Source: Nilaparvata lugens
Taxonomy: Eukaryota; Arthropoda; Insecta; Hemiptera; Delphacidae
Direction: 5' to 3'
NCBI RefSeq assembly: GCF_014356525.2
Contig: NC_052507.1
Location: 62,002,295 to 62,066,294, forward strand
DNA length: 64,000 nucleotides
This document shows, in pieces, positions 1 to 64,000 of the stretch (within the stretch, counting starts at the first letter, position 1; each line of letters opens with the position of its first letter). The notes under the pieces are model-generated. The model was not told the DNA's origin. It did no database searches and saw only the letters and a program-made list of their open reading frames with translations. The position numbers were made by a program, and so were the translations under genes.

Positions 1-170
1 CAAAAAATTCTATTGGCCAAACATAGGAAATGTATTCCAACTTGTCGAAAGTGGCATCTTTCTACTGAGCTGTAGATGATTATTTGTCAATGAGTTCAAA
101 ATCATATTGTTGGTTGAATCACACAAAAATGTAATTTATAAATATTGTTTGCTATTTTTTGAAGACATAA
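1..170. other. Unassigned left edge
   Basis: AT-rich sequence with no convincing open frame. An ATA/AAT microsatellite at about 172-186 separates it from the reverse-transcriptase remnant. If that retroelement inserted cleanly, the missing 5' half of the capsid-like gene at 2017 should lie on this side, but I see no match in the short stretch available. Confidence 0.4.
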
Positions 171-203
171 TAATAATAATAATAAAGAAAACTTTCAAAT
201 GGT

Positions 204-1834
204 GTGGAATGGAATACGGGTTTGAAAGACAAAAGAGGCTGTATCGATAGGAAGAGAGAAGGCATCATTGAGAAAGCATCTATGTATTATGAGGAGTTAT
301 TCAAAAGTTGGAATGATATAGATACATATACTACGGTCACAGCTGCACAAGAAGAATTACCCGATTTCCATGAACAAGAATTGTCTGATATTATAAAGGG
401 ATTGAAAAATAATAAGATGGCTGGAATAGATAATATTTCTAATGAGATGATAAAAGCTATCTCGGCAAACATTTTGAGAGCGCTTGTTGATTGTTTCAAT
501 AAAATACTTAAAGAGCAACTGGTTCCATACCAGTGGAAATTAGCAGATATAATTCTTCTATTCAAAAAAGGTGACATTTATAACATAAATAACTATCGCC
601 CAATAAGTATTACATCATGCATTGGAAAGTTATTTATGAAAGCCATGTCAAATCGTATTCAGCCAATCCTTATAATTCATCAACCAAATGAGCAAGCTGG
701 TTTCAGAAGAGGATTCTCAACAGTTGATAATTTACATATAATAAACCAATTGATCGAAAAGTGTTCTGAATATCGAATTAAGATTTATATGGCCTTTATA
801 GATTATAAGAAAGCTTTTGACAGTTTGAATCATGGCTTTTTGTTCAAGTCTCTTCGTGAGCAGGGAGTGCCTGAAGTCTATTTGAACATTCTCAAGAATT
901 ATTATGAGAGTAGTGCTGCGAGAATTCGTCTTGAGAGAGCAGGAAGGTATTTCAAACTGAGTAGAGGAGTCAAGCAGGGCGATCCTTATCACCGATTTTC
1001 TTCAATTCAGCTCTCCAGGAGGTGTTCGAACAGCTGGAATGGGAAAGAAGAGGTATCTCAATAAGAGGGGAGCACCTGAGCCACCTGAGATTTGCCGATG
1101 ACGTGATGTTGATAGGAAAGTCACTACAGGAACTGGAAAATATGATATTTGAGCTGGCAGAGGCAAGTAAGAAAGCTGGGCTTGAAATCAATCCTGAAAA
1201 GACCAACCTCATGACAAATGCGGCCCCAGGAATAATTGAGCTGGATGGAAAGGCTTTAAATTGGACGCAGGAAGTAGTCTATCTTGGTCAGTGTTACTCA
1301 TTCGATAAAAGAGAGGAAAAAGAGCTCAAACGAAGACGAACAGCTTCCTGGAACAAGTTCTGGTCGCTCAAATGCATCATGAAAAATAAAGAAGTCAGCT
1401 TATCATCCAAAACCAAAGTTCTTAGATCGTGTGTGTTCCCCACTCTTACGTACGGCGCACAAACCTGGGCCTGTAGAGCTAGCACTATAGACTCTATTCG
1501 TAAAACCCAACTGGCTATGGAAAGAAGCATTCTGAACATTCACCGTATGCAAAGAATTCGCACTTCAACCATCAAGAGCAAAATCAAGTTGGAAGACGTC
1601 ATTTCAACTATAAGAAGACTGAAGTGGAAATGGGCAGGACACGTTTCGCGACTACAAGATGGAAGATGGATGAAGAAAGTGACTGAATGGGAGCCATCGT
1701 GGAGGAAGAGGAACGTCGGCCGGCCAAGAGTGAGATGGAAGGATGACATCGTCAGAATAGCAGGAATCAACTGGATGGTAGCAGCCAGAGATCGACAGAG
1801 ATGGATCAACCTGGGGGAGGCCTATGCTCGGTGA
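204..1834 (+). mobile_element. Non-LTR retrotransposon, RT pseudogene (5' truncated)
   Basis: This is a decayed reverse transcriptase. The first frame (204 to about 988) carries the fingers and palm blocks: a PISIT motif, a QAGFRRGFST block, the FIDYKKAFDS catalytic-Asp block and GVKQGDP. A one-base loss near 988 moves the reading frame, and the second frame (to 1834) continues with the FADD catalytic box and the thumb. It ends in a C-terminal region with a WAGHV.R block and GRPRVRWKDD. No endonuclease is present, so the copy is 5' truncated. The clade is not certain; the C-terminal Trp-rich block is common in insect endonuclease-RT elements. A second 3' end of the same type occurs at 50.97-51.29 kb. 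Reverse transcriptase identity is secure. Confidence 0.9.
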
Positions 1835-1848
1835 CGGGCTTAGTTTCC

Positions 1849-1873
1849 AAAACAAAACAAAACAAAACAAAAC
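1849..1873 (+). repeat. (AAAAC)n tail of the RT remnant
   Basis: Five tandem AAAAC units lie immediately after the RT stop codon. Short tandem 3' tails are typical of some non-LTR clades. Confidence 0.7.
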
Positions 1874-1965
1874 ATGAAAAAGACTATTGATTGTTTTAAA
1901 TGAAATTGATTTCAAAAGTATTTTGAAGTACTTCAGTAATGTAACTTATGTGTGTTTTGGACAAA

Positions 1966-2010
1966 AATAAAGGCTTTATTTATTATTTATTATTATTATT
2001 AATTTTAAAT
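1966..2010 (+). repeat. AATAAA signal plus TTA/TAT tail, retroelement 3' end
   Basis: An AATAAA polyadenylation signal at 1966-1971 is followed by GGCTTTATT and a TTA-rich simple repeat. This is a typical non-LTR 3' terminus. Capsid-like coding sequence begins directly after it, so this is the junction that removed the 5' part of the DJR gene. Confidence 0.6.
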
Positions 2011-2016
2011 TTGAAA

Positions 2017-2721
2017 CAGGAACTCGTCTTATTGAGGTCACCGACAGACCTAAATTGTGTTGAGTCTACAAGTGGAACAAGCATTAGTGTGAAAATTACA
2101 AAACTACAATGGAGAATGCCCTACATAACTTTAGAAGATCATGTAAGACTGAAATTTTTGAGACTGCTCGATGCTGACACTCCACTGAAATTAGGTTTCC
2201 GGCATTGGGAAATTTGTGAATTACCAAATTTGCAAAATTCACTTAACCATTCTTGGGCAGTTCGTACCACATCGAGTTTTGATAGTCCAAAATACGTTAT
2301 AATTGCATTTCAAACTTATCGTAAGAATAAAATTAAAAAATCAATATCCAATTTCGATAGCTGTGGTATTTACAATGTTAAAGTATATTTGAACAGCAAG
2401 TATTATCCATATGAAAATCTGCTAGGTAAGAAGGAGGTATTATACCGCATGTTCCTGGATTTCGCGCCCTCGTATTATAATCATTCAATCAATAGCGAAC
2501 TCGGAACAGAAATTGACTTTAAAATGTTTTGTGAATCAACACCGCTGATTGTTGTAGATTGTTCACACCAACCAAGTCATTTGAAATCATCGACAGATGT
2601 TTGTATTGAAATGGAATTTAATAGCGCAGTACCTGCAAATACTTCCGCGTATTGCGTTTTAATTAGCGATCATGTGATGGAGTACACACCTCTGACGAGC
2701 ATGGTGAAAGAAGTTCAGTAA
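2017..2721 (+). pseudogene. Double-jelly-roll capsid-like protein, C-terminal half (copy A)
   Basis: This open frame matches the C-terminal ~55% of the 409-aa protein at 16619-17848. Shared blocks in the same order include LVLLRS, an ITKLQW..P motif, FRHWE, a W.V.TTS motif, YPYEN, VVDCS and SAYC.LI..H..EYTPL. That protein resembles the insect and cnidarian double-jelly-roll-like domain family, the fold of capsid proteins in Polinton- and adeno-type dsDNA viruses. The first ~185 residues are missing because the retroelement tail abuts at about 2010. The remaining frame has no stop until 2721. It is followed within 15 bases by a TATA element for the next ORF, giving a compact viral-style gene order. 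Fold assignment is from recalled family resemblance. Confidence 0.7.
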
Positions 2722-2732
2722 TTTGCGCACCG

Positions 2733-2780
2733 CCTATATAAGGTGTGCATTCTGCTCAATGTAGTTCATTATCAGTTTCA
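2733..2780 (+). promoter_or_regulatory. TATA box and initiator for the 306-aa ORF
   Basis: TATATAAGG at 2733-2741 is followed by TCAATG (2755-2760) and TCAGTT (2772-2777), both arthropod initiator-like. The ATG follows at 2797. It sits directly after the capsid-like stop codon, so this gene appears to have its own promoter. Confidence 0.55.
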
Positions 2781-2796
2781 CCTTTGAACAGACAAC

Positions 2797-3717
2797 ATGT
2801 CCTATTCTTTGTGTTCTGATATTTTGGACAAGCCACAAACTCGCTCTATTGGTATTCAGTGCGATCTTGATATTTTCTATTATGAAGCAAGTACACCGAA
2901 GCCGCTGCAGGTGGAGGAGGAGGAGAAACGAGAAGAGGAGGGGAAAGACTGTGGATTTGAGGAGCCTGCCGCCGAAGATAAAGAAGTGGACAAGCAGGCG
3001 CCTACGAAAATTGCTACGGTTGATCTTCACTGGTTTAAACAAGATTGTAATCAAATTATTGTGAAAGAACTTGCCATAATTGATCAGTTTAATAATTATA
3101 TTGTGTTCCATTTCAAATCACCATTTGCAAAGACAGAATTGAGTGCAAAATTGTATAACGATGTAACATGGTTAGAACGTCACTATCATAAAATAAAATG
3201 GGAAGATGGAGATTTAGAATACAGTGACTCATTAATACGTGATTACCTTGCAGGTTATGAGAAAATTTTCACAAAAGGAACTGAGAAAGCAAAGTTTCTA
3301 AGAAGATTGCATAGCAACGTTCAATGCATACCAGAGGACTTTCCAAAACCTGATTTCAGCTTTTTCACTAGTTCATGGTGTTATGCTGTGTGTAACATTC
3401 ATAAAAATAGACCACATTCTCGCTGTGCTTTATTCTCTGCCCAACATTATAATTCTTTGTTGTTTAAAAATATGTGTCAAACAAATAATTTCTTGTGCGA
3501 AAACAATCGAATGCAAAGTATGAAAATGGCCCCGATGTACACAAATTCACAGAAAAGAAACTTTGCTCGTTATGGATTCTTCTACAACGGAAAACAGATT
3601 CAGTGTGTTTATTGCTTACATGCATTGAGACTGCATAAAGCACGTACATGTTGTCTGTCGACAATTACTGAAGAAAGACCACTTAATTACTCTATAATAG
3701 TTCCTGCCTACACTTAG
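2797..3717 (+). CDS. Uncharacterised 306-aa virus-like element protein (copy A)
   Basis: I do not recognise a named function. The N-terminal third is acidic and Lys/Glu-rich (residues 35-75) and probably disordered. From about residue 77 a folded region begins with a VKELAIID block, then IVFHFKSPF, a WEDGD motif and LAGYEKIFTKGTEKAKFLRRL. The C-terminal third is Cys/His-rich, including a HKNRPHSRCALF stretch and a C..C pair near residue 275. I recall similar proteins with the KEL.I..., H.F..P and WE.GD pattern encoded next to DJR proteins in insect genomes. The layout faintly recalls a diverged exonuclease fold, but I see no complete catalytic set. The gene lies between the DJR fragment and the small ORF at 3740. 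The end of its C-terminus recurs in copy B at 53313-53452. Confidence 0.6.
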   Translation: MSYSLCSDILDKPQTRSIGIQCDLDIFYYEASTPKPLQVEEEEKREEEGKDCGFEEPAAEDKEVDKQAPTKIATVDLHWFKQDCNQIIVKELAIIDQFNNYIVFHFKSPFAKTELSAKLYNDVTWLERHYHKIKWEDGDLEYSDSLIRDYLAGYEKIFTKGTEKAKFLRRLHSNVQCIPEDFPKPDFSFFTSSWCYAVCNIHKNRPHSRCALFSAQHYNSLLFKNMCQTNNFLCENNRMQSMKMAPMYTNSQKRNFARYGFFYNGKQIQCVYCLHALRLHKARTCCLSTITEERPLNYSIIVPAYT

Positions 3718-3739
3718 TTTTGTTCATTCGCTCAACAAC
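3693..3739 (+). promoter_or_regulatory. TATA element overlapping the end of the 306-aa ORF
   Basis: TATAATA (3693-3699) lies inside the last codons of the upstream ORF. It is followed by ATTCGCTCAAC just before the ATG at 3740. The same sequence is preserved upstream of the copy B gene. Confidence 0.4.
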
Positions 3740-4016
3740 ATGGATCCGAGAAAGTGGTTGGCTGCCGACAACGAATTGGAAGTGAGGTTAAAAAACTGTA
3801 TTGATTGGTACGATGAGTGTGAAAGTGCAATTAGGAAATCAACTCCTGAAAATTATAGTTTGGCGAAACAATTGAAAGACATTTTTCTAAGCATGGTTAA
3901 TTTAAATGACAGACTATCTATGTTATTATCGTCCTCATAATTTGTGTATAGATAAGCTAATTAAAATTGAAGATGAAATTATGAATAGTTGTGTTGCTGC
4001 TGAAATGTGTGAATAA
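3740..4016 (+). pseudogene. Small virus-like ORF, frameshifted (copy A of 53034-53312)
   Basis: The frame starts MDPRKWLAADNELEVRLK and is nearly identical to the 92-aa protein at 53034-53312 on the minus strand. Relative to copy B, a 5-base deletion near 3909 shifts the frame, so translation stops at 3940 after 66 residues. The rest of the homologous sequence runs on in another frame to a stop at 4014-4016. The predicted product is Lys/Glu-rich and helical. No function recognised. Confidence 0.65.
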
Positions 4017-4206
4017 ACGTTTTCTGCCTTCAAATGATTTTTCATTATAATATCCCATTCACGATTTTTAGTTTAGTTGCTGCTTAGAGCTAGACCTGAC
4101 AACACCTGTGGTGTGATCTTTTTTATACAGACACGAGCCTCTATAACATGTGCATCTCATCAATTTAGAAAGAGAGATATATCTAGTCACCCCCCTCATT
4201 CGACAC

Positions 4207-4548
4207 ATGTCAAACATCTGGGAAGCCGTTAACATGCAGTGTTATGGTTTTTCAAAATTCAAAAAATTAACTCGTCTCTTGATGTCAATTTCATTTAACG
4301 AATTTGATTCAATTGCGAAGAATATTAAATTTTCAACAGGATGTCAAGATGTTGATTTACCGTTAACAAAAACAGAAAATGTACATTTTTCGATTTTATC
4401 TGAGATTTTCGAACTGCTCAATATTCTAGACAGCGGCCATCTACATTATGATTGTACAAATGATTCAGCATTATCTGTTGTTAAAAATTCCGATGAACTT
4501 TGGAAATGCTTGTACGATATTGCAGATAAAAAATGTAAAAGAACTTAG
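4207..4548 (+). CDS. Small virus-like ORF, 113 aa (copy A)
   Basis: The start is placed at the ATG at 4207 because copy B (52520-52861) begins at the same residue; the open frame extends upstream to 4150 only in this copy. The protein begins MSNIWEAVNMQCYGFSKFKK and is about 95% identical to copy B, with no stops in either. That shared conservation over two separated copies argues for real coding sequence. No known domain seen: soluble, mixed alpha/beta, Cys at several positions, basic C-terminus (KKCKRT). Upstream, a TTTTTTATACAG stretch (about 4120) may be a TATA element. Directly downstream begins the repeat-rich terminus of the element. Confidence 0.6.
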   Translation: MSNIWEAVNMQCYGFSKFKKLTRLLMSISFNEFDSIAKNIKFSTGCQDVDLPLTKTENVHFSILSEIFELLNILDSGHLHYDCTNDSALSVVKNSDELWKCLYDIADKKCKRT

Positions 4549-5360
4549 ATCATTGTAGAGATTCACTAGTATAGCATTAGATGTGAGAGAGAGAGAGAGA
4601 GAGAGAATTTCTCAATTCAATTAGATGTAGAGAGAGTCATTGACCTCACTTTGGATTCACTAGTATAGCATTAGAGTAATATGGATTCACTAGTACAGTA
4701 TAGCAAAAAGGATTCACTTTTATTTGTCAGCAAGGGAATTTTCCCCTCAAAGGGAAATTTTCCCTCACTTTATTCATCCCCCTCATCTATACTGGGAGAG
4801 AGAGAGAATTTCTCAATTCACTTCAATCTGTCAGTATAGCATTAGAGTAATATGGATTCACTAGTACAGTATAGCAAAAAGGATTCACTTTAATTTGTCA
4901 GTATAGCATTAGATGTAGAAATATGGATTCACTTTAATCTGTCACCAAGGGAATTTTTCCCTCTCAAAGAGATTTTTTCCCCTCATCTAGCATTCACTTC
5001 AATCTTTCAGTATAGCATTAGATGTAGAAATATGGATTCACTTTAATCTGTCAGTATAGAGAGGGAATTTTTCCTTCTAAAAGGGAAATTTTTTCCCTCA
5101 CCTGGGGAGGGGGAAGGGGAGAGAGAGAGAGAGAGATATCTCTTTTCAACCCCCTCACCTCCACTGGGCAGGGGGAAGGGGAAATCTATTTTTAGAAAGA
5201 GAGAGAGAAAGATATATCTCTCTCTTTTCAACCCTCTCACCACCACTGGTCAGGGGGAAGGGGAAATCTATTTTTAGAACACCCCCCACCCACCAGGCGG
5301 GGGGAAGGGGAGGCGGGATGGACGAGGGGGGAGAGGGGGGAGGGGGTTTTGGAGCAAAAA
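4549..5360 (+). repeat. Repeat-rich terminal region of virus-like cluster A
   Basis: From 4549 to about 5060 there are interspersed copies of a unit containing GGATTCACT, TTAATCTGTCAGTATAG and CATTAGATGTAGA. This is followed by purine-rich (GA)n and G-tract sequence to about 5360. The same modules occur, inverted, at 51769-52515. Both copies share the terminal motif GGGTTTTGGAGCAAAAAAG and diverge directly after it, so about 5361 is the likely element end. Confidence 0.7.
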
Positions 5361-5462
5361 AGTGGCCTCAAAATCTTAGATTCCTTCTACTGATGGAAAA
5401 TGCGAAAAAACGCAAATGAAAAATTATCTAAACAATCAAAAATGATTCAAACAAGAATCAAT

Positions 5463-5986
5463 TATGTTATGTTAACATAACCTGAGAGATGGAAGTGCGC
5501 TTCATCACTCATCCACAAACGGTTTACAATGTCCTCGTCTTCATTAATCAAATCCAAAAATTCTAAGCTGAACTAGCTTCTGCTTACAAAATCCGTTTCC
5601 TTTAGGGCCTGAACCATTTGGATTTTGTATGGGTGGAAGTGCAAATCTTGGTGTAAAATTCGTCTTACCGTTCGGTTTGAAATCCCAAGTGTAACGCTGT
5701 GTCGGCGAGCTGAGCGACGAGGGCTTCTGTCAATGGTGACTCTTACACGTTCAACGTTTTCAGGTCTGCACACAGTTTTTGGTCTTCCTGTTTTCTTCCT
5801 TGTCATTGACGCAGTCTCTCCAAAGTTCTTAACCCGATTTTTAATCACACAGGCAGATGGCACCGGCTGATTCCGATTAATGTTGAAATGGTTGCGGAAT
5901 GCACGACGTGCTAACTGGTATGAACTACCGTTTTGATAAAAGGCTTTGAGAGCGTACGCATGATGTTGTGGGATCCAGCACTCCAT
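5463..5986 (-). pseudogene. Tc1/mariner (IS630)-type transposase fragment
   Basis: On the minus strand the frame begins MECWIPQHHAYALKAFYQNG, a helix-turn-helix DNA-binding region, followed by the GRPKT linker and a second helical region (SNRTVRRILHQDL). The ORF stops at 5573, but the same frame continues past this stop with a SDEAHFHLSGYVN block. That block holds the first catalytic Asp of the DDE/D domain. The sequence then loses similarity, so the remaining catalytic residues are absent. Inactive, truncated copy; no inverted ends were identified. Confidence 0.8.
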
Positions 5987-6283
5987 TGTGACTAAATGCT
6001 ATTCTGCGCCAAACGTAACTGATGCCATCCCCTCCACCTCCCTCCAACGCAACTTGGTTCGTGCGCTTTTTAAAATCGCTAATTATTATGCCTCACTTCG
6101 TATTTGATCAACAGTCTTTCATGGAGTAACAGTCCATTTTATCAAATATTTGATAATAATTAATGAAGGTCTGATAGAGAAGCAAATCTATGATTTTTTC
6201 AAATTCAAATTTATTTACAGATGGAATTAAATAGAGAATGCATTTATTCAAATGCTAATTGATTTATAATTATTATTTAACGA
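5987..6283. other. Non-coding, nothing recognised
   Basis: AT-rich intergenic DNA between the transposase remnant and the SINE pair. No open frame or structural repeat seen. Confidence 0.5.
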
Positions 6284-6617
6284 AAATCCTAAATAAATGC
6301 TGCAAATCACACCGAAGACCTCTGCTACTGCAGACATTGACAACAGGGTTAACAGCTAGATGGAAATTCGATGAGAACTACTATCCAAAAATTAGTTGCC
6401 AGCCCTAAAATGAGCGCTGCTATCCAGAGATTGTCAGTTTGGTGTAAGGGCAAGCATACCTGACTAGCAATTGGGAGGTACCGGGTTCGATTCCCGGGCT
6501 GGCAACTGATTCTTGGATAGTAGTTCTCATCGAATTTCCATCTAGCTGTTAACCCTGTTGTCAATGTCTGCAGTAGCAGAGGTCTTCGGGGTGATTTACA
6601 GCATTTATTTAGGATTT
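6284..6617. repeat. Head-to-head SINE pair forming a 122-bp inverted repeat
   Basis: The arms 6284-6405 and 6496-6617 are near-perfect reverse complements, each containing GCAGTAGCAGAGGTCTTCG or its complement. The right half is a tRNA-derived SINE whose tRNA head precedes the arm. The left half is a minus-strand copy truncated inside its tRNA head (ending at GTTGCCAGCC). The transcript would fold into a long hairpin. Confidence 0.75.
6431..6506 (+). ncRNA. tRNA-like SINE head
   Basis: A-box-like TGGTGTAAGGG and B-box-like GGTTCGATTCC are present. Ends TTGTCAG and CTGGCAA pair as an acceptor stem, CCGGG/CCCGG forms a T stem, and an anticodon-like loop CTAGCAA can be drawn. D-arm geometry is imperfect, so this is a SINE pol III promoter and not a functional tRNA. 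Confidence 0.6.
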
Positions 6618-6978
6618 CAAATTTATTTCTCAAAAAACATACACAATTATAATAATATAATATTATAACATCTAGAAATAATACAAGAAAAATACTATGA
6701 AATATATAAAATGATCCCAAAACTGCAGCATATAATTTTTTATGTCCATCTATGTTTAAGGAGTAGCCTACAAGGTAAAACCTGTGCGTAGACTTAAGTT
6801 GCAGTAATATATTTATTCAATATAAACTAAGAAATTAAACCAAAATAAGAACAAAGATTAGTGGAATTTACACACAAATATAAATTTGTAGATTAAATTA
6901 GATAAAAGTTAGTAAAACACAATAATTATTATTCTATGATAAATAAAAACAGAACATAAAACAAGAAACAGTTGGTGC
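6618..6978. other. Non-coding AT-rich, 3' flank of non-LTR element
   Basis: No gene seen. It probably includes the 3' untranslated region of the minus-strand retroelement ending near here. No clear poly(A) or target duplication could be fixed. Confidence 0.4.
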
Positions 6979-7383
6979 TTAGAACATTTTTTCTTCAGTT
7001 CTATTTGATCTTATCCATTCCTTAATCTCGCAATTTAGTTTTTTGCTCTGGCTTGTATTGGCAAAAAAATGAGTAGGAACAAGATTTATTATCCTCTGTG
7101 ATGAGTAAGTGAATTGTCTTCTACATACATTCAAACCCATTTTGTCTTGATGGGATGTTTCTCTAATAGGACGTAAATTTAAATTCAAGTTTCTTTAACG
7201 GAGAAGAAATTTATTTTTATTCTTCTTAATATATATTATCAAGTTTTTTATGTACAACTGTCGAACAGTTGGTACTTTGAGTTCATTGAAAAGATTGCAT
7301 GTAGGATAAAGTCTGGGTTTGCCTAGAATTGTTTTAATAATATATTTTTGAATTATGAAAAGTTTTTCAAAATGTGTGTTCAA
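6979..7383 (-). pseudogene. C-terminal domain of the non-LTR element
   Basis: Two adjacent short frames (7195-7383 and 6979-7188) read as the helical C-terminal tail found after RT in this group. Features include an IQKYIIKTIL stretch, a YPTC motif and NLRPIRETSHQDK followed by an RRQFTYSSQRIINLVP block. They are separated by a stop and a frameshift. Confidence 0.6.
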
Positions 7384-7489
7384 GGCTCCACCTCAAGCTC
7401 TTATTCCATATTGTAAAACAGATTGTGCATAAGAGAAGTAGATTGATTGAGCTATTTTCAAGTTATTTAGTTCTCCAATTCCATGAAAT

Positions 7490-9112
7490 TTATATATTAG
7501 AAATTTTATTTTTAAACACATGCTGTTTATATGAATATTTCATCTCAGATATGGATCCAACAGTATTCCCAGGTATTTTACTTGGTCTTTTTTGGAATTT
7601 CAGGACAAAAGCAGTGATTTGTTGACTGTTGACAATATTGCAGTTTACTTGGTGTATTTTGATACTTTCTATTTCATGAGGTTGTGTTTGGGCATTGGGT
7701 GAAAAAGTCATGAATACGCTTTTAAAAGCATTTAAAGTAAGCAGATGTTCATCGAGCCATGATTGTGCTACTCTGAGACCATTTTCTGCGCTAAGGCGCA
7801 CGTCCTCCCAGGAATTGCCAGTGAAAGTGAGAGCGGTATCATCAGCAAGGGATACGATTGAGCAGTTCCCAATGTCAACTTTAAGTAAATCATTAATATA
7901 AATTTGGAAAAGTATTGGTGATAAAACAGTGCCTTGAGGCAGACCATATTCAGTAAGTTTTTTATTACTTGATAAAGTATTCAGCGTAAGTAGTTGATAC
8001 CGTTCAGTTAGATAACTGGATATAATATTATTTCCTATTTCCTTGTGCATATATACACTTTTCTTTGACATATATTTTTGTTTGTATTCTATAACCTAGA
8101 TAAATGGTTTTATTTTGTTTTATATATATTTTTTTTTCTTCAAGCTGACAAAGGTCAAAGACCTGCATATTTTTGTGAATTAATGTGTGTGTATGTGTGT
8201 GTCTATGTGTTTGCCATACGCTAATAATAATAATAGTTAGATAACTATTGAATAGTTTGAGAGGTGAGCCTCTGATTCCAAGGTGTTCCATCTTCTCTAA
8301 TAATCTTGACTGAGATACAGTGTCAAAAGCCTTTGCCAAGTCTAAGAAAGTTGTTTAAGTTTTATTTTTACTGTTGAAGTTTTCAATTATTCTTTCCAAA
8401 AAGTCGGATATTGCATCTTCTGTTGATATGCCACTCTTAAATCCATATTGATTTCTATTGATAATTCTATGTTTATTCGAATAACTTACTAGTCTCTTTT
8501 TTATAATTTTCTCCATTATTTTAGCTGAATTATTTATTAAACTTATTGGGTGATAATTTATCACCTGATTTATAAAGAGGAACAACTCTAGCAAATTTGA
8601 ATAGTTTAGGAAAATAACCTACCAAAACACATTTATTTATTATCATTCAAAGAGGTTCTACAATATAGGAAGCTATTTTTTCAGACAGGCAGAACTCAAA
8701 TTGTCTACTCCAGGAGAAGAGTTACTTCTGAGAGAACTGATTGTGTCTATTATTTCATCATTGTTTGTATCAGCCAAATAAAATGGATTGAATGAGGGGA
8801 TTGACGAATCGGCATGAGTACGTTGTGTAGGGCTGTTATTTATTATTTTATTAGCATAAAATTAACCTACATGCGTGAAATCGTGGTTTAGAGCTTCGGG
8901 ATCTATATTGGGTATTTTTTATCTCGTTTTATATTCAATAGATCATTGATACACTCCCATGTCTTTTTCAAATTGCCTCTGCTTTGGAGTAGTATATTAT
9001 TATAGTAGTCATACTTAGATTTTTTTATCATGTTGTTTAATGTGTTTCTGTAGTTTTTACATAGTGATTTGAGAAAGTTGTTTTGAGGCTGTTTTTCTAA
9101 TTTCTGATGCAT
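7490..9112 (-). pseudogene. Reverse transcriptase of the non-LTR element
   Basis: Pieces in order on the minus strand: a helical pre-RT linker (8903-9112), the fingers with a PISLINNSAKIMEKI block and NQYGFKSGIST (8355-8594), the MAKAFDTVSQSRLL palm block (8247-8339), and after an inserted element, YGLPQGTVLSPILF and LADDTAL (7490-8017). LADD is the catalytic box with Tyr/Phe replaced by Leu. Frameshifts and stops separate the pieces. Confidence 0.88.
8018..8234 (+). mobile_element. 217-bp insertion inside the RT, with 12-bp target duplication
   Basis: AGTTAGATAACT occurs at 8006-8017 and again at 8235-8246. The reverse-transcriptase reading stops at ..LFNSYLT and restarts at SYLTERYQ, so the duplicated bases encode SYLT twice. 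The insert ends in (TAA)n just before the right duplication, a non-LTR or SINE 3' tail signature, so it is on the plus strand. It has no ORF. Confidence 0.85.
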
Positions 9113-9417
9113 TTTATCTCGTTTTCTTATTGAAGTTATTAATCCTGCAGTTATCCAAGGCTTGAGAGGCTTTAGTTTGTGTGGTACAATTTTTATTTGG
9201 GTTGCATTTCCAATCTCAGTGGATAATGCATCAAGGAGTCATTCAACAGCATTTTCAATATTCAAATCAAGTTGTACCTCTCAAGATTATTTATAAAATC
9301 ATGGTAGTTTATAGACTTTCTAGTGTTAACACTTGGTTCAGTTCTACCAGTATTTTTTCCAAGACCAATGTTTATACAAGTCAGATAGTGGTCAGTAATA
9401 CTTGTTTTCATTATTAA

Positions 9418-9678
9418 TCAAATAATAGACTCACAAACATCATTTGTTTTTCTGTAAAATATGTGATCAATACATGATTGGGATCCGTTTATTTCTCGAG
9501 TGAGCTCATTAATGTAAGATTTAGAACCATTTGATGACAAAAGATTGAAATATTCATTAACAAAGTTTGTGTTACTGTTTATATCTATGTTTGTATTACC
9601 GATGATTATTATGTTTTGACTATTTTCATGTTTCAAGTAATCAATGCAATCATTCAGACTATTGAGAAAAATTTTCAA
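9418..9678 (-). pseudogene. AP-like endonuclease fragment of the non-LTR element
   Basis: The piece contains NIIIIGNTNIDI, corresponding to the GDFN-type catalytic block of exonuclease/endonuclease/phosphatase-fold enzymes. Here the usual Asp is replaced by Asn, so the copy would be inactive. The segment SQSCIDHIFYR matches the S.IDHI block near the catalytic His. This is the target-nicking enzyme of the retroelement. Confidence 0.75.
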
Positions 9679-10299
9679 ATTAGGAGAAGGTGAACGGTAA
9701 ATAGTAACTATTGTGAATTAAATATTTTCATCAGGCACACTGACACTCAGTATTAGAGAATTACATTCGAGTATGAGAAAATTTATGTTCTCAACATTGA
9801 ATCCTAGTAAAAATACAAACTCCATCGCATTTATTCAGTCTACCTGGTACACTATGAATTGGATAATCATTCAAACTGTAATTAATTGTGCTATCGTTAA
9901 TTCAAGTTTCACTAAGAGCTATAAAATCAAATTTAGTATCACAATTCCCTAGAGTATATGCTAAGTTATCAACCATTTATTCTTATATTCATGTGACAAA
10001 TATTCACAAATCTACATGGCTCAGTGGTATAATTTTGCGGTTTGAAATTGAAAATATCATCTACTTGAATTGTATTGTATGACTCAACTGAGATTTCATT
10101 TTCAAAATTATTTATTAAATCATTCGTCATATTTATAGAGTAAAAATAAATTAATCACAATAAGGTAAAAGGCTCCAAAAACTAATCTGTTAAACAGTAG
10201 TAAAAAAAATGAGAGTCAATTGTTTTTGATATGTGATGAGCCAGCAAAATGTTTAGGTTTTCGTATTTCTGTTTGAATGACACAATTTCGAGTTGGCTC

Positions 10300-11709
10300 T
10301 TAATAAGTATAGTGATAGAAAAGGTTTTTGACCTCTGCTCTAAATACAGAATTTTGTTGGCCATAGTCTTTTTTATCTATTAAACTTTGAATTGCTCTAA
10401 TATAGCAGGGACAAGTATCATTTACTAGATGTTTATCATCCTTTTTATTGTTCTTGCAATTGGCACATATAGGCGCCTGTGATTTGTTAGGGCAAGTTTT
10501 GTACTCGTGATTCTCTTGAGCACAGAAACCACAGATTGTGGTTCCTGCTTTACAAAAGTTTGAGGTGTGGTCAAATTTCAAGCATTTGAAGCAACGAGTT
10601 ACTGATGTGTAATCTTTGACTCGACAAGAGGTCCAATCTACATAGATTCGTCCCTTATTAATTATTTATCGTCGAATATCAGGAGAACATTCAATTACCT
10701 AATGAGTGTACTCTCTCTTTTTACCTACTTTAAATAATGGGTTGAATTCTTTATCAAATTTTTCTTTATTTATTGTGTTTGAGAAATTCCTGTTGAAAAT
10801 TTCTATACTTAAATCACTCTGGTTCAATTCTTCAGATACATTATATATAATTAGGTACTCTAGGTTTTTTCAACGAAGGAGTACTAATTTCTAAATCTTT
10901 ATCATTAATTAGTTTGTTTCCTAGAACTTTTACCTTGTCCTCGGATGGGTCCATCATCAATAACACTCCACCTCCACGTACGTTTACCGCTTTTTTTATT
11001 TTCAGTGATTTTTCTCTCGGAATTGTTTTTTTTTTTAAGTTTCTCGGACTTTTGCACTGCTTTCACTATCACTTTCTGTTACCACTGCAGGCTTCACTAT
11101 CACGATGTTCTTCTTATCAGTGATCTTGCGCACTAATTTTTTTCCAGTCACTTGTTGCTGCTGTTACTGCTGCTATTTATTTATTTATTTTAATTGGTAC
11201 TTGCACTACTTCTGCAAATGATCTTGTAGCAGTAGTAGTGGGTGGCTGTCCTCTCTTGAAGTCCGATGAGAGCTGGTTTATGCTTTTTTCCAATTTATCC
11301 AGTCCGCATATAACTTCGTTATTTTCTTTCTCCTGGGCTTTTTTCCTCGTTTCAACTCTGGTTATGATCAATGCCAGCTTGTTGCAAAGAGCACTGTATT
11401 GATAAAAACCGCTCGAGATAGCTTTTTTTCAAATGTCTCACTGCCCCATTTAATGAGATCGGAGTAAAGATCGTGGAGAGTTCCCACGTCTTCCAGTAAA
11501 CTCTGGTCCATGATTTTGCTCGCATTCTGATCCTCCAAGTTGATGAAGCTGTATCTCTCCGAATATTCATCTTCCTCCTCAAACTCTGGAGCTAGAAGAG
11601 GTGGCAATTTCATTGAAGTTTTTTGAACTACCCGTTCAAAAACATCAAACATCTTGAAAATGTGTCTTTCCATCAACGTTAGTAGACAGTTGACTAAAAT
11701 ACTACCCAT
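10300..11709 (-). pseudogene. ORF1 (gag-like) of the non-LTR element
   Basis: The N-terminal piece (11368-11709) is acidic. A linker piece (11177-11371) contains a coiled-coil-like CGLDKLEKSINQLSSDFKRG stretch and RSFAEVV, typical before the nucleic-acid-binding part. The 10300-10581 piece has successive Cys/His clusters (C.FC....H....C, then C..C......H.....C), the zinc knuckles of ORF1p RNA-binding proteins. The frame is interrupted between pieces, so no full ORF1p can be made. A local duplication (11627-11755) lies at its 5' end. Confidence 0.7.
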
Positions 11710-11755
11710 TCAAAAACATCGAACATCTTGAAAATTGTATCTTGCCATCAACGTT
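11627..11755. repeat. 54-bp duplication at the 5' end of ORF1
   Basis: ACTACCCGTTCAAAAACATC and following bases at 11627-11680 recur with few changes at 11701-11755, separated by 20 bases. Confidence 0.75.
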
Positions 11756-11773
11756 GTATACTAGCTTACAGCC

Positions 11774-11980
11774 ATAGCCACCTCTAATACACCTGTAATA
11801 CAAGGCCGCGGCCTACGATATTGCAACGTCGCAATGTAGGCCTAGAATCTAATACAATGATTGGTGAAAAAGATTTAAAAAAATACCAGCTGATCTTTTT
11901 CACCAATCATGTATTAGATTCTAGGCCTACACTGCGACGTTCAATATTGTAGGCCGCGGCCTTGTATTAGAGGTGGCTAT
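11774..11980. mobile_element. Hairpin MITE
   Basis: The terminal sequence ATAGCCACCTCTAATAC at 11774 is the reverse complement of GTATTAGAGGTGGCTAT ending at 11980. The inverted arms extend about 85 bp each, including the GGCCGCGGCCTAC palindrome-rich block, around a short core. It is non-coding, with a putative TA-type target site. Confidence 0.8.
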
Positions 11981-12829
11981 GCTACAGCTATCAGCCAGAG
12001 CTGGTAACAGCGCTCACACTCACATTCTGGGATGACACGTCATGGTACGATAGGACAGAAAGCTCTATGTTTATTTCGAATTTTTTCTAGGCATTTCAAA
12101 TTGATGAATTATTTATTAATTTTTGAGAAAACATAACAACAGGTGAATGTAACTTACTGAGCGTGAGGTCTACTGTTCACAGAACTACTAGTATAAAATT
12201 ATATTTGTAGAAAAATGTTCTGATATTTTAATATCTGAATTGTATATGAATGAATAAATATTAATATTCATTATATTCGCTCGCCTGCATTTTTCATTTG
12301 AGCATGCTTCATTCCATCAGAAAGTCAAAGTACTTCATTGCTCGATTCATACACCAATTAATTTCAATTATTCAGTGCAGGGTAGAAAACTTCGTTAGAA
12401 TATTATGAGAATTATTGTACTCCAGTTAAGCCTAATTTTTGGCATATCTTTGGCGTTATTTCAAATTCCATATCTAACACAACATTATTACACCCCAGCT
12501 GAGCTTCTGTACTGAATTTGAACATTTTCTGTTCCTTATTGTTCTCGATAAGGCTAAGAAAACGCTGGAAAAACGCAGATTTTGGGCGTATCTTTCGAAA
12601 TTATTCCAAATCTGTTCTTAGTGTACCTCTAAAGGGCCAACTGAACATACCTACCAAATTTGAATGTTTTTGGTCCGGTAGATTTTTGGTCCTGTGAGTG
12701 AGTGAGTGAGTGCCATTTCGCTTTTATACATATATAGATAGCTTGATTTATTTTCAGGCCTATATCAAATACTGTAGGCTATAGTACTTGGGGGGAAAAA
12801 TGAATGTAAAGAAAAAAAGCAAAACTTAC
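11981..12829. other. Intergenic or intronic, dispersed repeat remnants
   Basis: No gene seen. The block at 12400-12760 carries phrases (AAACGCTGGAAAAACGCAGA, GGCGTATCTTT, a GTGAGTGAGTGAG run) that recur in altered form at 57950-58290, so it is a dispersed repeat. GTCTACTGTTCACAGAACTA near 12168 recurs near 37719. Confidence 0.5.
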
Positions 12830-13011
12830 GAGTAACCCGCCAAATCCTCTTCTGTAATAATGCCGCCTTCTTGTTTTATATCGTCTACAAATTGCTTAGT
12901 CAGCGATCCTTTGTAGAACTCGTCAGCTTGCTTTGGTGAGTTGGCAATAGTTTTCAAAGTTTCAGCTAACTTAGTCAATCTAATCGATTGAATTTTATCC
13001 ACATGAATAGC
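12830..13011 (-). CDS. Gamma-glutamyltransferase exon (downstream exon)
   Basis: On the minus strand the segment encodes LTKLAETLKTIANSPK, then DEFYKGSLTKQFVDDI and GGIITEEDLAGY. This is the block N-terminal to the autocatalytic cleavage region of gamma-glutamyltransferases, enzymes that transfer glutamyl groups from glutathione at the cell surface. A good donor (ACTC|GTAAGT) ends the exon at 12830. The acceptor is less certain: CAG at 13012-13014 is used here, but the open frame continues upstream to about 13160. Its phase does not match the 19499-19743 exon directly, so an exon may be missing between them. Later exons carrying the catalytic Thr are not visible in the window. Confidence 0.65.
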
Positions 13012-13302
13012 CTGTGTATTTTCTGCTGCTCCTATTGTAGCCCTAGATAATAAAGCAAAAATTGACCTGCTGTTAGGTACAATGATTCTAGAATGCCCTG
13101 CTGGTGTCTTTTCTACTGGGAGTTGATTGACAGCTGGGTCAAAGAGGCACGTCAGTGGGATAATTGCAGGAATGCTAAGACAACCCCATTATAGTCTTTG
13201 TAAGCTCGGTCTCGTAAGCTCAGAGCCTATCTGTGCGACTTTTAGTAAAAAAAAAATGACAAAAATACAGCAGTAGTTATATAAGTATACCAATTAGTTA
13301 GG

Positions 13303-14317
13303 TACCGGTAAACCGGGGTGACTTAGTCAAAATTTTGGGGAGTTGAGATTTTAAACAGCTTTCAATAAATACTCAAGTTGAGACGCATCTTCTGCAATAC
13401 TTTTATTGTATTCTGCAATGTTTGAAGATTATTTTTCATTATGAAAAGTTAGCATTTTTCTCAACTTAAACAAACATATATTTTTTGGAAATAAAAGAGA
13501 CAATGTCAACCAGGGGTGGGGACGACTTTGTCTCACTTCGAAAAATATATGGAAAAAGTTAATTTTCAAGAGTTATGCAAAGTGAAACCAACTGTTAGCC
13601 TTCAAAATGAATAATTACATCAAAAACAAATGAAATTCACTTCAAAAAATCACAAATTATTGGAAAATATTTCAGTTTCTGCTGTCTAAAAATCTTTTTC
13701 GAGGCATCGAAAGGCAGCGTCGAGGCATGTTGGCTCCAGCTGCAGAATCAGTGAAAAATAAATATTGCATGAGAACGTATTAATTTCAAGCAAGGTGGAT
13801 ATTTTGTTTTATTAGGTAGGATATATGATATTTATAATATTTTGAATTGTATTTGAATGCAAATATCCTGCATAATAACACAATTTTTATACTGGGACAA
13901 AGTCAACCCAAGTTAAACCTAAAAATGACCTTGTTGTATTCAACTAGTAACTGAACCCTATCCAATTCAACTCTGGATATTATGGATATACCAATTGAAA
14001 TATAATAAAAAGACAAAAATGGAATGTACTCGCCGATATTATAAGTCTTTTAGAAATGAGTTTTCTAATACGAAGTTTTCAGACAACAAAATCACAAGAT
14101 GAAGCAAGCAGTTAGGTTTTATGTCGATAATTCAAGTACTATATCGAGATTCGACAAGATATCGATTGTGGAACCTACATCATGATCAGGGCTACGGATA
14201 TCAATGTTAAACATCGATTTCGGATAACAGAGATCAGATATAAACTGATTTGAATCTTTTTCCGCGAGGTGGGACAAAGTCATCTCGGGGTAGACAAAGT
14301 CACCCCGGTCGACGGTA
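13303..14317. mobile_element. ~1-kb non-autonomous DNA element with inverted ends
   Basis: Left end TACCGGTAAACCGGGGTGAC and right end (reverse complement of the sequence ending at 14317) TACCGTCGACCGGGGTGACT agree at 20+ positions with small gaps. The GACAAAGTCACCCC-like motif recurs inside both orientations (about 13520-13534, 13896-13910, 14271-14285, 14293-14306), as subterminal transposase-binding repeats do. No transposase. It lies in a GGT intron. Confidence 0.65.
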
Positions 14318-14630
14318 AGTATTTCAAAATAGTAGGATATAGATACATATACAGAATAAAAAATCTGGTGTGGCGCACTCACACAACTCTCCTTGCCGTT
14401 ATGAGAATTGATCACCTGACGCTAGTGTTTCCGCGCATCTTAAGTCTACTATTCAAAGATTTGAGCCAGCTGGTGACAGGGCAATTAACGCTGGAGACAC
14501 ACGAGGTATGCTATCTCTTCATAGTGAATCATTTAATAGAATCAACAGTTGCCAACAGTTTGCAATTGGATAATAACACTTTCTCGAATTTCGAGCTTAT
14601 TTTTAATTTTAGGTGAAAATGTTACTGAAC

Positions 14631-15028
14631 ATTAATTGTAGAGATTCTCATTTTCAATCTTTTCCACTCGAAATTTTTTGTTCAAATTGTATCTGAAGCC
14701 TGATAATTGAGAATCTAAAATCAAACTTTGCATAGATGGGGTGGAGCTCCTGAAATTTTCACAGATATGGGACTTGTGGCAGTTCATAGAGCTTATCGAT
14801 GACTATTTTAGGTATAACTTTAATCAAAATCGTTGAAGCCGTTTTCGAGAAAATTGCGGAAAACCCTTTTTTTGACAACATTTTCGCTATTTTAGCCGCC
14901 ATCTTGAATCGCATTTGATTGAAATTGTTCGTGTCGGATCCTTATATTGTAAGGAGCTTACGTTCCAAATTCCAAGTCATTCCGTTAATTGGGAGATGAG
15001 ATATCGTGTACACAGACGCACATACACT

Positions 15029-15064
<36 letters not shown>

Positions 15065-15975
15065 ACACACACACACACCACACACACACATACAGACCAA
15101 TACCCAAAACCACTTTTTTGGACTCAGGGGACCTTGAAACGTATAGAAATTTGGGTACCCTAATTTTTTTCGGATAGCAAATCTGCCCCAAATCTGATTC
15201 TTGGTTCTAACCTTGCCCAATCCAATGTAATCTGATCTAACCTAACCTAGCCATACCCCTAATCTCACAATAAACCTCAAATGAAGATTTCCCACTTTTT
15301 TGGAAAAAAAACTAGATCCAGCTTTTTTTATTTCTTGAATAACTAAGGAACCGTTGATTTTACAAAAAAATTACAAGAGTAACTTTTTCCAGTAAATCTA
15401 ATAACAAATCCATTGACACCCCATTTGTCAAGATTGAACAAAAAATAAGGATCTCATGGGAAAACTAGATCCAGGTTTTTTTTATTTCTTGAATAACTAA
15501 GAAACCGTTAATTTTACAAAAAATCTACAAGAATAACTTTTTCCAGTAAATCTAATAACAAATCCATCGACACCCCATTTGTCAAGATTGAACAAAAAAT
15601 AAGGATCTCATGGGAAAACTAGATCCAGCTTTTTTAATTTCTTTAATAACTAAGAAATCAAGAATAACTTTTTCCAGTAAATCTAATAACGAATCCATTG
15701 ACACCTCATTTGTCAAGATTGAACAGAAAATAAGGAAAAATTAGATCCAATTTCTTGAATAACTAAGAATAATTTTTTTCAGTAAATTCATTATTTGTCA
15801 AAGGGATCCTAACTCTGAAACTGAGCAACAAGCATTTTTATGTTGAGACCCTTTCTTAAGCAAACCTCAGCACTAAACCCCCCCCCTACAGGAGGGGGGG
15901 GGTTGGGGGGCTTGACCCTCTGCCTTTAACCAGCTAAGCTTGAACTACTTGAAAACTCACCTCAGGTTGTATTAA
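14631..15975 (+). repeat. Left terminal inverted repeat of the DJR element
   Basis: Reverse complement of about 17850-19320. It includes a (CA)n run at about 15038-15090 and the C/G-tract hairpin at about 15877-15917. The spacing is slightly shorter than the right arm. Confidence 0.85.
15300..15800 (+). repeat. ~170-bp tandem repeat in the left arm
   Basis: Units contain AACTAGATCCAGCTTTTTT, AATAACTAAGAAACCGTT, CTTTTTCCAGTAAATCTAAT and CCCCATTTGTCAAGATTGAA. There are about four copies, the last two shortened. The mirror array lies at about 18020-18520. Confidence 0.8.
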
Positions 15976-15997
15976 ACATTTATTATAAAAATAGATC

Positions 15998-16566
15998 ATG
16001 AGTGTTGATAAATTTGGTCGATATTTGTATGATAAAGATAATAATAGAGATATTAATGTTGATATAAAAAATTTGATTCAGAATTTTTTCCATTTTTTAC
16101 AATGTATACCATTAGCTGCAACTTTCATACCAAACATCAATCTCAATAATGAAAAAGAATGGAAGTATATGACTGATCCAAACTTAATTCAACAATTCTC
16201 ACTTTCTTCTGGAATCTCTTTTAAAGAATGGTATGAAAAGAATGTAATAAATATAGGTGAAAAATCTTAGGTTTAGGTGAGTACACCCAGAAAGAAATTT
16301 TAGATGTAGGTGAGTACACCCAGAAAAAAATGTAGGTTTGGTTATCCAGACCAAGAACATTATTCAACTTTAATGAAAAATCTAAGCTTATATGGATAGC
16401 ACTATATCATCACAGTCAGTATTTTGCTTTGAAAGGAGCTGATAAATTGAATAATAATATAAAATGCTTTAAAATTAAATTTGAAGAAAATGGTTGAGAT
16501 CAAGACAAGAACAATTCTACAAATCAATGGGATGATACTGAAGGTAAAATATTGATACATTTGTAG
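15998..16566 (+). pseudogene. Decayed ORF of the DJR element
   Basis: The first frame (15998-16270, 90 aa) starts MSVDKFGRYLYDKDNNRDIN at the first ATG inside the left repeat and is Asn/Ile-rich. After its stop, further coding-like sequence (GYPDQEHYSTLMKNLSLYG, then IALYHHSQYFALKGADKL and QWDDTEGKILIHL) continues in shifted frames to about 16566. Two short repeats (AGGTGAGTACACCCAGAAA at about 16275 and 16309) lie at the break. I do not recognise the protein. Its position opposite the capsid-like gene makes a second virion component a reasonable guess, nothing more. Confidence 0.5.
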
Positions 16567-16618
16567 ATAATACTTTTGATTTGAATATTGTCTAGTTCTT
16601 TGTTATTTTATAGAAGAT

Positions 16619-17848
16619 TTATAATACTCTTTTTACTGTTCCACTCAGTGGTGTATATTCAAACTCATTATCATAGAGGATTAAACAGTAGGCACTGGTT
16701 TTTTCTGAGAAATTATTTGTTGTTTCCAATGTCAACTTTATGTCTATTGCACCAGATTTCAATAGTTCATTTTGCTTACTACAGTCTATAACAACCAATG
16801 GTGCATATTCATCAAATGTTTTATACTCAATTGATGTACTGCTGTTATAAGGATAGTATTCATTTTGGAATTCAGAGAACATGTGATACAATAAATGTTT
16901 ATTACCAACAATATTTTCATAGGGGAATGATTGAGCATTTAAATAGAGATTAACATTGTTCAGATTACAGAAATCAAAATGTGACCTGTTAGCAGTTATA
17001 ACATTTTTCCTATTCTTTTGTAATCCAAGAATAATGAATCTAGGTTTCAATATGTTTGAAGTTGTCTTAACTGTCCATTGAAGATTGGTAGTTTCAGGTG
17101 ATTGTGGAAATTCATGCAATTCCCATGATCTGAATGGAATGGTAATTGGTATATCACTATGTGTTAAACTCAGCAGATCAAGACAAACAGTGTCAGAAGA
17201 ATGTATGTGAGGTACTTTCCATTGTAGTTTTGTAATATCAATTCTCACCGATTTTGCTGTCTCTGATTCATTACAATTTAAGTCTGATCTTAATAGAACA
17301 ACTTCCTGACAAACATTTAATAGAACTTTTCTATAGTCTTCCATTACACCTAACCACATATCCAAAGGAATGCGGAAGCAGAATTTATCTAAACTTTTCC
17401 ATCCAGTCAACTTCCATCCTGCATTCTCCATAATTCTTTCATTGAGTTTTGATTGACGTAGATAGTTTTTCATGGTTGTTGTCAATCCTACATTACGTGA
17501 GCGATCAACTTCAACCCCTCCCAATTCATATCTGATTTCATCAAATAGGTATGCAACTCCATTATTGATAAGTGAAAAGTCCTTGGTTTCAACATCATTC
17601 TTATCTTTCACTTTGATTTCACCTTCAATTATGAGAAAACTTCTACTTGGAAGTGTATAAATATCTTCTTGTTTTAAACTAATTCGAATTTCATCATTGT
17701 AATTAAATGTCTGTTGAATATATGGTTTGTGAGTGATATACTCATATTTGGTAATACTCTCATCAAGATGTACACTCTGATCAACAAGTAATATATCCGA
17801 CTTGACTTCTTTCTTATACATTTTTATTATATATTTTTTTCTTCTCAA
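16619..17848 (-). CDS. Double-jelly-roll capsid-like protein, 409 aa, intact
   Basis: Read on the minus strand without stops. Residues about 35-185 form the first half, with YTLPSRSFLIIEGEI, a NNGVAYLFDEIRYELGGVEVDR block and RNVGLTTTMKNYL. Residues about 186-409 form the second half, with VVLLRSDLNCNES, ITKLQWKVPHI, FRSWELHEFP, TVKTTS, YPYEN, VVIDCSKQNE and SAYCLILYDNEFEYTPLSG. Two beta-rich halves of similar size fit the double-jelly-roll major capsid fold, and I recall a family of uncharacterised insect and cnidarian proteins with this pattern. Either of two starts (residue 1, or Met10 MYKKEVKSD) is possible. The gene lies between 1.4-kb inverted repeats and converges with the decayed ORF at 15998. 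No protease, ATPase or polymerase accompanies it. Homologous to the fragment at 2017-2721. Confidence 0.8.
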   Translation of the reverse strand: MRRKKYIIKMYKKEVKSDILLVDQSVHLDESITKYEYITHKPYIQQTFNYNDEIRISLKQEDIYTLPSRSFLIIEGEIKVKDKNDVETKDFSLINNGVAYLFDEIRYELGGVEVDRSRNVGLTTTMKNYLRQSKLNERIMENAGWKLTGWKSLDKFCFRIPLDMWLGVMEDYRKVLLNVCQEVVLLRSDLNCNESETAKSVRIDITKLQWKVPHIHSSDTVCLDLLSLTHSDIPITIPFRSWELHEFPQSPETTNLQWTVKTTSNILKPRFIILGLQKNRKNVITANRSHFDFCNLNNVNLYLNAQSFPYENIVGNKHLLYHMFSEFQNEYYPYNSSTSIEYKTFDEYAPLVVIDCSKQNELLKSGAIDIKLTLETTNNFSEKTSAYCLILYDNEFEYTPLSGTVKRVL

Positions 17849-17849
17849 T

Positions 17850-18849
17850 ACAACCTGAAGTGAGTTTTCAAGTAGTTCAAGCTTAGCTGGTTAAAGGCAG
17901 AGGGTCAAGCCCCCCAACCCCCCCCCTCTGTGGGGGGGGGGGTTTAGTGCTGAGGTTTGCTTGAGAAAGGGTCTCAACATGAAAATGCTTGTTGCTCAGT
18001 TTCAGAGTTAGGATCCCCTTGACAAATAATGAATTTACTGAAAAAAATTATTCTTAGTTATTCAAGAAATTGGATCTAATTTTTCCTTATTTTCTGTTCA
18101 ATCTTGACAAATGGGGTGTCAATGGATTCGTTATTAGATTTACTAGAAAAAGTTATTCTTGGTTTCTCAGTTATTAAAGAAATTAAAAAAGCTGGATCTA
18201 GTTTTCCCATGAGATCCTTATTTTTTGTCTAATCTTGACAAATGGGGTGTCGATGGATTTGTTATTAGATTTACTGGAAAAAGTTATTCTTGTAGATTTT
18301 TTGTAAAATTAACGGTTTCTTAGTTATTCAAGAAATAAAAAAAAGCTGGATCTAGTTTTCCCATGAGATCCTTATTTTTTGTTCAATCTTGACAAATGGT
18401 GTGTCAATGGATTCGTTATTAGATTTACTGGAAAAAGTTACTCTTGTAATTTTTTTGTAAAATTAACGGTTCCTTAGTTATTCAAGAAATAAAAAAAAGC
18501 TGGATCTAGTTTTTTTTCCAAAAAAGTGGGAAATCTTCATTTGAGGTTTATTGTGAGATTAGGGGTATGGCTAGGTTAGGTTAGATCAGATTACATTGGA
18601 TTGGGCAAGGTTAGAACCAAGAATCAGATTTGGGGCAGATTTGGGGGCAGCTTTGGGGCAGCTTTTCTCCAGCTTTTCTTCAGCTTTTCTCCAGCTTTTC
18701 TCCAGAACTCTCACTTTACCCCTACTTATTACCATTGGTAAGGAAAGTAATTGCTATCCGAAAAAAATTAGGGTACCCAAATTTCTATACGTTTCAAGAT
18801 CCCCTGAGTCCAAAAAAGTGGTTTTGGGTATTGGTCTGTATGTGTGTGT

Positions 18850-18922
<73 letters not shown>

Positions 18923-19320
18923 AGTGTATGTGCGTCTGTGTACACGATATCTCATCTCCCAATTAACGGAATGACTTGGAATTTGGAACGTAAGCTCCTT
19001 ACAATATAAGGATCCGACACGAACAATTTCAATCAAATGCGATTCAAGATGGCGGCTAAAATAGCGAAAATGTTGTCAAAAAAAGGGTTTTCCGCAATTT
19101 TCTCGAAAACAGCTTCAACAATTTTGATTAAAGTTATACCTAAAATAGTCATCGATAAGCTCTATGAACTGCCACAAGTCCCATATCTGTGAAAATTTCA
19201 GGAGCTCCGCCCCATCTATGCAAAGTTTGATTTTAGATTCTCAATTATCAGGCTTCAGATACAATTTGAACAAAAAATTTCGAGTGGAAAAGATTGAAAA
19301 TGAGAATCTCTACAATAAAT
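17850..19320 (-). repeat. Right terminal inverted repeat of the DJR element
   Basis: Matches the left arm in inverse orientation. It carries an extra block near 18637-18760 with repeated CTTTTCTCCAG and CACTTTACCCCTAC. A similar block lies just outside the arm at 19321-19386. Confidence 0.85.
18838..18925. repeat. (GT)n microsatellite
   Basis: Long GT dinucleotide run with one GTGG interruption inside the right arm. The matching (CA)n in the left arm is shorter. Confidence 0.9.
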
Positions 19321-19498
19321 GCTTTTCTCCAGCTTTTCTCCAGAACTCTCACTTTACCCCTACTGTAATAGGGCAAGGAAAGTAAAAATCGAATGTCCTG
19401 CTTAGCTGTTTTCTCCAATAGGTAGGCTATTATGACTTAACACTCAACTTACCGTACCTCTGTAGTACAATATAGATTTGAATGAGGTTTTCACCTAC

Positions 19499-19743
19499 CA
19501 AAGTGTTCCAGTCTTTTTCATCTTATCATCTGATTTCTTGCTGTCTTCTGTTATGGCTTTTATACTTTTGCGAAACTGATCAGTCACTGGAAACCCATCT
19601 TGACATAACTTTATCGAAGGCTCAAATAATTCACTCCAGGTCACTTTACCGCTTCCAAATTTTTTAAAAGCTTCTTGATAGCCCTTCAACTGACCGGGTA
19701 TGCCCGATGCTAAAGCTCCTAAAAACAAAGGAGATTCCATATT
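19499..19743 (-). CDS. Gamma-glutamyltransferase exon (middle)
   Basis: The minus-strand exon encodes GALASGIPGQLKGYQEAFKK, then WSELFEPSIKLCQDGFPVTD. This matches the GGL..PGE..GY and W..LF.PSI.LA..GF blocks of gamma-glutamyltransferases. The acceptor is TTTACAG (19744-19746) and the donor is TTTG|GTAGGT. The upstream exon (21153-21375) ends in phase 1 while this exon needs phase 0, so either a micro-exon is missed or one copy carries an indel. Confidence 0.85.
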
Positions 19744-20031
19744 CTGTAAATTTACCAAAAAATACAGTAAACGTTCTAGATAGTTTAGTTCTTGAACTGT
19801 AGTAGATGGGAGTCTGTTTTTTGAATATAAATTTTGACAAAATTAGTCTAATGGTTATTTGTTTCGGGGTATTCATGGTTTATTATTATTCATAATTCAG
19901 AGATTTATAATATATATTCACTCTTCGCTCGCGCTGATAATAAGCTTAACGGTATCACTTAGATTATTCTAAGATCAATATGCATATGCTCGTTAGAATT
20001 AAAATGAACTTTGAAAGATAAGCGGTGAGCT

Positions 20032-20218
20032 TTAGGCTCAACTCACACTTACGCGACTCAGGTCGAGAGAGACTCGACTCTAGTCGAGAGCATGTGCTTC
20101 CAAATGGTGACACTCAGACCAATCAACGCTAGTCTCCGCGACTGTCACCATTATTAAAAGCACATGCTAGAGTCGAGTCTCTTCTCGACCTGAGTCACGT
20201 AAGTGTGAGTTGAGCCCT
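20032..20218. mobile_element. Hairpin MITE
   Basis: Ends GGCTCAACTCACACTTACG and its inverse (CGTAAGTGTGAGTTGAGCC) flank a core with inverted GACTCGACTCTAG motifs. The arms are about 60-70 bp. The flanks suggest a TA or TTA-type target. Confidence 0.85.
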
Positions 20219-20554
20219 AGAGTTCTTAGTCTCCCTTTTTAGGTATAGTTAGCTTCGCCATCAATGCTATTTTCATTGTAATAAGGGTGACCACTTGAAG
20301 AGCCAACTCCTCTGAATGCCATTATTTATGATTTCAAAAAGCTCACTTCCCGATCCTTATCAGATCCCAGCTGAAGTTGAAGTAAGCTCATCACTCGTCA
20401 TCCGTTATCTTGTCATTATTATACCCATGCCCAATCCTGCGGAGCTCATGTGGGCGGCATCACACTCCGCAAAAAATAGAACATTATTCATAATGCATTA
20501 TATTATTCACTCAACATTCTGTAGAAGAAGATTTTGAGGCATAAATTTATTAGT

Positions 20555-20830
20555 TACCTGCAGGTAACCCATGCTCCGCAAGGGTCTAATTAGAAACTTG
20601 ACAAACTGAAAACTTGATATTGTACGTACTGAAATCTTGAAGAACTTAAAATAGGCCTACAACCATCCTCGGTGAATTAGAACCTATAAATGCAAAATGT
20701 CAAGTTAATCAGTTCAGTAGTTCAGACGAGATGATGCGTCATAGAAATTAATGTATTTCCTATCTGGTACATATATGTATAAGCCAGTTCTTGTCTTTAT
20801 TATATAATATTTTTACTCAAAATTCTGTAA
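20555..20830 (-). mobile_element. Helitron-like non-autonomous repeat
   Basis: The reverse complement shares GGTTACCTGC, CCTTGCGGAGCA-type hairpin sequence and the inner block (CTTGACA, CCGAGGAT, TATAAGCCAGTTCTT) with the copy at 38951-39191. The terminal CTAG is altered here. Confidence 0.5.
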
Positions 20831-20950
20831 AAGAAGATTCTTGAGCTAAAAATCTTTCTGATTTTTCTTCTCCTCCACATTGTAATTTCTACATTGTCCA
20901 AAAATATTTATGAGGAACTCAGTTTACATGGCCAATAACCCACCCCAATT

Positions 20951-21134
20951 TTCTATAACTTGTTTTCATAAAATTTCAAAATCCATTTCTACCAAAACCC
21001 TGTCCATCCTGTTTTTTAAATTTAGTTTCATTTTATAATAAATTCTATAACTTGTTTCCATAAAATTTCAAAATCCACTTCTACAAAATCCCTGTCCATT
21101 CTGTTTTATAAATTTAGTTTCGTTTTATAATAAA
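20951..21134. repeat. 92-bp tandem duplication
   Basis: TTCTATAACTTGTTTTCATA and the following bases occur at 20951-21042 and again at 21043-21134 with a few substitutions, next to a GGT exon. Confidence 0.85.
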
Positions 21135-21152
21135 TTCTAGAACTTGGCTCAC

Positions 21153-21375
21153 CATATTCCAAAGGGTGTTCTTTTCCATTAAACATGTCCTGTGAGGCTG
21201 CCTTGGGTGCTGTTTCTTTAGCATTCAGTATGTACGACTTATTCCCACTCTGATGATAAATATTCATGACAAATCCGCCACCGATGCCCACCAAATCCAT
21301 ACGAACCACTCCATCACAGATTGTTGTGGCAATTGCAGCCTCGATTGCGTTGCCTCCTTTCTTTAAGATGTCCCT
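21153..21375 (-). CDS. Gamma-glutamyltransferase exon (upstream)
   Basis: The minus-strand exon encodes DILKKGGNAIEAAIATTICD, then GIGGGFVMNIY and LNAKETAPKAASQDMF. These are the GGNAVDAA, G.GGG.FM and ETAP..A..MF blocks of gamma-glutamyltransferases, near the N-terminus of the ectodomain. The donor is TATG|GTGAGC (ending at 21153) and the acceptor follows a pyrimidine-rich stretch ending TTTAAG near 21376. Exons for the signal anchor are not seen further upstream. Confidence 0.85.
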
Positions 21376-21569
21376 TAAACAGAAAACGTTTCCTCACCCT
21401 CCATTAATTCTTTAATAATTATTGTAACTGCAATATACAGAGTCACTTGCAATTTATAGAATAACATATCATCACTAAAATTAAACCGGTTGACTTTATT
21501 CTACAGAACAGTATAAGAACTTTTTATACTGTTTAGATAAATTAGAAAGTGTTATACTTCTCAAAGTGT
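21376..21569. other. GGT intron sequence
   Basis: AT-rich and non-coding. Nothing recognised. Confidence 0.4.
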
Positions 21570-22150
21570 TTGGATAAATTTTAGTGGAAACTGGAGTAGT
21601 CAGGTCTTTCCATACCTTAAAAGGAAACATTGAGCTTAACCATCTACTGAGCTTCTGCATTATCAATTCTATGGTAGGGATCGGTCTAGTATTCTCATTC
21701 ACAAATCAGCTGAAGACAATTTTCAATGCATTTTATGAGTCTTTCAAGTCTTTTCTTTTGAAAAGTAGGAAGCCCAACAATGACAAAATCAGTAAGATGA
21801 AACTATCGCCTCCTTCAAGTGGTCTGAGAAATGCGTCACTCATAGCTTACAATAAATACAAGAATTTTGGGTCAGAAAATGAAAAACTTAATTATCGGAA
21901 TTTGAGGAGAATCTATTGATCTGAATTGAAAGCATCTATACTGAATACCAATGTTAGGTTTATCGAGTCGGCAAGCAACAAATGCTCAGCTGCTTGGAAA
22001 ATCATTAGAAAAAGTTCAAATCCATATCAACAATGGAAAACATCAGTCTCTCCTGATGCGTTCAATAAATATATTTTAGAAGCAATACAGAAGATTAAGA
22101 TTAGTTGTAAAAACTCAGTCACAGAGACTTTGGTCTTTGTATTCTGGCGT
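21570..22150 (+). mobile_element. Non-LTR retrotransposon fragment (pre-RT region), tentative
   Basis: Two short frames (to 21919, then 21926 onward) read as Lys/Asn-rich helical sequence with LIAYNKYKNFGSENEKLNY, then a CSAAWKIIRKSS block and SPDAFNKYI. This pattern (a basic helical stretch, W..I then FN.YF-like) is what lies between endonuclease and RT in Jockey/CR1-like elements. No RT follows. Confidence 0.4.
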
Positions 22151-23365
22151 CAAGCTCCTTCAGTTTGTAAGTTGTCCACTCTGACGCTAGTTGTTTGTTA
22201 GTGCTGGTTGTCGTTTACACACTTTGTCTACTTCTAATTTTGTATATTTTAAGATGTGATTTTCTGATGTATTTTATCCATTTCATTGTTCTAGTAGTTT
22301 ATATTGCAGTTTTCGTCATATTCTACAATTATTCGAACAATTTTGCATTAGTTCTGTGTCATTTTTATTTTCAATACCTCAATCGGCCGGCCATTGGTGG
22401 GTAGGATCAAAAAACACTTCTGCTCTACCTTTCTTCCAAACAAGTTGCCTGGTCAAGGCTTCTTTTTTCATTTCTTCAAATATGTAGCAATTTTATCTTT
22501 TCACCCAAATTTAATGTTTTAAAGTGTTGTCCAAGTTCTTCTTGTCATTCTGTGCAAATAAGTTTCTCTGTGGGATTTTTTCTGTTCAAAATATATTCAT
22601 CATTCCAAAAGCTAACCTATTAGTGCTACTTCACCTTGTGCTCAACTTTAAAAATGCAGAACCAATTTTCCATGAACTCTATCATCAAAATTCAAATGTT
22701 TTCTGCCAGTCCACCCTGAATCCTGTGTATCCGCTCTGAGGTCATTCATCAGTCTTCGGCACTCTTCTTTTTGATCGATGGAGCTCATCTCATCGGTTGT
22801 CGGAGTTCTGCTTCATTGGTCTTTGGTGTCCTTCTCATTGGTCTCCCCTTCTCTCACTGATTGCATCCAAGGTGCCCTGCCGCCTGTCCAGGTCTGAGTC
22901 ACTGGTGTGTGTCTCATGCGCCCTCCCGGGAACAAGTTAGATGGCCTGACTTGCAACAATTGTTTATCAGATGAGTTTTTGTCACTTTTAATATTTTTAG
23001 TTTTATTCTTTGGCCCATTTTTCACAGAGGTATTTCTAAAATTCATATTTTAATTCTGTTTTCAAATTGCTACTTATTTGCTACATTGAAACTTCTACTT
23101 ACCTATTTTATGAGTCTCTTTCTCCTTTTACCACAACATTGGAAGTCTGTTGTGCAACAATTTTGCCACTTCAAGAATTTGAAGTCACATTTAGTAATTC
23201 TGTATATGTATGATTCTAGGAATTTTCAACGTTTTCACATTAATTATCAATCATTTTAAATCAGACAGTATAGCTGTCTTTGCTCTGTTCTACACATTAG
23301 CCAAGTTGCTTCTGGTGTACTCTCACGTCTATCCAATTTAATTGTTATAAAAAGTAAATTCGTAT
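22151..23365. other. Non-coding, nothing recognised
   Basis: T-rich sequence with only short open frames and no motif. A GC-richer patch at 22740-22940 is unexplained. Confidence 0.4.
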
Positions 23366-23605
23366 GGCTTTTGTTGGTCCCGAGTCCCTTGCGGGAAGGT
23401 CCCACCGCCTGAATATATGAATATATAATTATAGCCATCAATGGGCCTTACAACTGTCATACTTCAGCCGGGACCGACAATTTAACGTGCCCATCCGATA
23501 ACACGGGAGTGATCTGGTTATAAAACTTTTGGTTGTGAGAGGGTTCGAACCCAGGATCTCTATGCTGCTATACAAGCTCTCTATCCACTACACCACGGAT
23601 CACTC
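23366..23605 (-). repeat. tRNA-derived SINE
   Basis: Read from 23605 downward, the head has TGTAGTGGATAG (A-box-like) and GGTTCGAACCC (B box). The body has CCCGTGTTATCGG, CGTTAAATTGTCGGTCCCGG and GTGGGACC. The body phrase resembles one widespread in insect SINEs. The likely 3' end is near 23366. Confidence 0.7.
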
Positions 23606-25016
23606 TGAAGTATTGCTATGATTTGTTGGGACTTTATGAATTTATTGATGATCCATGGTTGATTCTAATCATCAATACCTACTGTGTAATATTTCTAGCC
23701 TTTTTAGTCACTCATTTTTTCAGGAACAATAATCTTAAGAATCAGTGAAAGAGAATTCACAGTCAATTGCTTACCTATTGGATTATTGACTTCATAAATA
23801 TGTTAACTCAGGACTATTAATTTTCTCAATTCAGTTATTGGTAGAAACCAAACCATCCAAGTTACATTCATCTATATTTTAAATTATATATTAATTTACA
23901 TTGGAAACTTATCCATAATCATTTTTGTATTATTACATTTCTTATATTCAGATTTTCACAAATGTAATATCCATTGTCTTATTGACATCTTTGAATTTTT
24001 CTGCAAGTATTTGTATTATTGTATCAGCCCTTTTTATATCTCCATCATCAATAAACATTTTGTCGTTTGTGAATTATTCTAAGCCTATGACAAAAAGGCA
24101 AAATGAAATCAGTCATTGTTTCTGTACAACTTTGTCTTTATTTAGAAAAAATCATTATCACAGGTATCAACTTAGAACTATTACATTTTTCAGGTTTACA
24201 GTTACAATTCTTTTTAAACATTCTAGCTTCCAGAGTTAATTACAATTTGTATAACAGTTGTAATTTCAATTTGGCACTTTGTTGGGTCTGTGGTACAAGA
24301 ACTAGACAAGTATTAGTTCTTTTAATTCTGTTTCTCACACCATACAGTCCACTCAAGTTAGGTTGGCTTTACGACCCAACCTGCCACGAGACTTATCATA
24401 AGTGTTTCGGTCCTCCTATTGGCCGGATCAAGGCCATTGACCTATTGGAACACGGGCAAAACCTCTTTATTGTCAATTTTGAAAACCTCTGTCAGATCAG
24501 GTTATTTTTGCCCACTGTAGGTAGGTTATCTTTGTAGTGTCCCAGTCTTACTATTTACCTAGCATAATCAGTCTAAGCACTATAATAATAAATGTACTTT
24601 GTCATTTTCAGAATTAAGGTGTTCTTGCTGATTCTCATGACAGACTGCTGCGCCAGTTTGAGACAGCTTTTTGTGCCGACCCTGTACTTCCATGGATTCC
24701 ACTCTGCTCAGAAAAGCATTGAGTCAGCTCATTGTCTGCACTAGTGTGTGCGCCTTTCTCTTACCTGGATCCACTGGAAATCGACGTGAATATATCTGTG
24801 TTGTTCAATATTTTTTCTGTGATTATTGTCATCTACATAGAATTATTAAATTTTACTATTTCTGTATTTTTTCATGATGGAGATCTAGAGTCATTTGCCA
24901 GTATTGGTACTCATATTCTAGTAATCTGAATTCCACCACGATTTTATTGATCTACTTGAGATCTTTTGCTATCAATAGTAATTTTATTGTATTCTTTGAA
25001 TTTTGTAAAATCAATC
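23606..25016. other. Probable LTR/leader region of the BEL/Pao element (unresolved)
   Basis: No gene. It lies directly upstream of the BEL gag, so the 5' LTR and primer site should be here, but I could not fix LTR ends or a primer-binding site. A GC-richer block at 24340-24440 may be the leader. Confidence 0.35.
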
Positions 25017-26335
25017 ATGAATGATCAAGCTGATCCTGTTGCCAATGTGGCAGACATTCAATCAATTGAAGATCATGCTCAACCAATTCAAGTTGCTCAA
25101 GCACCTCACCTTAGACCTTTGAATGTAATTGATGGTCAACTTGACCTCATCCTTAATGATTGCAATCTATGTGATGTACAAAATCAAGATTGCTATTTTG
25201 CTATTGAACATCTAAAAAATGAAGTAACTTTTCTCAAAGAGAGGTATCATGCATGTCTTGAAAGAGTAGAATCATTGAATATTGAATTGGATTTTAATTT
25301 AACTCATACCATTTGTACAAAATTCACTAATCTTTTTTCGAGAATATCTTCTGTCATGCGTAACTTTGAATGTGAGAACAACTTACTTTCTCATGCCCTA
25401 AATTCTAATGTGCAACCACATCCCGTGACGTACCAAGCATTCAGCACTCATCTTCCTGATATTCCAATTCCTACTTTTGATGGAAGTTTTTTTGACCAAT
25501 GGTTGAATTTCAAATCGACCTTCACTAGTTTGATCATTAATAATAAGTTGTTGGACAATACCCTCAGGTACCATTACCTCCATCAAGTCCTGTCAGGTGA
25601 AGCTCTCAATCGAATTGCAAACTCTCCTTCTGGGAATTTTTCTGTAGCTTGGGATTTACTTACACAACAGTATGATAATTCGTTGCTTATCACTGAAACC
25701 CACATCTCTGCTATTTTGAACCCACCCAAATTGGATAGCCACTCAGCACAATCCTGGTGTATTTTCATAGACAATCAAAAAACTAACATTTCTGCCCTCG
25801 AAAACTTGTCACTTGATATTCCTGTCAAAGATCTAATTTTCATGTCAGTTACTGTCTCACGTTTTGACACTTCCATCATAAGGGATTGGGAGTGTTTTGT
25901 TTCTACTAAAAAACAATTGAATATTTCTCATCTTTGGGATTTTCTTGAATCGCAACATAAGTTTTCTCATGCTGTCTCATTTGCTAATAACAATGCCTCT
26001 CAAATCAATTCGCGCAACAATGTAACTAATCAACATTCTGCTGTTAAGCCCCCCATGCAATCTAAATTTGGAAATGCTAATTTCAAGTCCAATTCGAACC
26101 AACCCACCATGTTCAATAGGTCTACCAGCTGTTTATTTTGTCAGAGTACCACATAATGTTTTCAATTGCAACATATTTTAGAATATTCCAACTTCAGAAC
26201 GTGCTCAAGCTGTCCGTCAGGAGCAACTTTGTTTCAACTGCTTACGTCCATGGTCCACTTCACATCGTTGTACTGGTAGCTGCCATACTCGCCAGAAAGC
26301 TCATCATTCAATGCTCAGCTACCGCTCAGCAGTGC
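25017..26335 (+). pseudogene. BEL/Pao retrotransposon gag (truncated)
   Basis: The start is the ATG at 25017 (MNDQADPVANVADIQ). The protein has an N-terminal helical region and then the characteristic capsid block: LPDIPIPTFDGSFFDQWLNF, HYLHQVLSGEALNRI and WDLLTQQYDN. A zinc knuckle begins (CLFCQ) just before a stop at 26154-26156. The rest of the knuckle region (CFNCLRP, H..C.....C, HHSML) continues in another frame to about 26335, so there is a frameshift. Beyond that, sequence of a different LTR element begins; protease and pol are not found anywhere downstream. Gag packages the RNA into particles. Confidence 0.85.
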
Positions 26336-27988
26336 CGCGCATCCTTACCCCCTTCCTCTCGGCTACTGAGGGAGGCTCGTGAAGGGCTAGTAGGAGCCCA
26401 GTATAGTGCGGGTGTCCAGTGCGAGCAGTCGGCAGAGAGGGTGAAGAAAGCAGCACGCAGCTAGCAACATAGTACAGCTCGAATCCTGAGTGTACTCCGA
26501 CTCCTTCAACTACAAGGAGTTGTGTCTGAGGTTAACGGGAGTTAATCAAAGACACTGGAAGCTCTGAGATTCAGCACTCAAATCAGGCGAGTGTTGTTCG
26601 ACCACTTTGACAACTTTTGGCAGCAATCTGCCTGTTTCAACCAGTAACAACAAGTCAGGTTTTGGCTAAAACCTGACTGGACCCTCGTACATCATCGTGA
26701 GGGCCAGGAAAGGTAAGAGGACCTCGAATAAGGCTCAGGGAGGCCTTTCTTGACCTCGAGACGTGACCCTGCTCCCAGGGAATAGCCGGTGCCTGAGGTT
26801 AGGGACCTGGTGACCAGCAGCGACGGCGAGTGTAAGAGACTTTCCTACCTTGCTATTTCCAATAGGATAAGCAAGAAGACCTCGAGTAAGGCTTGGGAAG
26901 GCCTTTTTCGACCCGACACACGAACCTGGCCCCAGGAAATAGCCAGTGCCCGAGGTTAAGGACCTGGTGACCAGCAGCAACAGCGAGTGTAAGGGACTTT
27001 CCTACCTTGCTATTTCCAATGGGAAAATCAAGAAGACCTCGAGTAAGGCATGGGAAGGCCTTTCTCGACCCTGACACATGAACCTAGCCCCAGGAAAAAG
27101 CTGGTGCTCGAGGTTGAGGACCCAGTGACCGACAGTGACAATGAGTGTAAGGGCTCTCATACCTTGCCATTTCCAATAGGAAAAGCAAGAGGACCTCGAG
27201 TAAGGCTTGTGAAGGCCTTTCGCGATTCAGAGACACAATCCTGACCCCAGGGAATAGCCGGTGCCCGAGGTTAGGGACCCGGTGACCAGAGGTGAAGCCT
27301 GGTGCAAGGGCTCTCATACCTTGCTATTCATCCTAGAACATCAAGAGGACCTCGAGTAAGGCTTGAGAAGGCCTTTCTCGACTCCGAGACACGATCCTGG
27401 CCCCAGGAAATGCCAGTGCCCGAGTTTAGGGACCTGGTGACCAGTTGTGACGCTCGGTGCAAGGGCTCCCATAGCTTGCTATTTTGTCTTCCAATAGCAA
27501 GAGGTCCTCAAAGAAGGCTTAGGAAGGCCTTTCACGACCTCGTGATGCAATCCTGGCCACAGGAAATAGCCGGTGCCCGAGGTTAGGAACCCAGTGACCG
27601 ACTACAACAACCCGTTCTGAGGCTCTTGAACCCTGCTTTTTCTGATCCTAATAGCAGAAGGACATCTAGTGGCAATCAGAAATGTTACTCCAGTAACAGA
27701 GACCCCCCTCACGGCAGACACCAGATCGTTCCTGTTCCTCTCACTCCAACCCAACCCTGTTAGGCAGTGCAAAAGCACGGCCCCTCTTACCTAAAAGAGG
27801 GAAGTATTTCTCCAAGGTGCTCAAGACCCTGTTTCAACCCCCAACCCAAACGAGGGTGGTTGACGGACGCCCCACCAAGTCTCCCGTCCCCTGCTGCGGC
27901 CCACCCCAGTCGCCAACTGAGTCTAGCTGGCCCAGAGCGACACTGGGGATTCTGGTAGAAGGTGTGAGCAAAAATCTACTCAGAAGAT
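26336..27988 (+). mobile_element. 5' LTR/leader of a second LTR retroelement, inserted in the BEL element
   Basis: Base composition changes abruptly to GC-rich at about 26336. The region ends in CTACTCAGAAGAT immediately before the primer-binding site, so its right edge is the LTR end. The left edge is only inferred. A ~157-bp repeat array fills 26715-27650. No matching 3' LTR was found within the window, although the phrase GCAGTGC..AAGCACGGC (27760) is related to the minisatellite at 33.1 kb. Confidence 0.6.
26715..27650 (+). repeat. ~157-bp tandem repeat array, six units
   Basis: Units start near 26717, 26877, 27034, 27192, 27348 and 27504 with GACCTCGAGTAAGGCTTG, then GGAAGGCCTTTC, AGGAAATAGCCGGTGCCCGA, GGGACCTGGTGACCAG and CTTGCTATTTCCAATAGG. 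Open frames across it on both strands are periodic artefacts. Confidence 0.9.
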
Positions 27989-28006
27989 TGGCGCCCAACG
28001 TGGGGC
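27989..28006 (+). promoter_or_regulatory. Primer-binding site complementary to tRNA-Lys
   Basis: TGGCGCCCAACGTGGGGC is the perfect complement of the 3' 18 nucleotides (including CCA) of a lysine tRNA. It directly follows the LTR end. Confidence 0.92.
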
Positions 28007-28064
28007 CCGAACCCATGACCCTGAGATTAAGAGTCTCATGCTCTACCAACTGAGCTAGCCGGGC
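27992..28064 (-). tRNA. Complete tRNA-Lys(CTT)-like sequence fused to the primer site
   Basis: On the minus strand a full 73-nt tRNA folds: acceptor GCCCGGC/GTTGGGC, D arm, anticodon stem TGAGA/TCTCA with loop CTCTTAA (anticodon CTT, Lys), and T arm ATGGG-TTCGGGC-CCCAC. The base at position 58 is G instead of the near-invariant A, and position 49/65 is an A-C mismatch. Genomic CCA follows the 3' end (complement at 27989-27991), which eukaryotic tRNA genes lack. Because it is continuous with the primer-binding site, the likeliest origin is reverse transcription of the whole primer tRNA, so it is probably not a working gene. Confidence 0.85.
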
Positions 28065-28167
28065 CAGAGCAACACTGGGAATTCTAGTAGAAGAAGGTGT
28101 GGGCAAAAATCTACTCAGAAGATTGGCACATGAACGTGGGGCTAAAGGTAGGAGGAGAAGAACAGCA

Positions 28168-29652
28168 ATGAGTGCTGAAGAGAGGAGTAATTGCAGAAGT
28201 GAGGAAGGCGTCAAGGAGGATGCAGAAGACAACATCAGGGATCCAAGAGTGGCCTGGATTTACAGGCTTCATAGGGATGAAGCAGTGAAATTCTTGGCCA
28301 CGGCAGGGCTACCTACAACTGGAACCATGGCCGAGCTCAGGAGAGCTCTTGTCGAAAACCACCTGAGTACAATGGTGGAGGCCGCCGGTCTAAACAGGAT
28401 CGGTGGCGGAGCTGGCACAGGTCAGGAAGAGGAAGGACCTGCAGCTTTGTGGCCACCAGTCACAGAGGCCACTACATTTTCCAGACTGGAAGAAATACCC
28501 AAGGAGATGTCTCCAGAGTTTGATGGCGACTCCAGCAACTCCTGGGTGTACAGAGTGCATGATCAGGGCTTTATTGATCTACTAATCGACTCAGTGCTGA
28601 CAGATGACACAAGTACGAGCCTGAGGAGGGCTCTACTGGAGCAACGACTGCAGATTGTTGAAATGCTTCCTGTTTTGAATAATGGGGAGGAGGTGCTTCG
28701 ATGAGGAGCACGGAGGCCAGCACCAGTTAGGAAGGAGGCAACTGCGGAGACACTATATCATGCAGAGCCTGCACTGGTGAGGCCAGAGATGCCGGAGAGG
28801 CATAATAACATGCCTAGGCATGTATTGAGGTCACCTACCAGACCAGCGGTGCCTGCTACATCCTTTATAAACCCGGGTGCTGTGTGTGACAATGTTCGAG
28901 GGTGGTGGCTCTCATATGATGGGAGTGGAGATGCTCCAAGGTTTATGTAGCGGCTTGAGGAGCTGCAACAAGCATATGGCTTGTCTGGCAGACAGTTATT
29001 TCCAGCGTTGCCTGAAATGTTAGCGGGGAAATGTTCCTTATGGATGAGGAATAGAAGAGAACAGTGGAGACACTGGGACGATTTCCTCAGAGACTTCCGG
29101 TCTCGTTACTATCCACCTACTTATGAAGAGGATCTTGAGAATGAAATTCTCGACAGGCGGCAGAGAGAAGGCGAGCTCATAGACAACAATGTTGAGGAGC
29201 TGCTAACGCTGATGAGAAGAAGAGGTGGTTTTCCTGAGAGGAGCCAGGTACACAGATTGTACAAAAATCTTTTACCATGCTACAAGATCTACATCAGGGA
29301 GGCTGAAGTGTACTCCATCGACGACTTGCTACACTCAGCGAGACAATATGAACGGATTAAGTTCGAGGAGAAGAACGCTCAACAGAGACAACGAGCCATG
29401 AAGCAGGAGGAGGTGATGAAGCAGACGAAGCCTCGACAGGATACTACTACTACACAGCGTTGGAGTGAACAACCTCCAGAAGGCCCCTTGTGTTGGCAGT
29501 GCAAGAAGGTGGGACACTGGAGACCAGAGTGTCCGGAGGTTTCACTCTGCTCAAAGTGCGGAAGCCACGACCAAATTTTTCATGTGAGAGAGTGCAGAAG
29601 AAGACTTCTGATAAAACAGCTGTGGTTGAAACGAGGCTTCAAATCCAGCTAG
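28168..29652 (+). pseudogene. LTR retroelement gag with two in-frame stops
   Basis: The start is taken as the ATG at 28168; the open frame before it crosses the primer site and cannot be coding. A single frame runs to 29652 but is interrupted by TGA (28702-28704) and TAG (28948-28950). The N-terminal part is a matrix-like helical region (LHRDEAVKFLATAGLPTTGT, LRRALVE repeated at two places). The capsid-like part has WMRNRREQWRHWDDFLRDFR, RYYPPTYEEDLENEIL and a VEELLTLMRR block. Two zinc knuckles end it: CWQCKKVGHWRPEC and CSKCGSHDQIFHVREC. This is a gypsy-type or related gag; compare the ARC-like capsid fold. Confidence 0.85.
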
Positions 29653-29998
29653 AGCTGGAGCTTCAGGATGACAGCCGTCTCTTCACTACAGTGGAAATAG
29701 AGACAGACAGTATAGTGCTCTTCTCGACACCGGAGAAGAGTCCAACTATATTAGCTCTAAAGCTTTTAATAGTTTGGAAGCAGTGGAACGAGAGCCTGTG
29801 CAGCGCGGCGCTGCTATGGCTAACGGAGCGGCTGCACGTCTGCGAGGTGGTGTTAAAATCAACCTGAAAATCGGCAGAATATCCCTATCAACAACACTCA
29901 CAATAATGGATGGGCTTTCTCCAGATATTCTGCTTGGTATGGAGTTTCTTCGTGAGCACCGGGTGAAAATAGACCCCTATTCCCGGTCAGTGGAATAG
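29650..29998 (+). pseudogene. Retropepsin (aspartic protease) remnant
   Basis: In the +1 frame relative to gag, ALLDTGEESNYIS (Asp at 29726) is the catalytic Asp-Thr-Gly block. Downstream, LSPDILLGMEFLREHRVKID is the ILG.DFL block near the protease C-terminus. A stop lies upstream in this frame, so it would need frameshifting from gag and is partly broken. The gene then stops at 29998 without continuing into RT. Confidence 0.8.
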
Positions 29999-30023
29999 GA
30001 TCCTCATCTCGTCAAAGCACACA

Positions 30024-30773
30024 TTGGAGACAATATTTCCACTCCAAAGGTGGGGAAGGGAGCCGTCAACTCGAGGCTGGTTACTGTTAAAGCACAGCCT
30101 GACATATGGAGGTCAAGGAAGCCACCTGGAGAAGCATGAGAAGAAGAAATTTCCTCAAGTCCATGAAGACGTAGGAGCCGTGTGGAAGACTGGAAAAGAG
30201 GAATTTATTTCTCAGAAAATTTCTCCAGCCCGTGGAAAGTTCATTTGCTGGCACTGTAAACGAGCTGGGCACTGGAGGTTCAACTGTCCGGAAAAGCTGT
30301 ACCGGAGGCGGAAGAAGGAGGATAATTTTCAGCAAGGAGCTGGAGATAATCGTCGAGCAGCGCAGTCTAGAAGACTGCCGGTGCTGGAAACTACACAGAA
30401 AGTAGTTTCAGATATTGGAGACGAGAATTATAATGCCAACCGGTATTATAATTGGAAAAAGAGGACGATGAAGGTGAACTCTGGACAGCTAGTCCACAGG
30501 AATGAGTGTCACCTGTCCTCGAGTGCTGATCAGCTTGCCGCGAAGTTAGCGCCGGAATTTTCTGGCCTCTATGAGGTCGAGAAAATGTTGAGTGCCGGTA
30601 AGAAGTTTATTGTGCACGAGGAAGGCATCAAGCTCCAGCCACACCTGCCCGATAATGAGGAAGAGGATGGTGATGGAGAAGTTGCGAAAAGGTTGACGGA
30701 ATTCGAGCGGATGGACAGCAGGAGGCTGAGCGAGTCTATAGAGGGTCGCTGCCTATCACAAAATTCATTATAA
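30024..30773 (+). pseudogene. Zinc knuckle plus integrase-C-terminus-like fusion
   Basis: A 249-aa open frame. Residues about 76-90 form another zinc knuckle (CWHCKRAGHWRFNC), giving a third knuckle in the element. The C-terminal half has GQLVHRNECHLSSSADQLAA, then KLAPEFSGLYEVEKMLSAGK, resembling the tail after the retroviral integrase core (V..R.H.LS......KLAP...GPY.V). RT, RNase H and the DDE core are absent between protease and this tail. The element is therefore internally deleted and non-autonomous. The ORF being open may only mean recent rearrangement. Confidence 0.6.
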
Positions 30774-33143
30774 ATAAATTATCCCATTTAAAATGAGGAA
30801 ATTAAATTTTGTTATCAAAGACAAAATTGCATAGAAATTGAAGAAAATCAATTCAGAATTATTAGCACAAATTTATTAGCCGAATTTTGAAAATTATTTG
30901 CGTTAGCACGATTCCGAAAATAATGAAAATATTAAAAGACTCACATATTATTGTTATTGAAAGAAATTGGTCAATAGTTTATTAAAAGGGAACAGCATAT
31001 TCCGTCTAATTTTTCCTATAAAATAGGGTTTTATTTAAACTAAATGGCAACCCAACCATTATAGTTTAACAATTAGAATCAGTCATAAAGCACTGGCTGA
31101 ATTAGATGGAAAAAATTATTATTGACAAATTAATGCGTTTCTTTTGATCTGAAGGCAATCCCAATAATTTCAGTTTGAAATTTATTTACAATATTATTAT
31201 GATGTGACCAAGCAAGGGTGATCAAGAAAATTTTCTACAGCCTATGACTAGTTAATAACAGCTAAAGTCGATTCCAACTAGACTAAATGTCCTTGATCGG
31301 TATATTACCAATATTGTTGTAGCCAAGTAAAGGTTAACAAACAAACTTTGCAGTAGCTTGTTTTCTATTTGCCATAAATAGTTGGTGGCGAAATAAGTGG
31401 ATAGAGAATATTAGAAAATATTATAGATCAGTATGATCCGAATAATATTTTAACAATGAGGTAATGGTTATAATAATTGAAATCATTTAATGAAGCTGGT
31501 GGTAATTGCTTTAATCCGTGTGAAGTGTTACGATGCAGTTAATTAACATATGTTATTATACTGTGTGGGATAAGAGTGAATTACGTTGCAATTAATTTTC
31601 CATGTGGAATGAATAAATTGCGTTTGATTGTGATTCGAGATGTACTACAATCGGGGGTTATTAGCTTCAGATTATGATTCAAATTTTCTAATATTTCACT
31701 TGAAAATAAAGTCGGAGGACTTACTATAAATTGGAATAAAGTAATTATTATTTTAATTGGAATTAATTCTATGTTGGATCAAAAAGTTACTTGTGCTGTG
31801 CAGATAAGATAAACATTATCTCAACTAGCTAAGTGTTATCGCCAAGCTTCTAGTCTGTAGAAGAGAATATACTTTCTCCTTTTCAATAACAATTTATAAA
31901 ATTGAATTCATGAGAATTCTAGTTTTTTCAGATATTCTACTGCTATTGAGTCAGTCTGAGTTTGATCGTGCTATTGTTAGTTTTGGAATTAGATCACGTC
32001 TCGAGAGTGAATCTAATTTTTACTCAGCCTACCATCATGAGTTATTATTGACGGTGTATTGATTCATTCAATAATTATTATTTGTGCTAATTGTGATTAT
32101 TTTTCGGAAAATCAATTCTTCACTTAGTGTGATTTATTAACAGCTGTTGTGTCATTATACACGCCTTGTGTGGATAATTACTTTGAAAAAGTATATTAAG
32201 ATTTATTTCGGGGTGAAATAAGTCTTGAAGTGAGAAAGAGAGATAATAAATGTTCACTGATTGTGAATTAATTAGCAGATGTTATCTGTTATAATAAACA
32301 CACTGTCATTTATATCCAATGGATGGTTACTTTGCATAAGTAAATCATGTGATTGATTTCATTATTGAAAGGAACTGTGAGAAGTGGAATATTGAGTTGA
32401 AATTTATAGTTCCAATTTTATTATTGTGATATAGTGAGAAGGCTGTGATCCCCATGACAGATCGAAAAAGGATTGTTATTTTGACTACATTTAATTGTGA
32501 TATAAAATCGGAATATGTTGAGTAACATCATAACTAGTGGCTTCATGTCAACCAAATAATTCAACATTCTACATCATATTGTGATCTCCCATCTTTTATT
32601 GTGAACAATAAGTTGCTGATACACTCAACTAACTGAGGGTATCCATCACTCTGACACTTGGTAATTTTCCTGGACTCCAATTCACCTCTATCAACTTCTG
32701 CCTTCTGTGAAGTGTTACATTGTTGTGTATCACGTTTCTTCTTGAGGACGGGGACTGCAACTTGAGTCTACTTCCTCGACGAGCTCCTGGAATTATTGGA
32801 GCTGTATCTCAGCTGACTATTGCTGAGACCACGACGAGTTCCTGCCTGGTCGTGTTGAAGATTCATTCCAGCTGTCTGATGCTGGAAGTGATGCAGTGCT
32901 TGAGCTCGGCTTGTCCGGACGGGGCGAAAATCCTCGTGCCTTGCTGTGTGCAAACACAGCCCTCCAACAGGGCGCAAGCTCTGTTTCCTAGTGTAAAAGC
33001 AGGGGCCAGTTTTCCTGCAAGTCAGCGGATGTGGACACACCGCGACGGCTTGAGTAAGAACTCGGTCGGAGGTGCTTTTCACCTTTTATGTTTCTGTGTT
33101 TTTGTGTTTCTGTGTTTCTGTGTTCTGTGTTACCCTTTATCCT
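30774..33143. other. AT-rich, probable 3' untranslated part of the LTR element, then GC-richer segment
   Basis: 30774-32640 has no open frame and no recognised motif. 32700-33080 is GC-richer with only spurious ORFs and may be related LTR-type sequence. No 3' LTR with clear ends was found. Confidence 0.4.
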
Positions 33144-33470
33144 GCAGTGCGGAAGCACGGCGTCCTTTAGCAGTGCGGAAGCACGGCGACTCTTGCAGTG
33201 GGGAAGCACGGCGTCCCCTTTGCAGTGCGGAAGCACGGCGTCTCCTTGCAGTGCGGAAGCATGGCGTCTCTATATCCTGCAGTGCGGAAGCATGGCGTCC
33301 TTTAGCAGTGCGGAAGCACGGCGACTCTATCTCCTGCAGTGCGGAAGCACGGCGTCCTTTAGCAGTGGGTAAGCACGGCGACTCTTGCAGTGCAGAAGCA
33401 CGGCATCCTTTAGCAGTGCGGAAGCACGGCGACTCTTGCAGTGCGGAAGCACGGCGTCCTTTAGCAGTTT
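33144..33470 (+). repeat. Minisatellite, GCAGTGCGGAAGCACGGCG units
   Basis: About a dozen units alternate short spacers (TCCTTTA, ACTCTT, TCTCC). The unit core GCAGTGCGGAAGCACGGC is a partial palindrome (GTGC...GCAC). All plus-strand frames are open across it, an effect of the repeat. A diverged single unit lies at 27760. Confidence 0.85.
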
Positions 33471-36400
33471 TTGAAATTAATGATTTGAACTAATGAGTTC
33501 TACAATAGTATTGAGCAAAAAAAATGATGAAATATGCAAAAGTTGAGGTACTATTGTAATGTTTCCAAATGAAACGGTGAAGTTTGAACCTTAAAAAGTC
33601 CATTCTCAGTGAGGGAATCAATGATACCCTCCCCTTCAGCACTTAACCGTAGAAAAAGAAAGTTGAAAATTTAAACGAAATATTATTATTCTAAGCATAA
33701 AAAATTAGGAAAAAATATCAAGTAAAAACCAAATCATAGAAACAATAAATCATTCAGAAAAGAGTAAATCATACATCAACAGAAAAGAGTAAATCATAAT
33801 AAGGATGAAAATAAAGAAAAAGTTAATTCCCAATAATTAGAAAATCGATATGATGTAATAATAAGTGGAATAATGACGGAGTGGAAGTTATCATTGGAAA
33901 AGAGATTTGTAGATGTAAATCCAAAAATAATGTTAATAAGAAAGGGAAATTATTATACAAAAGAGATTAGTTTATGTAAATAACAAGATAATATGTTTAT
34001 GAAAGTTCCAAAAAAAATGATTTTCCAATTAGGGGATTATAAAGGGGGAATTATAATATGAAAGAGAGGGGAAGGGATGTAGAATAAGAATGCTGCGATC
34101 CACTCCAGGAAGAGTTTGAATAAGAAACAATCTACAATGTAGCTTATACACAATTTTTATGTTAAATTTACATGATTCTCTGATCAGGTAACTTTAAAGT
34201 TGAACTATCAATATGGGCTTGAGTGATTTGTTCATGGCGTTACCTGAGGCAATAGTTTTGACATCGCTGAAGTTTATCGTTTAAGGTTACTTGTATATCA
34301 TTGAGCACAAAATAACAATACATAGGGTGTAGGAATATGAGCGATTTGACTAGTAGCAAACTAATTTTTCTGGGAAGAATATCTTGCATCTTCTTCAATG
34401 AATGCATGGCAGAGAATACAAATTTACAAGTCTTATTAATTTGATCAGACCAGAAAAGATTTTCGTTCATAATTTCCAAGGTTTTCAACTGAATCACAGT
34501 AAGCTATTTCGAAACCATCAACATTACTTTTGTCAAGTGAATTTAAATCGATGTTGTTTACTAGTCATCACTAGAGAGAGAGTGAGAGAGAGAGAGCTAA
34601 ATCAACTACACATCACAATTCAGATACACGAATATGAACCTATAAAGATAATGAAAGTTATTATTCTCCAAGCAGGTGTTTTTTTATTCAATTATTTTGT
34701 ACAATGAGTTTTTAATACATCTTCAATATGATTATTATTGGAGATTTCTACACTAAAAGGAATCTATGAGTAATAAGATATGGTATAAGGTGTGGGATAA
34801 CAGTCACAAAGCAAATTATCAGCTCTGTCCAATAGACAGCCTCTGCTGGCAATAATCACCCAATCACGTAAAAGCGCGCCAAAGAATAAGTAAGCCGGGA
34901 GATTCAAACCGGTCTTATGGAATCGAATTGCCCGAACAGTTTTTCGGATCTGGAGGGGAAAGTAGCCATGGAAAAATTCTACAAAAAAACAAGAACATTT
35001 ATCTTAACATTAGTGTCCTTCCCATAAATTTTCAAGTCAATCTGTCAACAAATAAAAAATTTATAATTGAGGTTTTTCGGATTTTATGTCTTCAAACGAT
35101 CAAAGTACAATAAATTCTGTGTAACCTACATAGATGTTGAACACAATCCGGACTACTCATTTCATTCTTGGCCAAAAATTGATTAATCAATCATATTTTA
35201 TAATTTCTGAACGCAGGATTGTGTTTTTCAAGAGTTCCTTCATACATATAAAATATCAAATAGGTTTTAAGTCGTACAGTTCCTCCGTAATTAACTCTTA
35301 TATTTTATAAACGTGTATTTTTTTGACAATGATAATATATATGCTTTCAAGATGTATAATCCGAATACTCCCAATTCAATTCACTACATGAAACGATAAT
35401 ATTCTAGTGGATTCGTAAATATTTCATTGCCTTACTTGAAGGCTTTTATTTAATTATTTGAGTATAGTGTAACAGAGTCTTACTTACTTACGACTTACTG
35501 CATTCGACTAATTATTTTATTATAAATTATAACTTACTTCCTTGTAAAGTCAATTAATGCAATGAACTGAGTGGAGGTATTTGAAATAATTATTAAGAAA
35601 ATAGTACGGGTGGGTGTTTCTTAAGATGAATTACACCCAGCATTTTCACTGCGGTATGGAAATAAATTTTCCAAGAATCTTACAATCAAAACATTGGAAA
35701 GTATTCTAAGTAGAGTTTATTTGATTGTTTCTTCCTTATCACGATTCAGAAATATTGTTGTTAATTTATCTTGAGCATTACCACAAAAGAACAAGTAACA
35801 GTATTCCTTCAACTTTATGGCATTATACAATAATACAATCATTGTAGCTGAACTAAATATTTCAACTAACATACTACAATACAAGAATCCAAGAATCTTC
35901 TGACAATGAGAATGTGATTTCCTCAATTATAGGTACTTAATTATTGAATTTACAATCAGGACCTTTTGACTCCTCTTTGTTTCTTCGCTATGAACATTTA
36001 CCATCACTAATAATGTTCACCAGGAATTACAATAGCTTGTTTTTTCTTCTGGTTTTTTTATTGTTATCTTACGTTTGTTTTCCAAGCTGGTTCTCAACTT
36101 GTTTTTGATCAGCTTTCATCCTCAAATCTCACAGTATGACCAATTGACAAGCACTGTCTCATTATAATAGCAATATTTAATTTTTATTACCACACTTTCT
36201 ACTTTCTAGAACAGTTTTACTTTGAATCAATTAGTTACTGATCTCCTTTAGTCTGAATTACAGTAACTATATTACCCACAGTATGGCCATCGACTGTCAC
36301 GCATTTGATTGACTAGCTAAATCACGTGGTACAAATCCGCCATTAAGATTTCAAACAAACTTTATAGTCCAATCTTATTGCGTTGGGAATTTGGACTTAT

Positions 36401-37852
36401 CTCTTCTTTCACCGATTGAAAACAAATTTTGAACTTCCGATGAGTTTGGTATAACATTTTCGAAGGGAAGTTGGTTATACTTAAAAAAAAGACTGATATA
36501 GTTTATTCAAATAACACTAATAGCGTAAACATCAATTTTTCTTTCCTTGGGCTCCTTGCGGACCACTTTCTGGTAACCACTGATCTCGATGAATATGCAG
36601 ATAGATTTCAATTTTATTGTATTTACTCATCCAATTAATTGGATCGAACTTCTAATGATCTAATTTCAAATACTTTTGCAGCTCAATTGGATATAACATT
36701 TCAAGAAATTAATATATAAATCACGGTTGAATATTTTTAAGTTTTTTTCCCGCCTATAAAGATTCGAAATATTTGTTTCTTATATAGTGAATTATAAGTA
36801 GGATCGCTCGCCTTCACTTATTAAAGCATATGAGATTTCCGTGATTACTTCGATATAATCTCTCTGGAGTTTTTTATATATTCTCAATAGAGTTTTAGAA
36901 CTTCAATTAGTAAATGGTAGATAATAGCAAGTAAAAATGGAAGGTTCCTAGTAACGCAACCTGAAAGCTGAATCTCCAAAAAATGACTGATAATCTTTTG
37001 AAATATGTCATGATATTGTTATGTTATATATTGTTCCATTCACAAAAAATAATCATTCTATAAGTGATACTTTGAAACCACTGCTAGTGGTATTGCAAGT
37101 CGAAACTCATATATCAACAGCTATTGAACAATTGAACATGCTATGGGTAGGCTTTTCAGGACTGAAGAGAATCAATCATAGAAGAAAAGACGGAGTGTGG
37201 TACGGCGAACAGTTAAAACAGAGGCGAGCGATTACCAGTAATGTCATCATCAGATTATTAATGTCATTTCAGATTATCATTACTCTTTAACCCTACACAA
37301 TCATTCTTCACTGTCATTACTTTCCTTCAGTAAAGGTGTGGTCAAGCTTGTGTTATCACAACGTGTAAAATGGATCCAGCAAAAAAGCTTGTGTTGCTAT
37401 AATTGACCGAGCGAAGTGAAGTCTAAGATTCAAGTCGACGGTTTGACATTTCTCTTAATGTTTAAATGTTTGAATGTTTAAATGTTTATATGTTGTTCAT
37501 TTACGGCGAAACGCGGTAATAGATTTTCATGAAATTTGAAAGGTAGGCTATGTTCCTTTTTCAATTGCATAAAAATCAGACTATAGAATTATTCATCATA
37601 AATCAGCTGACAAGTGATTACTTCTCCCACAGATGTGTGGAGAAGCCAGTCTATTGCTGTATTTCCATAAGGTCTATAGTTTCAATCAGGTACTTGTGGA
37701 TGAGAATACTGCGTGGAGTCTACTGTTCACAGAACTACTATCTACTAGTTATAGTATTAGCTACAAAAAGGCAGGTGAAACGTAAACGCTGGATGAAGGA
37801 TTGATTAAAAAACGTGATCAGTACTCTCAGTACTCTGTTGTGTTGTTAAATA
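33471..37852. other. Repeat-derived AT-rich DNA without genes
   Basis: 33.96-34.16 kb is repeated inverted at 58.72-58.95 kb. 34.83-35.39 kb is a copy of the module at 39.33-39.78 and (inverted) 58.98-59.48 kb, with CAATAGA.AGCCTCTG, CACCCAATC and CTTAACATTAGTGTCCTTCC. 37.41-37.76 kb resembles the inverse of 51.58-51.76 kb. Short open frames here are repeated non-coding sequence. Confidence 0.55.
34830..35390 (+). repeat. Dispersed module, copy 1
   Basis: Begins near CCAATAGACAGCCTCTG and runs through AACATTTATCTTAACATTAG to CAAGATGTATAATCCGAATA. Other copies lie at 39.33-39.78 (+) and 58.98-59.48 (-). Confidence 0.75.
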
Positions 37853-38145
37853 ATGAAATTCAACTCACCTAGCCAGGACTACAAAAACTATTTCCGCATG
37901 AATGACATTATGTTTGAGAGATTGCTGAAACTATTTACACCTTTTCTACTCCGAGAAGATACAAACATGAGACAATGTTTGCCAGTTAAAGGAAGACTAG
38001 CAGTAACATTAAGGTACCTTGCCACTGGATGAAACTTTGAAGACCTAAAATTTTCAGCGGTCATGTCACCTGCATCAATAAGCAATGCCATTTTTGAGAC
38101 TTGTGAAGTACTTGCATACATCTTACAAGACTACATAAATGTACA
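37853..38145 (+). pseudogene. PIF/Harbinger transposase N-terminal remnant
   Basis: The frame reads QDYKNYFRMNDIMFERLLKL, then RLAVTLRYLATG, a TGA stop at 38030-38032, and NFEDLKFSAVMSPASISNAI followed by ETCEVLAYILQDYI. This FRM...F..LL, RLA.TLRYLATG and F..L......S...I..A...TC pattern is the N-terminal region of HARBI1-like DDE nucleases. The catalytic domain is missing. Confidence 0.8.
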
Positions 38146-38950
38146 TTTAATTTACTACATACTTGCATTTATTTATATTCAGCATTAGTATGTTATTGTT
38201 AAAAAACATACGCAGATAAATTAAGTTTCCCTTTCCATATGTAGAATGTAGGCTATTAAATGCATATAGTGAGGTCCACGTTGTAATGACAGTGTTTGAT
38301 TAGCAATGGTATTGCTATCCTTGTCTATCATTCAACAAAGCGGATAGCGCTATCTCTTTCTCGCTTTGCTCTGTTTCCAGATCGTTTTTTAACAATGCAG
38401 AATGGATAATTGATTAACAAAATAGGTTCCACAGTTCTGGAAGGAAGTGTTTCGAATGTTTTGATGAACTGTCGCAGATGTTCTTCTCCAAATGCATTTC
38501 CTTCACAAGGTGCAATCACTTTACTGTCGCTGTCCATGATGATTGTACAATCTTGCAGTGCGAACTGAGAAATGACGATATACTGATGCACGACACTACA
38601 CGATCATTACTAATGACATTATCCCCACCAAAAGCGAGTAATAATGACTGAAAATCAGAAAATCCGGATTTTTGTCATTACTATCCATCATTACTATCTA
38701 TGTCTCACTGCACGATAATTATTAATGACATTAGTCTCCAGTAATGACATCAATAATGACCTTCTAAGGTTTGCTCAACAGCTGATTTTTAACATTATGA
38801 AACATATATATGCTCATGCTCGCTGAATTCGCGATGCTCGGCGGAATGCACGGTTTGCTACGCGGTTCGAGGTTTGGTTCGTCATGTGTGGACGCACCTT
38901 TGGTTGTTACAGGACATTTATACAGATCAGAGGCCAAAGCGACATAATAA
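38146..38950. other. Non-coding; ATTAATGACATT-type repeats
   Basis: Multiple TAATGACATT and ATCATTACTA motifs (38595-38760), mirrored near 37215-37320, suggest the decayed ends of the Harbinger-type element. No gene supported. Confidence 0.4.
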
Positions 38951-39191
38951 TCTATACTATAATAAAGGAAAAGAACTGGCTTATACACGTACGGAATAGG
39001 AAAATTATGTTTAACACAATAATCACGTCTCAAGTACTGGACTGATTAACTTGGAATTTTGCATATAGATTCTTTATTAATTAACCGAGGATTGTTATAG
39101 ACCTATTTTCGATTCTTCAAGATTTGATTACATCAAGTTTTCAGTTTGTCAAGTTGTAAATAGACCCTTGCGAGCACGGGTTACCTGCTAG
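38951..39191 (+). mobile_element. Non-autonomous Helitron-like element
   Basis: Starts TCTATACTATAATAAAGG after an A and ends with an ACCCTTGCGAGCACGGGT hairpin region and ...CTGCTAG before a T. These are the 5'-TC, 3'-CTRR, A|T insertion features of Helitrons. Partial relatives lie at 20555-20830 and 59751-59868. Confidence 0.7.
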
Positions 39192-39329
39192 TTAACAATA
39201 TCAATCGTTTACCAAAGTTGTTGGCGTCCGCTATATCTGTGTTGACATTCTCGAAACTCAAACCAAAACAATGTTTGTTTAGTGACGTTCACGAATACAT
39301 GTATTGAAAACGTTTTCAAAACACATTAG

Positions 39330-39697
39330 GAACAATAGAAACCAATAGAGAGCCTCTGCGCGCAATGATCACCCAATCGCTTTAAAGCGCGGCTAAGACT
39401 ATGAAAGCCGGGAGATTCAAAACTGGTCTGAAGGGATCAAATCGCCCGAAAAGTTTTTCGGATCTGGAGGGGAAAGGAGCCATGGAAAAATTCTACAAAA
39501 AAAACAGGAACATTTATCTTAACATTAGTGTCCTTCCCATAAATTTTCAAGTCAATCTGTCAACAAATAAAAACGTTATTGCGATCTTTCGAATTTTATG
39601 TCTTCAAACGATCAAAGTACAATGAATTCCGTGTAACCTAGATAAATGTTGAACACAATTTGGACTACTCATTCTATTTTTGTATTCTATTCTCATT
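39330..39697 (+). repeat. Dispersed module, copy 2, abutting the large inverted arm
   Basis: Same module as 34.83 kb and the inverse of 58.98-59.48 kb. The open frame across it is repeated in all copies but broken in one, and resembles no protein. Confidence 0.7.
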
Positions 39698-42600
39698 CTA
39701 TTCAGTTCTTCCGTAATTTACACTAATATTTTATACACGCGTATATTATTGACAATGATATACGCTTTCAAGATGTATAATTTGAATACTTCTAATTCAA
39801 TCTTTTCTCTATTTTTGATGAACTTCCATTCTCAAATCTTGCAGTATGACCAATACATGCACTCACTCATTCCAGCAATATTTCATTCTTATTATTCTTA
39901 TTTTCACACTTTCTGAAACAGTTTTACTTTGAATCAATTAGTTCCTGATTTTCTTTAGTCTATATTGATAAGCTGTTATGTACAAAAATAGGGAGTGACT
40001 TCGAAGCGGAACACATTTAATATATTTTCTAACACATCATTAATCACCAAAATTCTTATGAATTTTCCTTCTCGAGTAAATAGTCCGGGCGCAACAGTCA
40101 TGAATAAGGCACTCCGTGGTCATTTTTGAGTAACAGCCGTGGAAGATGTCTCAATTTCTTCATTAGGTCTAGCATAATAAGGATCGTGATGATGATAGGT
40201 CGAAATCACAGGCAAACACCTCGAAAACAAGATGGCCGCCAAAATTCCCAGGGTTTTGCTATATCGCTTGTATTTCAATAACGGTTCAAGATAATCAACC
40301 TTTGTTTTGGACGAAAATATTTTAAAAACCCTCCTATACAATTTTTGTTCTATAAAATCTTCCTCTAAAGCGCATATTGTTTTAGTTATAACTTTCAAAA
40401 GCCCAAAAAAACGTTTTTTCTAATTTTTTTCAAATTTGATTCCTTTATAACTTTTTCCGTGCAAGAGATACAGAGAAATTTTGAATCTATGAAGTTTAGA
40501 GCGTTATTCCAGCTTTGGAACGATATATCTTTTTGCGCTGTACGTCAGGAAATGAGTTCTCAAGCGCCCTCAAAAAATAAACCCTGCACGGTTTCTGGTG
40601 CGTTTTGCCATACACATGAAGTGACAAGCTAGAACTAGAAAATCGATTTTTTCATGACTACTTCAAGATAGAGACTTGAAAATGGTCTCAATCTCTTCGT
40701 TATAACAAGCCGAATAAGAATATTGATGATGGAAGCAACGAAAATATTCGACATCATTGAAAAATTCAAGATGGCGGTCATTATTGACAGAAATTTTTAT
40801 ATCGCTTGCTATTTAGTTATTGTGAGAGATATTGGATTGGTTTTACCACCAAAGTGTTCAGAATTGAACAAACTATGATGTTCGAGAGAATCGACTCATT
40901 TCGACCACTTTTTTCATGATTCATTCAACTTCAAAAACTTGAAACATACATTTCTCGGGGACAATATTTCACTTTCACTTTAAATGTATTTACAGTAGAC
41001 ATACACCAGTGTAATTGGTACAGTGTTCTAGTATATTTCTAAAGCTTCAAAATGACATCTGGTTGGAGGCAGGCAGTTCATATTCCACGGCTGGAGCGTC
41101 ATCGGAACAAGAGAGAAAAGTACTGTTTGCAGCTGAAAACATGCTTTTTCCACCAAATGCCAATCCCAACAATTAGAAAACCGTGTAACTCATGACTCCT
41201 TCAAGGTACAGACTTGAGAATAGTATCAATCTCTTTATAATAATGTGTAGAAAGTGATCATCCATGATGGTTATCTCAAAAATGTTTGTCATCATAAAAA
41301 AAAACAAGATGGCGGCAAAAATATGCCGATTTTCAAGAAATCGTCCGTAATTCTAATAATGTCGTGGATATGGGATCAGTTCAGCCATGTGGAAGCTCCA
41401 AAATAATCATACTACAATATCCGAAAGATTTATCTAATTCCAACAACTTTTACTATGGTTAATATAGATGTCAACCAGATGTCATTTTGAAGCTTGGAAA
41501 TATACTAAAATATAAACTTCGAATTCTTTGTTGCCTAGAGGACTGGTACATAGAAATTTCAGTCTGTTTCCACTGTTCCGATGAAGTTAAATTCTCTTTC
41601 TGCCTGGCATTCATTTGTATCACCTTTTAACTTATAGCTCAGCAAGCACAAGTGAAGCTTATTTTATAATTCTCGTATTTTGACAGTAGGCTTATAACTG
41701 TAGTGCTCTCAATAATTAAGAATTTGAAAATGATTGGAGCATACACAAGACAATCATCCCGTTGTTCTCAAGATTATTGTTTGTGCTTAGGTCTAATGAT
41801 TTTTAGAAATTATTGCTAAGGAAATCGAATTTCTTCAATATTTAGCATTTTCTCAATTGATTGACAATCGGGAGTATTGAGTATCGGATTGACATTGAAG
41901 TATGATCAAGCTAGACTATATAGCAAGATTTGTGAAAATTGATCAGCTATCAACAACTTTCAAAATTTTTGATGCTTGCAAGATTGTCAGAAATTATAAT
42001 CTTATTCGTTAGGCAACAAAGAATTTAAAGTTTCTATTTACTGCAGAAGGAGAATTCATAAGAATTTTGGTGATTAATGATGTGTTAGAAAATTTATTAA
42101 ATTTGTTCCGCTTCGAACTATATTATTTTATTTTATCTGATATTATCAGATTAGCTCATTTACTTTAGATTACCAGTTTGTCAGAGATTTATAATGGTGT
42201 AACAACCGAAACCGGTATCTCGATTTTTTATTAATTTGTGGTTTGACAATATCTTTTCTTTTCATTTAATATAAATTACAAAATATGTTCGCTTGAATTC
42301 TAGGTTATGATAGTTGAAAATGATACTAATTCATTATTCGATTGATTGACCAAAGCATAAATACTGTAAGGACTTATTTGAAGAAAGAGGAAATTAAGAG
42401 AAAGAGGGTGCGAGAGTCAGGTTCTCTTCATCAGACAAACCCATGAGTTTGTGAGCGTGTAAAAGATAGTAAGATAGAGAGATAAAGTAATTATAAAAGA
42501 TAGCAAACGATAGAAGATAGCAAATGATAGGGATTCAGAGAGCTTGTACAAGAAAGCAAGAGAGTATTGGAGGGTGCATACAAACTCGGCAGTAATGGTC

Positions 42601-43056
42601 AAAGGAATTTCAGTATTTCATGGGACCCTCAAAAAGTGCTATACAAACTCGGTAATTTTTGTAAAGATTGAGCAGGGACTACATAATACACCTATTGTAT
42701 TTCGTGCTTGCTTGTACAGAAACCCTTTTCACTCATCACCATGTTCCTTTCCATGAAACGCACATGACACCACTCAATCAAGTGATCTAACAAATAATTA
42801 TCAATCTCGAATCGTCCTTTCCAGTTTCCAAGTAGATTTCAACAACTCTTATACTGACAGATTACAATTTCTATGAGATTTTCAAGGTTCTGTTGAAATT
42901 CAACACTACAATAGAACATTACTCCATCATTCACAATGTATAATCTTATATTGTTAGTTATAAGATTGTTATTCTTAGTCTATCATTCATTACTTTTATA
43001 ATATGGAAAACTGATATTATTTCATATGATCTTGTTGAAGAAATAATTATATCTTA
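39698..43056 (+). repeat. Large inverted repeat, left arm (~3.36 kb)
   Basis: Reverse complement of 59866-63270 at high identity. Anchors include CAGTTCTTCCGTAATT at the outer end, three AAGATGGCGGC-type blocks, TCGAAGCGGAACA..TTTAAT, and CTGATATTATTTCATATGATC at the inner end. No gene in the arm; the short ORFs at 40120-40398 and 42417-42602 are shared by both arms without protein-like features. Confidence 0.85.
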
Positions 43057-43626
43057 CAGGAAATAATTATATGAATGTGGCATATGAAGTAGGAAATTAA
43101 ATACGAAGACTTCGATCAACAAGTCACAGATAGGGCAAGAAATATTTCAAAATCAATGAGTTTGATGCAAGAAATACATTGTTTCTACATGGGAGATGGG
43201 AGTGGTAATTTCAATTGGACACCGACTAAAATTCATCGCATACTGATTCTCGATCATGACTCTTACTAAATGATTGATGTAAATGTGACGGAGACACTGT
43301 TGAAATTAAATGGGATCATTCTATATTCTTCATTAAACGTATGAAATATATATTCGATTGGTCATTCTTCATGATATTTAATGGTGACTGTGGCTGGTCA
43401 CCTGTAGCCATTAAATGCTGTGAGATAAATGAATGTTTTAATCTTCTGATAATAATAAGTCCTATTACAAAAATAGCATACTTTTTTATACATTTACATC
43501 CATTGAGAGTCGAATACAATCATCTTAAATCGAAAGTTCGATTCTCGAGTTTGTAGGGCCCTGACAAGGATAGCCGAGTTTTCATACCTGAGAAAAATAG
43601 CCGAGTTTATATAACACTAGTTACTA
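43057..43626. other. Non-coding, nothing recognised
   Basis: AT-rich sequence between the inverted arm and the GC-tract hairpin. Confidence 0.4.
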
Positions 43627-43859
43627 GTTCCCCTCCCCCTATGGTGAAGGGGGGGGGGTTGCCGCTTATAGCTGGTCCCCTTGGGGGGGGATTGTTGGCC
43701 TTGGCGCTGGTCCCCGGGTCCTGGGGGCAAGGCCACACCCCTGTTTGGATATGCTGTTCCTGCAACAACCCACAACTGTAGTAGGCCAACAATCCCCCCC
43801 CCCCAAGGGGACCAGCTATAAGCGGCAACCCCCCCCCTCCCACTGTGATGGAGGGGAAC
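43627..43859. repeat. GC-tract inverted repeat (74-bp arms)
   Basis: Arms 43627-43700 and 43784-43859 contain GTTGCCGCTTATAGCTGGTC and its inverse plus poly-G/poly-C runs. It is similar in style to the G/C-tract hairpins in the DJR element arms and the cluster A/B termini. Confidence 0.85.
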
Positions 43860-44317
43860 TAAACCAGTTCCCTCAAAAGCTAAACCAGTGCCCCTCATAA
43901 TAGTCATAGTCCCAAGCTCATGCCCACTATCAACCACTTCCCACCTGAGGTAGTCTCTAGCCTTTGGGTGTCTCCACCCACCTGAGGGTGTTTCTAGCCT
44001 TTCTACCCAGTTTGTCGTTGGAGTGAAATGTGTTTCGACTTCGACCCAGTTTGTCGTTGATCCACTTGTGAAGCATCCCCTCTCTACTACAACAACTTCC
44101 CCTTCATCGCCACCACTATCGAGAAAGGCTCTCGTGCACGAAGATTATCGAAAGCACTAGACATCAGTTGTATTCCAAAGGTATTGATGCTTTATCGGTG
44201 AGTGCCTCCATCTAGCGGCGGAGATTCCAAACTGTTGCAGAATCAGTTATAGGTTATAGACAGTACCATAGATAAAGGTTAAGCATAAGATTTCTTGTCT
44301 TGTCTCTGACAGTACTG

Positions 44318-45148
44318 TCATGAACTGTACCAACATAATACTTTAGTAGTATTTATCAAATCAAACAAATTGCTATTGCTGAAGGAATTGCTTACACAAT
44401 TATCTAATATTCTATAAGATTTATAAAAACTGCAAACATTATCATGTAAGGAATTTAAACTATATAACCTCTTTCTTGTTTCAAGTCCCAATGAGTTATT
44501 GTAATTATAATTCAGAGCTGATTTTAAACAGGGAACAAATATAAAAAATGTACTATCCTGCTCTGTTTGTGATAGATGATTTGAATATGCATCTGAATCT
44601 AAATTGTCCTTCTCAACTGAATTTACCATTTCCTCTTCAAATGGAAAATCATTTTCCATACTCTGATTGAGAGTCTTTCGATTAGCATTCTTTTGTTATA
44701 TAGAATTTTTATCAATCTTTCTAAAAGCATAGGTGTAATTATCATTATTCAAGATAACCCGCTCTGTTTGTGATAATTGATTTGAATTTACAATTTCTTT
44801 CTCAAGTGAAAAAAAATTTTGTACACTCTGATTGAGAGTCATTAGAACAATATTATTATTTTTTTGTAATGTAGAATTGATGTTCACTCTTTTAAAAGTA
44901 TAGGTGTAATTATCATTATCCAAACATGAATTAAACACTGTCAAAATAATAGTATAGTTTCCTTTTGATGGACTATAAGTCGAATGTAATATGATCACAA
45001 TCCAAAAACTGCAATTGAATATAATTAACCATATCAAACTTTCTGAAACCCTCTGTACACCTCTCTCCATTCTCTCTCTGCAACGTTTCATAATATACTG
45101 ATTTATAATATACTGAGAAAACTGGTTTGCAAACTTATGCAGGTTCAA
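44318..45148 (-). pseudogene. Decayed membrane-anchored protein with internal repeats
   Basis: The minus-strand frame 45148-44696 (150 aa) has one strong hydrophobic segment (SLIWLIIFNCSFWIVIILHS) and then a repeated ~50-residue unit (DNDNYTYTFK, TLNQSVQN and NSNQLSQTERV, repeated as DNYTYAFRKID, TLNQSMEN and SNHLSQTEQD). A stop near 44700 splits it; the second unit continues as 44318-44659. I recognise no family. A single-pass membrane anchor with a repeated extracellular part fits a virion or host-interaction protein, as pure inference. It is transcribed away from the PolB/integrase genes. Confidence 0.45.
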
Positions 45149-45192
45149 ACATGAAAACTAAATTTCATTTTTACTTTTTGTAAGTGGCCTAC

Positions 45193-45229
45193 TATAAAAT
45201 AGACCAGCTTTTCCACTCAACCTTCAGTC
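45193..45229 (+). promoter_or_regulatory. TATA (TATAAAAT) plus TCAGTC initiator
   Basis: TATAAAAT at 45193-45200 lies 31-33 bases before TCAGTC at 45224-45229, the arthropod core-promoter spacing. No intact ORF follows until 46238. Confidence 0.45.
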
Positions 45230-46237
45230 TTCACCCAGTGTTCAATGTGAGATTCATACAGAACAACCTATCAAGCGAATCCAAGGAATATGGTTAGTCT
45301 TTTCAAAAATATACAATAAATATAATATACATACATCAAATACTTATTTCCATTTAATTTCTGATCATCTTTTTCATATCAAATCATTCAAACTCGATTT
45401 GAGTTGATTAAATGAGACTAATTCAACCTTCTCCATTTTAAATCTGATATTGTCAAAACTATTTTTAAGTTTTTCCTATTGTTTCTTCAAACTATCTTTG
45501 TATGTTACCAAATCCGCCTTTTCATTATCAAAGTCAGATCTTGTTAGAACCGTTTTCTTATGCTCACATAACTGATTTTCTAAATATTCCTTAGCATCTA
45601 TCTCATTACTTTTACCATGTGAAACATGTCCAAACCTGTCCACAGACATGATGTAACTGAAAGGCTAAATATGACACTAACTTCACCCTTCCCTAATACA
45701 TTTCTACTCAACTAGATCAAAAATAACCTCTCACAATTGATTACTATCTGTGATTGTAATTATATGATGATCATTGCTACATCCATATTCCTCAATTACG
45801 ATATATAAGAATTCATACACTCCAGATAAGATTGAATACTTTAAACTTGAATTCAACCATTCACTATCATCTGACAATTCTTTATCTTCATTAACTTTAA
45901 CTTTACTATCATTCTCAATACATTATTATGTATAAGACAAATAGTTCACAGTATTATTCTTGTACTGTTCCAGGATATCACCTTATTCTACAAACAACAA
46001 ATTCCAACTTTACCAATCAAAGCAAGCATCATCCCATCAGCAATAGTGATTATCAAAGAACATCACACGTTTGCAGAGAACAGTGAACTTTTGATCACTA
46101 CATCAGGGAGTCATCTTACAGCAAACTTTGACTATACTAGACAAGGTATTATCAAGGGATTCCCATCAAGAGCAAACACTCAACAGTAGAAAACACTAGA
46201 CTGGTGAGATCCAATTATTATCTATTATAAGAGTATT
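45230..46237. other. Non-coding or fully decayed sequence
   Basis: No convincing frame. It lies between the divergent membrane-type pseudogene and the polymerase remnant, where further element genes would be expected. Confidence 0.4.
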
Positions 46238-47281
46238 ATGGAATATACATTAGAAAAAACTACAGCTATTAATGGAAATGTTGTTAAATATAGATTTTCG
46301 TTCATTGAAACCCAGTTGGATTTACAGTTGATTTTAACAACTTTGAAAGAAACAATATTCAACATTTTAATCAATGATTCAGTAATTTTTGATGGGAACA
46401 TACGTTGGTTATTGCTGTAAGAGTTCATCTGATAAAAATAGCACATTTACCGCCAACATTGGATGGTCAAGAACAGACTATGAATGTGGAGACAATTGCA
46501 ACATTTCATAGCGCATCTTATAATATTATTAATATAAATCAAAATACTGATGAATTAATACATCAATTTGACTTGTATTAAGTTGAATACAGGTTTTGAG
46601 CGATTTGTTTCTAATGGTTCTGGTAGGGTGGTAAATTGTATTTTAAATTTAGATGTCAATTTTATAAAATATAATCCTATTTATGGTGGTGATTCAACAT
46701 ATTATATAGAAACACCGCCAGAACTTGTCAACAAGAAAGTTCTGATAAACATTAAAAATAATGATTCATATTGTTTTCTTTGGAGCATCTTGGCTTTTTT
46801 CATTATAGACGTAGTAATTTGAATGTTCAATACTTGAAACAATTTAAAAGTGAACTTAGAACCGATTCTATAAGATTTCCAATTTCTTCACGTGATATTT
46901 TAAAATTTGAAGGATTAAACCCCAACATAAGCATAACTGTCATCTGAAATCGCTAATAAGAATATAGCTAAAGGCGTGTCACGTTATATAATTGATAATA
47001 ATTTGAAATTTGAAATATATAAGGATTGTCTATTTAATAGGAAGATTCATTATGAATCATCCAACATATTATGTTTATATCTGCATAATTTTTTTGAGAT
47101 TAGGATATCAAAAATAGCTATTTCCCCACTTGATGACAAACACTTCATTCTACCCAATAATATCAATACACTAGCCTGGGGACATAATCAGATTGAACAT
47201 CATATTAGACTTGAAAAAGAATTGAATGTAACTGAAGAAGATAATGATGGAAATGATACAGAAGAAGTGTTGGTACAGTAA
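46238..47281 (+). pseudogene. Family-B DNA polymerase remnant (Polinton-like), core deleted
   Basis: The frames in order are an N-terminal piece (46238-46420), then IAHLPPTLDGQEQ, then 46568-46822 with NKKVLINIKNNDSYCFLWSI, then a DILKFEGLNPNISITV block, then 46976-47281 with FEIRISKIAISPLDDKHFIL followed by LAWGH. I recall the CFLWS block and the terminal SP.DDK...LAWGH block from the two ends of arthropod protein-primed-type PolB proteins of Polinton/Maverick-like elements. The catalytic palm (DTD and SLYP-type motifs) is entirely absent between them, so this is an internally deleted copy with several frameshifts. Confidence 0.65.
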
Positions 47282-47384
47282 ATCCCAATGCAGTGAACAG
47301 GATAACCTCAACCATATTGATTGTAATTAATATGTGTATAGGAGAAGCGTGGATATGATTGAGACATCAGTATCCATCTGCTAG

Positions 47385-48339
47385 TTGAAGAGAGAACAGG
47401 ATAAAATGAGCAATGTACAAGAGCAGTTGGCAAATGAGTTGCATAAACCTGTCCGTAAAAACTTTATGAAAAGGAGTTATGTTCTAAAAGGGGTTAATGA
47501 CATGTTGCAGGCGGACCTTATAGAAATGGGGGATTTTGTTAGAATGAATTCGAACTATAAATATATTTTAACTGTTATAAATGCATTTACAAAGTTTGCA
47601 TAATGCTGTGCCACTAAAGACAAAAACAGCTCGTGAAGTGAGTGATGCTTTAAGACCGATATTTAAGAGAAATCTCGGCATCAAGCTATTTTGTACAGAC
47701 AATGGGAAGGAATTTTATAATTCTCAAGTAAAGGCTCTATCACATCACTATAGTGTCTATTCCAATTCTCATGCAGCATTTATTGAACGTTTCAACAGAA
47801 CTCTAAAGTTGCGCATATATCATTATTTCACTGCAACTGGCAATTATAAATGGGAATCTTAGTTAGACAAGATTGTTGATTAATATAATAATTCATTTCA
47901 TCCAACTATCAAAATGAAACCGGCTGAAATAACATTGAAACATGAGAAACAAATCATTGCTGAATTGAATAAAAAACACTTAAGAAAGAGTAATAAACCT
48001 ATTCGTCCCAAATTTGGGTTAGGTGATATAGTGAGGATTTCTAAATACAAAAAATTCTTTGAAAAAGCCTATGAAATAAATTGGAGTTTAGAATTATTTG
48101 AAATAGTTGGAGTTCATGCTACAATACCACCAACATATTCATTGAAAGATCTGTCTGGCGAAAATATTATTGGAAGGTTTTATTAACAAGAATTACAAAG
48201 AACTCGATTAAATGAATCTGATAGAAATGTTTACTTAGTTGAAAAGGTATTGAGATTTAAGGGGCAAAAGGTTTTAGCTAAATGGTTTAGGTTTATAGAA
48301 CCAAGTTGGATTGATAAAAAAGATCTTATTTTGAATTAA
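47385..48339 (+). pseudogene. Retroviral-type integrase with chromodomain-like tail (Polinton-like)
   Basis: Three overlapping frames. The first (47385-47603) ends with ADLIEM...YKYILTVINAFTKFA, holding the first Asp of the DDE core. After a frameshift the second (47581-47862) gives TDNGKEFYN with the second Asp and AAFIERFNRTLK with the Glu. The third (47914-48186, continuing in frame past a stop to 48339) has FGLGDIVRISKYKK, PTYSLKDLSGENIIGRFY and a YLVEKVL...KVLAKW...SW chromodomain-like end. This order matches integrases of Polinton/Maverick elements and related transposon-derived proteins of nematodes and arthropods. It inserts the element's DNA. Broken by at least two lesions. Confidence 0.8.
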
Positions 48340-48367
48340 TAATAATAGATTTATGTATTTTTCAGAT

Positions 48368-48700
48368 ATGGAGTCACACATTCCCGCGACAATGTTCAAA
48401 GAGGGTATTCTAGTAGAGCTTCTCAATAATATTATAACTGAGATGAAAAAATATGTTGGGCATGATTTCCTCCTCAATGAGCTTATCTGGAATTTGAATG
48501 ATGTAAATAGGAAATTTGATCATTGGGGTTATTGCAAGAAAAATCAATGTGAATGCTCAAAACTATCTTCAGCAATGCAAAAGTTAATAGAATATCTGAG
48601 TGATGATATCTTTGAAGATCATCATGTGGGAAAAGAATTTGCAAGAAAACCTATTAAAGTTTGTGGTATAGATGTTGGATTATTTTATGATGAAGACTAG
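48368..48700 (+). CDS. Small Cys-containing ORF 1 of a three-gene family
   Basis: The start is the ATG at 48368 (MESHIPATMF), three bases after a TTTTTCAG. The ~110-aa protein has an amphipathic N-terminal half (LLNNIITEMKKYVGHDFLLN), a W.LN...RKF motif and a CKKNQCECSKLS cluster. It shares layout with the next two ORFs, suggesting tandem duplication. No known domain. Confidence 0.5.
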   Translation: MESHIPATMFKEGILVELLNNIITEMKKYVGHDFLLNELIWNLNDVNRKFDHWGYCKKNQCECSKLSSAMQKLIEYLSDDIFEDHHVGKEFARKPIKVCGIDVGLFYDED

Positions 48701-48761
48701 TTTTAAGATGATATGAAAATATGAAATTTGAAGGTGAAATGTATATATATTATTTCAGATT

Positions 48762-49157
48762 ATGACATCTACTGCAAATTTCAAATTGGAAGCTCACCGT
48801 TGTAGTCTAACAGTGTTATTGGACAATCTTATTGATAGCTTAAAGGATTATGCAAATTCAGGTCTTACATTGAAGGACTATATTTTGTTTTTAGATTGAA
48901 GGGCTAAAAGAAAGTTCGGACATTTAAGATTCTGTTATATGTCAAAAATAGATTTTGATAAGTTAAAACGTGAAGGGAAACGCTGTCCTGATGTAACAGA
49001 TACATGTCCCTGTTCTTTTCTAGCTATGAAAGTATCTATCATACAAAAGCATATTAATGAAAATGAAACCTTAAAATCAGCTGGTGACGATTTTTCTTAC
49101 AATTTATTAGAACAGTGTGGACTAGAAGCAGGATTGAAAAAAAGTAATTGTCTGTAG
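48762..49157 (+). pseudogene. Small ORF 2 of the family, in-frame TGA
   Basis: ATG at 48762 follows TATTTCAGAT. The frame has LLDNLIDSLKDYANSGLTLK, then a TGA at about 48897-48899, then RKFGHLRFCYM and a C..VTDTCPCSFLAMK cluster. The open stretch after the stop is 48939-49157. Layout matches ORFs 1 and 3. Confidence 0.5.
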
Positions 49158-49197
49158 CAATTATACTAATATTGTTATTATATTTGCTTTCAGAGAC

Positions 49198-49545
49198 ATG
49201 GATATCATAGCTAGCATAATTCCACGTTATCAATGTTGTATGTGTGACATTCTCATGAGTTTTGTTGATTTAATAGCGAATTACAGAAAAAACTATGTAG
49301 ACCTTGATGAATTTCTATGGTTTGTGAGACCAGGAAAAAGTGATTTAGAAAGACAGCTACATTTGAGTGTATGTTATTCTGGTAGCAAATTACTAAGTGA
49401 AAGGATATGCAGGAAATCTGCCTATGAGCTTCCTGAACGATGTTTTTGTAATTTATTATCATATTCTGTTTATAAAATTAGGGAATTCATCAAAGAAAGA
49501 GCAAAACCAGATATGGATAAAATAAACTTTTTATGGAAACAATGA
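49198..49545 (+). CDS. Small ORF 3 of the family, intact 115 aa
   Basis: ATG at 49198 follows TTTGCTTTCAGAGAC, a strong 3' splice-site-like sequence with a TACTAAT branch-like motif 25 bases upstream. The protein has DLIANYRKNYVDLDEFLWFV, a C.SGSKLLSERIC segment and RCFCNLLSYSVYKIREFI. Cys positions correspond roughly to the other two family members. No known domain. Confidence 0.5.
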   Translation: MDIIASIIPRYQCCMCDILMSFVDLIANYRKNYVDLDEFLWFVRPGKSDLERQLHLSVCYSGSKLLSERICRKSAYELPERCFCNLLSYSVYKIREFIKERAKPDMDKINFLWKQ

Positions 49546-50965
49546 TTAAATGCGCAAATCTAGCTTACATTAATTTTAAGACAAAATGAAAAAGCTTTTT
49601 CTAAAATCAACTGTTAGTACATTAGAGATTGAAAAAATTTAGTAATTATAAATTGAATTTATGTAGTTAATTCGTTTGCTTTTAACAGTTATTAATATGT
49701 TTTAAACATGGACATAGAAAATTGTTTCATTAGCAAGGATAGCATGTTTTGTAAAATACTTTTTTACAGTAGAAGATGAGTGTATATTCTGGAATATTAT
49801 GTTATTTTCTGAATGTAGAGTATGTAATTTTTTGAGTGGTAAATATAATGGCATTTCATCTTGATTTTGTATTATTTGTGGAAACCTGTGTTTGAACTGT
49901 TAGTCATAGGTGAAGTGTGTTCAAGAACACTCTTGAAGATTTACATTACTTCTGTGGCCCATGTAAAGGTTAGATAGTTATTTAGAATTGAATGAGAGGT
50001 CGGATTCTTCGTTTCTTAGGAAGAAAGAGTTTTTTCTTACAACAATTATTTCCTCAACATGTGTTTAACACTAATTAATCTAGCTCTGGAAAAGAGGTCC
50101 TCGTATTGTAAGGAGTGCAGATATCCATATAAAAAAACTTAATCCATTTTCATTTCCTAAAAAATCTATCATGTATTGAATGAATATGATATGAGTATCA
50201 ATGATTGCTAAAATTAGCTTAGGGTGAAATTTCAAGACCGAATCCTCAAGGATATCCCGAGAGGTTTCAGACTAAACCATGAAGATGACAAATCTTGTGA
50301 ACTAGAGTTGATGTATCTTTCTAGTCACAACCTGACTTCAATTATTCGAAAGACTGTTACTTGAATACCACAAGTCCAAAATTGCTGTGATTCTAGTTAG
50401 TAACTGTTGACATATTGGAACAATAGCTCCAGATAAAATTGTAGTCACTTCAGAAGCTCTTTTTGTGCTCTACAATCTGAGATCAGGTATAGCGATCTAT
50501 CTCATATTCCAGGTACACCTGACAACAATGCTCCTTGTATTGTGAAAAACACCTAATTTTCAGCTTCAAGCATCATCACCAACTACATTGTCCACACATT
50601 GATATTTCGCTTAACGACATAAGTTCTTGAGATTATGTTCTATGAGAATCACCCGTAAGATACACTTCATTTCAGTATTTCCTAGTGGTGAGGCGCGCTT
50701 AAGGACACCTCAAGGATAAAAATTTCAAACACATAACTTTTGACACAATGCTCAGATTTCATCGTACTGCACTTCATCCTTCTCGGTTCGTCACGGCGGT
50801 TCAAAATCATGCATAATAAGTCAAATTCGGTCGAAAAATGGAAAATTTATTGTTGAGTGTACATAAGCCCATACAGAAAATGACCAATTTCTATATCCAA
50901 AGTTGCATGTCTTGTGAAATACTTCTGATAAACATTGCAATTATGCAACAGATATAATTATGAAA
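49546..50965. other. Non-coding, nothing recognised
   Basis: AT-rich and without open frames. No terminal repeat of the PolB/integrase element could be located here. Confidence 0.4.
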
Positions 50966-51288
50966 TTTTATGAGGTAATGGCCGCTCCAGTCCTCCTCTA
51001 TGGTGTGAATCATGGGTCACTATGAAGCCACTTGAAAGTAGAGTGCAGGCAGCCGAGATGAGATTTCTCCGAAGAACCAAGGGATGTGACAGAAGAGATC
51101 ATTTCAGGAATGAAGATATTAGGAAAGAATCTAAAATCTGCAGCATGAATGAAAGAGTTACGGAGAATCGGCATCAATGGAGGAAGCATGTTCAAAGAAT
51201 GTCAGCTGAAAGAATACCATTTAAAGTCTATAATTATCAGCCAGTAGGCAAAAGAGATGTTGGCAGACCACGCAAGAGGTGGCAATAA
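50966..51288 (+). mobile_element. 3' end of a non-LTR RT (same family as 63279)
   Basis: MAAPVLLYG, then after a frameshift MKPLESRVQAAEMRFLRRTK, IRKESKICSMNERV and GRPRKRW, the C-terminal region of the RT. The phrase VMAAPVLLYG is shared with the fragment at 63.8 kb, so both come from one family. 5' truncated. Confidence 0.8.
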
Positions 51289-51768
51289 TAGGATTTTTTA
51301 TGTTTATTTGAATAATTGGCTAGATGTGAGTCAAAACAGGTTAAAGCCTAATCCTTGTTTGTAAGAAGAAGATGAAGAAGAAGACCATTGCATGCAATTT
51401 ATAATCCACTCGACAGCTCGTTTATGATAAATAATTCTATAGTGTGATTTTTACTCTAATATTGAATTGAATTGAATCGCTGCCTTTATTAAAAACCAAG
51501 GAGGGCGAAGTCCCTCCTATTGGTGTATGAAGGAGGCTACTTTTCCTTATATATTATCCTTGAAATGAAAAATTCCCATAAACCTCGTATATACGTCGAC
51601 GCGCAATTTAAAAAGGAACATACCTGTCAAATTCCATGAAAATATATTCACGCGTTTCGCCGTTAATGCGGAGCATATAAACATGTAAACATATACATAA
51701 AGATAAATGCAAAGCCGTTGACTTGAATCTTAGACCTCAGTAGATATAAAACAAGAGAACTGGGAAGC
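51289..51768. repeat. Retroelement 3' tail and a dispersed repeat
   Basis: 51380-51500 is non-coding with TTGAATTGAATTGAA and AGGAGGG..TCCCTCCT motifs. 51585-51765 (CGCGTTTCGCCGTTAATGC, GACTTGAATCTTAGACCTC) is the inverse of a repeat at 37.41-37.76 kb. Confidence 0.5.
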
Positions 51769-52515
51769 TTTTTTGCTCCAAAACCCCCTCCCCCCTCTCA
51801 CCCCTTGTCCATCCCACCACCCCTTCCCCCCGCCAGCAGGGTGGGGGGTGTTTGGGGGTGTTCTAAAAATAGATTTCCCCTTCCCCCTGCCCAGTGGAGA
51901 TGAGGGGGATGAAAAGAGAGAGATATATCTTTCTCTCTCTCTCTCTCTCTCTATCCCCTTCCCCTTGCCAGTGGTGATGAGGGGGATGGAAAGAGATATC
52001 TCTCTCTCTCTCTCTCTCTCAAATAGATTTTCCCTTCCCCTTCCCAGTATAGATGATGGGGATGAAAAGAGATATTTCTCTCTCTCTCTATCCCCTTCCA
52101 CTTGCCTAGTGGTGATGAGGGGGATGAAAAGAGATATCTCTCTCTCTCTCTCAAATAGATTTTCCCTTCCCCTTCCCCAGTATAGATGAGGGGGATGAAG
52201 AAAGTGAGGGAAAAAATAATTTCCCTTTGAGGGTGAAAAAATTCCCTTGCTGACAGATTGGAGTGAATCCTTTTCTCTAATGCTATACTGACAGATTGAA
52301 GTGAATCCTTCACTCTACATCTAATGCTATACTGTCAGATTGAAGTGAATCCTTCACTCTACATCTAATGCTATACTGTCAGATTGAAGTGAATCCTTTT
52401 CTCTAATGCTATACTGTCAGATTAAAGTGAATCCTTCACTCTACATCTATACTGACAGATTAAAGTGAATCCCTCTCTCACATCTATACTGTCATATTAA
52501 AGTGAATCTCTACAA
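51769..52515 (-). repeat. Repeat-rich terminal region of virus-like cluster B
   Basis: Inverse of 4549-5360: TTTTTTGCTCCAAAACCCCC at the outer edge, then C-tract and (CT)n blocks, then repeated ATGCTATACTGACAGATTGA units. Confidence 0.75.
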
Positions 52516-52519
52516 TAAT

Positions 52520-52861
52520 CTAAGTTCTTTTACATTTTTTATCTGCAATATCGTACAAGCATTTCCAAAGTTCATCGGAATTTTTAACAACAGATAATGG
52601 CGAATCATTTGTACAATCATAATGTAGATGGCCGCTGTCTAGTATATCGAGCAATTCGAATATTTCAGATAAAATAGGAAAGTGTACATTTTCTGTTTTT
52701 GTTAACAGAAAAACAACATCTTGACATCCTGTTGAAAATTTAATATTCTTCGCAATTGAATCAAATTCGTTAAATGAAATTCCCATCAAGAGACGAGTTA
52801 ATTTTTTGAATTTTGAAAAACCATAACACTGCATGTTAACAGCTTCCCACATGTTTGACAT
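52520..52861 (-). CDS. Small virus-like ORF, 113 aa (copy B)
   Basis: Nearly identical to 4207-4548, start MSNMWEAVNMQCYGFSKFKK, intact. Upstream on the minus strand, TTTTTTATACAGACGAGAC (about 52920-52940) precedes the ATG by about 60 bases and is a candidate core promoter. Substitutions relative to copy A are few and mostly conservative or semi-conservative. Unknown function. Confidence 0.65.
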   Translation of the reverse strand: MSNMWEAVNMQCYGFSKFKKLTRLLMGISFNEFDSIAKNIKFSTGCQDVVFLLTKTENVHFPILSEIFELLDILDSGHLHYDCTNDSPLSVVKNSDELWKCLYDIADKKCKRT

Positions 52862-53033
52862 GTGTGTCTGTTCCTACAATATGCACGTGTTGTACCTACA
52901 ACTTGAAGACTTGTCTCGTCTGTATAAAAAAGATCACACCACATGTGTTGACACGTCTAGCTCTGGGCGAGTACTAAACTAAAAATCGTGAATGGGATAT
53001 TGGAATGAAAAATCATTTGAACACGGAAAAAGT

Positions 53034-53312
53034 TTATTTACACATTTCACCAGCACAACTATTCATAATTTCATCTTCAATTTTAATTAACTTATCTATA
53101 CACAAATTATGAGGACGAGAATAACATAGATAGTCTCTTATGTCATTTAAATTAACCGTGCTTAGAAAAATGTCTTTCAATTGTTTCCCCAAACTATAAT
53201 TTTCACGAGTTGATTTCCTAATTGCACTTTCACACTCATCATACCAATCAATACAGTTTTTTAACCTCACTTCCAACTCGTTGTCAGCAGTCAACCACTT
53301 TCTCAGATCCAT
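53034..53312 (-). CDS. Small virus-like ORF, 92 aa (copy B, intact)
   Basis: Begins MDLRKWLTADNELEVRLKNC; the C-terminus (CIDKLIKIEDEIMNSCAGEM) is present here but frameshifted away in copy A. It is helical and charged with several Cys. A TATAATAG element just upstream (about 53350-53360 on the minus strand) matches that of copy A. No domain recognised. Confidence 0.6.
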   Translation of the reverse strand: MDLRKWLTADNELEVRLKNCIDWYDECESAIRKSTRENYSLGKQLKDIFLSTVNLNDIRDYLCYSRPHNLCIDKLIKIEDEIMNSCAGEMCK

Positions 53313-53452
53313 GATAAGCGAATGAACAAAACTAAGTGTATGCAGGAACTATTATAGAGTAATTAAGTGGTCTTTCTTCATTAATTGCCGACAGACAACA
53401 TGTACGTGCTTTATGCAGTCTCAATGCATGCAATAAACAATTTGAGGAATTT
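53313..53452 (-). pseudogene. Truncated end of the 306-aa ORF (copy B)
   Basis: The sequence corresponds to the last ~15-20 codons of the 2797-3717 ORF plus its 3' flank, with a stop. At about 53452 cluster B ends abruptly and Rep-element-related sequence begins. Confidence 0.6.
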
Positions 53453-53554
53453 GAGAGCTCTAACATTGATTTGAATTATAAAATTAGAATTAAGCTAGAT
53501 GTTCTGAAGCATAACCCCAGTAGACATAAGGAAAGAGTTGTATTTTGTATTTAA
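53453..53554 (+). pseudogene. 3' end of the Rep-companion ORF (fragment)
   Basis: FEEFESSNIDLNYKIRIKLD through HKERVVFCI matches the end of the minus-strand fragment at 54783-55028. Confidence 0.7.
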
Positions 53555-53892
53555 TTTAAGGTATTGTAAATAGTGGAAAATGTGAGTGCAGAGAAGGTTG
53601 TAATCTAATGTGACATCATCCAGGCTAAGAGCAGTGATGGGTGGAACCAAGGTCATGTGATAGGGGGAGGAGTGGTGGTCGCTGAAATTGCATCGCCGAA
53701 AGTAAAGTAAGGTGATTTCTTACCTATATGAAAGTAAAGTAAGGTGATTTCTTACCTATATGAAAAGGTGAAGACAATTTGAAAAGGGGGGAAATGACGT
53801 CGCCATCGCGCGCCCACCCACATCTGCAGGAACATGTGCCAAACAGATGTGGGAGGGAGTGAGTCACCGAAGCCGGCGCTTGGCTGTACGGC

Positions 53893-53911
53893 TGTGTGTG
53901 TGTGTGTGTGT

Positions 53912-53982
<71 letters not shown>

Positions 53983-53990
53983 GTGTCTGT
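53893..53990. repeat. (GT)n microsatellite
   Basis: About 45 GT units with a single GTGG interruption. His/Thr-rich and Val/Cys-rich open frames across it are artefacts. Confidence 0.95.
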
Positions 53991-54377
53991 GTAGCAGTAA
54001 AGACAAGTGAGCATGCTCGCAACAAACTATAAAAGGGGCGCTCACCTTATTTAAATATCATTCACAACAGAGTGTAAGCACATGAACCATTTCTCCTGTG
54101 TATGTTTCTACTATTCATTGTGAACTTATCAACAACAGGTAAGAATTGAAAACAATTTTTTATCAAATATGTACACAATTTATTATTATTATTAATCACT
54201 ACATTATAATATACTACTACTACTTGTAAAGCTTGTCACCACAACATGGTATGAGAATAAGATTGTTAAATTTTAACAATCTTAACGTCAGTCCATGTAG
54301 CACTGACATGCTTCACCACTATTCCTAAATTCTTACAATTACTATTAAATTTCACAACTTGAGCAGGAGAAATTATG

Positions 54378-54419
54378 GAAGAAAATCTCTGAGGTAGATA
54401 TACCTCAGAGATTTTCTTC
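54378..54419. repeat. Perfect 19-bp palindrome with GATA loop
   Basis: GAAGAAAATCTCTGAGGTA and its exact inverse are separated by GATA. No poly-T tract follows, and eukaryotic context makes a terminator unlikely. Confidence 0.9.
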
Positions 54420-54782
54420 GTGGATGAAATGTTTATTTATAATATTATGCGCCTGCCATGGTGGTTTGTCTCCTCTCGAGCCGAGATGATGCTGTGCGGC
54501 ACATCTTCCGCCAGCTCGCGGAGAGGAGGTCCACGGTTTAGCCATTGGTGCATTAACGATTCTCACAAACTCCATCTCATCCTCCTCCCCTCACCGAAGC
54601 TCCTTCATATAGGTAAGAAATCACCTTGCTATGCTTTCGGCGATGCAATTTCAGCGACCCCCACTCCTCCTCCCACTATCACGTGACCTTGATTCCACCC
54701 ATCACTGCTCTTATTCTGGATGATGTCATATTGGATTACAACCTTCTCTGCTCACATTTTCCACTATTTACAATACCTTAAA

Positions 54783-55028
54783 TTAAATACAAAATACAAC
54801 TCTTTCCTTATGTCTTCTGGGGTTATGCTTTAGAACATCTAGCTTAATTCTAATTTTATAATTCAAATCAATGTTAGAGCTCTCAAATTCCTCCTCTAAC
54901 CAATAGTTAGACACATACAATTCTTCTAGGCTCTCAAACTGTAAAATATACCATATCTTGTTTCTATTGTACACTTCTTTTATTGCAATAATGACCAACT
55001 CTATACCTTCTGCTAACTCTTCTAACAT
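54783..55028 (-). pseudogene. Rep-companion ORF, C-terminal fragment
   Basis: MLEELAEGIELVIIAIKEVY through LEELYVSNYWLEEEFESSNI to HKERVVFCI. Matches the C-terminal two-thirds of the 57479 ORF, except that this version has a longer natural end. Confidence 0.7.
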
Positions 55029-55049
55029 TTGATTTGCTGTGTCCTCCTT

Positions 55050-55195
55050 CCTCCTCCTTTCTCCTCCTTTGTCCTCCTTTGTCCTCTGAGGACAAAAATT
55101 CTCCTCTGAGCACAAAAATTGTCCTCCGAGGACAAAAACTGTCCTCCGATGACAAAAATCCTCCCCTCCGAGGACAAAAATTGTCCTCCGTTCTC
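55050..55195. repeat. Array of GTCCTC-N-GAGGAC palindromes
   Basis: About five imperfect copies of GTCCTCCGAGGACAAAAA or close variants at ~20-24-bp spacing, bounded by CT-rich simple repeats including (CCT)n at about 55201-55233. They lie about 280-400 bases upstream of the Rep-like gene's promoter. Confidence 0.8.
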
Positions 55196-55312
55196 CTCCT
55201 TTGTCCTCCTCCTCCTCCTCCTCCTCCTCCTCCACTCGTTTAGCAGGAGAGAAAAAATGAGAGAGGAATGAGAAGAAGGAGGGAGAACATTTGTGTAATT
55301 ACACTCAATGTT

Positions 55313-55407
55313 ATGACAAGCTACAATGGTCATACATTTCCTAGAATACATAATCTTGAATTTCTGTCAGATGTTTGGGAAAACTTGGAAGACACTCCCT
55401 TCACACA
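55313..55407 (+). pseudogene. Rep-companion ORF, N-terminal fragment
   Basis: MTSYNGHTFPRIHNLEFLSD through NLEDTPFTQ matches the first ~32 residues of the 57479 ORF and then breaks. Confidence 0.7.
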
Positions 55408-55458
55408 AAATCTAGTTATCATTGCGCATGCGCAGTATCCTTCTCCTTAGCTGTATCC

Positions 55459-55495
55459 CTATAAATACTCCAGGATAATTGACATTCGCTCAGTT
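55459..55495 (+). promoter_or_regulatory. TATA (TATAAATA) and TCAGTT initiator of the Rep-like gene
   Basis: TATAAATA at about 55459-55466 lies about 30 bases before GCTCAGTTTG (55488-55497), a textbook arthropod core promoter. The first ATG with good context after the initiator is 55521. Confidence 0.65.
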
Positions 55496-55520
55496 TGATA
55501 GTAACAGCGAAACAGTGAAC

Positions 55521-57209
55521 ATGGCTTCTTCCAAAGTGTTTAGTGTTTCTCAGCTTTGTGGTAATAAAATAAAGTCTACCAATGAGCGGTTTGGTTTGTG
55601 GCTGTTGACAGAAAATCTGTGCAATGACAACCTTATTACAGACATTGGGAAAATTGATTACACTGCTGGAGAAGAACTGTTAGTGCAGGATGAATCAAAT
55701 CTTGTGCCTATAACAGAACCATTTTGTGACAATATTATGCTGGTAAAGGTTTGTGGTTTGGAGGACTGTCAAGAACTGCATAAAAGATGTTTTATTCTAA
55801 AGAAGGAGATGTGTGGATCATTCAATTTGTACTTGAGAGGAAAATTCTCCAAAATGGTGTCAGCTAAGCATGGAGTTAAAGCAAAGTTACCATACTTATT
55901 GGACAGTGGAAGTGATATGTCGAAGAAGATTCTACAACTGCTTGGGGAGGACAACTATAGAGAAGTGCAGCAGAAGTACTACAATCCAGTGGGGATACCA
56001 TACAAAGTAGAGCTTGCCGATGTCCCCATTGCTACATTGATGGAGGAGTTACCAACAATATTGGAGCAGCTAAGGAAGGAACATTCCTATCTTCTGGACT
56101 TGGACATAACACAGGACTTTGCTGGAATATTTAACAAGAGTGGAATGTGTGATTTTCTAACTACAAATCATTGTTTTTGTTTCCAAGGAGAATATGAAGA
56201 AGACTATAATGTAATTGTGAATAATGATGGAACTGTTGGAATTGATTGCTTGACTTGGGTTAATAATAATGTGAGAGTAAAAATTTATAATAAGTTTATT
56301 TGTCAAATGACAAACCCTGGTGTAAATAAGCAGCTAGGTAACCATATTGTAGACTTTATTGCCTGTCCAGATACAAGATTATGTGAAACCTTTACCTCTG
56401 ACTTGGCTAAAATGCATGGTATTACTTGTTTGGAAGCAACAATTTATAACTACAGCATTAGAAATAACTATAGCTCTAATCGATTTGACCCTATTCAAGA
56501 TTGCTTGTCACTCTTAAATGACAGTAAGACTTATTTCCAAAATGCTCCTATATTTTCTGTATCCTTAGCTAAAATGTGGACTAAACTAACAAACAATTTG
56601 AAGAATAGCTGTTGTTTGGTTTTTAACAATCTCTTACAATATGTTTACTGGGGAAATAGCAATACCAAGAAATTGACTGGAGTACAATTAAATCTGCCTA
56701 CCAATCCACAACAACGAAATAAAATAATATCCTATGTAATCTCTGCATTTAGCTTTAATCTACTACCCATTAATTATGTGGAAATTTTCGAGGATACAGA
56801 CAACAAGGACAATATTAGTTTTATACAAAATTGTTATATTAAGAGTGGTGAGACTTATTTCTTCAAGTCAACCACAGTTTTCTCTAGCATATCCAAAGTT
56901 GTTGACCTAGATGAGTTGGGCCTTGTAGCAACAGGTAACTTGATACCACAAGTCTTAAGAAAACGAGCAAACATAACCTGTAAGCTTCTCCCATACCCTG
57001 TTAAAGAGATACAGCCCTTGTCTCCTATCACAGTGCTATCAGTCAAGAAGCGTAAGCTAGAACTGGATGAAATTGATCTAAAACGGAGGAAAATTGAGTT
57101 TTTAGAGGCTACAGAGAGCATAAAGGAGCAGCACAAACAACTTATAGAATTTGAGAAAGAAATGGAAAATTTGAGAGAGGAACTTGAGCCATATTTTTAT
57201 TCACATTGA
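55521..57209 (+). CDS. Intact 562-aa Rep-like protein (possible rolling-circle initiator)
   Basis: The start is taken at 55521 (AACATGG context, downstream of the initiator); an in-frame ATG at 55479 would lie upstream of the transcription start. No stops. Residues ~175-300 carry the informative blocks: LLDLDITQDFAGIFNKSGMC, DGTVGIDCLTWVNNNVRVKI directly followed by YNKFICQMTNPGV, GNHIVDF and a GITCLEATIYNY block. A D.D..DF motif followed by R.KIYNK and a G.TRLE.T.Y-type motif resembles replication initiators of plasmid Rep type, where the Tyr in R.Y.K nicks DNA. I recall related uncharacterised insect proteins. No helicase P-loop is visible. The C-terminus has a basic stretch (VKKRKLELDEIDLKRRKIEF, nuclear-signal-like) and a coiled coil. 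Function is tentative. Confidence 0.7.
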   Translation: MASSKVFSVSQLCGNKIKSTNERFGLWLLTENLCNDNLITDIGKIDYTAGEELLVQDESNLVPITEPFCDNIMLVKVCGLEDCQELHKRCFILKKEMCGSFNLYLRGKFSKMVSAKHGVKAKLPYLLDSGSDMSKKILQLLGEDNYREVQQKYYNPVGIPYKVELADVPIATLMEELPTILEQLRKEHSYLLDLDITQDFAGIFNKSGMCDFLTTNHCFCFQGEYEEDYNVIVNNDGTVGIDCLTWVNNNVRVKIYNKFICQMTNPGVNKQLGNHIVDFIACPDTRLCETFTSDLAKMHGITCLEATIYNYSIRNNYSSNRFDPIQDCLSLLNDSKTYFQNAPIFSVSLAKMWTKLTNNLKNSCCLVFNNLLQYVYWGNSNTKKLTGVQLNLPTNPQQRNKIISYVISAFSFNLLPINYVEIFEDTDNKDNISFIQNCYIKSGETYFFKSTTVFSSISKVVDLDELGLVATGNLIPQVLRKRANITCKLLPYPVKEIQPLSPITVLSVKKRKLELDEIDLKRRKIEFLEATESIKEQHKQLIEFEKEMENLREELEPYFYSH

Positions 57210-57283
57210 AGGAATTTTGAGCCTAGTGGGGTTTATAATGTGACTGCATTTTCTTCAAATAATAAGGGAAATTTCCATATGTA

Positions 57284-57463
57284 GGTGTTTTAGGAGAAAA
57301 GGAAGGTTCGAAACATGTGTACATTGTAAAAGGGTATCACAAAAATGTTTTTCCAAATGCATACAACGCAATAGAAGACCTTAAGAAAGTGGGTTATTTT
57401 GTAATCCCATACAACGACCAAAAAGAAATTATTTGTCTACCAAGGGACGAAATTATTTGTTAA
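57284..57463 (+). pseudogene. Coding-like tail after the Rep-like ORF
   Basis: GVLGEKEGSKHVYIVKGYHK and PNAYNAIEDLKKVGYFVIPY reads like protein and ends at a stop at 57463. It is preceded by PSGVYNVTAFSSNNKGNFHM in another frame (about 57219-57279). It may be a decayed separate ORF, or a spliced C-terminal extension. Not recognised. Confidence 0.45.
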
Positions 57464-57478
57464 ATTACCACCAATGGC

Positions 57479-57835
57479 ATGACAAGCTATAATGGTAACA
57501 CATTTCCAAAAATACAAAATCTGAAATTTTTGTCAGATGTATGGAAAAACTTGGAAGACACCCCATTCACACAGACAGAAGTGGAGCAGTATAATAACAT
57601 CACAATGCTGGAAAATAAAGGAGAAGTAAAAGTAGGACAGTGCAAAAGATTAGAAGAATTACCAGAAGGTACAGAGTTGGTCATTATCGCAATAAAAGAA
57701 GTGTACAATAGAAACAAGATACGGTATATTTTACAGTTTGAGAGCCTAGAAGAATTGTATGTGTCTAACTATTGGTTAGAGGAGGAATTTGAGAGCACAC
57801 ACACGAATCATCCATGTAGGGGTTATATCTATTAA
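57479..57835 (+). CDS. Rep-companion ORF, 118 aa
   Basis: MTSYNGNTFPKIQNLKFLSD, NITMLENKGEVKVGQCKRLE, ELPEGTELVIIAIKEVYNRN and KIRYILQFESLEELYVSNYW. The LE.L..GTEL.I..I..V.....I.YILQF pattern is beta-rich and could be a single-strand DNA-binding OB fold; this is inference only. The last 12 residues (after EEEFES) differ from the two fragment copies, so the 3' end was replaced. Fragments of the same ORF flank the Rep-like gene at 53453, 54783 and 55313. Confidence 0.6.
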   Translation: MTSYNGNTFPKIQNLKFLSDVWKNLEDTPFTQTEVEQYNNITMLENKGEVKVGQCKRLEELPEGTELVIIAIKEVYNRNKIRYILQFESLEELYVSNYWLEEEFESTHTNHPCRGYIY

Positions 57836-58700
57836 ATTATTGTAACACTATTAATTTGTAAATATACTTTTTGAAGAATAAAAAGACATGAATTATTAAA
57901 AAAGGAGATAAAAAACAGAAAGATGATAAAAAACGCTGGAGGAACATGAATTTTTGACGTAACTCTGACGAAATATTGGAGTTCTCTCATCACAAAATCT
58001 TATGACCCTAGCTGAACCGCTGTACGTAACCTGAAAGTTTTCTTCCAGCCTGCTCTCGAAAAAGGCAAGAAACGCTGGAAAGCGTAGATTTGGGGCTTAT
58101 ATTTGATGTTACTTCAAATTCCTTCGGGAGTTTGAATTTTTAATAAAAATTTCACCTGTTCCTAAATTTGACCATTTTCTGTTCATTTGTTCTCGGTTAA
58201 GTAAACGCAGACAAATTTAGGAGACTCGCAGAAAAACATTAAAATAGCTCTGATTTTTTTGTATCTTTGGCATTATCTCGAAGTCTTTCTAATATACGGT
58301 AACAGTTTCATACCAAATCTGAAATTTATCACTAAATATGAACATCATATATTCTTTTTTTCCCAAGAAAAAAATTATAAAACACTGGAATATCGCCTAT
58401 TTTGGTTGTAACTTGAAATAAAAAATACTCTAAGAATTCCAAATCATTGAACAACTATTTATACAAAGTCCTTCCTTGTTAGCGGTTGTCGTGCATGGAC
58501 TCCCAAATCAAATTAGGTCCATAGAGAGTCAAACGGCCTTCACCCGTACATCCAGACATTATCTTTTAGAAAAAATGGCTGAAACTGTCCAACCCTAGAG
58601 CAGCATGACATTCAAATTAAACCTTCCTTAAACCCTATCCTTATCCTTTATAATCATTTCCCTCCACTCACAAGTAAAAATGATGGTTTTTCTCTTTTGC
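57836..58700. other. Non-coding; dispersed repeat
   Basis: 57950-58290 contains AGAAACGCTGGAAAGCG and GTAACTTCAAATT-type phrases shared with 12.4-12.7 kb. No gene. Confidence 0.5.
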
Positions 58701-59480
58701 ATTATCATTCATGTAAATTTAGCATAAAAATTGTGTATAAGCTACATTCTAGATTGTTTCTTATTCAAACTCTTCCTGGAGTGGATCTCAGCATTCTTAT
58801 TCTATGTCCCTTCCCCTCTCTTTCGTATTATGATTCCCCCTTCATAATTCCCTAATTGCTGGAAAATTGTTTTTTTTTTTTTTAACTTTCATAATCTTAA
58901 TATCTTGTTATTCACATAAACTAATCTCTTTTGTATAAAATTAAATTAGAAGTATTCAAATTATACATCTTGAAAGTGTATATATCATTGTCAATAATAT
59001 ACGCGTGTATAAAATATAAGTGTTAATTACGGAAGAACTGTGCGATTTAAAACTTAACTGATATGTTAAATGTATGAAGGAACTCTCTAGAAACATAATC
59101 CTGCATTCAGAAATTCCAAAATATCATTGAATAATCACTTTTTGATAAAAATGGAATGAGTAGTTCTAATTGTGTCCAAGATCTATGTAGGTTACACAGA
59201 ATTTATTGATCGTTTGAAGACATGAAATTCGAAAAATCACAATAACTTTTTTAGTTGTTGACAGATTGACTTGAAAATTTATGGGAAGGACACTTATGTT
59301 AAGATAAATGTTCCTGTTTTTTTGTAGAGTTTTTCCATGGCTCTTTTCCCCTCCAGATCCGAAAAACTGTTCGGGCGATTTGACTCCGTAAGACCGGTTT
59401 TGAATTTCCCGGCTCAAATAGTCTTTGGCGCGCTTTTAGTTGATTGGGTGATTATCGCTCTCAGAGGCTCTCTATTGGAC
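58700..59480 (-). repeat. Dispersed module, copy 3
   Basis: 58.98-59.48 kb is the inverse of 39.33-39.78 and 34.83-35.39 kb. 58.72-58.95 kb is the inverse of 34.01-34.16 kb. Confidence 0.7.
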
Positions 59481-59750
59481 TATTTTAGATTCCGTTTGTA
59501 ACTCACAAGTATTTTTCAATGACTAATGTACATCATAATAAAAATTTCAATCTCTAAATAGGCTTTTTAAGTAAGTAAGATTCTTGTCTGAGGGCGGCAA
59601 AATTGAGGACGCCACCAAAATGTACAATAAAAATATTTTGTCATACAATATTAAAAATCTAATCTTTATATTTCCAATACAACAATATATCAATAAAATA
59701 AATTTGGGGAGATAATACTGAAGTTATAACTATTGTAATATTATATACTA

Positions 59751-59868
59751 GCAGGTAACCCGTGCTTCACAAGGGACTTTCTTCAAACTTGACATAATGA
59801 AATCTAGAAGAATTCAGAATAGGCCTATAAGAATCCTCGGTTGATTAAGAATTTATATGCTGCATTTC
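59751..59868 (-). mobile_element. Helitron-like 3' end fragment
   Basis: The reverse complement ends GGGTTACCTGCTAG with the preceding CCCTTGTGAAGCAC hairpin, as at 38951-39191. It abuts the inner end of the right inverted arm. Confidence 0.65.
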
Positions 59869-62800
59869 AAGATATTTCTTCAAGAAGATCATATGAAATA
59901 ATATCAGTTTTCCATATTATAAAATTAATGAATGATAGACTAAGAATAACAATCTTATAACTAACAATATAGGATTATACATTGTAAATGATGTAGTAAT
60001 GTTCTATTGTAGTGTTGAATTTCAACAGAACCTTGTAAATCTCATAGAAATTGTTATCTGTCAGTATAAGAGTTGTTGAAATCTACTTGAAAACTGGAAA
60101 GGACGATTCGAAATTAATAATTATTTGTTAGATCACTTGATTGAGTGGTGTCATGTGCGTTTCATGGGAAGGATCATGGTGATGAGTGGAAAGGGTTTGT
60201 ACAAGCAAGCACGAAATACAATAGGTGTATTATGTAGTCCCTGCTCAATCTTTACAAAAATTACCGAGTTTGTATAGCACTTTTTGAGGGTTCCATGAAA
60301 TTCTGAAATTCCTTTGACCATTACTGCCGAGTTTGTATGCACCCTCCAATACTCTCTTGCTTTCTTGTACAAGCTCTCTGAATCCCTATCATTTGCTATC
60401 TTCTATCGTTTGCTATCTTTTATAATTTCTTTATCTCTCTATCTTACTCTCTTTTACCCGCTCACAAACTCATGGGTTTGTCTGATGAAGAGAACCTGAC
60501 TCTCGCACCCTCTTTCTCTTCATTTCCCTCTTTCTTCAAATAAGTCCTTCCAGTATTTATGCTTTGGTCAATCAATTGAATACTGAATTAGTATCATTTT
60601 CAACTATCATAACCTAGAATTCAAGCGAACGTATTTTGTAATTTATATTAAATGAAAAGAAAAGATATTGTCGAACCACAAATTAATAAAAAATCGAGAT
60701 ACCGGTTTCGGTTGTTACACCATTATAAATCTCTGGTAAACTGGTAATCTAAAGTAAATGAGCTAATCTGATAATATCAGATAAAATAAAATAATATAGT
60801 TCGAAGCGGAACAAATTTAATAAATTTTCTAACACATCATTAATCACAAAAATTCTCATGAATTTTCCTACTGCAGTAAATAGAAACTTTGAATTCCTTG
60901 TTGCCTAACAAATTAGATTATGATTTCTGACAATCTTGCAAGCCTCAAACGTTTTGAAAGTTTTTGATAGCTGATCAATTTTTACAAATCTTGCTATATT
61001 GTCTAGCTTGATCATACTTCAATGTCAATCCGATACTCAATACTCCCGATTGTCAATCAATTGAGAAAATGCTAAATATTGAAGAAATTCGATTTCCTCA
61101 GCAATAATTTCTAAAAATCATTAGGCCTAAGCACAAGCAATAATCTTGAGAACAACGGGATGATTGTCTTGTGTAAGCTCTAATCATTTTCAAATTCTTC
61201 ATTATTGAGAGAGCTACAGTTATAAGCCTACTGTCAAAATACGAGAATTATAAAATAAGCTGCTCACTTGTGATTGCTGAGCTATAAGTTAAAAGGTGAT
61301 ACAAATGAATGCCAGGCAGAAAGAGAATTTAACTTCATCGGAACAGTGGAAACAGACTGAAATTTCTATGTACCAGTCCTCTAGGCAACAAAGAATTCAA
61401 AGTTTATATTTTAGTATATTTCCAAGCTTCAAAATGACATCTGGTTGACATCTATATTAACCATAGTAGAAGTTGTTGGAATTAGATAAATCTTTCGGAT
61501 ATTGTAGTATGATTATTTTGGAGCTTCCACATGGCTGAACTGATCCGATATCCACGACATTATTAGAATTACGGACAATTTCTTAGAAATCGGCATATTT
61601 TTGCAGCCATCTTGTTTTTTTATGATGACAAACATTTTTGAGATTACCATAATGTATAATCTCTGCCTACACATTATTATAAAGAGATTGATACCATTCC
61701 CAAGTCTGTACCTTCAAGGAGTCATGAGTTAAAGGATTTTCTAATTGTTGGGATTGGCATTTGGTGGAAAAAGCATGTTTTCAGCTGCAAACAGTACTCT
61801 TCTCTCTTTTTCCGATGACGCTCCAGCCGTGGAATATGAACTGACTGCCTCCAACCAGATGTCATTTTGAAGCTTTAGAAATATACTAGAACACTGTACC
61901 AATAACACTGGTGTATGTCTACTGCGAATACATTTACAGGGTGGAAAGTAAAATATTGTAGCCGAAAAATGTATGTTTCAAGTTTTTGAAGTTGAATGAA
62001 TCATGAGAAGAGTGGTTGAAATGAGTCGATTCTCTTCTCTCGAACATCATAGTTTGTTCGATTCTGAACACTTTGGTGGTAAAACCAATCCGATATCTAT
62101 TTATTTATTTATTTATTCATTTTCTTTACATACAATAATATTGTGATATCTCTCACAATAACTAAATAGCAAGCGATATAAAAATTTCTGTCAATAATGA
62201 CCGCCATCTTGAATTTTTCAATGATGTAGAATATTTTTGTTGTTTCCATCATCAATATTCTTATTCGGCTTGTTGTAACGAAGAGATTGAGACCATTTTC
62301 AAGTCTCTATCTTGAAGTAGTCATGAAAAAATCGATTTTATAGTTCTAGCTTGTCACCTCATGTGTATGGCAAAAAGCACCAGAAACCGTGCAGGGTTTT
62401 ATTTTGAGGGCGCTTGAGAACTCATTTCCTGACGTACAGCGCATGAAGATATATCGTTCCAAAGCTGAAATAACGCTCTCAACTTCATAGATTCAAAATT
62501 TCTCTGTATCTCTTGCACGAAAAAAGTTATAAAGGAATTAAATTTGTAAAAAATTAGAAAAAACGTATTTTTGGGGCTTTTGAAGGTCATAACTAAAACA
62601 ATATGAGCTTTAGAGGAAGATTTTATACAACAAAAATTATATTGGAGGGTTTTTAAATTATTTTCGTCCAAAACAAAGGTTGATTATCTTGAACGGTTAT
62701 TGAAATACAAGCGATATAGCAAAACCCTGGAAATTTTGGCGGCCATCTTGTTTTCGAGGTGTTTGCCTGTGATTTTGACTTATCATCATCACGATCCTTA

Positions 62801-63270
62801 TTATGCTAGACCTAACGAAGAAATTGATACATCTTCCACGGCTGTTACGCATAAATGACCACGGAGTGCCTTATTCATGACATTTGCGCCTGGACTATTT
62901 ACTCGAGAAGGAAAATTCATAAGAATTTTTATGATTAATGATGTGTTAGAAAATATATTAAATGTGTTCCGCTTCGAAGTCACTCCCTATTTTTGTACAT
63001 AACAGCTTATCAATATAGACTAAAGAAAATCAGGAACTAATTGATTCAAAGTAAAACTGTTTCAGAAAGTGTAAAAATAAGAATAATAAGAATGAAATAT
63101 TGCTGGAATGAGTGAGTGCATTGGTCATACTGCGAGATTTGAGGATGGAAGTTTATCAAAAATAGAGAAAAGATTGAATTAAAAGTATTCAAATTATACA
63201 TCTTGAAAGCGTATATCATTGTCAATAATATACGCGCGTATAAAATATAAGTGTTAATTACGGAAGAACT
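59866..63270 (-). repeat. Large inverted repeat, right arm (~3.40 kb)
   Basis: Inverse of 39698-43056. It carries a ~50-bp extra block at about 62097-62146 with (TATT)n. The outer end (AATTACGGAAGAACTG) is interrupted by the RT fragment from about 63271. Confidence 0.85.
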
Positions 63271-63278
63271 GAATTCTT

Positions 63279-64000
63279 TTGGTTAATATTGTCAAAACCT
63301 TATACCGCGATACAAAGATAATTATAAATACAGGTAGGCTAAGAGAAATTAATGTTAATCAAGGAGTTAGACAAGGGTTTAGTTTATCGCCTACTTTATT
63401 CAACATTTACATTGATGACATTTTCAGAGAATGGAAATACAGAGTAGATTTAGGTATTAAATTAAGTGAAGACGTTTACCTGAACGCACTATTTTTCGCG
63501 GATGACCTTTGGATAATACAAGAAAATGAAGATAGCCTCCAAAAGTCAGTCCATGTACTATATGAAATATGCAAGGGTTATAATTTCAGGATTTCTCAAA
63601 GTAAGACAAAAATTATGGCATTCACTGGCAAGTCTCCCACACGATCAAAGATAGTTATTGATAACAAAGTATTAGAGCAAGTGTCATCTTGGTTGTGATA
63701 TCAGTTTCAAAGATGATTTAGATGTTGAAAGGAAAATCGGAAAATTCCAATCGATATGTGGTAACATCAGCAGAACTTTAGGGAAGAAAGCGAGGAAAGA
63801 AACTATAATGAAGTTCTACAGAGTGATGGCTGCCCCTGTTCTCCTGTATGGAAGTGAATCATGGATCACCACGAAATCACTTTGTATTCTACAACTCGAT
63901 ACTAGCCTCGATACCAGCTTCGAAAATGGACCGAACCATTATCGATGCTCTTATCGATGGTCAGGACCCAAGATCGATTTTCATCGCAGCTCAGACATAA
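63279..64000 (+). mobile_element. Non-LTR reverse transcriptase fragment, 5' truncated, runs off the window
   Basis: The frame 63279-63698 has GRLREINVNQGVRQGFSLSP, then LFNIYIDDI and ALFFADDLWII (catalytic FADD), and the thumb. A frameshift near 63690 leads to FKDDLDVERKIGKFQSICGN and VMAAPVLLYGSESWITTKSL, similar to the fragment at 50.97 kb. After about 63890 it no longer reads as RT. Inserted at the outer end of the right inverted arm. Confidence 0.85.

What the first reader, a model, noticed from the sequence alone, without database searches (positions are those of the whole stretch)
14631..19320. Capsid-gene transposon: intact DJR capsid-like ORF between ~1.4-kb terminal inverted repeats, in a host intron
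A 4.7-kb unit with ~1.35-1.47-kb inverted arms encloses only an intact 409-aa double-jelly-roll capsid-like gene and one decayed convergent ORF. No polymerase, integrase or transposase is present. It looks like a satellite-style derivative of a Polinton-like virus that kept its capsid gene, or a new element class mobilised in trans. Long inverted ends and the fold family are read or recalled; the satellite idea is inference.
Basis: partly seen in the sequence, partly recalled or inferred. Interest (0 to 1): 0.9.

Follow-up and report, generated by a model that had tools for sequence, protein, structure and literature searches.

The report
Short Polinton transposon carrying capsid gene
An insect genome holds many copies of a short jumping element that lacks the copying and inserting genes of its virus-like relatives but often keeps an open virus-shell gene, so it looks like a satellite that may still make its own capsid protein.

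The parts
15178..18726 (.). mini-Polinton as it stands in this locus; left terminus lost
   Evidence: comparison with genome copies; 110-bp deletion at 15177/15178
15178..15976 (+). left terminal inverted repeat without its terminal bases (about 83, by the right arm); holds ~154-bp tandem repeats
   Evidence: 276 nt are 97.5% identical to the left arm of a full Polinton
17845..18726 (-). right terminal inverted repeat, complete
18709..18726 (.). true right terminus TCTCACTTTACCCCTACT
   Evidence: same terminus in fetched genome copies; position read
15998..16270 (+). 90-aa ORF (MSVDKFGRYL...GEKS), homolog of the end gene of the full Polinton
   Evidence: complete short counterpart next to the left arm in L044
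16271..16599 (+). remnant of further Polinton genes, not open
   Evidence: core 329-541 matches the MESFEK gene region of L041; stops and frameshifts in copies
16619..17821 (-). double-jelly-roll major capsid protein gene, 400 aa from the first ATG, open
   Evidence: PF21738 E 5e-88; model pLDDT 87.5, pTM 0.86; folds
14636..15177 (+). left host flank (host repeat) that is mirrored on the right side; not part of the element
   Evidence: L011 holds left flank plus this stretch, mostly 88-91% identical
18727..19315 (-). inverted copy of the left host flank, lying after the right terminus
   Evidence: L039 shows a mirrored flank too
18727..18732 (-). TATTAC: inverted copy of the target duplication GTAATA
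   Evidence: sequence; interpretation inferred
19321..19364 (+). second, partial copy of the element's right terminus
   Evidence: direct repeat of 18683-18726, 100% over 44 nt (D5)
19365..19370 (+). target site duplication GTAATA, right side
   Evidence: sequence; inferred by pairing with 18727-18732

Best explanation
This is one copy of a non-autonomous mini-Polinton. Shown: termini and arm sequence shared with a full Polinton of the same genome, 6-bp target duplications, a short two-gene core (90-aa end gene and a convergent capsid gene), and many copies, part of them with an open capsid frame. Inferred: the full Polinton's family B polymerase copies the element from its termini and its integrase inserts it; both genes are read from promoters in or next to the arms, since the clear arm homology stops about 24 nt before each start codon; and the capsid gene has been kept by selection between insertions because a copy that makes capsid protein spreads better, while inserted copies decay like any transposon. 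The mirrored host flank in the window is a secondary event in which one arm was copied from the other beyond its end, likely by template switching; it is not an element end.
For: Ends and exact 6-bp duplications in 12 of 13 two-ended copies out of 20 fetched. Full Polinton at C15:59606067-59623012 with the same termini and TCTATG on both sides. Gene content of this Polinton family: PF08398 phospholipase and PF21738 (in L043) and PF03175 polymerase B (in L041) above cut-off, rve and chromo below cut-off on a partial integrase piece of L043. Arm 97.5% identical over 278 columns and end gene 90% over 259. 102 genome matches scored of 3286 candidates: 96 of the mini type, 60 of them near full length, 36 of those 60 without stop; 6 of the Polinton type, all without stop. 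In 41 copies examined (window, L021-L040, L047-L066) the ORF2-region remnant lies next to the capsid gene. Nineteen equal-length capsid genes: shared changes 9 S and 5 N (P 0.008 against a neutral N share of 0.70), pN 0.0041, pS 0.021, neighbouring non-coding core 0.041. Mini (L023) versus Polinton (L043) capsid 71.3% aa identity over 401, dN/dS 0.23. L027 is a mini/Polinton mosaic. Arms within 13 copies differ by 0.12-3.9%, so some insertions look recent.
Against: Movement by the Polinton enzymes is inferred from shared ends, not observed. The full Polinton's capsid is only 71% identical while the arm stretch is 97.5% identical, so the exact parent was not found. The capsid copies tested for selection were among the best-scoring, which favours synonymous change, and synonymous divergence itself is half that of the non-coding core. 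Chosen by the neighbouring ORF2 DNA instead, 14 of 40 copies have a full-length frame without stop, 8 have stops, 10 are partial and 8 are not among the scored capsid rows: many copies are dead. L039 has no 6-bp duplication. No transcript, particle or insertion polymorphism was looked at.
Confidence: 0.87

Rival explanations
1. Plain hitch-hiker: an internally deleted Polinton that spreads because it has the ends; the capsid gene is there by chance and has no role in its spread.
For: 26 of 40 copies chosen by ORF2 DNA are not shown to have an intact capsid frame; the stretch behind the 90-aa ORF is debris; selection counts are small and come from well-scoring copies.
Against: Shared changes 5 N to 9 S (P 0.008), pN about ten times and pS two times below the neighbouring non-coding core; dN/dS 0.23 across 29% aa divergence from the Polinton capsid, although that divergence may have arisen in an autonomous parent not found here.
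Confidence: 0.4
2. Segment of a multipartite, ITR-ended insect DNA virus, like the Vesanto virus segments, that became integrated.
For: Small unit, long ITRs and one or two genes; Vesanto segments are 3.3-5.8 kb with ITRs (PMC8363768 section 3.3).
Against: 6-bp duplications and termini shared with a large Polinton that has integrase-like sequence explain it without segmentation; the mini core is a rearranged piece related to that Polinton.
Confidence: 0.05
3. Host gene: capsid gene domesticated for a host role (for example antiviral), spread by duplication.
For: Open frames and a purifying pattern.
Against: Dispersed copies with target duplications and terminal repeats, wide copy decay.
Confidence: 0.03
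4. 4.7-kb transposon with the first reader's ends and a 3-bp TAA duplication.
For: TAA flanks both ends of the inverted arms.
Against: None of L002-L020 has these ends on both sides; in L011 the outer arm is joined to the window's left-flank sequence; true ends with 6-bp duplications lie inside.
Confidence: 0.02

Closest known systems
Polinton/Maverick transposons (polintoviruses, adintoviruses)
   Same: Terminal repeats, AG/AGT...CT/ACT-type ends, 6-bp target duplications, DJR capsid; relatives with PolB in the same genome
   Different: 3.3-3.8 kb instead of about 17 kb; no polymerase or integrase; two genes only
Non-autonomous DNA transposons and MITEs in general (recalled)
   Same: Kept ends, lost enzymes, many copies
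   Different: Keeps an open virion gene with a selection-like pattern instead of no gene
Capsid-encoding phage satellites (cf-PICI, recalled; a 2023 Streptomyces satellite-helper paper, PMC10690885, start of abstract seen in a search listing)
   Same: Satellite that codes for encapsidation parts while relying on a helper for other steps
   Different: Eukaryotic, integrase-type ends, no packaging genes found; capsid use not shown
Vesanto virus (Drosophila, multi-segment bidna-like)
   Same: Small ITR-ended units
   Different: No DJR capsid or integration signature reported in the section read
Virophages such as mavirus (recalled)
   Same: DJR capsid, integrates, depends on another virus
   Different: Carries its own polymerase and integrase; larger

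Membership tests
Polinton/Maverick (autonomous) | 6-bp target site duplication | tested here: met
   12 of 13 two-ended mini copies; full Polinton TCTATG; feature as stated in PMC8097293 (passages)
Polinton/Maverick (autonomous) | end motifs of AG/AGT...CT/ACT type | tested here: met
   AGTAGGGG...CCCCTACT; motifs (AG)3//(CT)3 and (AGT)2//(ACT)2 stated for vertebrate Mavericks in PMC8097293; ours begins AGTAG, so similar, not identical
Polinton/Maverick (autonomous) | long terminal inverted repeats | tested here: met
   about 0.67-0.91 kb left and 0.75-1.24 kb right, leaders included, in 13 copies
Polinton/Maverick (autonomous) | protein-primed family B polymerase | tested here: not met
   no such ORF or match in the element; PF03175 E 3.9e-28 in L041 (protein priming not tested). 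Hence filed as a non-autonomous derivative, not as a Polinton proper
Polinton/Maverick (autonomous) | RVE integrase | tested here: not met
   none in the element; in the large element rve 22.6 bits (cut-off 32.6) and chromo 21.8 (25.1) on a partial piece
Polinton/Maverick (autonomous) | double-jelly-roll major capsid protein | tested here: met
   PF21738, model and fold matches
Polinton/Maverick (autonomous) | FtsK-like ATPase and cysteine protease | tested here: inconclusive
   no room in the element; candidate ORFs in L043 had no Pfam hit at E 0.01
Satellite with its own capsid | possible helper with matching cis sequences in the same genome | tested here: met
   competence of the helper not examined
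Satellite with its own capsid | capsid protein used for packaging or transfer of the element | not testable with these tools
   only a selection pattern
Vesanto-like multipartite virus | co-occurring free segments with common ITRs | not testable with these tools
   no read data

The most novel reading that the evidence does not exclude
A eukaryotic satellite that encodes its own capsid protein: it borrows polymerase and integrase from a Polinton, recombines with it, and is kept capsid-competent by selection because capsid made from its own copies favours packaging or transfer of the small genome, possibly between cells or hosts.
Probability: 0.35. Interest if true: 0.88.

Novelty: new variant of a known kind. 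Interest (0 to 1): 0.74.

Why it matters
Polintons carry capsid genes, but their particles had not been observed according to the abstract of PMC8097293 (start of abstract seen in listings). A non-autonomous derivative that lacks polymerase and integrase yet often keeps an open capsid gene gives a natural test of whether capsid matters for spread: in trans-mobilised copies an unused gene should evolve neutrally. It also puts likely helper and satellite in one genome, with a mosaic copy between them.

Full report

Genome copies. The window's assembly (1.085 Gb) gave 102 scored matches out of 3286 candidates, a lower bound. By my tally 96 are at least 75% identical (mini type); 60 of these are near full length and 36 of the 60 have no stop; 6 more are 68-69% identical and without stop. 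I fetched 20 high-ranking ones (L021-L040). In 13 both ends were found (up to two substitutions allowed): AGTAGGGGTAAAGTGAGA at the left and its complement at the right, element length 3295-3839 bp, and 12 of the 13 have an exact 6-bp target duplication. Six copies showed one end and one none. L039 has no duplication: about 1.77 kb of its left flank is repeated in inverted order on the right as part of a 98.5% identical inverted repeat.

What the window's outer arms are. The stretch 14636-15177 occurs in L011 joined to the window's adjoining left-flank sequence as one continuous repeat (mostly 88-91% identical), so I take it as host DNA. After the true right terminus at 18726 follows an inverted copy of that flank, then 44 bases of the right terminus again (19321-19364), then GTAATA (19365-19370), whose inverted copy lies at 18727-18732. 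I read this as an insertion at GTAATA followed by a template switch between the two arms that mirrored the left flank. The left arm later lost 110 bp including its terminus. This history is inference from the sequence.

The likely helper. Three of the six 68-69% matches were fetched with 10 kb each; they lie in large elements whose shared stretches are 99.56-99.95% identical. They encode integrase-like sequence (rve and chromo, below cut-off on a partial piece of L043), a phospholipase A2-like protein (PF08398, L043), the capsid protein (PF21738, L043) and a family B polymerase (PF03175, E 3.9e-28, L041). The other ORFs tested had no Pfam match; any reading of them as ATPase, protease or penton is recalled pattern only. 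By eye the capsid of this family is the same as P0001, the best protein-database match. One element was followed to both ends: C15:59606067-59623012, 16,946 bp, same termini, TCTATG on both sides. Its left arm matches the window arm at 97.5% over 278 columns, and next to it lies a complete short gene whose DNA is 90% identical to the window's ORF2 start. So the mini-element is a rearranged, internally deleted relative of this Polinton: end gene in place, remnants of further genes, then the capsid gene turned round to face it. Whether any full element is competent was not examined.

ORF2. In 17 of the 20 copies the start was found; 13 of the 17 keep the 90-aa frame to the end (in L037 the stop is lost and the frame runs on briefly), and L021, L031, L033 and L035 are shifted or broken.

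Is the capsid kept by selection? Nineteen capsid genes of equal length (window copy left out) show 14 changes shared by two or more copies, 9 synonymous and 5 not (P 0.008 against a neutral share of 0.70), and 42 private ones, 22 and 20 (P 0.002), plus one stop. pN is 0.0041 and pS 0.021, while the neighbouring non-coding core differs by 0.041, so synonymous sites too are less diverged than that core. An earlier count with the window copy and L037 included gave shared 11 S and 6 N, private 26 S and 34 N with stops counted as N. The copies were high-scoring ones, which favours such a result. Chosen instead by ORF2 DNA (40 scored of 346 candidates), 14 have a full frame without stop, 8 a full frame with stops, 10 a partial one, and 8 have no scored capsid row. 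The mini (L023) and Polinton (L043) capsids differ at 28.7% of 401 residues with dN/dS 0.23, but part of that may have accumulated in an unknown autonomous parent. In 41 mini-type copies (window, L021-L040, and 1-kb pieces of 20 more) the ORF2-region remnant lies next to the capsid gene; none of these shows the gene order of the full Polinton there. The other scored mini-type rows were not examined, apart from L004, L013 and L014, which look the same.

Contact between the two. In L027 about 110 nt around the start of the 90-aa gene are Polinton-like (60 of 60 in one 60-column block) and the rest of the compared stretch is mini-like. Such a mosaic needs both templates in one nucleus, by replication or by gene conversion. 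Arms within the 13 copies differ by 0.12 to 3.9% (the aligned pieces include short leaders, so these are upper values), so insertions span a range of ages, some recent.

Working model. Shown: shared ends, duplications, gene content, copy number. Inferred: replication by the Polinton polymerase, integration by its integrase, transcription from the arms, and a benefit from making capsid protein. The plain hitch-hiker is the main rival and is not excluded.

Known background. Maverick hallmarks (6-bp duplications, AG/AGT end motifs) are as stated in PMC8097293 (passages). Polinton gene content is as stated in PMC4028283 (passages). PMC6431247 was seen in passages, PMC11071308 in abstract, outline and one passage, PMC8363768 in passages and section 3.3. 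No paper with the six names tried for non-autonomous Polintons was found.

Noticed in passing
window 1945-2718 (+): Second DJR capsid gene (PF21738 E 9e-61), 44% identical over 234 columns, its front part missing behind a reverse-transcriptase-like ORF pair (186-1834, read by eye as a LINE); followed by a 309-aa ORF (2788-3714) with a weak BIR match (E 0.0019) behind a TATA and TCAGT-like leader seen by eye.
   Followed up: partly
window 3606-4705 and 52369-53439: Inverted repeat, 85.6% identical over 1118 columns, carrying the end of the BIR-like ORF and a further unknown ORF.
   Followed up: partly
window 55479-57206 (+), fragments 54783-55298 (-), 53444-53551 (+), 57464-57835 (+): Conserved unknown protein with 33 homologs, many about 780 aa, named ones from Schistocerca, Planococcus, Cacopsylla, Laodelphax and Aphis; motifs DLDITQDF...KIYNKF...GITRLEATIYNY suggest a rolling-circle initiator (recalled); fold evidence weak.
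   Followed up: partly
P0130: Same Rep-like protein annotated in a Baumannia MAG on a 60-kb contig: probably insect host DNA in a bacterial bin (inference).
   Followed up: no
window 39700-43045 and 59873-63274: 3.4-kb inverted arms, 94% identical, around 16.8 kb.
   Followed up: no
L039 (oriented) 1-2209 and 4730-6925: Second mini-Polinton whose host flank is mirrored, for about 1.77 kb (98.5%), hinting that arm-to-arm template switching recurs; insertion into an older palindrome is not excluded.
   Followed up: partly
window 28951-29649: Retrotransposon gag-like ORF (PF03732 E 3e-9) with a zinc knuckle.
   Followed up: no
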